Shown in pieces: positions 1 to 64,000 of a stretch of 64,000 nt of DNA (position 1 is the stretch's first letter; each line of letters begins with the position of its first letter). The stretch lies in contig NC_045141.1 of the NCBI RefSeq assembly GCF_008831285.2, forward strand, positions 22,040,742 to 22,104,741, given 5' to 3'. Source of the stretch: Nymphaea colorata (lineage: Eukaryota > Streptophyta > Magnoliopsida > Nymphaeales > Nymphaeaceae). A program made the position numbers and the translations under genes. A model generated the notes under the pieces. It saw only the letters and a program-made list of their open reading frames with translations, had not been told where the DNA came from and ran no database searches.

Positions 1-2595
1 TATATTGCCGATGACCACTTATCTTCGACGTAGTACACCAGTTGAGTGGTCATATATGTTAATGTTTTGATATATTTAATTGTTATACATGTAAATGCCC
101 AAGAGAAATTAAATGTATTGAACGAGTGCCCCCACCAGAAAAAAATTCTGAAGCTCCGCTGGTGTCATGGTGGTAATCCTTTCATCATGTTTCCTGGTCA
201 AAAGTGCTAATATTTACATCGCCAGGATCAATAGTATATTAAATTAATTGTATACTGTTCTTTTATTTATAATGTAGAGAATTCTAAAGTTTCACACCTA
301 AAAACGCTCTTGTTCTGGGGATTACTTGGCTCAAATGCTGTCATTTGTTGTATGAGGCTTGGTTAACAAGGTTCACTCTAAACTGAATAAATAAAAGAAA
401 CATTGACTCTAATTCTTAAAAAGGAGAAAGGTATTGTCCACTTGAAAGAAAAAAATGTCGTCTGTACCCATAAAGCACAGCAATAGTTTGGGTTTAGATG
501 GAGAAATCTTTCGTCAACTTTTTAATGTTGTGATCTTTTATTTGGTCTCAAGTGCTTACTAGAATTTTAGTAAGTTGTGCACTTTGTTGACAATTATCAA
601 ACAGGAGCTTTGGGCTAAATGTATTATTGAAAATTGCAAAATTGTACTTTTCCATATTATCCTCTTTCTAATTGGATTAGTGGCCCTTCATTCTTTAGAA
701 AATCAAGCATCGTTATCAACTCATTAAACCAAATTAATTTTCTAACTTAAGGGCCAGGTGAGGCAGCCTTGTGGAAGTATAACATGTGCTACAAGAAAGT
801 GAACCTTATTATAAGAAGACCATCGAGGGAATTATAGCCCTTCACTTTATTTAGCACATATATACTTCCACTTAGCCAGCTCAAACTCGACTCGAATTCA
901 TTTGTTAAAAAACTCGAGTCATTTATGAACGAGCTGAGCCAGCTTGAGCTCGATTCAAACGCATTAATCAAAACTCGACTTTTTATAAACAAGTCAAGCT
1001 CGAGTTCAAAATATATGCTTGAAATGTTAAACAAGTTGAATTTGAGATATAAGAGCTCGACTACATACTAAATGTTGAAATACAATGAGAATAATTAGAT
1101 AAGTAGCAATTATATTAGTTAAACAAGTTGAAAGAAACAAGACAAACTTAACAAAGAATGAGTTAAAAGAATAGAGTTTGTGTCGATTGTATGGAGTTCT
1201 ACTCAAGTTCAAGCCGAACTTGAGCTTGAGCTGGCCTAGCTCGAGCTTGACTCAACTCTTGTGCGATGCCATTTTTATGCATGAGAAGGGCTATAAACAA
1301 AATGAATGAATAAATAAATATAAGCCACAATAAGTCGATAAATCAACAGCTTAAAAGGCTATAAGAGGGCAGCAAATATAAATGATGGCAAACAAATTAT
1401 ACTAAACTCTTTTGTACCTTTTCAAAATTGAGCGATGTTTGCGAGCTTGGTGCACATGAAAGAACGATACAACTCAAAGCACATGCTGTCATACAAATAG
1501 TGTTTCTCGATGAGTCTAGGGAGTCCTCCTGCTTCACGCTTGGTTAGCAAAAACCTTGCAATGCTAATCGAGCCTTTCTGCAAACGCGAACAAGGTTTTG
1601 GCGAGCTGAATCAAGTCCACGCCATTTGATTATTTAGATATTAGTTGCTTCTTAATAGCTACAATTTGATGTGTTAGTGCTCCTTAATTAGAAATTTCTA
1701 ACTACATACTTATTTGTTTAATAGCCTCATCTACAAATTTCAAGATTTAAAATTTTAGAGCCCCTTAACCCAAAAATATACATACATGTAAATGGATCCG
1801 ATATCCAATCCTTTACCGAGATGAAGTCCGATCCATTAGCGACTCCACTTCGCCCTCCCCAGTTCCCACTTCCCAGCAGGACTTTCTGCACCGAACGCGT
1901 GGACCGCAAGAGCAACGCGGTTCGATATCGCAACTGCGGACACCTAGAGCCTCACGCGCTACAAGCGCCTTGCTTCCTTGATCTCCCTCCGTCCATCTGA
2001 AGGATTTAACGGTCAATAAAGAGACGCACCTGCAGCTGCACAGGCACGTGAGAGCCAGGGGAAGTGCAGAAGGGGCGATTTTGGTCATTTCCTTTTCGAC
2101 CCGTCGTGAGGGCCTGACCGAATAAGGCACGTCCTGCTCCCTCCGCCAGAGCTCACTTCCAGCGTTGACCTTCGTTTTTAACTTAACTTTTAACCACGGT
2201 AACCCCCCGCCTTCTTAAATTGCCCTTCCCTTTGAGAGAATTACAGATATGGTAAAAAACCAAATAGACTCCGAATCCGGTCGTGGTTTTGTAGTTGCCA
2301 CGCGGAATGGCAAGGCAGTAGTTTCCTTTTAACATAGGGTCGTCCATACGAACGTATAGCTCTGAAGGAGAGAAATGGGGCTTCACAGCCAGAGCTACGT
2401 CTTCTCTTCTCTTAACCATGGTTAGCTCTGTTCCTCGTTTCATAAGAGCGTCCACAGTCTGGACTTTCAGACCGCTACTCGCCGAGTCCCAAACGAGGAA
2501 GGAATTTCTTCCTAAAAAAGGAGAAGAAGAGAAGCTTCCGGCGGATTCCAGGAAGAAGCAGAGTCCAGAGACGTCATTTCCCGGTAAAGCAGGAG
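1..2595. other. Intergenic region, AT-rich, with AGCTCGA-word repeats
   Basis: I see no convincing gene here. Between about 840 and 1260 the sequence is a degenerate patchwork of AGCTCGA, CTCGAGT and AGCTTGA words, which gives short minus-strand reading frames rich in Ser and Glu with no family resemblance. The same word style returns near 26345 and 39110. From about 1800 the composition turns GC-richer (1850-2130 and from 2420), as expected on approach to the gene at 2596. Its promoter and 5' UTR should lie at the right end of this stretch. Confidence 0.6.
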
Positions 2596-3282
2596 ATGGA
2601 GACATTCGAGGAGAGGTGCCGAAAGCACCCGTACCAGCCAGTCGTCGGCGTATGCGCCTACTGCCTGAGCGACCGCCTCCGCCTCCTCTGCCCCGACTGC
2701 GCCGCCCCTCGCCCATGCAAATGCCTGCTTTCCTCCGGCGCCGCCTCCTCCGAGAACCTCTCCACCTCCTCCGCGTCTTCCTCCTTCTCCTCCTCCTTCG
2801 ACCACCCGAAACATCCTCCTTCGCGTGACGGGATCGGGGCCGTTGGCCGGATCTCCATTCTCATCGACGCCGAGCCCCCTTTCCGCCGATGCAAATCGTC
2901 CCGGGTCGCCGGCATCTCTTTCCTTAGATCCAGGTCGCGCGTGAGCCAGAGGTGGCCTGACGAGCCGCTCCCGACCTCAACTCCGTCGGGACCGCGCAAG
3001 AAGTGGTCTCTCTGGTCGTTCTTGCTGCCAGATAAATCGAAGAAGGAACCGAAGCCGCCGTCGGAGAGTCCAACAGCAACGAAATTAAGGAGATCCAGAT
3101 CTGTAGGCGTCTCTTACTCCAGCCACTCCTTCAGGAACCCGGCAGCCGTCGCTGGAGGCGGAGATCGAGGAGGAGGAGGATCAGCATCAGTTAAGGGTCG
3201 GGGATGGTCATTCTCTAGCCCTATCAACGTCTTCCGGCAGACGAAAACGGTGAACGGCAGGTCGCCGATGTGTAGAGGCTGA
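2596..3282 (+). CDS. OCTOPUS/DUF740-like short Cys-rich protein
   Basis: This intronless frame encodes 228 residues. The first 43 residues hold an ordered Cys/His series (C8, H11, C20xxC23, C32xxC35, C41, C43) around a CAYCLSDRL segment. That resembles the N-terminal Cys-rich block of plant OCTOPUS/DUF740 (UPF0503) proteins, some of which are polar plasma-membrane regulators of vascular development; the assignment is from memory of the family. The rest is low complexity: a Ser-rich tract (about 50-68), an FRRCKSSR patch, a WSLWSFLLPDKSKK segment (about 138-151) and a basic Ser/Arg tail. Full-length OCTOPUS proteins are much longer, so this is a short family member. Codons are GC-rich, which supports real coding sequence. 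The start is the first Met of the frame and precedes the Cys block by seven residues. No neighbour suggests a pathway. Confidence 0.8.
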   Translation: METFEERCRKHPYQPVVGVCAYCLSDRLRLLCPDCAAPRPCKCLLSSGAASSENLSTSSASSSFSSSFDHPKHPPSRDGIGAVGRISILIDAEPPFRRCKSSRVAGISFLRSRSRVSQRWPDEPLPTSTPSGPRKKWSLWSFLLPDKSKKEPKPPSESPTATKLRRSRSVGVSYSSHSFRNPAAVAGGGDRGGGGSASVKGRGWSFSSPINVFRQTKTVNGRSPMCRG

Positions 3283-6200
3283 TTTTTTTTTTCTCCTTAA
3301 AAAGAATCTATATTTTTATTTTTTTCCCCCAAAAATTTTACCTTTTTGAGAAGCTCCGTGACAAGTGACGCGCCCTGTAAATTTTCACCTGATTACAAAT
3401 TTTTTTCTTTTTTTCTAAAAAATGGTTTATAGTGATGTAAATTCTTGAGTATTGATTTTCTAACTTTTTTGGTTGAAATTTATTCTCCGATGAATTGAAG
3501 TTCTATTTTTCCTTTGTCCTGTAATTTTCATATTAGTAGACACAGTCTTCAGCCTCCTGTGTGGTTGCTTATCGTGTATGCCACTATTTGCGGGTGTGAT
3601 GATGAAGAGGATGTACTATTTGCTGTAGCCTACTGTTTTGTTTCTTTCTTCCTGCTCTCATTGCTTCTAGTTTCTTCTGCTGCCGCTTGTGCGGGCATAT
3701 GAACGTGCCCAAAAAGGTGAGACCACCAAACTTGGTGGCGACTATGACAAGAAAATAATGCAGTTGTTAATACATAACTGGTAGGTCGTTGGCCGAATTA
3801 TGCGGCAAATTATTATAAATCATATTTACAAATCCTGCTTTTACAAAAGCATGCTTCAGTGTTAGTGTGTTTCTACAAAAACTTCTTTCTTTTGAGAAGG
3901 TATTTCAGAAAATGAAGTATACCAAAATTGCAGTCCTCCATTATGATCATGATGATGCAGCTGTCATAAGAATAATGCCATTGTTAGTACATCATTGATT
4001 GGTTGTGGCTATAATTGTGTACCTATTTTACCTTGAACATGTGTGATTTGTAATCTGATTAGACTATTACTTTGAACATGGTGAACGCTTTTCTTTCCAT
4101 TCCGCAAGCTCTCAAGCCGCCGCCAACAGGAAAATGGGGCCTCCAATTGAAAACAATTTATTGACCCATTTGTCAGCGTTTGAAAATCGATGGGGACACC
4201 ATCGTGCATCGATGAATTCATGTGCCTGCTTCCTATCTTGAACCTTTGAGTTTTACTTTTATGTAGACAAAGTCGGACATGCATTAAGAAATTTATAGGA
4301 AAGGAAAAATTCAAGGCACGAGGCTGTTCCTCCACTTCCACGGCCTTAGCATACATCAGTGGCTACCACCGAGATTTGAGCCAGTAATTAACTGCCTATC
4401 AGCCATTGACCTAACTAATTGTGCTATATCCCCTATTAACACAAAGAACTTGGTTAAAATAATAAGTTTTAACCTTGCCAAGTGTGCCTTAGGGTTTTAG
4501 AAAAGGGATATATATGTCCCTCTCTCCCTTTGTCTGGTGGTAAGTTAATAACCCCCATTTGCTGAGTTAAAATGGCATATTCTTTTTACAAAATCATGAT
4601 TAATTGCCATCAAATTTTGATGTATTATGAGCGGATGACTTTTGATTCCACTGACAATTGTTATATGACATTTTATACGGAGAAAAACTACAAAACTGTT
4701 TCAGTTGTCCAGCTGAAGACTGTGAATCAAGTTCCTCAGCCTTTTCCTAACCTTGGTCCGGTTCGGTTAAAATAAAAAAAATATATTTTTAAATATAAAA
4801 TAATACATAAATACAGTTAATTATAATAAAAATATATATCATTGTAAAAATAAAAATAATAATAAAAAACTATAATCGAGTACCGTCGAGCCAACTCGGG
4901 CTAGCTTGACAAGTTATCGGGTCGGCTATCAAGTGTCGTATACTTAACATTTATAATTCAAAAAAATAACACCCATAAAAATCTAATTGATAATCTTATT
5001 ATTAACAGCCTTTACAAGGTAATAAACTTTGCTCATTGTCCTTTCGTTTTCACGGTAAATGAATCTTGAAGGCCTTCAACTTTAGCACTTGGGTCACAGT
5101 CATTGGGCATGGGCTGCCTGCTTTCATTTTCACCGTAAAAGATGCGTTTAAAACATTCAACTGTGAGAGCCGACGCATATTGTTGAATTTCATTAACTTT
5201 CGGTGCACCCATCAAGTCACTGTCTGCGTTTCCAGCCTCTTTGGTACTCCATTGCTTCACAAGAGTCAAACTACGAGGCCAATTGTTGCACGTAAAGCAA
5301 GATCGCGTGGCACGGCTTGGAAGCAGACCCTGGTCAAGCCATGGGTCCGTGTCAGTATCAAGCCAGATGTTTGCCTAGGAACCCGAATTGGTCAGAGCAG
5401 TCCAAATCAGGTTGATATGATCAGACTTTATTCAGCTCGTAACCAAAACTTTACTTTGTTTCAGGTGGAACGAGTACTTACTGCAAACGATTCACGTTTT
5501 AGAGCAATTTTTCCTCTATTTTAAAAGTTATTATTCTTTGGAGAAATATCATAAAATCTCGAAGGCATTGGCACCATAGACGGGATACTTTTCTTAAATT
5601 AGTACGGAGATATTAAATTGTGAATCAAATACATTTAAACGGTTTATGAATATTAAAATTTGCGACTATGATTTTGGTATAGACCTAACATGGGGCTAAC
5701 TAAAATTTACAGGCGCATTTCCCATGCGCATATGTTCATGACAAGCTTGAATTTACAGGAATACTTAGCAAATAGCAGGATTTACCGTTAAATAGTGTTT
5801 TTTTTTACTTTTTATATATTTGAAGAAAATTACAAGTAGCTGTCCTCACTTTCGATACTTATATGTAAGGCAGAACTGCATAGGAACCAGCTACAAAATG
5901 TTCGATATTGAAAAAAAAAATCTCTCAAAGGTAGTTTTTATTCGGGGTAAATGTTTTTTTTTAATATATCTTAATGCTTTTCATTGGTAAGGAGTGTGTT
6001 TCAAATTATTTTATAATATCAAGTGGTTAATTGTAAATTTCAACCATTAGTTTAAGCACTTTTTAATAAATATACCAAAGCTTGTCACTTTTTTCCTCTA
6101 AGTTTCATATTGCTTTTTGGGCCCAGATGTTTCCGAATTCTAGACCACGATTTTTTGGTGTAAAGAATATAAGCTAGCTAATGTTAATATAAAACGAAAA

Positions 6201-7527
6201 GAAACATGATTGAAGAAAGAAAACACAAATAAAATTGCCTTGCCACCAAAGGCCTATATATAAATATGAAAAAATTAGGGTCAACCGATATGTAAATAAG
6301 AAATTTCTATTTAAGTATGTGGGCAACTGACCACACATGCCCTCTGACTGTTGTGCAGTCTGTAGCCCACAAGTTCAAGTTGCTGCACTACCCACTATTA
6401 AACAAATAAAAAGAGTGCAAAAAAAACTATCCAACAAGATGAACTCATAGAGAAATACCATTCAAAACAGAAAAAATATCCTTAAATATTATTCTCTCGC
6501 AGAACTGCTACTTTCACGTATGGTCCATACATACGACTGCACGCAGATTCTTCAGTCAATCCACAATAATTCTTTTCGTCACCTACCAACATGAAAGAAG
6601 ATGAAGAAAATCGAATGGAAATGCCTGACTTTGACAAGAGCCAGCAGGGAATGTCATTCAAGGTAACAACAGTAATAATAGTACTTGGAATGTTGTTTAC
6701 AACTGTGAGGTGTTTAGAACAAGACGTCTTCTATCATTGTCAATCACGAGAAGGCACATGACGTTGCTCTTCTTTTCTTCTTTCTCTGAAAACCTGGTTC
6801 TTTACATTGCATGGGCATGGAGAAATGGGGCCATGCAACTTTGTTATTTACAGCTGATCAGATGCTTTTAGTGTGTCATGGAATATGCCAAACTTTAGCA
6901 TGTTACAAGCTAGCAGGCTCTTTCTCATGTACCATCACCGTCATATGGACTACTTCATCACTATCATATGGGACACTTGGTTTTTTCTTTTATATCTCCT
7001 TTTCTTTTCAAGGATATCTTCTTTCTAGATTTTAGATGCACAGTTTCGAAAAAGACGAGCACTTTTGTTTTTGTGTTTTTTTTTTTGGGGTTTTCCTGGT
7101 ATGTAGAATAAGGTTCATCTTTCCTAGTGTCTGATCAATATACAGCTTAATTAGCTTAAAAGATCAACGAGTAGAAGTAGTGAAATGAAAACGCACTCTA
7201 GAAAAGAAAATAGAAGCAATTTCCTACTTGAGATGATCATAATCAGGGATTCTGAAAAATCTTGAGGGTTGCTTATGTTCCAAACCGATATGATTTAGCT
7301 TGAGAACTTATGAGGCGGACAGTCAGCCACGACACTCATAAACAAAAAAACAAGTGAGATCAGCACCATGAAAAGAACAAGCAAGCTAAACTCCATTAAT
7401 CTAGATAATGCATTAGGAAAATGAGCTCTTAGCTGAAAAGAAAAAAAAAAAACTTAGCTTTTATATTTACATTTGTCTTTATGATCGTCAATTTCCTTGG
7501 AATTTACAGCCGGTATTATACCTGATC

Positions 7528-7530
<3 letters not shown>
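3283..7530. other. Intergenic region without a recognisable gene
   Basis: The first few hundred bases are T-rich and probably hold the 3' UTR of the gene ending at 3282. Beyond that I find only short, low-complexity frames on both strands with no family motif. A 152-residue + frame at 5066-5524 and a 78-residue - frame at 5033-5269 overlap each other, and neither resembles a family I know. Runs of A and T are frequent. Confidence 0.6.

Positions 7531-7586
<56 letters not shown>
7531..7586. repeat. (TA)28 microsatellite at the left edge of tandem unit A
   Basis: A perfect TA dinucleotide run of 56 bp. Sequence shared with the other two tandem units starts within a few bases of its right end, so it marks, or lies next to, the duplication breakpoint. 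Confidence 0.95.
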
Positions 7587-7589
<3 letters not shown>

Positions 7590-7673
7590 CCGCAGCATCC
7601 CTCCTTCATATTTCAGCTGCCCAACACCGTCTAGTCAGTCTGGCCAAATTTGTAGGCATTTTTAAAAATCTGG

Positions 7674-8225
7674 CTCTGTAATAGACTCAGAAGGCTCAAA
7701 TCTATAAGTCTGAAAATAAATCACGCGTGAAACGAGGCAGGCACATACTGAATTTCAGGACCCCCAAAGTTTTGATATATTTAAAACTGTTTAAGATTAT
7801 TGATTTTAAATTCTCACAAATCCAATTAATGTATCGTATTTTAACATTCTTTTTAGACTCTGTAATAGACTCAGAAGGCTCAAATCTATAAGTCTGAAAA
7901 TAAATCACGCGTGAAACGAGGCAGGCACATACTGAATTTCAGGACCCCCAAAGTTTTGATATATTTAAAACTGTTTAAGATTATTGATTTTAAATTCTCA
8001 CAAATCCAATTAATGTATCGTATTTTAACATTCTTTTTAGACTCTGTAATAGACTCAGAAGGCTCAAATCTATAAGTCTGAAAATAAATCACGCGTGAAA
8101 CGAGGCAGGCACATACTGAATTTCATGACCCCCAAAGTTTTGATATATTCAAAACTGTTTAAGTTTATTGATTTTAAATTCTCACAAATCCAATTAATGT
8201 ATCGTATTTTAACATTCTTTTTAGA
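7674..8225. repeat. Three tandem copies of a 184-bp repeat
   Basis: Three head-to-tail copies start at 7674, 7858 and 8042, each beginning CTCTGTAATAGACTCAG. Copies 1 and 2 look identical; copy 3 has a few substitutions. Units B (near 22160) and C (near 29925) carry a single, more diverged copy, so the amplification happened in unit A. The repeat creates identical 68-residue minus-strand frames, which I do not regard as genes. Confidence 0.95.
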
Positions 8226-9398
8226 CCTAGCCATAAATTTGAACCTTCAAAATTATTTGTAACTGAGACTTCCAAAAGCCGGCCAGATGCTATAAGTGGT
8301 GTACACCCCATATTTGCTTGTAGATGTCAAGAAATTGGTTTAGCTTTTCAAATTTCAATTATTAGTTACAACACTATGCACTTAATTTTTTCCTCTGAAT
8401 ATATATCCAAGAGACCCACAAAAACAATTAGCTGCATATTATATTCTTCTATCAAACTGTTTTTTGACACTGGAAATTATGTTTTCAACAAAGTTTATCT
8501 TGCTGGAAAAAGAAAAACAACTGATACGCTTGAGTACTTGTATGCATGAGTAGCTTGTATGCTTGGTCTTGTAAACTAACCAGCTCAAAAATTTCACTTA
8601 AAAGTATCATCACATGAGCAACTCGTACGCTTGGTCATGTAAACCAGCTCAAAAATTTAATTAAGTAGGTTAAACTTTAGTGAAATATCATAAGGTTAAG
8701 TTTGTAACTGATAGAATTGTATACATACAAATAGCGCTTCTACTCCAATAATGCTGCTGTTGTCCTTTCCTAAGATTAAAGAAAAAAAAAAAAACCAGTT
8801 CCATGCATTTGAGCTCAATGGAATCTATAGATAGCATCATATCTTCCTGTACTCGCTTGAATTGTCATTGAAGATGCTGCAGGAGCAGCCAAATCTTGTG
8901 GTGTGATCCACAAATCAGAGCGCGATGCTTCACCAAGAGCCTTTTGATGCATGAAAAGAACAACCCATCTTTTATGAATATGTCCAGACTCGCCTCTATC
9001 CATTCATGAAGGACAATGATATCACAGCACATGGATTTGACACAATAATTTGTTCCCTTTTGCTGGCCCCTTTCTCTCCTCAAGCCACTTTACTTCGATC
9101 CACTAGTCTATGCCTTCTTCATCATCGGTCTAACATTCTTTTTTGGATCATATTGTCCCAAAGCTGTTTTTTCGCTTTCAAAAGAGTTTGATGTCCGAGA
9201 CCCAGACCCAGTAGTGGAGCTACAGTGTGGGCCTCTTCCAAAATCCAACTGCAGTAAAAGTAGACCGAGATCCAGTCGCATATCGTTCCCACATCAGACC
9301 TGGGTCAGTGAATCAAAGTCAAAGTGCCTCTCAGCCAAAAAATTCTAGTCCTGCCACTGTATAAACCCTACATAAACCACTTTCAAATCCTCAAGGTT

Positions 9399-9418
9399 AT
9401 GTGTTCGACCGAACACAT
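9399..9418. repeat. Perfect 20-bp palindrome (ATGTGTTCG-AC-CGAACACAT)
   Basis: Nine-base arms flank a two-base centre. It is followed about 70 bp later by CATGTGTTCGG, another copy of the same word. The equivalent sites in units B (22930-22949) and C (30632-30651) keep the shape with one arm mismatch. It could be the end of a small transposon or a protein-binding site. Confidence 0.75.
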
Positions 9419-10277
9419 GTTCCGTGCCCCTCCGGTGAGTGGGACCCACCAGCAGGAGGACTCATGACATGTAAGGGGGCCGGGGGCATGTGTTCGGTCC
9501 GAACAAGCAACTTGGTTTGACTTGTGCACATGTATACCTCTGCAACTTCAAGTTGTACATACACTTAGAGCATCAGCTTTGTACAAACAGTGATGACCGT
9601 TTTACATTTTAAATCATGATTGACAAAGCTGGCAACCCTAATATATCGAGCTCTTAAATGAGTTCTTCCATTCTTTTTCCTTTTTGCAGGAGACGGTGAG
9701 CTACTGCAAAGCCTTAGCAGGACAATACCATGGGAATTGAAACAGTGGTGTATGTTTGGAGTTAGAACAAACATGAGTGTGCTTCACTCCCTCATAGACA
9801 CAATGTCACGTCCTCCCTCGAAATGGAGAAAATAGAATTGCTCAAAGGAGTCGTTCGTTTAACAGCAGGAACACTAAGTGGATCTTTCATAAATTTGGTT
9901 CAAAAATTGAGGTAGATTCATCAAATCTACTTTACCGAAAATGCCCATTTATTGTCTCACCCCCATTAACTAGAGACCAAACTTGTTTACTGACAGGCTT
10001 TCAGTTAAGGTGGTGTACGTGGTCGCCTCTTTAGCCGACTCACCAGATAGAGGAAACTAAAGCTTCTTTCTTTTCACTTGCATCCTCTAAAGAGCCAAGA
10101 GGCGATGTCAATTTTCTTCACGTGGGTGGGTCCTATGTTCCACCGACATTTTGTCGGCCGTTGGACCATCTTCATATCATGAAGAATATGTGGCTAGGGT
10201 GTCGTGTGCCTTGATGGGCATTCATCATTTAGAGATCAAAGCAAAGAGCTTGAGGATCAGAACATGCCGTGAACTTT

Positions 10278-10310
10278 TGTGGAATTCCTTCATGGAGAAC
10301 GTGAGAGAAG
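10278..10310 (-). repeat. Truncated 3' LTR of copia element 1 (33 bp)
   Basis: These 33 bases match the matching tip of the intact LTR at 14678. Beyond 10310 the sequence changes abruptly to RNase H coding sequence. Confidence 0.9.
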
Positions 10311-13300
10311 ATAGCAGTTTCTCTCGTACAACATGACAGTCAAGTTCGATGTGTTTTGTCCGTTCATGAAACACTGGATTCGCAGCAATGTGTAATGCAG
10401 CTTGATTGTTACAATATACTGTTATAGGCGATATTTGACTGAAACCCATGTCATGTAATAGATATCTTAACCATGTAATCTCACATACTAGATTTGCCAT
10501 GGATCTGTATTCTGCTTCTGCAGATGATCTGGATACCGTGTTTTGTTTCTTTGTCTTCCAAGATATAGGTACTGATCCAAGAAAAACACAATAACCGGTG
10601 ACAGAACGTCGTGTTTGTTGACACGCGGCCCAATCTGAATCGCAGAAAGCACTTAATTGCATATTGTTTTCTTTGTTCATAAGAATGCCTTGACCAGGAT
10701 GCTTTTTTAGGTAGCGAATGACACGGAATGCTGCTTGTAGATGTGGTAGTCTGGGTTGCTGCATGAATCGACTGAACACATGTACAGCATATTGTATGTC
10801 CGGCCGAGTAATGCTCAAATATATTAGCCTCCCAACAAGTCGACGGTATTGAGTTGGATCCTTAATGAATTCTCCTTGTTCGATCTCTAAATTATGCTTT
10901 TGTTCCATAGGAGTATCGGCCGGTTTTGCTCCCAAAAGACCTGCTTCATGAATTATGTCAGTTGCATATTTTTGTTGGGAAATATATATACTTTTGGCTG
11001 AGCGAGCAATTTCAATTCTTAGAAAATATTTAGGTTTGCCCAAATCTTTCATGTGAAACTTTTTGCATAAGAAAATTTTGAAATTGTCAACTGCCTTTTC
11101 TGTGTTACCCGCAATTAATAAATCATCAACATATATTAGGATAGCAATAAAAGTTTTACCGCTTCTAAATGTGAATAATGTATGATCAGCTTTGGATTGC
11201 GTGAACCCATATTCTTCAAGAGAAGTTGAGAGCTTGTAAAACCAATTTCTTGGGGATTGTTTCAATCCATAAAGAGATTTGTGCAATTTACATACCTGAT
11301 TTTCCCCCTGTTTTGCATATCCTTGTGGCATTTGCATATATACTTCTTCAAGCAAGTCTCCATGCAAGAATGCATTATTAACATCCATTTGGCACATGAT
11401 CCAATCTTGATTAGCTGCAATGGTGAGAAAGGTACGTACCGTTACCATCTTTGCAACTGGTGCAAAAGTTTCGTTGTAGTCCAGCCCCTCTTGTTAAGAG
11501 TATCCTTTAGCTACCAAACGAGCTTTATATCGTTCAATAGATCCATCCGATCTCAACTTGATTTTGTAGACCCATTTGCTCCCAATTGGTTTCACTCCCT
11601 TTGGAAGCGTCGTAATGGTCCAAGTTTTATTCTCTTGAAGGGCACGAATTTCGCAATCCATGGCATCTTGCCATTCCTTGTACTGCACAGCTTCTTCATA
11701 CTTTTGAGGCTCAGATTTAGACATAAGAGAGGTGAGAAACACAAAATGTCTATTAGAAAAACGTTGAAAAGAGATAAACTTGTTCAACTCATACCTTGTT
11801 CCTTGTTTGCGACCTGACATGAGAGGGCTATTGGTTGAAGGTGAGGCGACGAGGGTACAAAAGTAGTCATTCAACCAAGTTGTGGGCTTTCTAACTCGAG
11901 CGGATCTCCTAATGGGTCCGGAAGTCTGATTTGGATCAAGAGAAGAGTTTGGCTCGTTGGAATTTAAGGATACAATGAAGTCTTCTTGTTGTCTAATGGA
12001 TCCGGGTGTTGGATTTGGATCTTGATCAAAAGACGGGTTGGAATTGGTGGGTAAAGTAGGTTCTTCTAGACGTTCTCTATCAAGATTCAAAGGTTCTTCG
12101 ATCTCTAAGTGGGTTGTATCTAGTGGTGTACTAAGAAACGTTCCATTGGCATCGTCTTGATAGTTAACTTCATCATGGTTGTAAGGTATGAGTAAAACAA
12201 TATTATTTTTGTCATTCTTCCTGTTTTGAAAAGGAAAAATATGTTCGTAAAACACAACGTCTCGACTAGAAAATACTTTGTGAGTTTCTATATCATACAA
12301 CTTGTATGCTTTTTGCCCCTCGGGATATCCAATAAATATGCATTTGGATGCCCGAGGCTCGAATTTATCCTTTTTGTGACTGGTGTTAGTGGCGTAGCAT
12401 AGCGACCAAAAAATTTTCAAATGTTTAATATTGGGCTTTTTCTTAAACAATCTTTCAAAAGGGGTTTTTCCATCAAGTTTTAAAGAAGGGATACGATTTA
12501 TCAAATAGGCAGCCGTTAAAATGCATTCCCCCCAAAATCGTATAGGAAGGTTCGATTCAAATCGAAGAGCCCTAGCAACCTCGAGGAGGTGTCTATGTTT
12601 ACGCTCTACTACACCGTTTTGTTGTGGTGTAGCAACACAACTATGTTGATGGGTAGTCCCTTGATTTTGTAAAAATTCTTTCATTTCGAGTGAGAAAAAC
12701 TCAGTCCCATTATCGGATCGTAAAGATTTAATTTGGCAATTAAATTGGGTTTTGATTAAGGCGAAAAATTTTTTGATGACATGAAGTGCTTCAAACTTAT
12801 GCCTCATTAAGAAAATCCATGTGGCACGGGAAAAGTCATCTACAATACTAAAAAAATAGTAGGCACCAGAAATAGTGGATTGGGAGTAAGGGCCCTAAAT
12901 ATCACAATGAATCAAATCAAAAGGATGAGTTGTAGAAATATCACTCAAATCAAACTTAAGTCGTGTCTGTTTTGCACGATGGCACACATCACACATATGA
13001 TCATTTTTCAAAACAAGACTCAAATCTAAATTTTTGTTCACTAATTTCAAACGAGAAGATGAAATATGACCTAATCTCTTATGCCAAAGTTCATGCGAAG
13101 AAAGGGAAAAATAGGTATAAGCACAAGTTGGTTCTTGTTGGAGAACATAAAGGCCGCCTTTCACCTCACCCCGACCAATCGTCATCTTCGATGCCAGGTC
13201 CTGGATAACACAATGATCAGAAAAAAAATTTACAGAACACTTTAAGTTTCTAGTAAGTTCACTAACAGAGAGCAAATTGACTTTAAATGATGGTATGCAT

Positions 13301-14660
13301 AACACATTGTCCATTTCAAAAGACGACATAGATATTTTGCCCATTTGATGAACTAGGAGAGTTCTTCCATTTGGTAACGTCACAGGTACATTACACATTT
13401 TTAACTCATGGAGTGCATGTGGATTAGAGCATATATGTCGACTGGCTCCCGAATCAATAATCCAACTAAGAGAATGTAAATTAGTTGAGTCATTGTTACT
13501 GTGTGAGCTATATTACCTGCAAAATTGATGTTGGCCGGTTGATCCTTCACCAAAGATAGAAGTCTATGATATTGTTCAATGGTGAAGGCTGGCGCAATGC
13601 TCCTAGTATAGTGTCCTCCACTGTCTTGACCAAAGACGTCATTAGAAAAGCTGGGTTTCAGATCTGGTTTGGTCTGGTTTTGACTGACGTTGCCTGCAAT
13701 ATTTTGCTTAAATCTTGGATCATAAAGACGATGGCCTGGTGGGTACCCAATCAGCTTGAATCATTTCTCTTTAATGTGTCCAACACCTTGGCAAAAACTA
13801 CAGATTGGTCTGGTTTGTTGTCCTCCTTTGTTTCGTTGGAAACCAGCACCATTCTCCCATTGGAACCTCTTTTCTTGATTGATTTTCATGATAGCTAGGG
13901 CAGCGGTTCCTTCATTTGTAGAACTTGAAAATCGTGCTTCCCGTTGCTTTTCTTCTTGTAGTACCATAGCATAGACTTTATTGATATTTGGAAGAGGGTC
14001 AATAAGTAGAATCTGCCCTCTAACGGAATTGTATGAGTCATTTAGACCCATAAGAAATTGCATGACACACTCCATTTGAATTTGATCCGAATATGCCTTC
14101 ATGGCACCACAAGAACAAATAGGGATGAGAGAGTAGGAACCAAGTTCATCCCAAAGAGCTTTTAGTTTAGTATAATATGACGCAATGGACATAGTATCTT
14201 GTTGTAGACGACATATGGAACTTTGGATTTGGAAAATCCGGGGAGCAAGACTTTGTGTGAAGCGCTCTTTCAAATCTTGCCAGACTTCTCTAGCATTAGT
14301 CGAGTATATGATGCTTGCTAAAATATCCTTAGTGACAGAATTCAAGATCCAAGATAATACAAGATTATTACATCTAACCCACATACGATGGTTAGGATCA
14401 CTCTTGTTTGGTTCTATAATTGAACCATCTATGAAGCCGAACTTATTTTTTGCTGAGAGGGCCATTACCATGGCTCTACTCCATGTTCCATAATTTTCTC
14501 CATTAAAACTTTGAGACACCAAAGCATTTCCAGGATTATCGGAATGATGAATATAAAAGGGATCAGATAGCACCTGGATATCGGCACCATTGATGTTGAG
14601 ATCTGCATCATCACCAGACGGACAGCCATTATTGATCTCCATATGTACACGTTCTGCCAT
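10311..14660 (-). pseudogene. Copia gag-pol pseudogene (element 1)
   Basis: Gag starts at 14660, five bases from the primer site, and runs to a TGA at 13761 just after the zinc knuckle, where the family normally has Cys. A frameshift near 13508 precedes the protease motif WIIDSGASRH. Integrase then reads on in one frame but is cut by TAG at 12895 (CDI*GPY, where Trp is usual). DNGTEF and NGVVERKHR are intact. A TAA at 11494 interrupts the start of reverse transcriptase (GYS*QEG). The catalytic IYVDDLLIAG and RNase H motifs (DSDWAA, SRSSAEAEY) follow, until the 3' deletion at 10310. That gives three nonsense changes, one frameshift and one terminal deletion: a clear non-functional copy. Long minus-strand stretches remain open, so decay is moderate. 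Confidence 0.93.
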
Positions 14661-14677
14661 TCAATGCTCTCATACCA

Positions 14678-14984
14678 TGTGGAATTCCTTCATGGAGAAC
14701 GTGAGAGAAGAGAGAGACGGGCGTTGGGCAGGAATGGCGAGTTATTTTTTTCCCCTTTCATTAAATGGTAATAAATATACAAAGAATTTACAACGTTTAG
14801 TTTTCAACGGTAGGAAAAGAAAAGCCTAATTAGGGAGTGCTAAACAAGGAAGGGAAGAAGAGAGACGTGCTTGCTGTCTTGAACGTTGAAAAATCTAGTC
14901 GTTTAGAGTATGCGACTTCTTGGTTCAACGTTCAAGACAGCACAACAAAGCTTTACAATTTTCAATTTTATACTAAATTTAACA
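14678..14984 (-). repeat. 5' LTR of copia element 1 (307 bp)
   Basis: The LTR begins TGTTAAATTT and ends ATTCCACA on the minus strand, giving canonical TG...CA termini. It abuts the primer-binding site on one side and the ACTTT target duplication on the other. Confidence 0.9.
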
Positions 14985-15679
14985 ACTTTCATGAACCTTT
15001 TTGAGTCCATGATGGTAACGTGGTCAGGTCCATCCGGTCATGACAGATAAGTTCTCTATATTTCTTTTATTTCATAGCCTTTTAGGGGCACATATACACT
15101 CAACCAAGGTATAGCTCTGAGGGGATAGAGAGCGTTTGGCTTGCCTGGACTTGGGAGTTCTGGTTAGATGAAGGACGTCAAGTTACCAGGAAATCCATCT
15201 GTGTGATTAAAAACGCCCTTGATCAACTGGTGAATGTGATCTCCCTTTATCAGAAGAAATATGAGCTGAATCCGCTTAATAAGTTTGTTGTATAATTTCA
15301 GATTGTGCTCGATGCCCATGAAAAAGTGCAGAGAAGTCATTGATGATAGCTGGTTATGCCAAAGTCGACGAATATTTCAGGAGATTGGTTGCATCTGAGT
15401 TACAATAGAATTACATATCATATTTCCTAATAGTCTACCATAGTTGTTCAACTCAAGTCGTAAAGCCCGTGGCTACTGCTCCCTGCACTCAGAGCCTACG
15501 CATGCTTCGACTTATGTGAAAAGTGCAACTATATATAAATGCATCAAATCGATGCAATCAAATGTGTTTCGTGCAATCCTGGCGCGAAACAGGATTACGA
15601 GATCTGGTGAACATCACCTTCAATTGGTTGGTTTTGCGAATTATTAATTGACTACCTGTGGTTCAACTTTTTTTTCAGT

Positions 15680-15950
15680 TCAAGAGCTGTGGTTTGAGGT
15701 GAAGAACCAAAACTCAACTGCTCTTTCATCATCGGAAGCCAGATATATTGCAGCGTGTAGCCATCCTTGTAGAGCAATATTAAGAGATTTACATCAAACT
15801 CAACCCGAAAAAACTGACATTCTGGCGACGACGTGTCAAACTGTTTTCATAAAAAGTATTTCCGGTTCTCAAGTTAGCAAAAGCACATTTTACTATTCTA
15901 TATGCTTAAAAAGCGGTGGCACTGTGGCAGAGACAAGATATTGACATGGT
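15680..15950 (+). mobile_element. Copia RNase H relic in unit A
   Basis: The plus-strand frame reads QNSTALSSSEARYIAACS followed by AILRDLHQTQ. This matches the end of copia RNase H, where SSAEAEY is the usual core. There is no surrounding reverse transcriptase or LTR. Equivalent, more broken copies lie in unit B (about 24330-24590) and unit C (about 37130-37360), so the relic predates the tandem duplication. Confidence 0.75.
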
Positions 15951-16338
15951 GTTGAAGGTTTTGCCAAAGAACAAATGCAAATCTCATAAAATTCAGATAA
16001 CTGGTGGGCATATTTTTGATATCCCATTAAAGAGGGGGTAATATAAGTAGCTGCCTTTGGATTTGATCAGGCAGTTCTGCCCAACTTTAGCTTGGGCAAG
16101 GAGAGACATAAGGAGATTAAATGGTGATTATTCTTGTTGAGGTTATTCTCCCTCTCGATTGTACTATCACAATAGTCTGCATTCCTTCTGTGTCTCCAAC
16201 AGACTTAGACTCGATAACAATATGAAACCATACCGAACATGACGTGCATTAACAACAAATGCTCGTGTTTAGTAGTTATTACTCAGCCTGTGAAACACAA
16301 CAGGCTAAGATTGTCAAAGGAACACACTGAACCCTCCA

Positions 16339-18400
16339 TCATGGAGTTGTCCTGAATGAGTTACAAGCTGAATCAGAGACGCTGAACCCTCCATCTACAA
16401 CAAGGTTGTGTCCGCTGATGTACTTGGACTCATCACCAGCCAAATGGAGTGCAGCTTCTGCTGTGTCATCTACCTTAAGAGATAGCCCTTTTAAGTTTGC
16501 AAACTGATCAGCCCAACTGTGAAACTCAGCTTCATCAAGTCCAAAGAAGCGCGTTGTGTTGGATGTGAACACGGCATGTGGTGAAATGCAGTTAACTCTG
16601 ATCCCATACTTTCCCAGTTCTGTGGCCAAACTTTTGGTCAGTCCCACTACTGCATGCTTGGAGGTGCAATAGCCATGGCCACCAAGGCCAGCCATCAGTG
16701 ATGCACAGCTTGCCGTCAGGATTATGCTGCCTCGCTTCGCCGGGATCATCATCCTTGCAGCATGCTTGGCAGCTCGGAACATACCAACTACATTCACATT
16801 CATGAGTCCCTCAAATTTGGATGCGTCATAGTCCACCAAACTAGGCATGGGAGAGTTGGTTTCTGCAATGCCCACATTGCTGAACATAATATCAGGCCTC
16901 CCATGCACCTTGACTGCTGTATCAACGGCTCTGCGAATATCATCATCCTTGGTCACATCACAGTGCACATACTCGGCGACGTGATCTTCTTTTGTACTCA
17001 ATTCACTGCAAACATGCCGGCCTAGATCGTCCTGGATGTCAGCAATGAATACCTTGGCACCATGGCGGTGGAAGAGCTTGGCTGCAGCCAGGCCAGTCCC
17101 AGCGGTCGCACCAGTTACTATGGCTACTCTGCCTTTCAGCCTGAAGGTAAGGAAAAATCCAAATGCACAAGTTTACTTGAAAAGAATGTACTTTTGGGGA
17201 GGAAGGCTTCTGCATGAATACTTCAGCCGGTACGTTCTCAAGTAGATCTAACATCTCCACCATCGATTTCATCTGTCGGATGACCTCGTTGCGCGCATGG
17301 ATGGTATTCTGTCATATTGAACATCGGTACCAACCATAGCCATAAAAACCATTATCGAGTTCTGTGGCGAGCTTCTTCTCATTTATAGTACGGTGAACTT
17401 GAAAAAACAGGAAAAATAAGAGAAAAAAATGGTATTTTTTTTAAAAAATAACGAATCCTATTAAAATAAAATTAGTGAGAACTAATAGCACAAACATAAA
17501 AAAAAATTAAAACAAGCAGAAAAATGCCTAAACACAACCGGAAAAAACGGTTTTGGGATTTTTTTAACCATTTTGTAAAGTTTAACAACTAATTTATTTC
17601 TATTTTTTTAGTATGGTACTTACAAGCAAAAAAGAAAAAAAAACCTTATAAGGACATCTAAACCGTGAATTAATTTTATGGCCTGGAAATGGAGTAACTC
17701 GACCCACAAAAACAGTCGATGGATGCACGCGCACGCAGTCTAGGCCTGGGAGTTGAACAAAGTGGCGCCTTGAATCGAAGAGGATTTCAACAAGCTATAT
17801 GTTCACTATCAAATGACTCAGGCTCGCCTCAGAATGAACGTCATGATCGTGGTTTGAGTTGATCCGGGAAAATGAAATCGCCACTCAACACATGGCGTAA
17901 CCGATGGAATCAGCAAAAGGTTACTCATTAAACAACATATTCTGTGGGTCAAGATTTTGGAAGTGAAATCATGATGACACTGGAAGTTTGATGCACTGCA
18001 GGAGTCGATATTTTCTGCCTCCAGTTTTCCTCTCAACCCATCCGAGTGACCTGATTCAACACATATCTCCGTTGACAGATGATGTACAAAACATCCACCC
18101 AAATTTTAATACACACACAAACACAGACAGATCTATATACTAAGTATAACACACACACATACACATGTTTATAAACAATTTTTGTACGTGTTTCGAATCG
18201 CATCGCATCGTATTCTTATATACTGTTCTTTTTTCTTTCTTTTCAGCATCCTTTGCTCAACTTGATCAAACCCTTTCACCAGCCTTTCGCGACATTCCTT
18301 GGATGAATAAAGTACAAACTAAATGTAATTCCTCAGTTGGCACGATGAGATTCTAAAGAACTTACCTTTGAACAAGAGGTGGAAGAACCGTGTTGCTCAT
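16339..18400 (-). CDS. Secoisolariciresinol dehydrogenase-like SDR, copy 1 (two exons)
   Basis: Exon 1 is 18366-18400 and exon 2 is 16339-17140; the intron of 1225 bp has GTAAG and TTCAG ends and splits an Arg codon. The product is 278 residues, the usual size for plant NAD-dependent SDR110C enzymes (secoisolariciresinol dehydrogenase, ABA2/xanthoxin dehydrogenase and relatives). Exon 1 encodes MSNTVLPPLVQ. The Rossmann motif is TGATAGTG (residues 21-28) and an Asp closes strand 2 (IADIQ), which favours NAD. MFSNVG, the Ser-Tyr-Lys set (ASC, then YCTSK) and the C-terminal SKYISGHNLVVDGG are present. Differences from the other copies include GTG for GIG, GRPDI for GRLDI and ISPH for ISPY. The substrate cannot be told from sequence; a secondary-metabolite alcohol is likely. 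The start is set by the consensus exon 1, which is also conserved in copies 2 and 3. Its 5' flank is triplicated. Confidence 0.88.
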
Positions 18401-18712
18401 CTCTGCCGACATATCAAGGGGCCTCAATTTCCTTCCTCCTCCTTTTTTATATGTTAGACAAATTCACCAGCATTCAACTTTCTTTTGTTAAGAAAGGCGT
18501 CTCTGAGGACATATAAAGGGGCCTCGAGTCTCTTCCTCCTCCTCCTCCTCTTTTATATGTTAGTCAAATGCACCAGTGTTCAATGTTCATTTGTTAAGAA
18601 AGACAACGCCCACATATCAAGTGGCCTCGAACCCTTCCTCCACCTTCTCCGCCTACTGTTTTATGTTAGACAACTGCACCAGCAATCAATTTTCTTTTGT
18701 TAAAGAAAGACC
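18401..18712 (-). promoter_or_regulatory. Triplicated core promoter/5' UTR of SDR copy 1
   Basis: Directly upstream of the ATG are three tandem copies of a roughly 100-bp segment (starting near 18401, 18501 and 18603). On the gene strand each contains, in order, TTGTTAAC-like AT-rich DNA, a TATA-like box, a GA-rich tract and a GGCCxCTTxATATGT block. TATA boxes read TATAAAAA (18445-18452) and TATAAAAG (18550-18557), with a weaker CATAAAAC near 18655-18662. Copies 2 and 3 have one such segment. This could give several transcription starts. Confidence 0.7.
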
Positions 18713-20054
18713 GATCATTTTCTAAATAGATGCTATGGACGGCTCAATTTCCAGAATCTTGGACAGTGGATGGCATTTAATAGGTCAGAGGTGGCCCTTC
18801 GGCTGCACAAATTGACGGGAAAGTCTCTCAAATGCACCTTTGGACGTAAATAGCTTTTCACAGTTAAGCCTTTTTTGGTTCATTTTAGCTTTTTGATTTT
18901 TCAAGTGCAATGAAGGTGGAGAGAGAAAGAGAGAGAGAGCTTGAGAGGTGCAACCAAAGTCTTGTAGATGGCTAGTTTTCATTTTGAGTGCTTAATATCA
19001 ACATTCTGTGCTTCAAAAGATTATAAAGAGAAGGGAAGTGACCAAAAAAACATGGTGGACAGAGAATTTTCGACAAAATTGGTGCAAGATGAAGGTTGAT
19101 AGATTGCTAGTCTTCGTTCTCTGTGTTGGTATTAACCTCCAAGTTGAAACACATAACGAGTGTGCATATTTTGGCTTTAAAAGCAAGCTATGCATCATAT
19201 GGAAATAACCCATAAAGGGTTCGGTAGAACCATAGAATTAGGTCTCTACAAGAGACGTTTTGACCCTCCCCCTCACCCCGGATTTTCAACATTGAAAAAG
19301 CCAACGAACCCAGGTTGGGTGGAGAGACAGGGAGGTGTGAAATTGCCGAAGCATTTATTTAAAGATACAAAATTTATTTCTTCATTTTTTCTTTATTAAT
19401 GTTTTATTAAGAGTGGGATAGTTCTTTTAAATATGTTTTAGCACTCTCTTTTCATCAGACATGTACCCATGTATTATTCGATTATATACGTCAAAGTTGA
19501 GCAGTTATGTAAATTACTCTTCTCCTTATATTCAGTCTTTAAATATCATCTAAATTGACTATAATGCCATCGAATGCAGTCTACTGCATTGGCTTCCTTG
19601 TTTTTAAATGGCATAAAATAGGGCCTCTAACTTGCATTGGCTTGTTCACATTGTTCTTCTTCTTGTTAATAGTCAATCATCAAATAAGAATCATCATTAT
19701 GGCCATCATGATTATATCATAAAATGCAAAACTCCAATATTTAGAGTGACAATTTCGTTTTAATACCAGTTTCAAGTCATTTTTGGGTGAGTGAGGGAAA
19801 CCATTAGTAGACAAAACCCAAGCTGTCACTTAACCTCTTGTTCTATAAGATATAGGACTTGTTTTGAATGTCTCAAGTTGCTCAAGTTGCTGCACTCGCT
19901 GCACTTTAATTTGCATATTAATGACTTTTTTTTATAATACAGATGTTTCATATGCTTTAAAATTGAGACGGCTTTCCTATTTACCTGCTGCCTACAACCC
20001 AAAAAATTAATTTTATCTATTGTACTATTTTTTATTATTTTGAAAAAGGAATGC
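18713..20054. other. End of unit A, no gene seen
   Basis: This stretch is homologous to about 27360-29200 in unit B, including a block with GTTCGGTAGAACCATAGAAT and GAGACAGGGAGGTGTGAAAT near 19220-19350 (28440-28570 in B). Small frames occur on both strands but none carries a family motif. It contains a short GA microsatellite near 18920. Confidence 0.6.
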
Positions 20055-22080
20055 TGTCACGACCCAATTTTTGATACCAATTTTTTTTTCTCTTTTATAT
20101 ATAATAGCGAAAGTAACATTGAGTAGTCATGACCAAAACTTAAACAAATCAAACACATTAGTTTATTTCAAAAGCAAAATACTTGAACCCAAACAACTAA
20201 ATTAACCACAAATCCCAAAACCGACGCCGTGTCCAGATTGTCAATGCCCATCCATCACAAGCCTGAGGAGGTCGATCTAATAGCTACAAACTCTCAAGAA
20301 CTACCTGTAGAAATAGAAAGAAGGGTAAGAATTCCTCTGAGTATGAAAAAATTTCAACCATGAATGAAACATGACCCAACAAAATAATATTTGATTTTGT
20401 AACACAAATTCATATAAAGGCCTTATGAACCACAACCATAAGACTCCAAAACTTAACATTTATTGCAGTACGTCACATTATAAAAAACAAAATGACGTGT
20501 GCACAACCTCCAAAATTTCATAGGCTTCCAACCGTGGTTCTCTGACAATATCATGGTCATCGTGCCGAGCAACAATAGAAATCCCCGTGGGCACAACTCA
20601 CGAGCAGAACAGAACATATCTTCACCAGGCGATCCAACAGATCGAGGGTACCTGCAGTGAAGCCTCCTGAGATATCCCAGATCGCCGTTGCAGTGGCATG
20701 ACCCCTCTAGGAACCCGGTTTGAGGGGCCAGGAGACGCCTCGCTTCTCAACAGAAACAGAACAGAACCCCGGGCCCTTGTGCCGCCCAATACCCTGTGGG
20801 TCCTCTGGTACAGACCGAGGAGTGTGCGACAACAGTTAACTCACGCGCGTCACTACCTTCTGGGACAAAACCAAACACTGGGCAAAAACATAAACTCGTA
20901 CTCGCATAAACCATTGCACACAGTCCACGTTTCGCCTTCGAATTCCAAATGTGAGGGTTTCTCATCATTAGACATCGTTTATTTCCTCTCACAAAAACCG
21001 CCCTTAGGCTCAGTTTCTTAGACAACAAAAATAAGCCATTTTATAACTGGATTTAATGGCAACAGAACAAAGTCGAGTAAACATGCAACAATACATAGTT
21101 TCACAAATAATAATATTGTAATAATTATATAGAAACAAGAGATCTCAGAACCCTTTTTTTGAAATTTTAAACAAAATTAAGGGCATTAAAGAACAATACA
21201 ACATAATCATAATATTTCACTTTTTCACCGAAATTGCAAATAATTTAATAAAAACCTTCTTTTGGACATTTTAAGGACTTAGAGGATACCAATTCGTTAT
21301 TTCGTATGAAATATCCAGCTCATGCTGAAAATAACTTTCACATGCCTCTTCTTGAATTTTTTTTTAGCAAAAACGTTGCGGCATGAATATCTGAAAAATA
21401 TGAATGCTTTTACAAAAACTACACTATTAAGGTGGACCATTCTTGTAATTTTCTATATTTGATATAAATTTGGTCGAATCTTAGCCTTCTTCTCATTTCT
21501 CGCTGGTCTTTCAATCCTCTCACGGGAGCACCTCCCTCTTCTTCGTATTTCAATCAGAAAAATTATAAAATTTTACCGAGATAATCTTCAGAAAGAGATG
21601 AATCCAACGATCTCTTGCTCGACAATTTCTCACAATGGAACTGATAGCGCCGGCCGTCGGAATACTATTCAGTTTTTGGTTTCACAGGAAAGCATTCCAG
21701 CAACAGGCAGTCACTCAAAAATCAGTATCTCCTCAACCGCTTATCCAAAAATTATGATATTTTATAAGAGTAATCCTCAGAAGCAGGCGAATCCAACTAG
21801 TGCTTATCGTTATTTTTCGACACTGGAGCTAGCAGCGCCGGTCGCCGGAATCCGATTTAGTTTTTAGATTTTCTGTCGCAGAAAACACTCCAGCAATAGA
21901 CAGTCATTAAAAAATCCATATCTTTTTATAGACTATTCAAAAAATTATGAAATTTTACAGGCATAATCTACAGAAGAAGCAGAAGAATCCAAGGAGCTCT
22001 TAATCGTTGTTTTCTGACACCAGATCTGACAATGCTGGTCGCGGGAAATTGCTGTAGTTTTTCGATTTTCTAGATACTTG
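20055..22080. mobile_element. Possible solo LTR of a gypsy-type element between units A and B
   Basis: The block begins TGTCACGACCCAATTTT, a start often seen in plant Ty3/gypsy LTRs, and is absent from the equivalent junction after unit B. It has no coding motif. Its right part contains three tandem repeats of about 190 bp (starting near 21561, 21750 and 21944), each with an ACACTCCAGCAA-like stretch and a Gly/Ala-coding GCGCCGGTCGCCGG core. I could not find a clean right terminus or a target duplication, so both the class and the right boundary are uncertain. Confidence 0.4.
21561..22075. repeat. Three diverged tandem repeats of about 190 bp
   Basis: Each copy starts with AAATTATxAxATTTTA and continues through AATCCAA, a GCCGGTCG-like core and a TTTTCxATTTTC stretch. 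The third copy is incomplete. Divergence between copies is visible by eye, so this is older than the 184-bp repeat at 7674. Confidence 0.75.
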
Positions 22081-24329
22081 AGCGCAGCGTCCCTCCATTT
22101 TTTGCTGTCAAACACCATCCAGTCAGTTCGATCAAATTCTTAGGTATTTTTAAAATTCTGGCTCTGTAATAGACTTCGAATCTCAAACAAGTCGCGCATG
22201 AAACGCAACGCATGCACATACTGAATTTCATGACCCCAAATTTTTGATAGCTTTAAAACTGTTTAATTGACTTTAAATTCTCAAAAATCCAATTAATGTA
22301 TCAGATTTTTACCTTATTTTCAAACCTATAAATTTGAACCTTCTAAATTTCATTTGTGAACTGAAACTTCTAAAAGCCGGCCAGATGCTATAAATGGTGT
22401 ACACTCCCTCCGTATCTCAGTTGAATGTCATTGAAGATGCTGCAGGGGCAGCCAAATCTTGCGGTGTGATCCACGAATCAGAGCGCGATGCTTCACCAAG
22501 AGCCTTGTGATGCCTGAAAAGAACAAGCCATCTTTTATGAATGTGTCCAGACTCGCCTCTATACATTCGTGAAGGACAATGATATCACAGCACATGGATT
22601 TGACACAATAATGTGTTCCCTTTTGCTGCCTCCCTTTTCACCTCAAGCCACTTTACTTAAATCCAGTAGTCCCTGCCTTCTTCATCATCGGTCTGCACAT
22701 TATTTTGGATCATATAGTCCCAAAGCTGTTCTTTTGCTTTCAAAAGAGTTTGACGTCGGAGACCCAGACCGACCCAGTTGAACCTCTTTGAAAATTCAAT
22801 TGCAAGATCCAGTTGCCTGTCATTCCTACATCAGACCTGGGTGGGTGAATCAAAATGCCCCTCAGCCAAAAGATTCTAGTTCCATCACTGCATGAACCCT
22901 ACAGAAGGGGCTTTGGGATCTTTGAGGTTATGTGTTCTACCGAACACATGTTCCGAGCCGCTCGGGTGAGTGGGACCCACCAGCAGGAGGACTCATGGCA
23001 CGTAGGGGGGCGCAGGCATGTGTTCGGAATGAACAAGCAACTTGGTTTGGCTTGTGCACATGTATCCCTCTGCAACTCATAGCATCAGTCTTGTGCAAAG
23101 AGTGATGATCATTGTACATTTTAAATCACGATTGACAAAGCCAGCAACCCTAATTTATCGAACTCCTAAATAATTTCTTCTACTCTTTTTGTTTTATTGA
23201 GGAGGCGATGAGCTCTACTGCAAAGCCTTACTAGGACGATACCATGGGGATTGAGACGGTGGTGTTTGTTTGAGGTGGAACACACAATATAGTGTCTTCA
23301 ACTCCCTCATAGCCACAATGTCCTGTCGTCAAAGAGTCGTTTGGTAGCAGAAATGCTATGTACGTATCCCATATATTTGATCGAAAAATTGAAACAGATT
23401 TATGAAATTTAATGCATGATGTCTCACCCCAATAGCTGGTGACCAAACTTGTTTACCGGCCAGCTTTCAGTGAAGGTGGTATACTTGGTCCCCTCTTTAG
23501 CCGACTCACCCGAAGGAGAAATTAAAGCTTCTTTCTTTTCACCTGCTTCTTCTAGCAAAGTCAAAGAGGCGATCTCAACTTTCTCCTTCACATTGGTGGG
23601 TCCTGTGTTCCACAGTCATTTTGTCGACGGTTGGATCATCTTCATATCATAGAAAAATATGTGGCTATGTCCCTTTATGGGCGGCATGCATCATTTTGAG
23701 ATCAAAGCAAAGAGCTTAAGGAGGAAATATACACTCAACCGACGTATAGCTCTAAAGGGGATGGAGAGAGTTTGGCTCGCCTGGACCAGAGAGTTCTGGT
23801 TAGTTGAAGGACGTCACGGTACCATGAAATCCGTCTGCGTGATTAGAAACGCCCTTCAATCTATACAAGTTAATCGTGTAATTTCATAAGATTTCCTGGT
23901 ATGATTACTGGTCGAACAGGCGAATGGGATCTCCATTTCTCGGACGAAATACAAACTGAATCCGCTTAAGAAGTTTGTTGTACTTAACTTCATATTGTGC
24001 TCGATGGCCAAGAAGAAGTGCAGAAAAGTCATTGACGAATGCTGCCGTCGTCAAAGTAGATGAATGGTTCAGGAGTTCGTTTGGAGGACTAGTATATCCA
24101 ACTTACAATCGAGTTAGATATATTTCCTGACAGTCTGTCAGTTGTTCAACTCAAGTCGTAAAGGCCGTGGCCACTGCTCCCTGCGCTCAAAGCCTGGTGC
24201 TGATGCTCATAGAGCCCGAACTATAACTTCCATCTGACAGCGAAGCTCCCACTCTACTATTAAAGTCATAAAATCGATGCAATCAAATATGTGAATGACA
24301 AAAGGATTACCTGTGGCTTTGATTTTGAA

Positions 24330-24590
24330 TTCAGTTCAAGAGTTTGAGGTTCAAAGGAGAAAAATTCAGCTGCTCTATCTTCATAGGAAACCGGATGTAA
24401 TGCAGCAGGCTGCCCATCTTAATTTATACAGCAATATTGGGAGATCCACATCAAGAAACTAACATGCTGGCACATGTCAAACGATTTTCATAACCAGTAT
24501 TTCCGGTTCTCATGTTACCAAATGCATATTGAAGTTCATCACCATTCTATACATTTAAAAACAGTGGCAGAGACAAGATTGTGTAAAGCG
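24330..24590 (+). mobile_element. Copia RNase H relic in unit B (degenerate)
   Basis: It aligns by eye with 15690-15950: TCAGCTGCTCTATCTTCATAG corresponds to the SALSS part of the unit A relic, now out of frame. Several indels have destroyed the reading frame. Confidence 0.6.
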
Positions 24591-25008
24591 ATTGCCCTAT
24601 TAACAAGGAGATGAAGGTTTTGCCAAAGAACCTATGCAATTTGCAAATCTAATAAAATTCAGATCACTGTTGCGCATATTTTTGATATTTCATTAAAGAA
24701 GAAGGAATACAAGTAGCCGGCTTTGGATTTGAACAGGCAGTTCTGCCCAGCTTTAGCTTGCGCAAGGAGAGACACAAAGAAATTAAATGGTGATTATTCA
24801 TGCTGAGGTTATTAATTTCCCCACTCTAAATTGTCCTTTCACAATAGTTTGCATTACCTCTGTGTCTCCAACAGAGTTAGACTCGATAACAATGTGAAAC
24901 CATACTGAACATGACATGCATTAACAACAAACGCCCGTGTTTATGAGTTATTACAGCCTATGAAACAGTACAGGCTAAGATTGTCAAAGGGACACACTAA
25001 ACCCTCCA

Positions 25009-27110
25009 TCAGGGAGTTACCCTGAATGAGTTACAAGCTGAATCAGAGACACTGAACCCTCCATCTACAACAAGGTTGTGTCCGCTGATGTACTTGGACT
25101 CATCACCAGCCAAATAGAGTGCAGCTTCTGCCACGTCATCTACCTTAAGAGATAGCCCTTTTAAGTTTGCAAACTGATCAGCCCAACTGTGAATCTCAGC
25201 TTCATCACGTCCCATCAAGCGGCTTGAGCCGGGTGTGAACATGACATATGGTGAAATGCAGTTCACTCGGATCCCATTCATGCCCAGTTCTGTGGCCAAA
25301 CTCTTGGTCAGTCCCACTACTGCATGCTTTGAGGTGCAATAGCCATGGCCACCAAGTCCAGCCATCAGTGAGGCACAGCTTGCCATCAGGATTATGCTGC
25401 CCTGCTTTGCTGGGATCATTATCCTTGCAGCATGCTTGGCAGCTAGAAACATACCAACTACATTCACATTCATGATTCCATCAAATTTGGATGCGTCATA
25501 GTCCACCAAACTAGGCATGGGATAGTTAGTTTCTGCAATGCCCACATTGCTGAACATAATATCAAGCCTCCCATGCACCTTGACTGCTGTATCAACGGCT
25601 CTGCGAATATCATCTTCCTTGGTCACATCACAGTGCACATACTCGGCGACGTGATCTTCTTTTGTACTCAATTCACTGCAAACATGCCGGCCAAGATCGT
25701 CCTGGATGTCAGCAATGAATACCTTGGCACCATGGCGATGGAAGAGCTTGGCTACAGCTAGGCCAATCCCACCGGCTGCACCAGTCACTATGGCTACTCT
25801 GCCTTTCAGCCTGAAGGTAGGAAAAAATCCAAATGCACTAGATTACTTGAAAAGAATGTACTTTTGAGGAGGAAAGCTTTTACATGAATCGTTCTGCTGG
25901 TACGTTTTCAAGTGGATCTAACATCTCCACCATCGATTTCATCTCTCCGATGACATCGTTGCGAGCATGAAATGAAATTGCGTCATATTGAATGTTGGCA
26001 CCAACAAGCAAAAAAAGAAACATCTAGAAGAGCATCTAAACTGTGAATTGGTTTCAATAACTTGAAATGGAATAGTTAGAGCTGATCAAAGTGGCGCTTT
26101 GAATTGGTTCAGCTCGCACCATGTTCATCACAACTCGATTGAACAAGTTAATGAGGTGAACATAAGCCTACTTGTCTGCTGCCCACAGAAATATATACTT
26201 TCGTTTATCAAATTAATGCCTTATTTGCCTTCTTTCCATTACCTTTATTTCAAGTTGTAGTCTCATCAACTCAAACCCCACTTGGATTTAAGATTAATTT
26301 GTCTTTATATGATCTCCTGTTCACTAAAAATACTCATATCACAACATCGAGCTCGATGATAACTTGAGTTCAAGCTCGCCACATTATATAACATCGAACA
26401 GTTCATGAGACAAGCTCAACAAGCTATATACATTGACTATCAAATGATTCAGGCTTGCTTCAAAATGAACGTCAAGATCAGGGTTTGACTTGATCTAAGA
26501 AAATAAAAAGGCAGTGTTGACCTAACCCCCCAAGCTTCAACCGATTCAGGCTTCCCTGCTTCTACTCCCTACCATATTTCTTATACATATGATCCGTGCA
26601 TTCTACTGTGCGCCAAGGCAAAATGAAATCGCCATTCATTATGGCGTAACAGATGGAATCAGCAAAAGTTTACTCATTAAACAACATATTCTGTGGGTCA
26701 CGATTTTTGAAGTAAAATCACGATACTGGAAGCCACCAAACTTTGATGCACTGTTGGAGTCGATATTTTCTGCCTCTAGTTTTCCTTTCAAGTCATCCGG
26801 GTGACGTGATTCAAACTTATCTCCGTCGACAGATGATGTACAAAACATTCATCCAAATTTGTACACACACAGAAACACGGACAGACCCAAAAATAGTTGT
26901 ATGTGTTTCGAATCACATCGTATTCTTACACACTGTTCTTTTTTCTTTCTTTTCAGCATCCTCTGCTCAACTTGATCAAACCCTTTCACCAGCCTTTCGC
27001 AACATTCCCATGATGAATAATGTTCAAACTAAATGTAATTCCTCAGTTGGCACGATGAGATTCTAAAGAACTTACCTTTGAACAAAAGGTGGAAGAACCG
27101 TGTTGCTCAT
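25009..27110 (-). CDS. Secoisolariciresinol dehydrogenase-like SDR, copy 2 (two exons)
   Basis: Exon 1 is 27076-27110 and exon 2 is 25009-25810; the 1265-bp intron has GTAAGT and TTCAG ends and splits an Arg codon. The product is 278 residues starting MSNTVLPPFVQR. Visible features: cofactor motif TGAAGGIG (21-28), acidic residue D46 after strand 2 (NAD type), MFSNVG at about 97-102, catalytic N128, S156, Y169 and K173 (YCTSK), and DDVAEAALYLAGDES near the C-terminus. All canonical SDR residues are present and nothing is broken, so this is the best candidate for the ancestral-type active copy. The MFSNVG form, in place of NNAG, matches secoisolariciresinol dehydrogenases, which oxidise secoisolariciresinol to matairesinol, but many relatives use other alcohols. 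The gene should be cytosolic; no signal peptide is visible. Confidence 0.9.
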
Positions 27111-27186
27111 CTCTGCCGACATATCAAGGGGCCTCGAGTCCCTTCCTCCTTGTCCTCCTCCTCCCCCTCTTCCTTCTCCTCCTCCT

Positions 27187-27194
27187 CTTTTATA
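27187..27194 (-). promoter_or_regulatory. TATA box of SDR copy 2
   Basis: TATAAAAG on the minus strand, about 80 bp upstream of the ATG at 27110, followed by a GA-rich leader and the GGCCCCTTGATATGT block. The same arrangement occurs upstream of copies 1 and 3. Confidence 0.65.
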
Positions 27195-29842
27195 CGTTAC
27201 ACCAGTGCACCAGCATTCAATTTTCTTTCGTTAATACCGATCTTTTTCTCGAGCACGGCATTAACGATTAATAGGTCAGAGGTGGGCAATTCGGTTCTAC
27301 TATTTAGAAAAATTGTCGGGACGCACCTGACTTGTAATTACTTTCTACAGTTTGCGTTTTTTGGATTGTTCTAGCATCTTAGCTTTTTTATTTTTAAAGT
27401 GCCATTACAGAAGAAAGGTGGTAAGTGAAGAGAGAGAGTTCTGGCGTACCAGCTCGGGATGAGGGTCGGTAGTCAGCCGGTCTTCGTTTGAATTGTAGAT
27501 ATACGTCAAACATCGTGTGCTCTAAAAAGGAAAGGAGAGACGGGGGCGCCACGGAAACATGGTGGAGTGAGCAAGAGTTTCCGCAGAATCTAGTACACCA
27601 AAATCAAATGCCATATAAAGACCACGCGTTAGTAGAAAAATCAGCGCTTATGGGACGTGGATCTCCCCCGCTCACCCGAAAGGTGGAGAGATTTGCACCA
27701 TTCCAAAAGCCCACCAACCAACTTGGAGGGAGAGGGAAATGTGAACTTGAGAAGGCATTTATTTAAAAAATATGTCTATACATCAATTCTCACTATTATC
27801 ATCATTATCTTCATCATGCATAGCACAAGGAGAAGTCAATGCAACAAAGTGGCATTATTTTAATGCCACCGACACCTCCGTTTTGTAGTAAAGTGTATTA
27901 GGTATTGGCTTCTGGTGCAATTTGTGACACGGTAGTCATTCTAGCCTTTTGATTTTTCATGTGCCATTGCAGAAACAAGGTGGAGAGAGAGAACTTTAGA
28001 GGTGCAACCGGTTGAGACAAGTGTTGGCAGACTAATGCCTCTTCTCAAAACCCGAAGGTTTTTCACTTGACCAACGATTGGTGGCTTGAAGATCACGGTG
28101 TGCTCCGGCTTATTGCAACTCCAACAGCCCACGGTTTCTCTACAACAACTTACGACAATCATAGGTGCAAGTGCATCAAACAGTTAGTCTTCATTTTGAA
28201 TGCTCAATATCAACATCTTGTGCCCCAAAAGATTGTAAGGAGAGGGGAGGTCACCAAAGACACACATGGTGGAGAGAGACTTTTTGACAAACTTGGTGCA
28301 AGATGAAGGTTGGTAAACTGCTAGTCTTCATTTTATGTGTTGGAGGTGTCAACAGCACATAAAGGAAAGAATCACTAACCTAATGAGTGGGCAGTGGGCA
28401 CCCTTTCGCTCTAAAAACAAGCAATGCATCATATGGGAATAAGGGGTTCTCTGTAGAACCATAGAATTGTGTCTCTACAAGACACGTTCTTACCCTCCCA
28501 CTCACCCCGGATTTACAACATTGAAAAAGCCAACCAACCCGGGTTGGGTGGAGAGACAGGGAGGTGTGAAATTGCGGAAGCATTTATTTAAAGATATAAA
28601 ATTTATTTCTTCATTTTTTCTTTATTGATGTTTTATTAAGAGTAGGATGGTTCTTTTAAATATGTTTTAGCACTCACTGTTCATCAGACATGTACCCATG
28701 TATTATTTGTTTATATAAGCTGAGCAGTTATGCAAATTACTCTACTCATTATATTCAGTCTTTAAATATCGTCTAAATTGACTATAACGCCATCGAATGC
28801 AGTCTACTGCATTGGCTTCTATGTTTCCTGATAGAGTAACTGGCATTAAATATGGCCACTAAGTTGTATTGGTTTGTTCACATTGTTCTTCTTCTTGTTA
28901 ATAGTCAATCATCAAATGAGAATCATCATTATGGTCATCGTGATTATATGGTAAAATTTGAAACTCCAATAGTTAGAGTGAGACAATATCGTTATAATAC
29001 CAGTTTCACATCATTTTTGGGTGAGTGAGGGAAACCCACTATCCGACAGAACCCAAGTTGTCATCTAACCTCAAAGTGCTGCCGTCACTGCACTTCAATT
29101 TGCATATTAATGACTTTTTTTTTTATAAAAATATGAAGGTGATGTTTCTAACACTTTAAAATAGAAACTAACTGCCTATCAACTACTGTTGCCTACAACC
29201 TGCAAAAGTAAATTTATACGCTTAAAACATAATTGAAGAAATTTTTATTTTTTGGGTGTACTTTTTTGCTTATAATTTTGAAAAAACAAACACCCTTTGC
29301 AATTTTTTTAATGAAAATTACCTTTTGACGAAACCTGCCAATTCGTAAATTCTCCTTTGATTAACTTAAGAAATAAAAGTTTTAAACTGCCATCCATCAT
29401 TAGATTACATTTTTATTGTTTTAGTTATTTTTCATTTGTCCAAATTAACGAGCATTTACTTCAAAAATTGTTGACAAGCTTTATGAAAACAAAAGTGCAA
29501 CCCTATGGGAAAAACTATAAAAGTTAACTTGCTAGAACTTATAAACAAAAAGTAGGAAAAAAATTATTTAATTTATAGACTTTTCAAAAGAAAGCCTTGA
29601 TAAGATTTCATATCAACTAGCGCAAAGAGTTCCAAAACAATTCCAGAATAACGCCAAGGAGAACTAAAGTCAATCCAATACAGTGGCTCCATTTAATGCC
29701 ACCACCATCAGCATGTTCTAGTGGAAAGCGCATTAAATGTTGGGTTCTGGTGCAATTTTTTATGTCACGTTGGTGACCATATATAATTAATGTTCAATAT
29801 TTTACGCACATATACATGAATACTTCAGAAATCATCTATTTT

Positions 29843-29869
29843 ACACACACACACACACATATATATATA
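29843..29869. repeat. (AC)n(AT)n microsatellite at the left edge of unit C
   Basis: A short AC run followed directly by an AT run. Unit-homologous sequence (CCGTCCAGTCAGTTCGATC) begins immediately after it, as in unit A, where the same boundary is a (TA)28 run. Confidence 0.85.
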
Positions 29870-31023
29870 CCGTCCAGTCAGTTCGATCAGTTCGATCAAA
29901 TTCTTAGGGATTTTTAAAATTCTGGCTCTGTATTAGACTTCGAAGGCTCAAATGTAGAAGTCTGAAAATAAGTCGCGCATGAACCACAACGCATGCACAT
30001 ACTGAATTTCATGACCCCAAATTGTTGATAGCTTAAAAACTGTTTAATTGGCTTTAAACTCTCAAAAAGTCCAATTAATGTATCGGATTTTTACCTTATT
30101 TTCAAAACTATAAATTTGAGCCTTCTAAATTTCATTTGTGAACTGAGACTTCTAAAAGCCGGCCAGATGCTATAAATGGTGCGGACCCCGTACTTCATGA
30201 CTCAAATAATATCCTGTGCTATGAATGTGTCCAGACTCGCCTCTATCCATTCGTGAAGGACAATGATATCACAGCACATGGATTTGACACAATAATGTGT
30301 TCCCTTTTGCTGCCCCCCTTCTCTCCTCAAGCCACTTTACTTCAATCCAGTAGTTCCTTCCTTCTTCATCACCGGACACTACGGATCATATTGTCCCAAA
30401 GCTGTTCTTTTGCTTTGAAAAGAGTTAGACGTCCGACGGGCCGAGACCAAGACCCAGTGGTGGAGCTACATTGTGGCTGGTGTGAGCCTTTTCGAAAATT
30501 GGTGCAAGATCCAGTTGCATGTGGTTCCTACATTAGACCTGGGTCACTGAATCAACATGCCCCTTAGCTAAAAAATTCTTGTTCCGTCACTGCATAAACC
30601 CTGCAGAAGCCGCTTTCGGATCTTTGAGGTTATGTGTTCTACCGAACACATGTTTCGAGCCGCTCGGGTGAGTGGGACCCACCAGCAGGAGGACTCATGG
30701 CACGTAGGGAGGCGCGGGCATGTGTTCGGAATGAACAAGCAACTTGGTTTGGCTTGTGCACATGTATCCCTCTGCAACTTCAAGTTGTACATACACTTAT
30801 AGCATCAGCCTTGTGCAAAGAGTGATGATCGTTTTACATTTTAAATCACGATTGACAAAGCCGGCAACCCTAATTTATCAAACTCTTAAATAATTTCTTC
30901 TATTCCTTTTGTTTTATTGAGGAGGCGATGAACTCTACTGCAAAGCCTTACTTGGACAAAACCAAGGGAATTGAGACGGTGGTGTTTGTTTGAGGTGGAA
31001 CACACAATATAGTGTCTTCAACT

Positions 31024-31394
31024 TATAGAAAAACAGAGTAGGAGCAGAGCAAACACAAAATATAACGTGGTTCAGCTTAAGAAAGCCTACGTCCACGGTG
31101 AGAAAACACGCCAAGAGAGTTCCTTTTCTTATTGATTAGTACAGATGGCGTGAAGGGTATATATAGCGTTAAGGATCTAAGCTATAAGGCAGTTTGCTAC
31201 TGCCTTTGTTACAAAAGATTTCTTCCTTGTCCTGCCAAGATTTGGTTTCCTTGTTTTCAGAATCTTCCCTTATCGCTGTGATAGTTGCAACAACATCGTT
31301 GCCATCTTTATTGCTAACCAAAAGATTAGGACGTTGGCTGTTATGTAACTGATCTTCTCTATCTGTGATGATCTCCTTTCCATAATTGCTAACA
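31024..31394 (-). repeat. 3' LTR of copia element 2
   Basis: 371 bp, TGTTAGCAAT...TTCTATA on the minus strand. It contains a TATATATA-type box (near 31158-31165). It also encodes the last 75 or so residues of the gag-pol frame, whose stop is at 31169. Confidence 0.93.
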
Positions 31395-34300
31395 CTCCCC
31401 TTCAAACTAGGCCGTGGAACAAGGCCGAGTTTGTTTCGTAAGTTGTTGAAGACTTGCTTGGCTAGACTTTTGGTAAAGACGTCCGCAATCTGATTTTTGG
31501 AACAGATAAATTTTGTTGCAAGCTGTTTTTGAGCAACACGTTCTCGAACATAGTGAAAATCAATTTGAATGTGCTTGCTTCTTCCATGAGCTACAGGGTT
31601 TGCTGCCATAAAGAGGGAACTTTTATTATCACAATATAGCAAGGGAACCTTATCTATTCGAATCCCTATGTCTTTCATTAGGAACTGAACCCATGTAAGC
31701 TCTGCTGCTGTCGACGCCATGACTCGGTACTCAGCCTCAGCACTGGATCGAGAAACAGTATTTTGTTTCTTGGCACTCCAAGTAATGCAATTAGCACCAA
31801 GGTATATACAGAAACCGGTGGTTGAGCGTCTGGTATGGGAGCAACCTGCCCAATCTGAATCTGAAAAGGCATATATATCCAAGGTACTTTGCTTCAAAAT
31901 TTGAAGCCCAAAATGTAGAGTTCCTTTCACATAACGCAAAATACGTTTAACCATTTGAAAGTGAGAGTGTAACGGGGCATGCATAAATTGGCTGATGTAA
32001 TTGACGGCAAACGAGATGTCCGGACGAGTAAGACAAAGATACTGAAGTGAACCAACAACTTGCCTGTAGAAGGTAACATCATCAAAAGTCTTATCTTCTG
32101 CTTGTAGTTTATGTATTTTTGTACTCATAGGAGTATTACAAGGCTTAGAGTCTTCCATCTTAGCCTTTTCCAAAATATCCTTTGCATACTTTGTTTGACA
32201 AAGTATGAGGCCCTGATTTGTCCAAGCAACTTCAACGCCTAAAAAATAAGTTAGGCGACCAAGATCCTTAACAGGAAACTCACTGCAGAAAGTATCAACG
32301 AATTTTTGCAAGGCTAAAGAGCAGCTTCCCGTTAGAATCATATCATCAACATATATTAAAAGTATGAGAGTAACAGGTCCTTGATGCAAGGTGAACATGG
32401 AGGGATCGGCAAAACTGATAGAAAACCCATAATCAAGGAGAAAAGTACTTAACCTGGCATACCATGCTCGTGACGCCTGCTTCAAACCATATAAGGCTCG
32501 CTGTAATTTGCAGACATGATCAGGTTTGGATTCATCTATGTATCCAGGGGGTTGCCGCATGTACACGTCTTCACGAATCATCCCATGCAAGAAAGCATTT
32601 TTAATATCCAGCTGTCTAAGAGCCCATCCTTTAACAAGAGCAACAGTGATAACCATTCGAACCGTGGTTTGTCGCACAACCGGAGAAAAAGTCTCATGAA
32701 AATCTATACCCTCTTTTTGAGAGAATCCCCGAGCAACAAGTCTGGCCTTCAGTTTGTCTAGGGTCCCGTCGGATTTTAACTTGGTTTTAAACACCCATTT
32801 GGATCCAACCAAGTTCATCGTGTGGTCATAAGGAACTAAAACCCAAGTTCTATTTTCAATGAGAGCCTTCATCTCATCGTCCATAGCTTTCTTCCATCCA
32901 GCGTGATGCAAAGCTTGATTGACATTAGTGGGTTGTTTGGGAATGTTCTCATATAAGATATGAAGATTAGCATACCTTGGATTAGGTTTATATGTCCCCA
33001 CCATAGATCTGGTGGTCATGGTTCTCACAGGACTAGCGATAGAATCCATAGAAGTCTGAGTTGGAACATTTGCTTCAGGGCATGCAAGGTGGTCTGTCTC
33101 CAGTGGCACATTATTGACGTCCTCATGTTGATCCATATGAGTAGACCTATCTGAACTTATATGATTGACTGCTGGCTGTTCTTGGGCAGTGTCAAGAGGC
33201 GTTCCAGCACAAGACTGTATGAGAATGTCTTGAGAGTGGCCAGCATTTTGTTCATAAATAGTAGGCTGATCATCAACTACGGTGGATGGGGAATGTGCCA
33301 CTGATTTTTGACTGTGTGAATCATGCAACTCAGTCCATTCATCAAAAGAAATTAAATCCGGAGTTAGTCCATGTCCATCATATAATTTTGCAGGATTCTT
33401 ATATGGAAAATACTGTTCATCAAAGCAAACATGACGAGAAACAAAAATCTTCCCTGTCCCTGGATACATGCAGCGGTATCCTTTATGATGTATACTATAG
33501 CCAAGAAAGATACACGGAAGGGATCTGGGCTCAAGTTTATCCTTTGCATAATCCCTTAAGTATGGAAAGCAACGACAACCAAAAATGCGCAGGAAATCAT
33601 ATTTAGGTTGCCGACCAAAAAATTTCAGGTATGGCGAATCCATATTCAAGGAGGATGAAGGCAGACGATTTATGAGAAAAACTGCACTGCTGAATGCTTC
33701 GAACCAAAAACGTTTAGGAACTCCAGAATGAAAAAGCATAGTCAAGCCTAACTCAGTAATATTTCGATGTTTTCTTTCGGCCATGCCGTTTTGCTGTTTC
33801 GTATGAGCACAGGAAAATTGTTGTTTGATGCCAAGACTGCCCAAAAGTTGAGTAAATTTTGAACTAGTGTATTCTCCTCCCATGTCTGATTGAAAAATTT
33901 TTATTCTTGTATTGAACTGAGTTTCGACAAATGTACGAAAGTGATCAAAACAATAAAAAAATTCAGACTTGCATTTTAATGGATACAACCATGTAAATCG
34001 TGACCACTCGTCAATGAAAATAACATAATAGCGATACCCAAGATGCGACGCAATAGGTGCCGGTCCCCATAAGTCAGAATGAATTTTTCCAAAAACTTCC
34101 ATAGCACTATTATCTCTTTCAAGAAAAGGAAGTTTACATGCTTTTCCTAACTGACAACTGTGACAGATGGTAGATTGAGGAACTGAAGAACTGACGTCAA
34201 TTAAATTATTTTGATGAAGGTACTTGATGACGCCAAAATGCGGATGACCAAGCCTGGAGTGCCAAAAATCAGCAGAAACACGCCTAAATCTGGATGAAAA

Positions 34301-35662
34301 GAAAGCTTCATGGAAATGACTAGAATCTTTAACGGTGCCATTAGAATCTCCAATGACGTAAACTCCATCTTTCTTACTGCCTTGCGCCACTGTCTTGCCC
34401 GTTCTCCTGTCCTTTAAGCAGCAAGATGAAGAGGAAAACTCAAAGGTATAAGGTAAATCTGTAGTTATTTGACTTACGGACAACAAATTTTTCTTCAATT
34501 GAGGAACGTATAACACTTTAGAGAGAGGAATATAAGAACCATGAACGACCAAATTTCCTTGACCAGTATGAGTTATGGGCAGAGATTTACCATTTCCAAT
34601 AATCACACGATCAGAACCATGATAAATAGATTTGTTAGAAATCTTACCCGCATCGCCAGTCATGTGGCTGGAGGCTCCCGAGTCAGCTAACCATTCAGCG
34701 TTGTTTCCATCATCAAGAGATAGAGCAGTCATGGCTTGTTGAGCATCTTCTGCTTGATAACCATGATTGAAACGTTCAAAGCACTTAATAGCGGAATGAT
34801 ATTTTTTTCCGCATATTTGACAAACAACAGCACTTTTGTTTTTCTTATCATCAGATTTGGGAAAGTGGGAATCGTTGATTTGAAACTGATTGTAATTGCG
34901 TCCTCTATTATGATTGTAGTTGCGACCGCGACCGCGCCCGCGACCATGACCATGGTTAGGTTGACGTTGATTCACCATAGCCATAAGAGGAGGCGTGGGA
35001 CTTTTGAGGCGAGTGTCAAAACTTTGAAGGAGTGGAACAACTTCTTCATAGGATGGAGCAGGAGGTCGAATCATGGCAGCGACAAAGGCTTCATATCCAT
35101 CACCAAGTCCTTGGAGCAGCCAATAAACTCGCGCCCCATCATCAACAGGTTTCCCAATGGCAGCAAGATCATCACAGATTGCTTTGGATTTGTTGATGTA
35201 TTCATCAACAGAATCATCACCCTTTTTGAGAGACGTAAGCAAATGAGTTAGGTGAAACTCTCTCTCTCTCGACTTGCGAGAGTAGGCATCCATAAGAGAG
35301 CTCCAAATGTCCCTTGATGTCTCTTGACCAACAACTCGACCAAGAGCACTTTCAGTCAAGGTACTGATTATCCATCCCTTGACGAGGCGATCTGATTTCT
35401 TCCAAGCTGTGAACTGGGGATTAACAGTCCTTTTCTGGCCTAAAGGATCAGCTGCATCAATGACGAATTCAGCAGGAGCAACAACGTCTCCAGTGAGAAA
35501 GCCTTGAAGATCTTGGCTTTCAATAAGAGCGAGAATCTGTGTCTTCCATAAAAGAAAGTTCTCTGGTCGCAGCTTAAGAGAAACAAAGTTGGAGACGTTG
35601 ATAGAATAAGGATAAGGATAAGAAATCTGTACCAGCGTGGAGGAAGATGAAATAGATGCCAT
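31169..35662 (-). CDS. Copia gag-pol polyprotein (element 2), uninterrupted
   Basis: A single frame of 1497 residues from the Met at 35662; a Met at 35680, overlapping the primer site, is an alternative start. In order: Gag with a SLKLRPENFLLWK segment and zinc knuckle CQICGKKYHSAIKC; aspartic protease WLADSGASSHMTG; integrase with the HHCC zinc finger (HSRLGH, CHSCQLGK) and DDE core (HSDLWG, SDMGGEY, AERKHR); reverse transcriptase with IYVDDMILTG; RNase H with SDSDWAGC, SRSSAEAEY and YCDNKSSL. All active-site signatures are visible. The frame runs through the polypurine tract into the 3' LTR. It makes the proteins for reverse transcription and integration of the element. With near-identical LTRs this copy could still be autonomous. 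Confidence 0.95.
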   Translation of the reverse strand: MASISSSSTLVQISYPYPYSINVSNFVSLKLRPENFLLWKTQILALIESQDLQGFLTGDVVAPAEFVIDAADPLGQKRTVNPQFTAWKKSDRLVKGWIISTLTESALGRVVGQETSRDIWSSLMDAYSRKSREREFHLTHLLTSLKKGDDSVDEYINKSKAICDDLAAIGKPVDDGARVYWLLQGLGDGYEAFVAAMIRPPAPSYEEVVPLLQSFDTRLKSPTPPLMAMVNQRQPNHGHGRGRGRGRNYNHNRGRNYNQFQINDSHFPKSDDKKNKSAVVCQICGKKYHSAIKCFERFNHGYQAEDAQQAMTALSLDDGNNAEWLADSGASSHMTGDAGKISNKSIYHGSDRVIIGNGKSLPITHTGQGNLVVHGSYIPLSKVLYVPQLKKNLLSVSQITTDLPYTFEFSSSSCCLKDRRTGKTVAQGSKKDGVYVIGDSNGTVKDSSHFHEAFFSSRFRRVSADFWHSRLGHPHFGVIKYLHQNNLIDVSSSVPQSTICHSCQLGKACKLPFLERDNSAMEVFGKIHSDLWGPAPIASHLGYRYYVIFIDEWSRFTWLYPLKCKSEFFYCFDHFRTFVETQFNTRIKIFQSDMGGEYTSSKFTQLLGSLGIKQQFSCAHTKQQNGMAERKHRNITELGLTMLFHSGVPKRFWFEAFSSAVFLINRLPSSSLNMDSPYLKFFGRQPKYDFLRIFGCRCFPYLRDYAKDKLEPRSLPCIFLGYSIHHKGYRCMYPGTGKIFVSRHVCFDEQYFPYKNPAKLYDGHGLTPDLISFDEWTELHDSHSQKSVAHSPSTVVDDQPTIYEQNAGHSQDILIQSCAGTPLDTAQEQPAVNHISSDRSTHMDQHEDVNNVPLETDHLACPEANVPTQTSMDSIASPVRTMTTRSMVGTYKPNPRYANLHILYENIPKQPTNVNQALHHAGWKKAMDDEMKALIENRTWVLVPYDHTMNLVGSKWVFKTKLKSDGTLDKLKARLVARGFSQKEGIDFHETFSPVVRQTTVRMVITVALVKGWALRQLDIKNAFLHGMIREDVYMRQPPGYIDESKPDHVCKLQRALYGLKQASRAWYARLSTFLLDYGFSISFADPSMFTLHQGPVTLILLIYVDDMILTGSCSLALQKFVDTFCSEFPVKDLGRLTYFLGVEVAWTNQGLILCQTKYAKDILEKAKMEDSKPCNTPMSTKIHKLQAEDKTFDDVTFYRQVVGSLQYLCLTRPDISFAVNYISQFMHAPLHSHFQMVKRILRYVKGTLHFGLQILKQSTLDIYAFSDSDWAGCSHTRRSTTGFCIYLGANCITWSAKKQNTVSRSSAEAEYRVMASTAAELTWVQFLMKDIGIRIDKVPLLYCDNKSSLFMAANPVAHGRSKHIQIDFHYVRERVAQKQLATKFICSKNQIADVFTKSLAKQVFNNLRNKLGLVPRPSLKGSVSNYGKEIITDREDQLHNSQRPNLLVSNKDGNDVVATITAIREDSENKETKSWQDKEEIFCNKGSSKLPYSLDP

Positions 35663-35667
35663 CGTTG

Positions 35668-35679
35668 GCTCTGATACCA
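35668..35679 (-). other. Primer-binding site of copia element 2
   Basis: TGGTATCAGAGC on the minus strand, complementary to the 3' end of initiator-Met tRNA, directly next to the 5' LTR. Confidence 0.9.
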
Positions 35680-36050
35680 TATAAAAAAACAGAGTAGGAG
35701 CAGAGCAAACACAAAATATAACGTGGTTCAGCTTAAGAAAGCCTACGTCCACGGTGAGAAAACACGCCAAGAGAGTTCCTTTTCTTATTGATTAGTACAG
35801 ATGGCGTGAAGGGTATATATAGCGTTAAGGATCTAAGCTATAAGGCAGTTTGCTACTGCCTTTGTTACAAAAGATTTCTTCCTTGTCCTGCCAAGATTTG
35901 GTTTCCTTGTTTTCAGAATCTTCCCTTATCGCTGTGATAGTTGCAACAACATCGTTGCCATCTTTATTGCTAACCAAAAGATTAGGACGTTGGCTGTTAT
36001 GTAACTGATCTTCTCTATCTGTGATGATCTCCTTTCCATAATTGCTAACA
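35680..36050 (-). repeat. 5' LTR of copia element 2
   Basis: 371 bp, matching 31024-31394 except for G/A at the fifth base from the left end, as far as I can compare by eye. Confidence 0.93.
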
Positions 36051-37129
36051 CAACTCCCTCATAGCCACAATGTCATGTCCTTTTAAGAGAGAAAATAAGA
36101 AGGCTCAAAAGGTCGTTTGGTAGCAAAAATACTATGTGCGTATCCGTATATAAGATCGAAAAATTAGATTTATGAAATTTAATGCATGACCCATTTATTG
36201 TCTCACCCCAATAGCTGGTGACCAAACTTGTTTACCGGCCAGCTTTCAGTGAAGTGGTATACTTGGTCCCCTCTTTAGCTGACTCACCCGAAGGAGAAAT
36301 TAAAGCTTCTTTCTTTTCACCTGCTTCTTCTAGCAAAGTCAAAGAGGCGATATCAACTTTCTCCTTCACATTGGTGGGTCCTATGTTCCACGGTCATTTT
36401 GTCGACGGTTGGATCATCTTCATATCATAGAAAAATATGTGGCTATGTCCCTTTATGTGGTCAGATCCATCCTGTCATGACATATAAGCTCTCTATCTAT
36501 CTTTTCTTTCATAGCCTTTTAGGAGCAAATATACACTCAACCGACGTATAGCTCTAAAGGGGATAGAGAGAGTTTGGCTCGCCTGGACCAGAGAGTTCTG
36601 GTTAGTTGAAGGACGTCAAGGTACCACGAAATCCGTCTGCGTTATTAAAAACGCCCTTCAATGTATACAAGTTAATCACGTAATTTCATAGGATTTCCCG
36701 GTATGATTACTGGCCGAACTGGCGAATGGAATATCCTTTTCTCGGAAGAAATATGAACTGAATCCGCTTAAGAAATTTGTTCTACTTAACTTCAGATTGT
36801 GCTCGATCCCATGAAGAAGTGCAGAAAAGTCATTGACAATTGCTGCCATCGCCAAAGTAGATGAATGGTTCAGGAGTTCGTTTGGAGGTCTAGTATATCT
36901 AACTTACAATCGAAATCGAATTAGATATTTTTCCTAACAGTCTATCTTCGTTGTTCAACTCAAGTCCTAAAGGCCGTGGCCACTGCTCCCTGCGCGCGAA
37001 GCCTGGTGCTGATGCTCATAGAGCCCGAACTATAACTTCCATCTGACAGCAAAGCTCCCACTCTACTATTGAAGTCATAAAATATGTGAATGACTAAAGG
37101 ATTGCCTGTGGGTTTGATTTTGAATTCAG

Positions 37130-37360
37130 TTCAACAGTTTAAGGTTCAAAGGAGCACAATTCAACTGCTTTATCTTCATAGGAAACCAGATGTAATGCAG
37201 CAGGCAGCAATCTTAATTTATACAGCAATATTGGGAGATCCACATCAAGAAACCAACATGCTGGCACATGTCAAACGATTTTCCAGTATTTCCGGTTCTC
37301 ATGTTACCAAAAGCATATTGAATTTCATCACCATTCTATACATTTAAAAACAGTGGCAGA
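37130..37360 (+). mobile_element. Copia RNase H relic in unit C (degenerate)
   Basis: Closely similar to the unit B relic (CTTCATAGGAAACC, GGGAGATCCACATCAAGAAA) and out of frame. It is the equivalent of 15690-15950 in unit A. Confidence 0.6.
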
Positions 37361-37770
37361 GACAAGATTGTGTTAAGTGATTGCGCTATTAACATGGAGA
37401 TGAAGGTTTTGCCAAAGAACCTATGCAATTTGCAAATCTAATACACATTTTTGATATTTCATTAAAGAGGAAGGAATATAAGTAGCCGGCTTTGGATTTG
37501 ATCAGTCAGTTGTGCCCAGCTTTAGCTTGCGCAAGGAGAGACATAAAGAAATTAAATGGTGATTATTCATATTGAGGTTATTAATTTCCCCACTCTAAAT
37601 TGTCCTTTCACAATAGTTTGCATTACCTCTGTGTCTCCAACAGACTTAGACTCGATAAAAATATGAAACCATACTGAACATGACGTGCATTAACAACAAA
37701 CGCTCGTGTTTATTACAGCCTATGAAACGCTACAGACTAAGATTGTTAAAGGGACACACTAAACCCTCCA

Positions 37771-39923
37771 TCAGGGAGATCCCCTGAATGAGTTACAAAC
37801 TGAATCAGAGACACTGAACCCTCCATCTACAACAAGGTTGTGTCCGCTGATGTACTTGGACTCATCACCGGCCAAATAGAGTGCAGCTTCTGCTATGTCA
37901 TCTACCTTAAGAGATAGCCCTTTTAAGTTTGTAAACTGATCAGTCCAACTGTAAAACTCAGCTTCATTAAGTCCCGACGAGCGGCTTGCGCTGGGTGTGA
38001 ACATGGCATATGGTGAAATGCAGTTCACTCTGATCCCATTCTTGCCCAGTTCTGTGGCCAAACTCTTGGTCAGTCCCACTACTGCATGCTTGGAGGTGCA
38101 ATAGCCATGGCCACCAAGTCCAGCCATCAGTGAGGCACAGCTTGCCATCAGGATTATGCTGCCCTGCTTTGATGGGATCATCACCCTTGCAGCATGCTTG
38201 GCAGCTAGGAACATACCAACTACATTCACATTCATGATCCCCTCAAATTCGGATGTGTCATAGTCCACCAAACTAACCCCGAGAGATGAAGTGTCTAGAA
38301 TGCCCACATTGCTGAACATAATATCAAGCTTCCCATGAAACTTGACTGCTGTATCAACGGCTCTGCGAATATCATCTTCCTTGGTCACATCACAGTGCAC
38401 ATACTCGGCGACATGATCTTTTGTACTCAATTCACTGCAAACCTGCTGGCCTAGATCGTCCTGGATGTCAGCAATGAAAACCTTGGCACCATGGCGATGG
38501 AAGAGCTTGGCTGCAGCTAGGCCAATCCCACCGGCCGCACCAGTTACCATGGCTACTCTGCCTTTCAGCCTGAAGGTAGGAAAAAAAATCCAAATGCACA
38601 AGATTACTTGAAAAGAATATACTTTTGGGGAGGAAGGCTTCAACATGAATCGTTCTACTGTTACGTTTCCATGTAGATCTAAAATCTCCACCATCGATTT
38701 CATCTCTCGGATGACATCGTTGCGAGCATGAATGGTATTCTATCAGATTGAATGTTGGTACCAACAAGAAAAAAAAGAAACGTCTACAAAAGCATCTAAA
38801 CTGTGAATTGGTTTCAAAGGCCTTGAAATGGAGTAGTTAGAGCTGAACAAAGGGGCGCTTTGAATTGGTTCACTGGCACCATGTTCATCTCAACTCGACT
38901 GAACAAGTTACTGAGGTGAACATGAGCCTGCTTGTCCGCTGCCCACAAAAAATATATACTTTGGTTTATCAAATTAATGCCTTATTTGCCTTCTTTCCAT
39001 TACCTTTATTTCAAGTTGTAGTCTCATCAACTCAAATCCCACTTGGATTTAAGATTAATTTGCCTTTATATGATCTCCTGTTCACCAAAAGCACCCACAT
39101 CACAACATCGAGCTCGATGATAACCTGAGTTCAAGCTCGCCACATTATACAAATCGAACGGTTCATGAGACAAGCTCAACAAGCTATACATTGACTATCA
39201 AATGACCAAGACTTGCTTCAAAATGAACGTCAAGATCGGGGTTTGAGTTGATCTAAGAAAATAAAAAGGCGGCGTTGACCTAATCCTCAAGCTTCAACCG
39301 ATTCATGAGTCCCTGCTTCTACTCCCTACCATATTGCTTATACATATGATCGGTGCATTCTACTGTGCGTCAAGGCAAAATGAAATCGCCAGTTAATATG
39401 GCGTAACAGATGGAATCAACAAAGTTTACTAATTAAACAACATATTCTGTGGGTCAAGATTTTGGATGTAAAATCATGATACTGGAAGCCATCTAACTTT
39501 GATGCACTGCAGGAGTCGATATTTTCTGCCTCTAGTTTTCCTTTCAAGTCATCCGAGTGACCTGATTCAACACTTTTCTCCGTTGACAGATGATGTACAA
39601 AACATCCATCCAAATTTGTATACACACACAAACATAGACAGATCTAAGTATAACACACACACACACACACATATATTTATAAACAATTTTTTGTACGTGT
39701 TTCGAATGGCATCGCATCGTATTCTTATATACTGTTCCTTTTTCTCTGTTCCTCTTGCTTTCTTTTCAGCATCCTCTGCTCAACTTGATCAAACCCTTTC
39801 ACCAGCCTTTCGCAACATTCCCATGATGAATAATGTTCAAACTAAATGTAATTCCTCAGTTGGCACGATGAGATTCTAAAGAACTTACCTTTGAACAAAA
39901 GGTGGAAGAACCGTGTTGCTCAT
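37771..39923 (-). CDS. Secoisolariciresinol dehydrogenase-like SDR, copy 3 (two exons)
   Basis: Exon 1 is 39889-39923 and exon 2 is 37771-38569; the 1319-bp intron has the same GTAAG and TTCAG signals. The product is 277 residues; one Glu in the STKEDH segment of the other copies is missing. The cofactor motif TGAAGGIG, the MFSNVG segment, YCTSK and the C-terminal VVDGGFSVSDS are intact. The segment after MFSNVG (ILDTSSLGVS) and the segment after ISPYAMFTP differ most from copies 1 and 2; in SDRs these regions line the substrate pocket, so specificity may differ. Uniquely, intron 1 next to exon 2 is open in frame from a Met at 38703, giving an alternative 310-residue frame. A copia element inserted 44 bp upstream of the ATG separates the gene from its own TATA box. 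Confidence 0.87.
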
Positions 39924-39967
39924 CTCTGCCGACATATCAAGGGGCCTCAATTTCCTTCCTCCTCTTC

Positions 39968-40203
39968 TGATAAACTTGTGAAAGTGAGGAACAGAAAGAA
40001 AGAGAAGAAGAAAATATCACACTTTGTATTCATGGCAGGCCAACATATTTATAGTTGACGTTACACAGTTTTGGGTAAGCCTCTCAATGAGATAACAGAG
40101 ATCTTGTAGGGATTGGATCAAGCTCTTGATAAAGATGAACCAAAACTGTTGTGATACCAAGATTTTTGTTATGGAAAGTTTATCAGTTGAGATCTTTCCA
40201 ACA
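39968..40203 (-). repeat. 3' LTR of copia element 3, lying just upstream of SDR copy 3
   Basis: 236 bp, TGTTGGAAAG...TTTATCA on the minus strand, identical by eye to 44874-45109. It is in the same transcriptional direction as SDR copy 3 and ends 44 bp before its ATG. Confidence 0.95.
40046..40053 (-). promoter_or_regulatory. TATA box in the 3' LTR, pointing at SDR copy 3
   Basis: The minus strand reads CTATAAATATG. A start about 30 bp downstream would give a 5' leader of roughly 90 nt before the SDR copy 3 ATG at 39923. The same box in the 5' LTR should start the element's own transcript. Confidence 0.6.
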
Positions 40204-40210
40204 CTCCCCT

Positions 40211-43150
40211 TCAAGTTGGCGTTCCTGGATTGAAGAGTGCCAACTTGCTTCTTAATGTTTGGAACACTTCTCGTCCTAGTGACTTAGTGAACACATCTGC
40301 AACTTGCTGAGATGAAGGCACAAACTGAGTTTGAATCTCTCCACTTAGAATTTTATCTCTGACAATATGGCAGTCAATTTCAATATGCTTGGTCTGCTCA
40401 TGAAACACAGGATTGGCTGCTATGTGCATTGCGGCTTGATTATCACAAAATAAAGTGATCGGCTGTGTGTGAAATATCCCAAAATCTTGCAAAAGCGCTT
40501 TAAGCCATATGAGTTCACATGTTGTAAGTGCCATGGATCGGTATTCAGCTTCAGCGGAAGACCTAGAAACTGTTGTTTGTTTTTTTGTTTTCCACGTAAT
40601 GAGACTGTTGCCGATCATAGTGCAATATCCACTTGTAGATCTTCGAGTCATGGGACATGATGCCCAATCTGAATCACAATATGCCTTAAGTTGAATGGGA
40701 CCTTCTGAAGACAATAATACCCCATAGCCTGCAGTTCCCTTTAGGTACTTTAAAAGACGATTCATTGCTTCTCTATGCGGGACGCGAGGTTTGCTCATAA
40801 ATTGACTTAATATATGTACTGTATGTACGATATCAGGTCTAGTTATAGTCAAATATATGAGCTTACCAATGATTTTTCTGTATTGACTGGCTTCTTTGAG
40901 GACCTCTCCTTCTTCATTATCAAGCTTCAAGTGCTGTTCCATAGGAGAGTCATGTGGTTTTGCTCCCATATAGCCTGTTTCATGTAAAATATTGAGGAGA
41001 TATTTCTTTTGAGATAAAAATATCCCTTTTTCAGATCTTGCGACTTCAATGCCGAGCATGTATCTAAGCTTGCCCAAGTCTTTTAACTTGAATTTTTCAT
41101 TCATCACAAATTTGAGATTCTTGATTCCCACTAAGTCGTCACCTGCAATAATTATATCATCTACATAGATTACTAGAAAGATGCTTCCTCTAGTCGTGGT
41201 TTTGGAAAATAAGGAGTAATCTGCCTTTGATTGGGAAAACCCCAAATTTGTCAGAAATGTTGTCAATTTAGAGAACCAATTTCGAGACGATTGTTTAAGT
41301 CCATAAATGGATTTGTTCAATCGACATACCATATCTTTCTCCCCTTGTCGAGTGAACCCAGGTGGCAAGTGCATATATACTTCTTCTACTAAGTCGCCAT
41401 GAAGAAATGCATTATTAACATCAACCTGAAATAGATGCCACTTTTTAATGGCTGCAAGGGCGAGCAAACAGCGGATGGTAGAAATTTTGGCAACGGGGGC
41501 AAAGGTTTCATTATAATCAACACCTTCAGTCTGAGTGTATCCTTTGGCAACAAGACGAGCCTTATATCTCTCAACTGATCCATCAGATTGGTATTTGATC
41601 TTAAACACCCATTTGCAACCGATGGGGGTTTTGTCGGGAGGTAGCTTGGTGACCGTCCAAGTTTGGTTGTCTTGCAATGCATCAATTTCAGCACGCATGG
41701 CTTCTCGCCACTTTGGGTCCTGCATAGCTTGGCTAAAGGATGAAGGCTCATGTTGCTCAAGTAGGGTAGTCATGAAACATTGATAATGAGAGCTGAAATT
41801 TGAGACATCAATATATGATGCAATTGGATAACGTGTACCTTTTGGTGTTGTCGAACCATCACTTGTTAACAACTTGTTGGAAACGGGTAGGGCAGAAAAA
41901 CACTTGTAGTCCTTAAGGTGATTGGGCATATGGCTTGGGCGGGAAGACCTACGGAGTTGGATGGAATCATTGGTGGTGTCGGGGTTACTAGTATCTTGGG
42001 TTTGGTTGCCTAGTTCATCACTAGGTTGAATATTGTGGTGGTCATGATTTGTTTGTAAATCAGGAATGGGATCTTGGTGTTGGGTTGGATGTGGAAAGAG
42101 CTCATGTTCGCCTAAGATTTGATCACTGAATGGTAAGGGAAGCACTACTATTTCATCTCCATTAGTAATATTCTCACTTTTGTAGGGAAAATAGTTTTCA
42201 CAAAAACGAACATCCCTACTTGTGAACAAAACATTGTTTTCAAGATCATAAACTTGATATGCCGCTTGTCCATATGGATATCCAAGGAAGATACATCTTC
42301 TTGCACGCATATCAAATTTATGCTTTTTGTAAATATTATGGGCATAGCATAGACATCCAAACACACGTAAGTGTTTGTAATTGGGGGCTTTTTGGAACAA
42401 GATTTCATAAGGTGTTTTATTGTGAAGTGCATCGGTGGGCAACCTATTTATCAAATAAGTTGCTGTAGTAATGCATTCTCCCCAAAATTTGATGGGCAAA
42501 TTTGCTTGAAAAAGAAGGGATCGCGCCATGTTTAAAAGATCTCTATGCTTGCGTTCAACTACTCCATTTTGTTGTGGTGTCGCAACACAACTATGTTGAC
42601 GATCAATTCCTTTTTCATGAAGAAAATTTTGCATATCTTGAGAAAAAAATTCTGTCCCATTGTCACTCCTAATAAGTTTAATTTTTCTTTGAAATTGATT
42701 TTCTATAAGTGTGACAAAATTTCTAATCATGCAAAAAACTTCAGATTTGTGTCTCATAAGATAAACCCATGTAGATCGAGAATAATCGTCTACTATAGTT
42801 AAGAAATAATGTGCGCCACTTAATGAAGGTGTCTGGTAGCCTCCCCAAACATCACAGTGAATCAATTCAAAAGGTGCATGAGTAGAGATTGAACTAGTTG
42901 GAAATGGAAGTCTAGTACTTTTAGCAACAAAGCAAGTATCACAATTATCAAATGGCATATAAGAATCAATGAGTTTCAATCGAGATAACATAAGAAGTTT
43001 GGGATTAGAAGCATGCCCAAGTCTGAGATGCCAATGTATAAGTTTGGTTATGGTTGTACTAACAGCAACTCTTTCTTCATTGAGGACGTACAAACCATTT
43101 TTCAGTTTACCCGTTCCAATCGTAGTCGTCGAGTGACGGTCCTGCAACAA
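40211..43150 (-). CDS. Copia pol: integrase, reverse transcriptase, RNase H (element 3)
   Basis: An open frame of 979 residues. The listed start is just the first start-like codon (TTG); translation would really come through from gag. In order: integrase zinc finger (HWHLRLGH, CDTCFVAK), DDE core (IHCDVWG, SDNGTEF, NGVVERKHR), reverse transcriptase (KWVFKIK, AFLHGDLVEEVYM, VIYVDDIIIAGD) and RNase H (YCDSDWASC, SRSSAEAEYRSMA, CDNQAAMHIAANP, TKHIEIDCHIVRDK). Ends at TGA overlapping the polypurine tract. All catalytic signatures are visible. Confidence 0.93.
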   Translation of the reverse strand: MLQDRHSTTTIGTGKLKNGLYVLNEERVAVSTTITKLIHWHLRLGHASNPKLLMLSRLKLIDSYMPFDNCDTCFVAKSTRLPFPTSSISTHAPFELIHCDVWGGYQTPSLSGAHYFLTIVDDYSRSTWVYLMRHKSEVFCMIRNFVTLIENQFQRKIKLIRSDNGTEFFSQDMQNFLHEKGIDRQHSCVATPQQNGVVERKHRDLLNMARSLLFQANLPIKFWGECITTATYLINRLPTDALHNKTPYEILFQKAPNYKHLRVFGCLCYAHNIYKKHKFDMRARRCIFLGYPYGQAAYQVYDLENNVLFTSRDVRFCENYFPYKSENITNGDEIVVLPLPFSDQILGEHELFPHPTQHQDPIPDLQTNHDHHNIQPSDELGNQTQDTSNPDTTNDSIQLRRSSRPSHMPNHLKDYKCFSALPVSNKLLTSDGSTTPKGTRYPIASYIDVSNFSSHYQCFMTTLLEQHEPSSFSQAMQDPKWREAMRAEIDALQDNQTWTVTKLPPDKTPIGCKWVFKIKYQSDGSVERYKARLVAKGYTQTEGVDYNETFAPVAKISTIRCLLALAAIKKWHLFQVDVNNAFLHGDLVEEVYMHLPPGFTRQGEKDMVCRLNKSIYGLKQSSRNWFSKLTTFLTNLGFSQSKADYSLFSKTTTRGSIFLVIYVDDIIIAGDDLVGIKNLKFVMNEKFKLKDLGKLRYMLGIEVARSEKGIFLSQKKYLLNILHETGYMGAKPHDSPMEQHLKLDNEEGEVLKEASQYRKIIGKLIYLTITRPDIVHTVHILSQFMSKPRVPHREAMNRLLKYLKGTAGYGVLLSSEGPIQLKAYCDSDWASCPMTRRSTSGYCTMIGNSLITWKTKKQTTVSRSSAEAEYRSMALTTCELIWLKALLQDFGIFHTQPITLFCDNQAAMHIAANPVFHEQTKHIEIDCHIVRDKILSGEIQTQFVPSSQQVADVFTKSLGREVFQTLRSKLALFNPGTPT

Positions 43151-43198
43151 GCAAAAGTTTTCATTAAACTTTGCATCACATTTGAGTCACTACAAAGC

Positions 43199-44452
43199 TT
43201 AGGTATGGAGATGAGATTGAAATGAAATGTTGGGACATATAAAACATTTTTTAGAGTAATGGTGGGGGAAATAATCACATCTCCTACATGTGAGACAGAT
43301 TGGTGGATGATCTATGATTATGGGTTGATCAAGATTAGATAAGACATTGGTGATGTGGTGTGTTGCACCGGTGTCAAGAATCCATGATTGACTGGTTGTG
43401 GTACAAGAAATGAATGGTGGGAGCTTACCTGAAAGATTTACTTTGGGGTCATTGGTACCTCGGCTTGAGTTTTCCATGAACTCAAGAAATTTTTGAAATA
43501 GCTGAGTTTGGGATTGTTCGGTAGCAGGAGACCTCGTGGCGTTCACCTTTGGCCTTGTTGATGCAATGGAAGAACCCGACTTGTTAGGAAAACCAACGAG
43601 GAAATAACACATTGCCTTGATGTGGCCGAGTTTCCCGCAATGCTCACATTTTAGTCGAAGTCTTCCCTTCTCCTTGATTTGATTATATTTGTCTCCATCA
43701 TGGGACTGAGCAGCAAGAATAGAAGTCCTTTGATCATTTTGAATAATATTAACGTCTCTTTGTTTTTCTTCTTGGATGAGAAGAGAGTACGCCTTGGCAA
43801 CGGTTGGAAGAGGATCCATTAATAAGAGTTGACTCCTAACAGCTGCATAACTATCATTGAGTCCCATTAGAAATTGCATAAGGTGGTCCTGTTGGCGGAG
43901 ATCTGCAATAGTTTTCACGGACCCACAAGAACAATTAAGAACATCCATATATAATAATGCTAATTCGTCCCACAAGCCCTTCATCTTGGTGTAGTAAGCT
44001 GCAATGGAAGATTGGTGTTGCCTGCAATTTATGATTTGTTGTTGTATTTGGTATATGCGAGGTCCATTTGTTTGGGTGAATCTGGCCTCAAGGTCCCTCC
44101 AAACTTCTGCTGCCGATGTTGCATGGATCACACTAACAGTCAAGTCTTTATGGATCGAGTTCAAGATCCATGACTGGACAAGATTGTTGCATCGCTCCCA
44201 CGTGAATTTGAGAGGTGCAGGGCTCTCAGGCTTGGAGAGTGACCCATCCACAAAGCCAAGCTTGTTTTTGGCACTAAGGGCCATCATCATAGCCTTGCGC
44301 CACATAGTATAGTTTTCTCCAGTCAAAGGATGAGATACAAGAGCAGTACCTGGTCCATCTGAATGATGGATATAATATGGACTTGAGCTATCAAACTCGT
44401 TAGCATAAGAAGCGTGTAATTCTTTTTCTGTTCCGTGTCTTCCTTCTGCCAT
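43199..44452 (-). CDS. Copia gag and start of protease (element 3), frame disturbed at the end
   Basis: Starts at MAEGRHG (44452); a Met at 44500 further upstream is less likely because MAE-type starts are shared with element 1. Gag core ALSAKNKLGFVDGS, zinc knuckle CEHCGKLGHIKAMC, then protease WILDTGATHHITN. After DHPP the family-like sequence (SHVGDVIISP and on) continues in another frame, and near 43195 it returns to the original frame, which is that of pol. So there are two compensating single-base shifts in a window of about 90 bp. Taken literally, the protein ends at 43199. Confidence 0.85.
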   Translation of the reverse strand: MAEGRHGTEKELHASYANEFDSSSPYYIHHSDGPGTALVSHPLTGENYTMWRKAMMMALSAKNKLGFVDGSLSKPESPAPLKFTWERCNNLVQSWILNSIHKDLTVSVIHATSAAEVWRDLEARFTQTNGPRIYQIQQQIINCRQHQSSIAAYYTKMKGLWDELALLYMDVLNCSCGSVKTIADLRQQDHLMQFLMGLNDSYAAVRSQLLLMDPLPTVAKAYSLLIQEEKQRDVNIIQNDQRTSILAAQSHDGDKYNQIKEKGRLRLKCEHCGKLGHIKAMCYFLVGFPNKSGSSIASTRPKVNATRSPATEQSQTQLFQKFLEFMENSSRGTNDPKVNLSGKLPPFISCTTTSQSWILDTGATHHITNVLSNLDQPIIIDHPPICLTCRRCDYFPHHYSKKCFICPNISFQSHLHT

Positions 44453-44861
44453 TTTCTCCCTTGATTTAAATGGTCTGATTAGGAAAAATATGGCATTCAA
44501 TGAATATCGTCCTCAACCAAGATGGATATGGCAATGAAGGCACCGGCTAGCCCCTTGGCCATTGATCAGGGCGAGTACAATACAAAGAAGCAAATAAAAG
44601 AACCACAGGGTTTGGAGTTGCAATGAAGAGCAAGCACTAAGAAGAAGAGGGGAAATTGTTACCATCCGTTGTCTCCAATTTCAGGTGTACTCTTACTGGC
44701 CATGCTGACTATCTGAACACCATCGCTGTTCCCAACGGGTCTCTCTGTGCCAGCACCAGCAAGCAGAAGATAACGGCATTAATCAGAGGAGAGCGGACTC
44801 AACCCTGATGACATCCGGCCTACTATAATAAGGATCGATTGGGGCACCCGATTGAAGAGGT

Positions 44862-44873
44862 GCTCTGATACCA
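44862..44873 (-). other. Primer-binding site of copia element 3
   Basis: TGGTATCAGAGC on the minus strand, adjoining the 5' LTR end TTTATCA. Confidence 0.9.
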
Positions 44874-45109
44874 TGATAAACTTGTGAAAGTGAGGAACAG
44901 AAAGAAAGAGAAGAAGAAAATATCACACTTTGTATTCATGGCAGGCCAACATATTTATAGTTGACGTTACACAGTTTTGGGTAAGCCTCTCAATGAGATA
45001 ACAGAGATCTTGTAGGGATTGGATCAAGCTCTTGATAAAGATGAACCAAAACTGTTGTGATACCAAGATTTTTGTTATGGAAAGTTTATCAGTTGAGATC
45101 TTTCCAACA
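44874..45109 (-). repeat. 5' LTR of copia element 3
   Basis: 236 bp, identical by eye to the LTR at 39968-40203, with TG...CA termini, flanked on its outer side by the TCTTC target duplication. Confidence 0.95.
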
Positions 45110-45142
45110 TCTTCCTCCTCCTCTTCTCTTCCTCCTCCTCCT

Positions 45143-45150
45143 CTTTTATA
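45143..45150 (-). promoter_or_regulatory. Original TATA box of SDR copy 3, displaced by the insertion
   Basis: TATAAAAG on the minus strand in the same sequence context as the TATA box of copy 2 (27187-27194). It is now about 5.2 kb upstream of the ATG because element 3 lies in between. Confidence 0.65.
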
Positions 45151-45412
45151 TGTTAGACCAATGCACCAGCATTCAATTTTCTTTTGTTAATACTGATCAT
45201 TTTCTCTTTAGATACAATAATAGGCTGTTCAAATGCTTCAGTTAAAATCCAATCTTGAACTGTAGATGGATGGCACAGCATTAACGGTTAATAGGTCAGG
45301 TGGGCAATTTCGGTTCTACAATTTAGAGAAATTGACGGTACGCTCCTCACTAGTAAATAACTTTCTACAGTTTGTGTTTTAACTTTTTTATTTTCAAAGT
45401 ATGGTAGAAGGT

Positions 45413-45470
45413 GAAGAGAGAGAGAGAGGGAGAGAGAGAGAGATAGAGGGAGGGAGTTGGTGGCACACAG
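45413..45470. repeat. GA-rich microsatellite
   Basis: Imperfect GA/GGGA runs. Shorter GA tracts sit at the equivalent place in units A (near 18920) and B (near 27430). Confidence 0.85.
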
Positions 45471-45479
45471 TTGTTGTTA

Positions 45480-45670
45480 GATACACGTGTTGTTTGATGC
45501 ACAAAAAAGAATTTAACGTCGTAATTTTTTTTGAAAAAAAAATAAGATGAAATTTATCACTCTTTTGATTTGAAGTCATGTTTGATGCACAAGCAGAATT
45601 TAATCTGGTAAATTGAATTCTGTTTGATGCACAAGAAAGAATTTAACCTGGTAAATTTAACCACATGATA
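45480..45670. repeat. Short repeats with TGTTTGATGCACAA
   Basis: TGTTTGATGCACAA recurs at about 45491, 45571 and 45628, each followed by a GAATTTAA-type stretch. I cannot assign it to a known element. Confidence 0.6.
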
Positions 45671-47979
45671 AAAAAATTAGAAAACTTTTTTCAGACCTGT
45701 GAGGTCAAACTTTTGAGCGGGTGAACTTTCATCTGCTTGTTTTAAGCATTACCGGGTGAAAGTTAATCTTGTTTAATGCGTCTGACACGATGGGCGGGTA
45801 AAATTTCACCCGCCCGTATTGTTTTTTCTTGATTTTTCCATTTCAACCTGACAATCAAACTAGAGAGGCAAAGAGTTTAAGGGGTTGGCTGATAGACAGA
45901 GGGTCTTCATTTGGAGTGTTATGGAGTTGAGTGCAAGGAGAAATTGCCAAGGCATTTATTGAAAGCATATGTCTATACATCAATTCTCACTATTATCATC
46001 ATTATGGTCATCCATGATTATCTCATTTAATGCAAAACTTATCTATTTAGAGTGGGGTAATATCGTTTCGGTGCCGGTTCCATTCAGAACAAAGTTTAGA
46101 TACGACACTGTGTGCAGCTCAGAGACATGCGAAAACCACTTTTTAGTGTACTGAACCTGGCTATGCTTTCCACCCTTTCATTCTCTCACGAAATTCTAGA
46201 AAGCAAGTAATGAAATAGAACTCGACGCTTTTCATAATTGTATTGCATTGTTATATATTACTCGATATGCATGCAACGCAAAGTTAATCTGTGTTTTGAG
46301 TATCATTTTTACTGTAGTTTAGTTTGCATAAATAATATTTGAAATGGAGACTAGGTGCCAATGAACCCCATCTCAAAATGGTGTCTTTTATTTATTATGA
46401 AAAAGTGCATTTATCTAATATTATACTGGTTTTATTATTTTGTGAAAAATAAGCTGACCATACGGGCCCATTTAATTTGCATATTTGCGACAGAATTGAC
46501 ACAACACCGCTTTTAATAAAATGCTAAGCCGCTTCTTTTTTTTTTTTTATGAAAACCACGTTTTCACGAAACCGGCCAATTAATAAATGCTCACTCGATC
46601 AACTTGAGAAATAACATGTTCTTACCGGTTGGATTACATTTTTACTGTTTTAACTATTTCTCATTTGTCCAAATTAACGAACATTTACTTTGACAATCTT
46701 TATGAAAAGACAGTGCAACTTTATGAGAAAATTTATAAAAGTTAACGTTTCTGAACTAATAAGCAAAAAATAGATTTATAAAGGCTTTTAAAAAAAATCA
46801 TTGATAGGATGTCATATCAATTAAAGGAGTCTCAAAGGGTATAGTGTAGGTTAAGAACTGTATAAAGGTAGGTCTTTCATTCGATTCTCATGGATGTTAT
46901 GTTTTTCTATCTTAAGGTGGTAGGGCGTGACATCCAAGTTGAAGGATGCTCCGTTGCTATCACTTACTCCGACGCAGCTCAAAACACCATAGGGAGGAAG
47001 AATGTAGGGTCTTCGGGCCTCGTTTTCTAGTGGTCAAATTAATATGCTCAGCCAAAACTAGGGTAAAAAGTTCTAACAACACAGTGGCTCTATTTTAATG
47101 GCACCTCCGTTTTGTAGTAAAGTGCATTAGATATTGGCAACTGGTGCGATTTATGACACGGTGACGACTAAACAAAATTAACGTACAATACTTAATGTAT
47201 ACATTAAATAATAATTCAGATTTCGTACAGGAAACTTAATCGGCCTTCTCCAATGCACATTGAAGTCCATCTCCAAGTTAATTTGTGAGATGATCCAAGA
47301 ACCAAGTTTGAAGGTAGGCTTGTTAAATCCACCAAGTTCAGGATCTTCATTGAAGTTATTTTGACGAAAAATGTTTTCCCTTTGTTTTTTTACTGCCAAA
47401 GTTTTGTTGTTGTAAATGCCATTAGTTTGTTATGATTAAAAATGCACTTATACATAAAAAGAAAAAGTTTCACATATATTTTCCATCAAATCACCATTAT
47501 TGTATAGAAAAAAATTTTAATAATCTATTTTAAAGGTTTTTGCTCTATAAAATCGTAGACATGATTTCAAAAGTTATTTGATTTGAAGTTCCGATTATGA
47601 AAGAAGGGAACTCATCAAGCTCTTACAGAATCAAGGTTTGACGGATGAATGATGAATGACACACAATTACAATTTCTTCTTTTCTAGTAAAGGTTAGCAC
47701 TTTTTAGGATTTGTCTGATTTGAATCAGTGACACTCGCAACTTCAAATTGCTTAAAGTCACGTCAATTCAAACAAAGCCCACCTGTTAAGAGTGCTTTGC
47801 TCGTCATGAATGAAGCTAAATCAATTATTGAGTTTATAGAACTTTCAAGCTTATCATTAATTTGATAGTTCATTTGACTAACGAGGCTTCATATTATGTT
47901 CAGCAATGTAGGAATCCCAGATTCGGCTCTCTTCTTGGTGGTAAAAAGAAATACTCATTCTACTCATTTAGAAGTATTA

Positions 47980-48375
47980 AATCTGGGAGGAAATACTTAT
48001 CACATCCAAGGCTACTTATACTGCTAACCTTTAATGCAATACCAAAATACGCCCAACAGTGATCTGGATTTGATGAGCTTTGGATATGAAGTGCTTTGGC
48101 AAAGCCTTCATCACCATTTTCACGGGCAATTATTTATCACAGTCTTGTCTCTGCTACTGCATCTACAATATATAGAATGGCAATAAATTTTTATATGCTT
48201 CTTTCTACCATGAGAACCAGAATTATTGGTTATGAAAACAGTTGAAACGTCCCCAAAATGTCAGTCAGCTGCTTTGGTCTGAATTTGATGTAAATCTCCC
48301 AACATTGCTATATCAATATTGCTTCACATGATGCTGCAATGTATCTGGCTTCTGATGAAGATAGAGCAGTTGAGT
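47980..48375 (-). mobile_element. Inverted copia RNase H relic outside the array
   Basis: On the minus strand it reads TNSTALSSSEARYIAA, then a broken frame with GDLHQIQTKAADIL. This is the same relic and the same downstream sequence (CATTAAAG...AGTATAAGTAGCC) found in units A to C, but in the opposite orientation. At its protein core it is less changed than the unit B and C copies. Confidence 0.7.
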
Positions 48376-48544
48376 TTGTCTAAAACAGATGTTTAATTTT
48401 GTGGAACACTGTGTTCCAATGTCATTGCAGTGTTCTTGGGTCATCTCATAGATTAACTCTGGGCTGGTATCATTGTCCTGCTGCTTCAATAGCTCTTTTC
48501 CACAATTCAATTGAAGTTGGCCCTTTCAATTCCTCACAGGGAGG

Positions 48545-48660
48545 GAGGGTGGGGTGCAGCCACAATCATTTGTCCTAAGAGTTCACGGGACTTCAGTCCT
48601 GAACAGGTGGGGTGGAACCACGATCATTGTCTAAGAACTTCACGGGACTTCAGCCCTTTA
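48545..48660. repeat. Two tandem copies of a roughly 55-bp repeat
   Basis: Two diverged copies, each with GTGGGGTGxAxCCA, ATCATT and CACGGGACTTCAG. Confidence 0.75.
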
Positions 48661-49486
48661 TTAACCAATAAAGTTAAAAATGGAATTAGAAAAATATCCT
48701 TGTAAAATGAAAAAAAAAGGCCCTTTAGGTAAACTTTAGGAACAGAGCTTTCTGTGTTAGTGACATTTGGCGCTCTAATCTCAACTCTCATTAATCCTTA
48801 TCCGTCTTCCGTTTCCTCTATTGTCACATTATGTTATTTTGCTCTTGCATTTGGCAATATATCCTCTTTTTCAAAGGGGTTGGTGCAACGGTCTAGGTGG
48901 AGACTTGTAGTCGGCCAGTTTTCGTTTCGATCTCCCATAGCGTGAATCCTCTTTACTGCAAAAAGGAAGACATTGATATACAAATAGCACACAGTAGGGG
49001 TGCCTACTTCGAGACACCAAAGCAGCCCTGAACCCTGAGATGAGGGGAAAAAAGGAGAGTGGGCTTTGGCCTTCACTCAGGCGGTGGGATTAGCCTCTCG
49101 CTTATGCGAAAAAAAAATTATATGTATAATCCTCCAAAATTATTCATTTGGACTACAAATGGTGGATGTATGATACTTTTCTTCACAATTATACTACGGC
49201 AACCCAGAGCTGATGCTACCTAACTTGCTCACCTTATTATACATGGATAACATCTAAAAACAAATTACATTTCCTAAAACAAGAACTTGGTGTACTAAAA
49301 AGATTTGAGTTGTCAGAAAAATTTTAATGCATAAGTGTGATTTTAGCCATTCTTCAGTTTGTTTATGAGCACGCCAGGATTGACCATAAAAACAATCCCA
49401 AGAAGAAGTGTGCTCTATGAGTCTTGTGTTGGTGACGCAAGACTTGGCCCACCGTTTGTTGGAACATAGTGTTCCACAAAATCCTT

Positions 49487-49714
49487 TTAGGATGTGTTTG
49501 TTTCACCGTGGATTTCAGATCTCTGGTGATATGGGATCTCATGGATTTTAAATCAAACCACCTCCCATTTGACTTTAAATCTATGGTTTTTTACACCTCT
49601 CATGAATAAATTTGAGGATCTCCCAAATTAAATATGCAGCCTTGAATCTAATCCAAAGCTATCAAACGCATAACCTTGAATCTAATCCAAAGCTATCAAA
49701 CGCAACTTTAGTGA
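49487..49714. mobile_element. Possible MITE with imperfect terminal inverted repeats
   Basis: The left end (GATGTGTTTGTTTCACC) and the reverse complement of the right end (GTTGCGTTTGATAGC) share a G(T/C)GTTTGxT start and a following TGGATT. No coding capacity. The last 30 bp or so (CTTGAATCTAATCCAAAGCT and on) are duplicated in tandem at 49652-49711. The form fits hAT-type MITEs, but I saw no clear target duplication. Confidence 0.45.
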
Positions 49715-51701
49715 CTATCAAGTAAGCTATTGGGGCTCGGTTTCCAGCGTTTTCTTGTGCCAACACTCTTTTTCCACTTTTGTTTCTAACAAATCATACC
49801 TTACTACTGGGCAAGTTACTTTTCTAGCTATGAACCCACCAATTTCAAACACAACTTGATGCGTCAGTTCTTCTTTTTAATTTAGTAAAGACCCCCAACA
49901 ACAGGCTCTTTAGATCTCTATTTTGTCATGGCCATCATAAAGAGCACCGGCACCACATTTTTGCTCCATATGCTAACATTTTTTAAGACAACTATTGCTT
50001 CATAGACTATAGTATTTGAGTGATGTCATTCCATTTATATTTGAATTGAATATTCCCAACAAAACTTTTCAATACACCGGATGAATCAGGATCCCATTTC
50101 CGCCAAGCCCTTTTTATATTTCAGAAAGCTATAGTCAAATTGCAAGTTCGCGTGTAAATTGAAGCTCTTATCAATTCTTTAACCTAAGTCTCGCTATCAA
50201 ATGTCCTTTCCTTAAGCAACTTGCTTATTGCTACCACATAAGAAAACACGCGAGCCATTATATAATTCGTAAAAGTATTGCCATGGACCCAGCTGTGCCA
50301 CTGGTTCTGTCCCGAACCTCCTTTTTTCTTTTTTCTTTTTTTTTTTTGCTTACGAAAGCCGGTGCAGAATCACATGTGGGCACAATTACAATTCATTTGT
50401 TTACTTATCATATGATCTTAAAATTTTGTATATTTATATATAAAATACCCCTCAAATATAAGGTGGAGTGTCCCTAACAGCCACTTTGCAGAGTTAAATT
50501 ACTTGTAGAAAAGCAAGGCTGTGTTGCTTACACAGCGTCCCCACTAAGCTTTGGATCTTGATTCGACTCCATGTCACCAGTTACTGTTCATTTTTAACCT
50601 CTTCCTTAACCTGGCTCCGATTAGTTAACAATTTGTTGCTGTTTCATGAATTTATCCTAATCTTTAGAGTAGATTTATATAATAGTAACATATTAATTAC
50701 ATTGTCAAATGAGCTCATAGTCCCCAACGCTGGAATGGGAGGAGGAACTACGGCTGGGTACCCAATACTCAACCCAAAAAAACTGGCCCAGGTAAGTCCG
50801 ATGGGGCTCAATTTGGCCATAATGATATATAATTTATTATTAAAATATATTTTATATTAATTTTTTTTATTTTAACCGGCCTAGCTGAGGTGAGGCATTC
50901 TGTAAGAGAGTATTGTCAATTCCTTCCCATCATATGGCCCCCCTGCTCATACACGCTTAAAAAAAAAAAATCATTAAAAAAATCAATTATTTTATATTAA
51001 TTATTTTTATTTCAAAAGACAAAAGTAGAACGATATGTGTCCATATGGGTTGATACATAAGGGATATACGTAGGCTTATATGCCATATTACTGAGATAAC
51101 TGATATACATGCATCTATTGGCCGATAAAATACAGAATCAATAATTTTTATTATGATTGTCTAATGAATTAGTTTCATAAAAGGAAGGAATAGGAGGAAG
51201 TAGATGTGACAAAATCTCTTTCAACACCCATGAACACTAGCAATAGCAAGGTAGAATTGGATTTTTCACGTCTTCTCCTAAGAGTAAAGATGAAGAAGAA
51301 AGAAAGAAGAAGCAAAAATGTTGCAGGTCCTTCCCCACCATTTATCTTTACAGTGTTGGAATCTGATTTGGTGAAAGGACAAAGTTGCATCGCAACTTTG
51401 GAAGCTTTTGTCCATACATTTTTTTATGCACAAGTGTGAACATAGTCGCGGGACATCCGAGGCCCACTCAGTCGCAGCCCGCAGGGTTTGGTGGAGCTGG
51501 TCCCATCAGCCGCCGTTGACACTGATAGAGGGAAAAAACTCTAGAGGCCAAAGTCTCTTTTTTTTGGAGTTTAGGACTACTTTGGGACCTAGATAAGGAG
51601 CGGGATAACCCGTCGATGAGTCTATCATTATGGTTTAGAAAAATAGTGCTCATAAGAACAATCAGTCATTCACTACTCCGCCAGTCTGACCAACTACACC
51701 A
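49715..51701. other. Intergenic region, no gene seen
   Basis: AT-rich, with poly-T and poly-A runs (50330-50346, 50958-50980). Short frames on both strands around 51175-51650 overlap each other and show no family motif. Confidence 0.6.
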
Positions 51702-52075
51702 TTGATTGATGCCCATATGGATGGTTTCGAAGAAACCGCACCAAGGCATAAAAGAAAACCAATTTATGAAAGAGATGATCAAATGGTGTGGAGTTCACAT
51801 AGCAACTGGAAGATTAAAGCTGGTGAAATTTATGGAAAGGTAAGAAAAAGGAACCCAAGAGCAAGTTGGTGCAGGGTGGTTTGGAACAATAAAGCCCCTG
51901 CTAGAGCATCGTGGTTCGTCTGTACTTAGCTTGTGAGAATAAATTTCTCAATCAAGATAGACTTAAGAAAATGGGCGTGTGTATGACTAACTGCTGCTTG
52001 CTTGTTATGTAAGAAAAAGGAGGGGAGTAGTTTGCATGTGTTTGTGAAGTGTAGGATTGGTTTGCAGAGGGGCCG
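51702..52075 (+). mobile_element. LINE fragment: reverse-transcriptase zinc-binding region
   Basis: The plus-strand frame includes DDQMVWSSHSNWKIKAGEIY and WCRVVWNNKAPARASWF. After a stop at 51927 the similarity continues in other frames (NQDRLKKMG, then LLCKKKEGSSLHVFVKC). This order (W-S-x-A-Y, W-x-x-V-W-N, C-x-x-C...HVF-x-C) is the zinc-binding domain that follows reverse transcriptase in plant LINEs and their relics. At least two frameshifts make it non-functional. No reverse-transcriptase core is upstream. Confidence 0.7.
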
Positions 52076-52727
52076 GATCGGTTAAGAGGGTACACTGGAT
52101 TCGGTTTTCTTCCTCCACGCCGGACCCTGGTTTAATAGGATAGATCGACTCAGGTCCAATACCAGCGGCCATGAATAACAAGGGTTTTGGTCTGAGATTG
52201 CTGCTAGGAAAGACAAATCAGATCAAGTGTAATTGACCAAAATCTTTGGGCAGACCCATTTTATACGTGGGTGGACTCTGGCGACTTATTATACACCACA
52301 AAGCAATTTAAGATCCAAGGTGATTTGAGATCATTGGGTATCTTAAATCCAGGATTATAAGTTATATATACCCCCTCCATTCGACATTGTATCTGAAGTT
52401 TTGGCCGTTGTTGAGGATCTCAAATCTTGTGACCATATATTTGAGGATTTCAAATGAATCTCGTGTTTGTTTGCTGTGGGGACTCACGGAAGAGGGATTT
52501 GGGATCTGCATCGTATGGAACACACCTTCGATCCAGATCATGTGCGTAGGAACGAGACTCGGGTACATAAATGCCAAATCTGGAGATCCTGGACGGAATC
52601 CGTACCGTTCGAGGTCCGAACAATCGGCGTACCCGGATCTTCCAACCTCGTGACGTGTCGCTTTTTGTTCGTATTCGGGAGAAAGTAAATATATAAATAA
52701 GTAAATGATGAAGGGGTCTACCGGGAC

Positions 52728-52771
52728 GGGCAGCCTGCCCGCCACCCCCGCTTTCCTCGGGCAGCCTGCCC
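52728..52771. repeat. Two identical GGGCAGCCTGCCC palindromes upstream of the GGCT gene
   Basis: Each site (52728-52740 and 52759-52771) is a perfect 6-bp inverted repeat around one base, 31 bp apart start to start, about 210-250 bp upstream of the start codon. They may be binding sites for a dimeric regulator or a hairpin in a leader. Confidence 0.6.
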
Positions 52772-52979
52772 GCGAAACTCCCCTCCGCCAGAAGCGCTGC
52801 CGCTTTCCTTCCACCATTTATTCTCAGCCTTCCCCTTCCCAATATCTCCTACAGCACCCACGAAGAAACAGAAAGGAAAAAGAAAAGCAAGAAGAGGGAA
52901 AGGAGAAGAAAGTCCCACTCCCGACGCTCTTTTCCGCGTCTCTGCCCCTTCCGATCGATCACTAGAGAAGAGGAAGGGG

Positions 52980-53519
52980 ATGGGCGTGCCGATCGCACAG
53001 CCGGCTGAGCGCCGGCTCGTCTTCACGTACGGCACGCTGAAACGGGGGTTCTCCAACCACCGGCTGGTTCAGGAGCTCATCCGCCGCGGGGACGCCGAGT
53101 TCGTCGGTCCCTACCGCACCGCGGAGAGGTACCCCTTGGTGTGCGGGCCCTACCAGGTTCCTTTCCTGCTGGACTTCCGCGGCAAGGGCGACTGCGTCCG
53201 CGGCGAGCTCTACGCCGTCTCGGCCGCTGGAATCCGGCATATGGACGAACTCGAGGGCACGTCCAAGGGCCATTACGTCCGCCGCTCCGTGGTGATCATG
53301 CCGGAGGAAGGGGAAGAGGAAGGAGGCGAGGTCAAGGCGGAGGCGTATTTCGCGCACAGCAGCTATGCGGAGAGGCTGTGGCAAAGGCGTGGGATGAAGG
53401 GGCTGAGCGTGTACTCGCCGGAGGAGACCGTCGGGTATGTTCGGAGGGCCGATAGGCCGCAGCACCTCACCTTTCTCCAGCAGATCGACCTGTTCATCTC
53501 GGTGGGCGGCCAAGCCTGA
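52980..53519 (+). CDS. AIG2-like gamma-glutamylcyclotransferase
   Basis: An intronless frame of 179 residues. It has the family signature YGTLKRG (17-23), forming the gamma-glutamyl-binding loop, and the catalytic Glu in DELEGTSKGHY (E92 by position). GELYAVSAAGIRHMDELEG is the typical strand-helix stretch. Length and the C-terminal segment (HLTFLQQIDLFISVG) fit the plant AIG2-like/putative gamma-glutamylcyclotransferase group (At3g02910 type, from memory). The family releases 5-oxoproline from gamma-glutamyl amino acids or gamma-glutamylamines; the exact substrate of this subgroup is not settled. No signal peptide, so probably cytosolic. The GC-rich codon use is unlike the surrounding AT-rich DNA. 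The start at 52980 is the first Met and precedes the catalytic loop by 16 residues. Confidence 0.93.
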   Translation: MGVPIAQPAERRLVFTYGTLKRGFSNHRLVQELIRRGDAEFVGPYRTAERYPLVCGPYQVPFLLDFRGKGDCVRGELYAVSAAGIRHMDELEGTSKGHYVRRSVVIMPEEGEEEGGEVKAEAYFAHSSYAERLWQRRGMKGLSVYSPEETVGYVRRADRPQHLTFLQQIDLFISVGGQA

Positions 53520-56500
53520 TCGGGTTCTGTTGATCGTCCCTAGGCCCTGTTTGCGTTGCTAGTTTTTTCTTTCCTAGCTGATTCCATGATGACGATCTTA
53601 TACTCTCTCGGTCCTGTTTGATTGGGCCATTACTCTAGTTCACAATAATATGAAATTCTCGCGATTTCGTTCACCCGCATGGCCTTTCTCTCTCTCTCTC
53701 TCTGTTTTTTTGGTTCTAGTTCTGAACAATATTCGATTCCATTTCAATGGAATCTGGATCTCACTCAGGTTTATGTGACAATTATGGGCGTCATGAGGAA
53801 CTGTTGAGAACATGGATTCTACCTGTAAGTGGTTGGTTTTGTTCTGGATTTAATGTAAACACAATAAAAATGCCAAGTTCAGAGTCCGATGTCGCATAAG
53901 CAGTTTTATTGGATTTGAACCAACTGCAAAGATGACCCATATGGACGAAGGCACGGGAATTAGCTAATTCTCAGTCCAAGGACATCTGGAGTGTTCCGAT
54001 GAAAATTTTGTTACAAAAACTGAAAAGGAACAGTTTGAATCCACGACCTATCCGGCCGTAGATTCATACCGAATCAATTGGTGAAATTTTTGTTTCCCAT
54101 ATATTTAAGAAGTGGGTGGAACCTATTCACAAACATTCTTTTAAAAGGCAAAGATGAAGGTATGTGATCTATCAAGCAATACTGTCAATACTGTTAAAAT
54201 AATGTGACAGTATTAGGTGGTTCGTAAGCTTGTGAGCGTCAAATATATTGATGCATCTATTGACGTTTAACATGTAAGTGACTCCGATACATGGTCCCTT
54301 AACAACTCGGTTTGCATGAATCTAGCGATTCGATGCAGATCAGCCTACATGGACGTATTTTGATGTGATTTAAATTAGATCCTTATATCTATCACCTTCA
54401 ACGCATTATAATTTATCTGACCACATGGAAAATCAGTGGCTCATTACCCATGAATGTGAAGCAGCTCTAGCATGATCCAAGGAAGGAAGGTTATCTTGCA
54501 CATTTATTTAGATACCAATTTACCATCATCAGTGTTATATTCAACCGTCGAAGACATTTACACAAGTTCTTTAACCAACTTACTCATTTGACTGGGCGGG
54601 ACAGGAAGAAAGGAAGGGAAAAGCAGACCATTGGACGGCTTCACGAGGTTGACATTAGAAGAGAACCAAGAACCTCAAAATCCAACTGCCCTGAATCTCA
54701 GCATGATCAAAGAGGCCAAAGAACTGGAAGATGTCAGGCCTTAAGTTTTAAATAAGCCCATGCTCACTTGAAAATTTTACAAGTGCTAAACGAAAGAAGC
54801 TCTGAATGAGAAACTACAGAGCAGGGTTCCTCTCCACTGAAAGTTCCTGGATCAAGTTTGGTCTCATTTAAGCTGGGTCTCATCCCGTTGCTGCTCTATC
54901 GGCCTGGAGATGGTGTCCAATCACATGGTCACAGGCAGTGAATTGCACTGAACAAGAAAATGTTTTAAAGATATAGATTAGTAGGATCGAGTTACAAGAA
55001 GAAAAGAACAGAATTAGAGAGAAAAATGCTCCTGCAACACGGGAAACTTATAATGACAAAGACCAATCATAATTCTCAGGCTCCATGTCTAATAGATCTC
55101 AACGGTGCTACCAGACCATGCAAGTATGGACTGCACTAGACTCAAGGTTCATCTAAAATATCTTCCGGTCTGCTCCAACCAGATTCAGATAATTCCAGAT
55201 GCCATTTGAAGGCAATTCATGTCCATTCAGATTGGTATAGCTGTTGACACAGATCTTGCTCAGAGTAACTGATTCTGACACGATCTTAAAGCAACATGGA
55301 GTTACAGAATGAAACAAAACAGAAAAACTAGAGGAATAACCAAACGCTACTTCATCTTTCTTAGCATAGCTACTATTCAAAGAACATATCACGGAAATCC
55401 ATCAGACATTTCCAAAACCATGTCCAGGTCACGAAAGTTTGAATCCTAAAAACAGCCCAACAACAGGCAGGAACTTACAGTTTCCAATCCTTCAACACAC
55501 AAACTATAATTTTCATTGTCATGATGGAAAACTTAGGGAAAACCATTTTTCTGGGACTATCGAATTCATTCACAATGAAGTTATGATTGATAAGACTGTT
55601 CCAGCAGTCCCCTTTCTGCAAACTTGTCCAATGTTCACAAGTCTGTCAATTTAATAAAATAACCGACTTCTAACGATTATCTACCCTGCTCTTTGAGTGA
55701 AAATTTGTATCACAGGCTGCAAATATGACATCACACAAAGAACTCTATGATCTGTTTTCCATGTACGTTCTAGACAGTAAACCCATTTACATATCCAAAT
55801 CAGATTCTATACAACATATAAGATTCTAGCAATTCCAGATCAAATTTATGAATATTGAGTTGTAATGCGTCTGACTTGATGCCTTCAATTTTCTTCTTTT
55901 CACATAACAAACTCCCATTCGGAGTGTTTCATCTGTTCTGGCCGAAAATAAAAATGACAAGCTTTAAATTGACGTAGTCAATTGGATTAAACCATTCATG
56001 ACAAGGGGTCCAAATCTGAAAAGTATAGTAAACAAGTGCCTCAATGCCCTTTTCAATTCTGTTGGTTTAGGAGTGAAAAAAGAAAATTTTGTGAAAGGGT
56101 GCAGATTTTCATGTCAGCTAAAGGATATGGTTGGATTCGTTTTCATTTTTCTTCCAGCAGGATTTGGAACAATAAGCATAGTAGTATGATGGTTGGAACA
56201 GGAAACGGAACCCTTTTCTGATTCCGTGTACAAAAGTCCAATGTGCTTGTTACAAAACATTGTGGGGCATCAACAAGGTATAAAAAAAAGGGAGACAAAA
56301 GATGAGAGATGGAAATGGTATTCTACAACATAAAAATATTATCTGAGCCAGAAAAAAAGGAAGTATCAAGAGAAACAAAAAACATGGATTGAGCAGGAGG
56401 TCTAATGTCAAGGTACATTTGAGGCAGACACAATATAAGCCAGGACAACTAAATGGGCATATGACTTTGCAGTACAGGATAGCGTTAATGAAAAAGTTTG

Positions 56501-57338
56501 GCTCATCTACAAGAATCAAACAGCCAATAAGCCAGGAATACAATAGAAAGTTCATTGACTAAATTAAATATCATTTCTTACCATGGTAGAGTTCACTGTG
56601 ATATTGCTTAAAAACTCTGTCACATTTTGCTTACAAAATGTGAATAAGAATGAGGAACTTTATTAGTGGATGGGTTACAAAACAAGAAAAATGAAGCAGT
56701 AATTCATCTTTGCATCAACCCATCATTCAATTTGCTTCATGACAGTGACCGACAGCACTCAGTCCAACTTCAAGATTAAAATCCACAAAAGCTTGCTTTG
56801 CATGTCCTCAAAGGACAAACAACTGCAATTTTGGTTGTAAACTGGGAAACAGAACAATTTGCAACACTTAGCAAGAATTCTATTAACCTATTAAATGCAT
56901 TTATAAGACATCAGAACCAGCTTAACACTTGAAACATCTTAGAAGTTAGTAACTAACTTAACACCATAAAAGTTAGATGGAACATCTTCTTTACTTTGAT
57001 AAGTTTGATTACACCAGCTTCTTTTGCAAGATGTTTGGCATACCCTGTCCTAACTTGACCAAACTTCACAGTCTTTGCATGACATAGAAATGGATGAGGA
57101 ATTGTTTCAACAGTCACATTACATTACAAAAATTACAATTTCGGGATTGTATTCTTTTAGACTCTTTTCATCAAATCAAAATGCTGAACCTGCACTTTGC
57201 ATAACAAGTAGAGCAGTCGGAAATGCAATTTCAAACTTCCAAAGTCACTAGAGGAAAGCAACAGATTTCAACAACAAAAAATTAACATAAAAATTATGTA
57301 GTTAAGCAAGGACCAGAAGAAAGTCCACACCTGACTCA
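53520..57338. other. Intergenic region between GGCT and J-protein genes
   Basis: The first few hundred bases should hold the 3' UTR of the GGCT gene, with a CT microsatellite at about 53687-53704. The remainder is AT-rich without a recognisable gene; short frames on both strands lack family motifs. The 3' UTR of the minus-strand J-protein gene should extend leftward from 57338. Confidence 0.6.
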
Positions 57339-59722
57339 TTAATCAGCAAAGTCTGCTTTCTCACTTAGCTGTTGGCCCCTGAAAAAGTTAGATATGTTCC
57401 ATGTGAAACATAATATTCAAGAACAAGAAACCTCTCAGTGAAGGTAAGTGTTAAATGAACTTGAACTTATACACTGGAAAATACATCAGAAATCTTTTGG
57501 AAAATACCATAGTGAAGCATCACCAATACCAAGGCCATTGCAAGTTAGTATCATTCCCTTGAATCGACTAAGATACTCCTGCAACAGGCACAATTTGGAA
57601 TTACCCAGGTGCAAATGATACAGGAACTTCGGAACAGTCAAAAGATAATCGCCCATTTCAGATATAAAGATCACGTAAAAGCACATACACTTAATGTGTA
57701 TCTCTCAATATCATAGTTCCCTGCGATGTCATAATCTAAGCGTTTGGAAGGATCACTTAGAACTGCAAAAATACGTTATAAAAAAATCAGCTAATGTTAG
57801 GTAAGCAAAGTAGGAGATGTTTCATGAGCATTTATGAGCACTTCAAAAAAAATAATTGCATCTAAAAATCCCAGTAAGCATTTGATTCCAATGTAAATTA
57901 GCATGCTAAAACCAAACGTAACTAAAGCTGAAAGTTGTACCTCTATAAGCTTCATTTATCTCTTGAAATTTTGCTGTGACACCTTTATCACCTTTGTGCT
58001 TGTCAGGATGCCACTTCTGAGAAACCAGAAGTTAAAAGTTCAGAGCATAATTGAAAGCATGACACCATGTCTGACAATGATGTGATATAGACTCCATGGC
58101 CTACCAAAGCAAGCCTTAGATAACTTAGTCTGATTTTCTCATCAGTTGCATCATAATCAATTTCCAGAACCTTGTAATAGTCCTGAATAAACATAAAAAA
58201 ACAGTTATATAACTGCTACCTTTTCTGATGCCTTACTAACAAAGGGACAAATGTGGCTATATTTCAAAAATATAGCACAATAACATATGCAAAATAGGGA
58301 AGAAAAGAAAAAAGATGCCAAAATGTCATGAACTTTTGAAATATCACCAAAATCCATTGCCCATGAAGGTAGTGAAATATCTTCCCTTTTTGAATTTTAC
58401 ATGTATTTTAAACCTTTGTTTTTTTTTCAATCTTTTGTTTAATCTAACATTTTAAAAATTATTTGCAATTTGACCAATGTTTTTGTAACAAAAGAAGTAG
58501 AGTTTTCATATTTTTTATATTTTTTCATATATTTTTAAAATTTTCAAATGCCTGAGATTTTTCTCAGAAAAATAACTCTGCCAAAGAATACTTGAGGAAA
58601 ACTTTGCAGTTAAACTGTTAAACATATTCTCCACTATGCTTAATAATAATGAAAGGACTTCGTGGCTTCTGGTTTCAGTAGAAAAGGAAGATTCCCTTAA
58701 CTGCTCAAATTGGGCCAAGATTTTTAACGAGCCCAAATCAATCGGAAACCCAATACCAGAACCTTGAATGGAAATAAAATTTCCATCAGCATGGACCCAG
58801 AACTTATTTGTCTAACTGAATTTTGATCAACCTATTTGGAATCAGATCCTGCACGACAAGTACACGTTCATATTAGGACCAAATCCTAGGTGATCTCCTC
58901 CTATATTAAAGTTTCTTGTGATTCATAAGCACAATAGATTCTTGTTAAACTATTGGTTGGGCATGTAGATAAAGGCAAAGATGATATTAGGACCGACAAT
59001 CCACGCTAAAAATGACCATTCAAGTGCGGGTCGGTGCCGTTTACTGTGAAAGATGGCACCCGCATCAACTATCACCTTCAGTTTTCTCTAAGTTCGAAAT
59101 GGAACAAGAGCTTGGCATTTTCTCACCATTTCTGATCATGTTACTGCCAGCATTTATTACTTCCTAAACGAATTCATCATAAAACTGTTTATATTCAATC
59201 ACTTAAGATACGTTGTCCATTCAGGATTATATTCCTCCACAAAGGATTACATCCCTTTTAACACAGGCGACTGTTTAAACTCCCGGAACAAGTTCGAGAA
59301 AAGTATTTATGCGTCCATTAACCATCTCAAAATCAACCAATTCCAAATGCTGAAAGCCGGAGCTAGAATAGACATGATCAACCAATCCGCAACGTTCGTA
59401 TTATCCACGAATCGATAGACATACGGAACAGAGCAGGTCAGCAGTTGGTTGAAAATTTTCCGATCTATTATAATGCAGCCATTAGAGATGCTTTCAAAAT
59501 GCATAACAATGCCCAATTTGGACAAAAAAGGAAAACCCAATAACCAATTTCCGATAACCCAATTCTGCTTGCTCATAACACGTAATGCCAATTCAATAGA
59601 AAACCTCCAGAGGAAAGCAAATAAATGATAACTACCCAGTTCTCAGGATTATCAGAGGAGGAATGGCAAAAGGACAGATAAAATAAAAGGATCACCTTCT
59701 GGCGTTCATCTGCCGCTCCCAT
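57339..59722 (-). CDS. Small J-domain (DnaJ) co-chaperone, six exons
   Basis: Exons on the minus strand: 59696-59722, 58105-58182, 57941-58016, 57689-57762, 57508-57578 and 57339-57378; they join in frame to 121 residues with GT-AG at every junction. Exon 1 is only 27 nt (MGAADERQK). The J domain is [20 protein letters not shown], the HPD-containing [32 protein letters not shown], followed by the plant-type tail [17 protein letters not shown]. This matches small type-III J-proteins of plants (At2g33735-like, from memory). Such proteins stimulate Hsp70 ATPase through the HPD loop; no zinc finger, Gly/Phe region or membrane segment is present, so it is probably soluble. A readthrough of the last intron would instead end WYFPKDF. 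An ATG-TGG-TGA mini-frame sits just upstream of the start and could dampen translation. Confidence 0.88.
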
Positions 59723-62527
59723 CTCTTTCACCACATTGAAGGAACAGCTCCGCTATCACAAACCTCATGGGTGCATCCTTCATTGATGGGACGCGCTTAG
59801 CAGAAAATCAACAACCCCAGAGAGAGGAGAACGATCACAGAGATACTTCAATTTTTGCTGGCGAGGTGGGTGGTCTCTGAGAGCAAGTATCCTTTATCCA
59901 CTGGTTGGCACCGCAAGAGAAAGAGGAGGAATAGGAAGAAGAGACTCTCCAAAATGAAAAGCTGGACTCTGCGGGGAATCGAAGGAAGCGACCAACTCTT
60001 CGCATCATCCACAAGCCGCAGTCTCCCTATCTCTCTCTGCGCGTTTGGGCCTTCGTGCACTTCATCTTGAGAAAAGTTGAATATCAAGTCGGTCCCAATT
60101 CTCTTCCACGTTTCGGCAATCTCGTCAATGAGCCTTCCGCCCACTCTCTCTTTTCTCCACCTAATCAGCTGGCAGCGTAATCCGGTCGAACTTGAGTTTT
60201 GGTTTAAATCCGGATTCACAGCTAACGCTAAACGCCTAGTGTTAATCCAGTTACTGGATCTGAGTCGGTTCATTTATCCGATCGGGCCCAATAAAGATCT
60301 GCCTCAGTTATGTCAAATTTCGTGCTTACTTGGATCTGATTCTGTTAAGAAAGGAAAAATAAAATCATATTTCAGTTATGAATCGGGTTGCACAGTCAAT
60401 TCTATCATATTTTTTAAAAAAAAACTTATAATCGATCCGACTCGAAACCTTTTCCATCTTTGATTGTACCAACATGGTGCATGAAAGAGGTTTAAGTTTC
60501 ATCCTCGAATTATGGGTTGGCCATACCGTTTGGGTTGGGTAAGAAGGTGGTTAGTTTTCATTTCTAAAAATTAAGAGCGTCAATTTCATGTGCTATGTCA
60601 AAAAAGGGTTCACCAATAATCCCCAAGTTGAACCGCAGCTAAGATCCACATGCATGAAAGAACCCTATGTTGGGTAGTTCAGGAGCATAGTTACTTTTAT
60701 GAGTGTTTCATAAATCGACCCCAAAGTTTATAGTAAATTCATAAAACACTAGTTCTAGTGGTTTATAAAATTACTTTAATTTTTTGAGTAGATTTATGAG
60801 ACATTCACAAAGTATGTTGTCAAACCACTCTTAAAGAGCCAATGAGTTGAATGAAAGCTTCAGCGAGGCGCTCAACCAAAAGTTTGTGCAAGTGCAAAAA
60901 GGTAAAGGTGAGATCATGGGGTAAATAAAGTATTTTATTATGCAAGCATTTTAGTCTCAGCTATCTTATAGTTTGGAGCCTCCCCAAAGCATGATTAGGA
61001 CTCCTCAATATGACATGTTAAGGATCCGGCAAATTGGGTGGCCTTGTATTGGAACATAGCACTCGAAACTGAACAAATTCCTATGTGCAAAAATGAATTA
61101 CATGGGGTGCAACTGTTAGCTAGGATGCAAAATGGAGTTAGAATTTATCCGCGGCGGCGGAGGCAGAGGGCTGGCTTGGGCCACTGCCCTCCTTTAGTTT
61201 TGGAAAAATTAAAAAACACTCTATAAAAGTTACAAATTATTCAACCCCAGTGAAGATTTTAGAAATTGTATAGCGGCCCTTCAAAAAAAAAAAGACATAA
61301 TTCTGCCCTGGAGCATAATTTTGAAAACTAAAGATAAGGATCACACCTACCCACACTCCCAGTAGAAAACTAGGAGAATATTTTTAATAGTAACAGAAGA
61401 AATGTGTTCCACACGTTTCACTGATCGTATGTTCTTGTTTCAGAGAGCAAAATATAATTAAAAGTATTGTATTTGATTGATGAACTACGAAACCAGAACA
61501 TAAAGTTTTTAAATGAAATGATGTTTTAAAAAACACAACGCTTTTTTTACCAGATGCTCTCTGACATCATGCTCGACTTCCAGTGGATGAGCCAGGATTG
61601 GCACTTGTTGATTGGCGACTACAAAACTATGGACTGCCCCCTTTAATTTGGACTAGTGCATCTTTCAACTTGGCTTGTTTAAAAAAAGCGTCCACGGACC
61701 GTAGCTGATGTAAAATCCTCAATCCATACAGATTCCTTCCAGTCGCAGCTACCCGATGCATGCAAATCCTCAATCTTCCTTCTTCTGATCACTTCTTTCT
61801 TATCAACAGAGTGGAGAATACATACTGGGATCTGAGGCCACATCATGTCAAGTTAATCTTCTCATTGATATATTTGTTGATGCTCTGGATGTGGGGATCC
61901 TGACCTTATAAAAAAGGATTGGTCAGACAACAGTCGTGGCACTAGGCAGATTTTGAGGAAACAGCAGATTAAATAGAAGATACAGCAGAACTAGGAAATG
62001 TAAAGCATAAATAAAACTGAACTTTTATGTCCTATATTACTAGGTTAGGGATAAAAACAAAGCACTTTTCCTTTTTTGCTATCTAAACTTACTTATTGCT
62101 ATGGTCGCATGAATAAATTGATGAGAAACATACATTAAGTTAATTATTTTTTGAATTTAATCATGTATTGATAAAACATAAGATTGAATGGCTAATATAA
62201 CATCCAAATTTTTACCATGGAAAAATCTTCATTGTTTGTAAAAACAACTAAAAATAAAACATGTTTTATATCAAATAGTTTTTATAAACTCATGATGATG
62301 GTTTTATTTTAGTAAAAAATTAGAGGGTCTGGTTTTTATCCCTAACGTAGCAGCCTGTAATCTACCAATTTTCCCCATGTTTTATATTGGATCCATAAAT
62401 TTGTGAAAGGACCTTTTAGGTGCATTTAAGATGCAGATATGTGCTCCTTTTAAATTATGAAACGGTTGCAATTTTTTATTATCTTCTCGTTCGATTTAAC
62501 AAAAAAAAATCTAAGAATTATATTTAT
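59723..62527. other. Intergenic region upstream of the J-protein gene
   Basis: The left few hundred bases should include the J-protein promoter and 5' UTR. A 141-residue minus-strand frame (59848-60273) lies there but shows no family motif. Near 61150-61300 there is a GCGGCGGAGGCAGAGGGCTG stretch followed by CACTGCCCTCC, of the kind common in plant transposon debris. Otherwise AT-rich with no gene seen. Confidence 0.55.
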
Positions 62528-63186
62528 ATGAGACTTCCCAAAACGGTGAAAGGAGGCCTGGTGGAAAGGATCAACAAGGACGTGTTTGTGGGTCAGGTGG
62601 TGATGAGCTCGATGGCGACAGCCCTACTGGAATTGGGCTCCACCGACGACCTTAGGGTCCTTTGTAGCTTGATCCACGTCGTTAAAAGCCCCTTTGTCGA
62701 TGAGATCCACCAAAGCAGGGAGCTCCTCAAGATCATAAAGGCCATGGATTCGAAAGACCAGGGGTTGAAATCAACTGCTTTGGATCGTATATTGGAGATT
62801 GGGTACTTTGGCAAAAAGGAGGCAATCGAGGCCATTATGGAGGAGGATCTATTGAGGAAGCTGGTGCTCTTGCAGGTCGAAATCTTGCGGGCCTGATGAA
62901 ACTGGGCAGTGCAAGTACTGAAGAAATGTAGGATTTCTCCACTCATTGTGGAGATGGTCACAATGGAGGGTCCCCTTCTATGAAGGAGGAGGGGTGGTTG
63001 GAGCAACACCCATTTGATGGGTGCGTGGCCAAGTTTGTTATACGGTTGGAGGTGGGGCAGGGGTTGAGGTAGAGGGAGAAGAGGGCCTTCAAGCTGGAGG
63101 TGCTTAAGAGAGTGAGAAAAGCGGTGGACTCCGACGCCGAGGCTGCTACCATTATTGTTGAGGTCTTGTGGGGAGCCTCGCCGTGA
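62528..63186 (+). pseudogene. ARM-repeat protein pseudogene (C-terminal part)
   Basis: The plus strand reads from a Met at 62528 through [38 protein letters not shown] and [15 protein letters not shown] to a stop at 62894. The family-like sequence then resumes in another frame (LEQHPFDGCVAKFVIRLEVG), meets TAG at 63070 where the family has Gln (GLR*REKRAFK) and ends normally with SDAEAATIIVEVLWGASP and TGA at 63184. This is the C-terminal half of a plant ARM-repeat superfamily protein, normally about 350-400 residues. The N-terminal part, a frameshift between about 62880 and 62990, and the nonsense codon make it non-functional. GC content is clearly higher than the surroundings. Confidence 0.85.
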
Positions 63187-64000
63187 ACCTTGGTGGTGGT
63201 GGTGGTGGTGGTGGAGAAGGAGGTGTCCGGTCGCCGGCGGCCGATGGGTGGTACAGATCATTTTTTATGCACATATACCAAAGGGAGAGTGTTGTGTAAT
63301 TGTAGCTTCGGAATTGTCTAGATTTGTAAAATGATTTTAATTATTAGAGGATTTGTCATCTGCATTTATTTTTTCCTATTGAATTGCATCTTTGACATGT
63401 GTAGCGGTGAAGGAGTCGTCTCTCCTCTTGCTTTTCGCACTTGTTAGGTTCTTCTGGAGAGACACTTTTTGTTTTCTTTGGACCTGAATTATGGAAGTTA
63501 GTGCTTAGGAGATCCAGAAGGTCTCTTGCAAAAGATTATTATAAACAGTGTGTTGCACTCTTTAACATTCCATACCATTTTCATACAAAATGTAGACATG
63601 AATCTCGGTCATCAAAACAATAGAAATCTACCTAAAGTGGCGTTACGATGCAGAAATAAGATCTTAAGAGTCAATAACGTCCTTTTAAGCTTATAAAACT
63701 CACTTTTGTATTGATTTCTATAATGTAAAACATAAAGATTAATAAAGTTTGAGTTAAAATAATAAGTGGTCGTTATGTATATACATGCTTTGTTAATTTT
63801 TTTTTCCTTTCATATTTAAACCAATTTGTACAAGATCTATATTTTTACTGAATTAGTTTTTAGTTCATGTTACCAAACAAGAACACCATTCATCTAAATC
63901 CAAACAGTTCTAATAATAGTAAAGGTGAGATTGGAAGCACTTACCCGAACAAATTATGACTGTGTGCATACATGTGTGTGTGTGTGAGAGAGAGAGAGAG
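63187..64000. other. Right edge, no gene seen; GT/GA microsatellite at the end
   Basis: A (GGT)n run lies at 63189-63213 right after the pseudogene. The rest is AT-rich. The window ends in (TG)n(AG)n from about 63970. Confidence 0.7.

What the first reader, a model, noticed from the sequence alone, without database searches (positions are those of the whole stretch)
39889..45215. Copia LTR may have become the promoter of SDR copy 3
Element 3 inserted in the short leader between the TATA box (45143-45150) and ATG (39923) of SDR copy 3. Gene and element share the minus strand, so the 3' LTR with its TATAAATA box ends 44 bp before the ATG. The original promoter is now 5 kb away. Transcription from the 3' LTR would give a chimeric leader of about 90 nt and put the enzyme under retrotransposon control. 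The alternative is that the copy is silenced.
Basis: partly seen in the sequence, partly recalled or inferred. Interest (0 to 1): 0.75.

Follow-up and report, generated by a model that had tools for sequence, protein, structure and literature searches.

The report
Young retrotransposon splits gene from promoter
In a plant genome a very recent jumping gene has landed in the few dozen bases between one dehydrogenase gene's own start signal and its coding part, so the jumping gene's end repeat is now the nearest promoter-like sequence; whether it drives the gene or leaves it silent cannot be told from sequence alone.

Summary
A 5,142-bp Copia element (39968-45109, minus strand) with identical 236-bp LTRs and a 5-bp target duplication sits in the purine-rich leader of SDR copy 3, a gene with an open reading frame; copies 1 and 2 have no element there. 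New here: the gene's TATA box lies 41 nt before the insertion, so the predicted native start site survives 5-13 nt outside the element. A native transcript would meet 123 ATGs before the SDR, the first made by the junction itself. A transcript from the LTR TATA box (exact in 28 of 30 family LTRs) would have a 79-93 nt leader without any upstream ATG. The 3' LTR is therefore the sequence best placed to give translatable SDR3 mRNA. No expression or methylation data were available, so LTR-driven, stress-conditional and silent states all stay open. The insertion is younger than the gene duplication, so the open frame is no proof of use. A known kind of event (Tcs1/Ruby, blood orange); modest interest.

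The parts
45143..45150 (-). native TATA box (TATAAAAG) of SDR copy 3
   Evidence: same box before copy 2 (27194) and copy 1 (18451, 18557)
45110..45114 (-). target-site duplication, upstream copy (GAAGA on the minus strand); with the LTR's TG it makes a new ATG
44874..45109 (-). 5' LTR, 236 bp
44862..44873 (-). primer-binding site TGGTATCAGAGC (initiator-Met tRNA type, recalled)
   Evidence: read
43199..44452 (-). copia-type gag frame, from its first ATG (44450-44452) to the first stop
   Evidence: Pfam PF14244, PF14223
43187..43201 (-). cluster of three in-frame stops (TAA, TAG, TGA) that interrupts gag-pol
   Evidence: read; frame ends
40211..43186 (-). pol frame: GAG-pre-integrase, integrase, SH3, reverse transcriptase (searched as two pieces)
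40204..40212 (-). polypurine tract GAAGGGGAG
   Evidence: read
39968..40203 (-). 3' LTR, 236 bp, candidate promoter of SDR copy 3
40046..40053 (-). LTR TATA box TATAAATA
   Evidence: TATAAATATG in 28 of 30 family LTRs
39963..39967 (-). target-site duplication, downstream copy
39936..39967 (-). the 32 nt of native leader left between LTR and first ATG
39889..39935 (-). SDR copy 3 exon 1 (ATG 39933-39935; second in-frame ATG 39921-39923; donor AAAG|GTAAGT)
37771..38569 (-). SDR copy 3 exon 2, open to its stop; spliced protein 281 aa
24948..27194 (-). SDR copy 2 with plain leader (TATA 27187-27194 region, ATG 27122), comparison for the empty site
16278..18711 (-). SDR copy 1 (ATG 18412) with a 106-bp promoter-leader unit repeated about three times (18400-18711)

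Best explanation
A copy of a small, recently active Ty1/copia family inserted in sense orientation into the 5' leader of SDR copy 3, a few bases after its predicted native start site. Shown: the insertion, its duplication, its youth, and the cut between native TATA box and coding region. Inferred: native transcription now starts just outside the 5' LTR and runs into the element, where the scanning ribosome meets many ATGs, so it yields little or no SDR3 protein. The 3' LTR, whose TATA box stands about 80-90 nt before the SDR start with no ATG after the predicted start site, is the likeliest source of whatever SDR3 mRNA is made. SDR3 has thus lost its own regulation, and its output follows the LTR's activity: probably low, or conditional, in most tissues.
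For: Identical LTRs with 5-bp duplication. Native TATA 41 nt before the element; predicted native start 45114-45122, 5-13 nt outside the LTR edge (the 28-36 nt TATA-to-start distance is recalled general knowledge). 123 ATGs between native start region and SDR ATG, the first made by the junction. LTR leader of 79-93 nt without ATG for the six start offsets tried. TATAAATATG exact in 28 of 30 LTRs from 17 loci; among 12 diverged rows that window is 96% conserved against a mean of 77%. Exon 1 donor and exon 2 acceptor are strong and both exons are open. Precedent: the 3' LTR of Tcs1 gives start and regulation of Ruby in blood orange (PMC5056178, passages).
Against: No transcript, CAGE, RACE or methylation data were available; start sites are predicted from TATA spacing only. 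Other LTR windows are as conserved as the TATA box (98% and 97%), so its conservation is not unique. If transcription started above LTR position 171 (40033), an upstream ATG would open a 28-codon reading frame ending before the SDR start. The open SDR frame does not show use, since the insertion is too young for decay. Plant LTRs are generally silenced (general knowledge).
Confidence: 0.5

Rival explanations
1. SDR3 is in effect silenced: the young element is methylated through RNA-directed DNA methylation, the 3' LTR is off, and SDR3 is a null or strong loss-of-expression allele tolerated because copies 1 and 2 remain.
For: Two close paralogues with open frames in the same array (85% and 88% identical proteins). 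Copy 3 already had more lineage-specific amino-acid changes than copy 2 (28 against 11 nonsynonymous, binomial p 0.009; Fisher against synonymous p 0.085), as a redundant copy might. Rider and ONSEN, both LTR elements of plants, are held down by RdDM (PMC6762207 and PMC5056178, passages).
Against: No methylation data. Half of copy 3's changes (14 of 28) fall in one 30-codon bin, which is unlike plain decay. At least 2 of 13 family members with two LTRs have identical LTRs, so the family has been transcribed recently.
Confidence: 0.33
2. The element behaves as an intron: native-promoter transcripts are spliced from a donor inside the element to an acceptor near the 3' LTR/gene junction.
For: The U5 end is pyrimidine-rich, with AAG at 39975 and CAG at 39967 (pyrimidine fractions 0.82 and 0.65). 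One strong donor exists inside the element (43428, score 6.5 against 7.1 for the exon 1 donor) (scoring matrix recalled and rough).
Against: Donors between the native start and the gag ATG are weak (best 2.1). The junction ATG at 45110 lies before every listed donor, so it would remain in the leader. The junction CAG did not pass my acceptor filter (7 of 285 AGs did, none within 300 bp of the junction).
Confidence: 0.07
3. SDR3 is expressed from a cryptic start in intron 1, giving a protein with another N-terminus.
For: In copy 3 the exon 2 frame is open well upstream into the intron (322 aa stop to stop, against 277 in copies 1 and 2).
Against: No promoter evidence in the intron was sought beyond reading; the longer frame may be chance; the intron is conserved with copy 2 in length and sequence.
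Confidence: 0.05

Closest known systems
Tcs1 insertion at Ruby (blood orange; Butelli et al. 2012, seen through passages of the review PMC5056178)
   Same: Copia-like LTR element in sense orientation upstream of a gene, so that the 3' LTR can supply start site and regulation.
   Different: There the transcript, cold response and phenotype are shown and a solo LTR suffices; here only the anatomy is known. Here the element lies inside the leader, after the native start site.
Rider (tomato Copia family; PMC6762207, passages)
   Same: Young Copia family that alters neighbouring genes; its LTR carries promoter motifs.
   Different: Drought and ABA response measured; no relation of sequence was tested here.
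Plant SDR110C-type dehydrogenases: borneol dehydrogenase (8r0c, 7o6p, 6zyz) and secoisolariciresinol dehydrogenase (2bgk)
   Same: Best matches of SDR3 among solved structures (E 1.9e-85 and 7.2e-85); same fold family in Pfam.
   Different: Substrate unknown; copy 3 differs from copies 1 and 2 around residues 96-125.

Membership tests
Ty1/copia LTR retrotransposon | two LTRs, TG...CA ends, short target-site duplication | tested here: met
Ty1/copia LTR retrotransposon | gag, then integrase, then reverse transcriptase | tested here: met
   PF14244/PF14223, PF00665, PF07727 in this order on the minus strand
Ty1/copia LTR retrotransposon | PBS after the 5' LTR and polypurine tract before the 3' LTR | tested here: met
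   TGGTATCAGAGC and GAAGGGGAG read; tRNA match recalled
Ty1/copia LTR retrotransposon | one uninterrupted gag-pol frame (autonomous copy) | tested here: not met
   cluster of in-frame stops at 43187-43201; does not bear on being a copia element, only on autonomy
LTR-driven host gene (Tcs1/Ruby type) | sense LTR directly upstream of an intact host coding region | tested here: met
LTR-driven host gene (Tcs1/Ruby type) | transcripts that start in the LTR and run into the gene | not testable with these tools
   no transcript data held
LTR-driven host gene (Tcs1/Ruby type) | expression pattern follows the LTR (stress or tissue) | not testable with these tools
   no expression data; motif scan weak
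SDR (classical, plant SDR110C type) | adh_short fold family, glycine motif, YxxxK | tested here: met
   PF13561 E 5.6e-63, PF00106 E 1.3e-49; TGAAGGIG and YCTSK read; SDR110C name recalled

The most novel reading that the evidence does not exclude
A natural, very recent promoter capture in a water-lily-like plant: the copy of a three-gene dehydrogenase array whose active-site region has diverged most has been unplugged from its own promoter and placed under a Copia LTR with MYB-type sites, giving the enzyme a new expression pattern while copies 1 and 2 keep the old role, each copy now having a different promoter (triplicated unit, plain, LTR).
Probability: 0.12. Interest if true: 0.6.

Novelty: new member of a known kind. 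Interest (0 to 1): 0.3.

Why it matters
If the LTR drives SDR3, this is a dated, near-base-pair-clean case of promoter replacement with two paralogous controls in the same array, in which native and LTR regulation of sister enzymes can be compared directly. If SDR3 is silent, it is a plain example of an insertion tolerated in a redundant tandem copy. Either outcome is of a kind already documented in plants.

Tried and rejected
Assembly artefact or chimera: rejected, since a matching 5-bp duplication flanks the element and 9 of 13 loci with both ends defined in this family show an exact 5-bp duplication (the four without are C15, C7a, C4b and C5b, of which C15 and C5b have truncated or badly placed 5' ends in my cut).

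Empty allele elsewhere in the assembly: none seen with either flank; other matches were paralogues and simple repeats. Capped searches, so weak evidence.

A preference of the family for promoters or purine-rich targets: not supported. Only this locus, 1 of 13, has a TATA-like box within 150 nt upstream. Purine content around the site is 83% here against 35-68% at the 12 others. Ten flank ORFs from 8 loci gave no host gene domain in Pfam, one an RVT_1 match.

Stress motifs in U3: 11 motifs scanned; MYB core CNGTTR 3 times against 0.49 in shuffles (p 0.011 before correction, not significant after), present somewhere in 30 of 30 LTRs; heat-shock, W-box, ABRE and DRE patterns absent from U3.

Using the intact SDR frame as evidence of function: rejected, because 0 of 236 LTR differences bound the insertion below about 0.5-0.9 million years (rates recalled), while copies 2 and 3 differ by Ks 0.066.

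In-print check: listings for Nymphaea colorata with retrotransposon (50 papers, 20 listed), genome paper terms (9), water lily/borneol dehydrogenase/retrotransposon (57, 20 listed), methylation (6) showed no title on this locus. Searches were searched for precedents.

Full report
Setting. The window lies at C4:22040742-22104741 of a genome of 407.8 Mb in 783 contigs. Size fits Nymphaea colorata (409 Mb, 804 scaffolds; passages of PMC7015852), but no tool named the species, so this is an inference. Three tandem SDR copies lie on the minus strand: copy 1 (ATG 18412), copy 2 (ATG 27122), copy 3 (ATG 39935), with 282, 282 and 281 residues after splicing of one intron. Their exon 2 proteins are 85-88% identical to copy 3; the next relatives in this genome are 68% and 67%.

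The insertion. Between the native TATA box of copy 3 (45143-45150) and its ATG lies an element of 5,142 bp with two identical 236-bp LTRs, TG...CA ends, TCTTC duplication, PBS and polypurine tract. Gag, pre-integrase, integrase and RVT_2 domains occur in copia order. The gag-pol frame is interrupted by a cluster of three in-frame stops at 43187-43201, so this copy as it stands does not encode one uninterrupted polyprotein. Joining the flanks gives a leader that aligns with copy 2 and with the proximal part of copy 1, so the ancestral state is an uninterrupted purine-rich leader with 68 nt from TATA to ATG (72 in copy 2).

The ATG cited (39923) is the second of two in-frame ATGs; the first is at 39935 and both are kept in all three copies. 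The LTR therefore ends 32 bp before the start.

Where transcription could start. The native TATA box stands 41 nt before the element. With the usual 28-36 nt spacing (recalled), the native start site is at 45114-45122, outside the element by 5-13 nt. Native transcription is thus not destroyed in place but now runs into the 5' LTR. The duplication and the LTR's first bases form a new ATG at 45110, and there are 123 ATGs in all before the SDR ATG, so such an RNA is unlikely to be translated into SDR3. The 3' LTR TATA box at 40046-40053 predicts starts at 40028-40014 with leaders of 79-93 nt and no upstream ATG. A start above 40033 would add a 28-codon upstream frame.

Is the LTR a promoter? The family is small: 34 matches, about 18 loci (counts are lower bounds). 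In 30 LTRs from 17 loci, TATAAATATG is exact in 28. Among 12 diverged rows this window is 96% conserved against a mean of 77%, though two other windows reach 97-98%. This supports a working element promoter in the past, not present activity. No motif gives a firm hint of stress control.

Age and state of the gene. 0 of 236 LTR differences bound the age to under about 0.5 or 0.9 million years at two recalled rates; another locus, C11, also has identical LTRs, 2 of 13 pairs in all. Copies 2 and 3 differ by Ks 0.066, so the duplication is older. Ka/Ks of copies 2 and 3 is 0.99, of 1 and 3 0.75, of 1 and 2 0.49. Copy 3 has 28 nonsynonymous and 5 synonymous private changes, copy 2 11 and 7; 14 of the 28 lie in codons 96-125. 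Against two more distant relatives, of 20 private residues of copy 3, 3 are derived, 4 look ancestral and 13 are unclear. So copy 3 was changing fast, by relaxed or positive selection or gene conversion, before the insertion; the call cannot tell which. The nearest solved structures are borneol and secoisolariciresinol dehydrogenases.

Outcome. LTR-started mRNA, silencing, splicing over the element and an intron start are the candidates. The first is favoured for any SDR3 protein that is made, because it alone needs no further event and gives a clean leader; silencing is the main rival for the overall state. Sequence cannot decide. Precedent for the first is Tcs1/Ruby (PMC5056178, passages).

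Chance. One random insertion falls between a TATA box and ATG on the gene's strand with probability about 0.26% if all 31,580 annotated genes had such a 67-bp stretch. This is uncommon for one small family (0.044 expected) but to be expected somewhere in a genome rich in LTR elements. No other of the 13 loci with both ends has a TATA-like box close upstream, so it looks like a chance landing rather than a targeting preference.

Noticed in passing
window 18400-18711: The promoter-leader unit of SDR copy 1 is repeated about three times with a 106-bp period (TATA, purine leader, start-codon-like segment), so transcripts from the middle unit's TATA (18557) would carry decoy ATGs. The three SDR copies thus have three different leader types.
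   Followed up: partly
window 31024-35979: A second Copia element between copies 2 and 3 with direct repeats of at least 300 nt at 100% identity and one open 1,540-aa frame (31169-35791).
   Followed up: no
window 37771-39935, codons 96-125 of SDR copy 3: 14 of 28 amino-acid-changing private substitutions of copy 3 cluster in about 30 codons, near the region that follows the cofactor-binding part; could be selection or gene conversion.
   Followed up: partly
window 7674-8225: Three head-to-tail copies of a 184-nt repeat at 98-100% identity.
   Followed up: no
window 13761-14660 (and open frames at 10225-13512): A copia-type gag frame on the minus strand, apparently part of another element.
   Followed up: no
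window 52701-53519: Open frame with a gamma-glutamyl cyclotransferase, AIG2-like domain (PF06094, E 4.7e-19).
   Followed up: no
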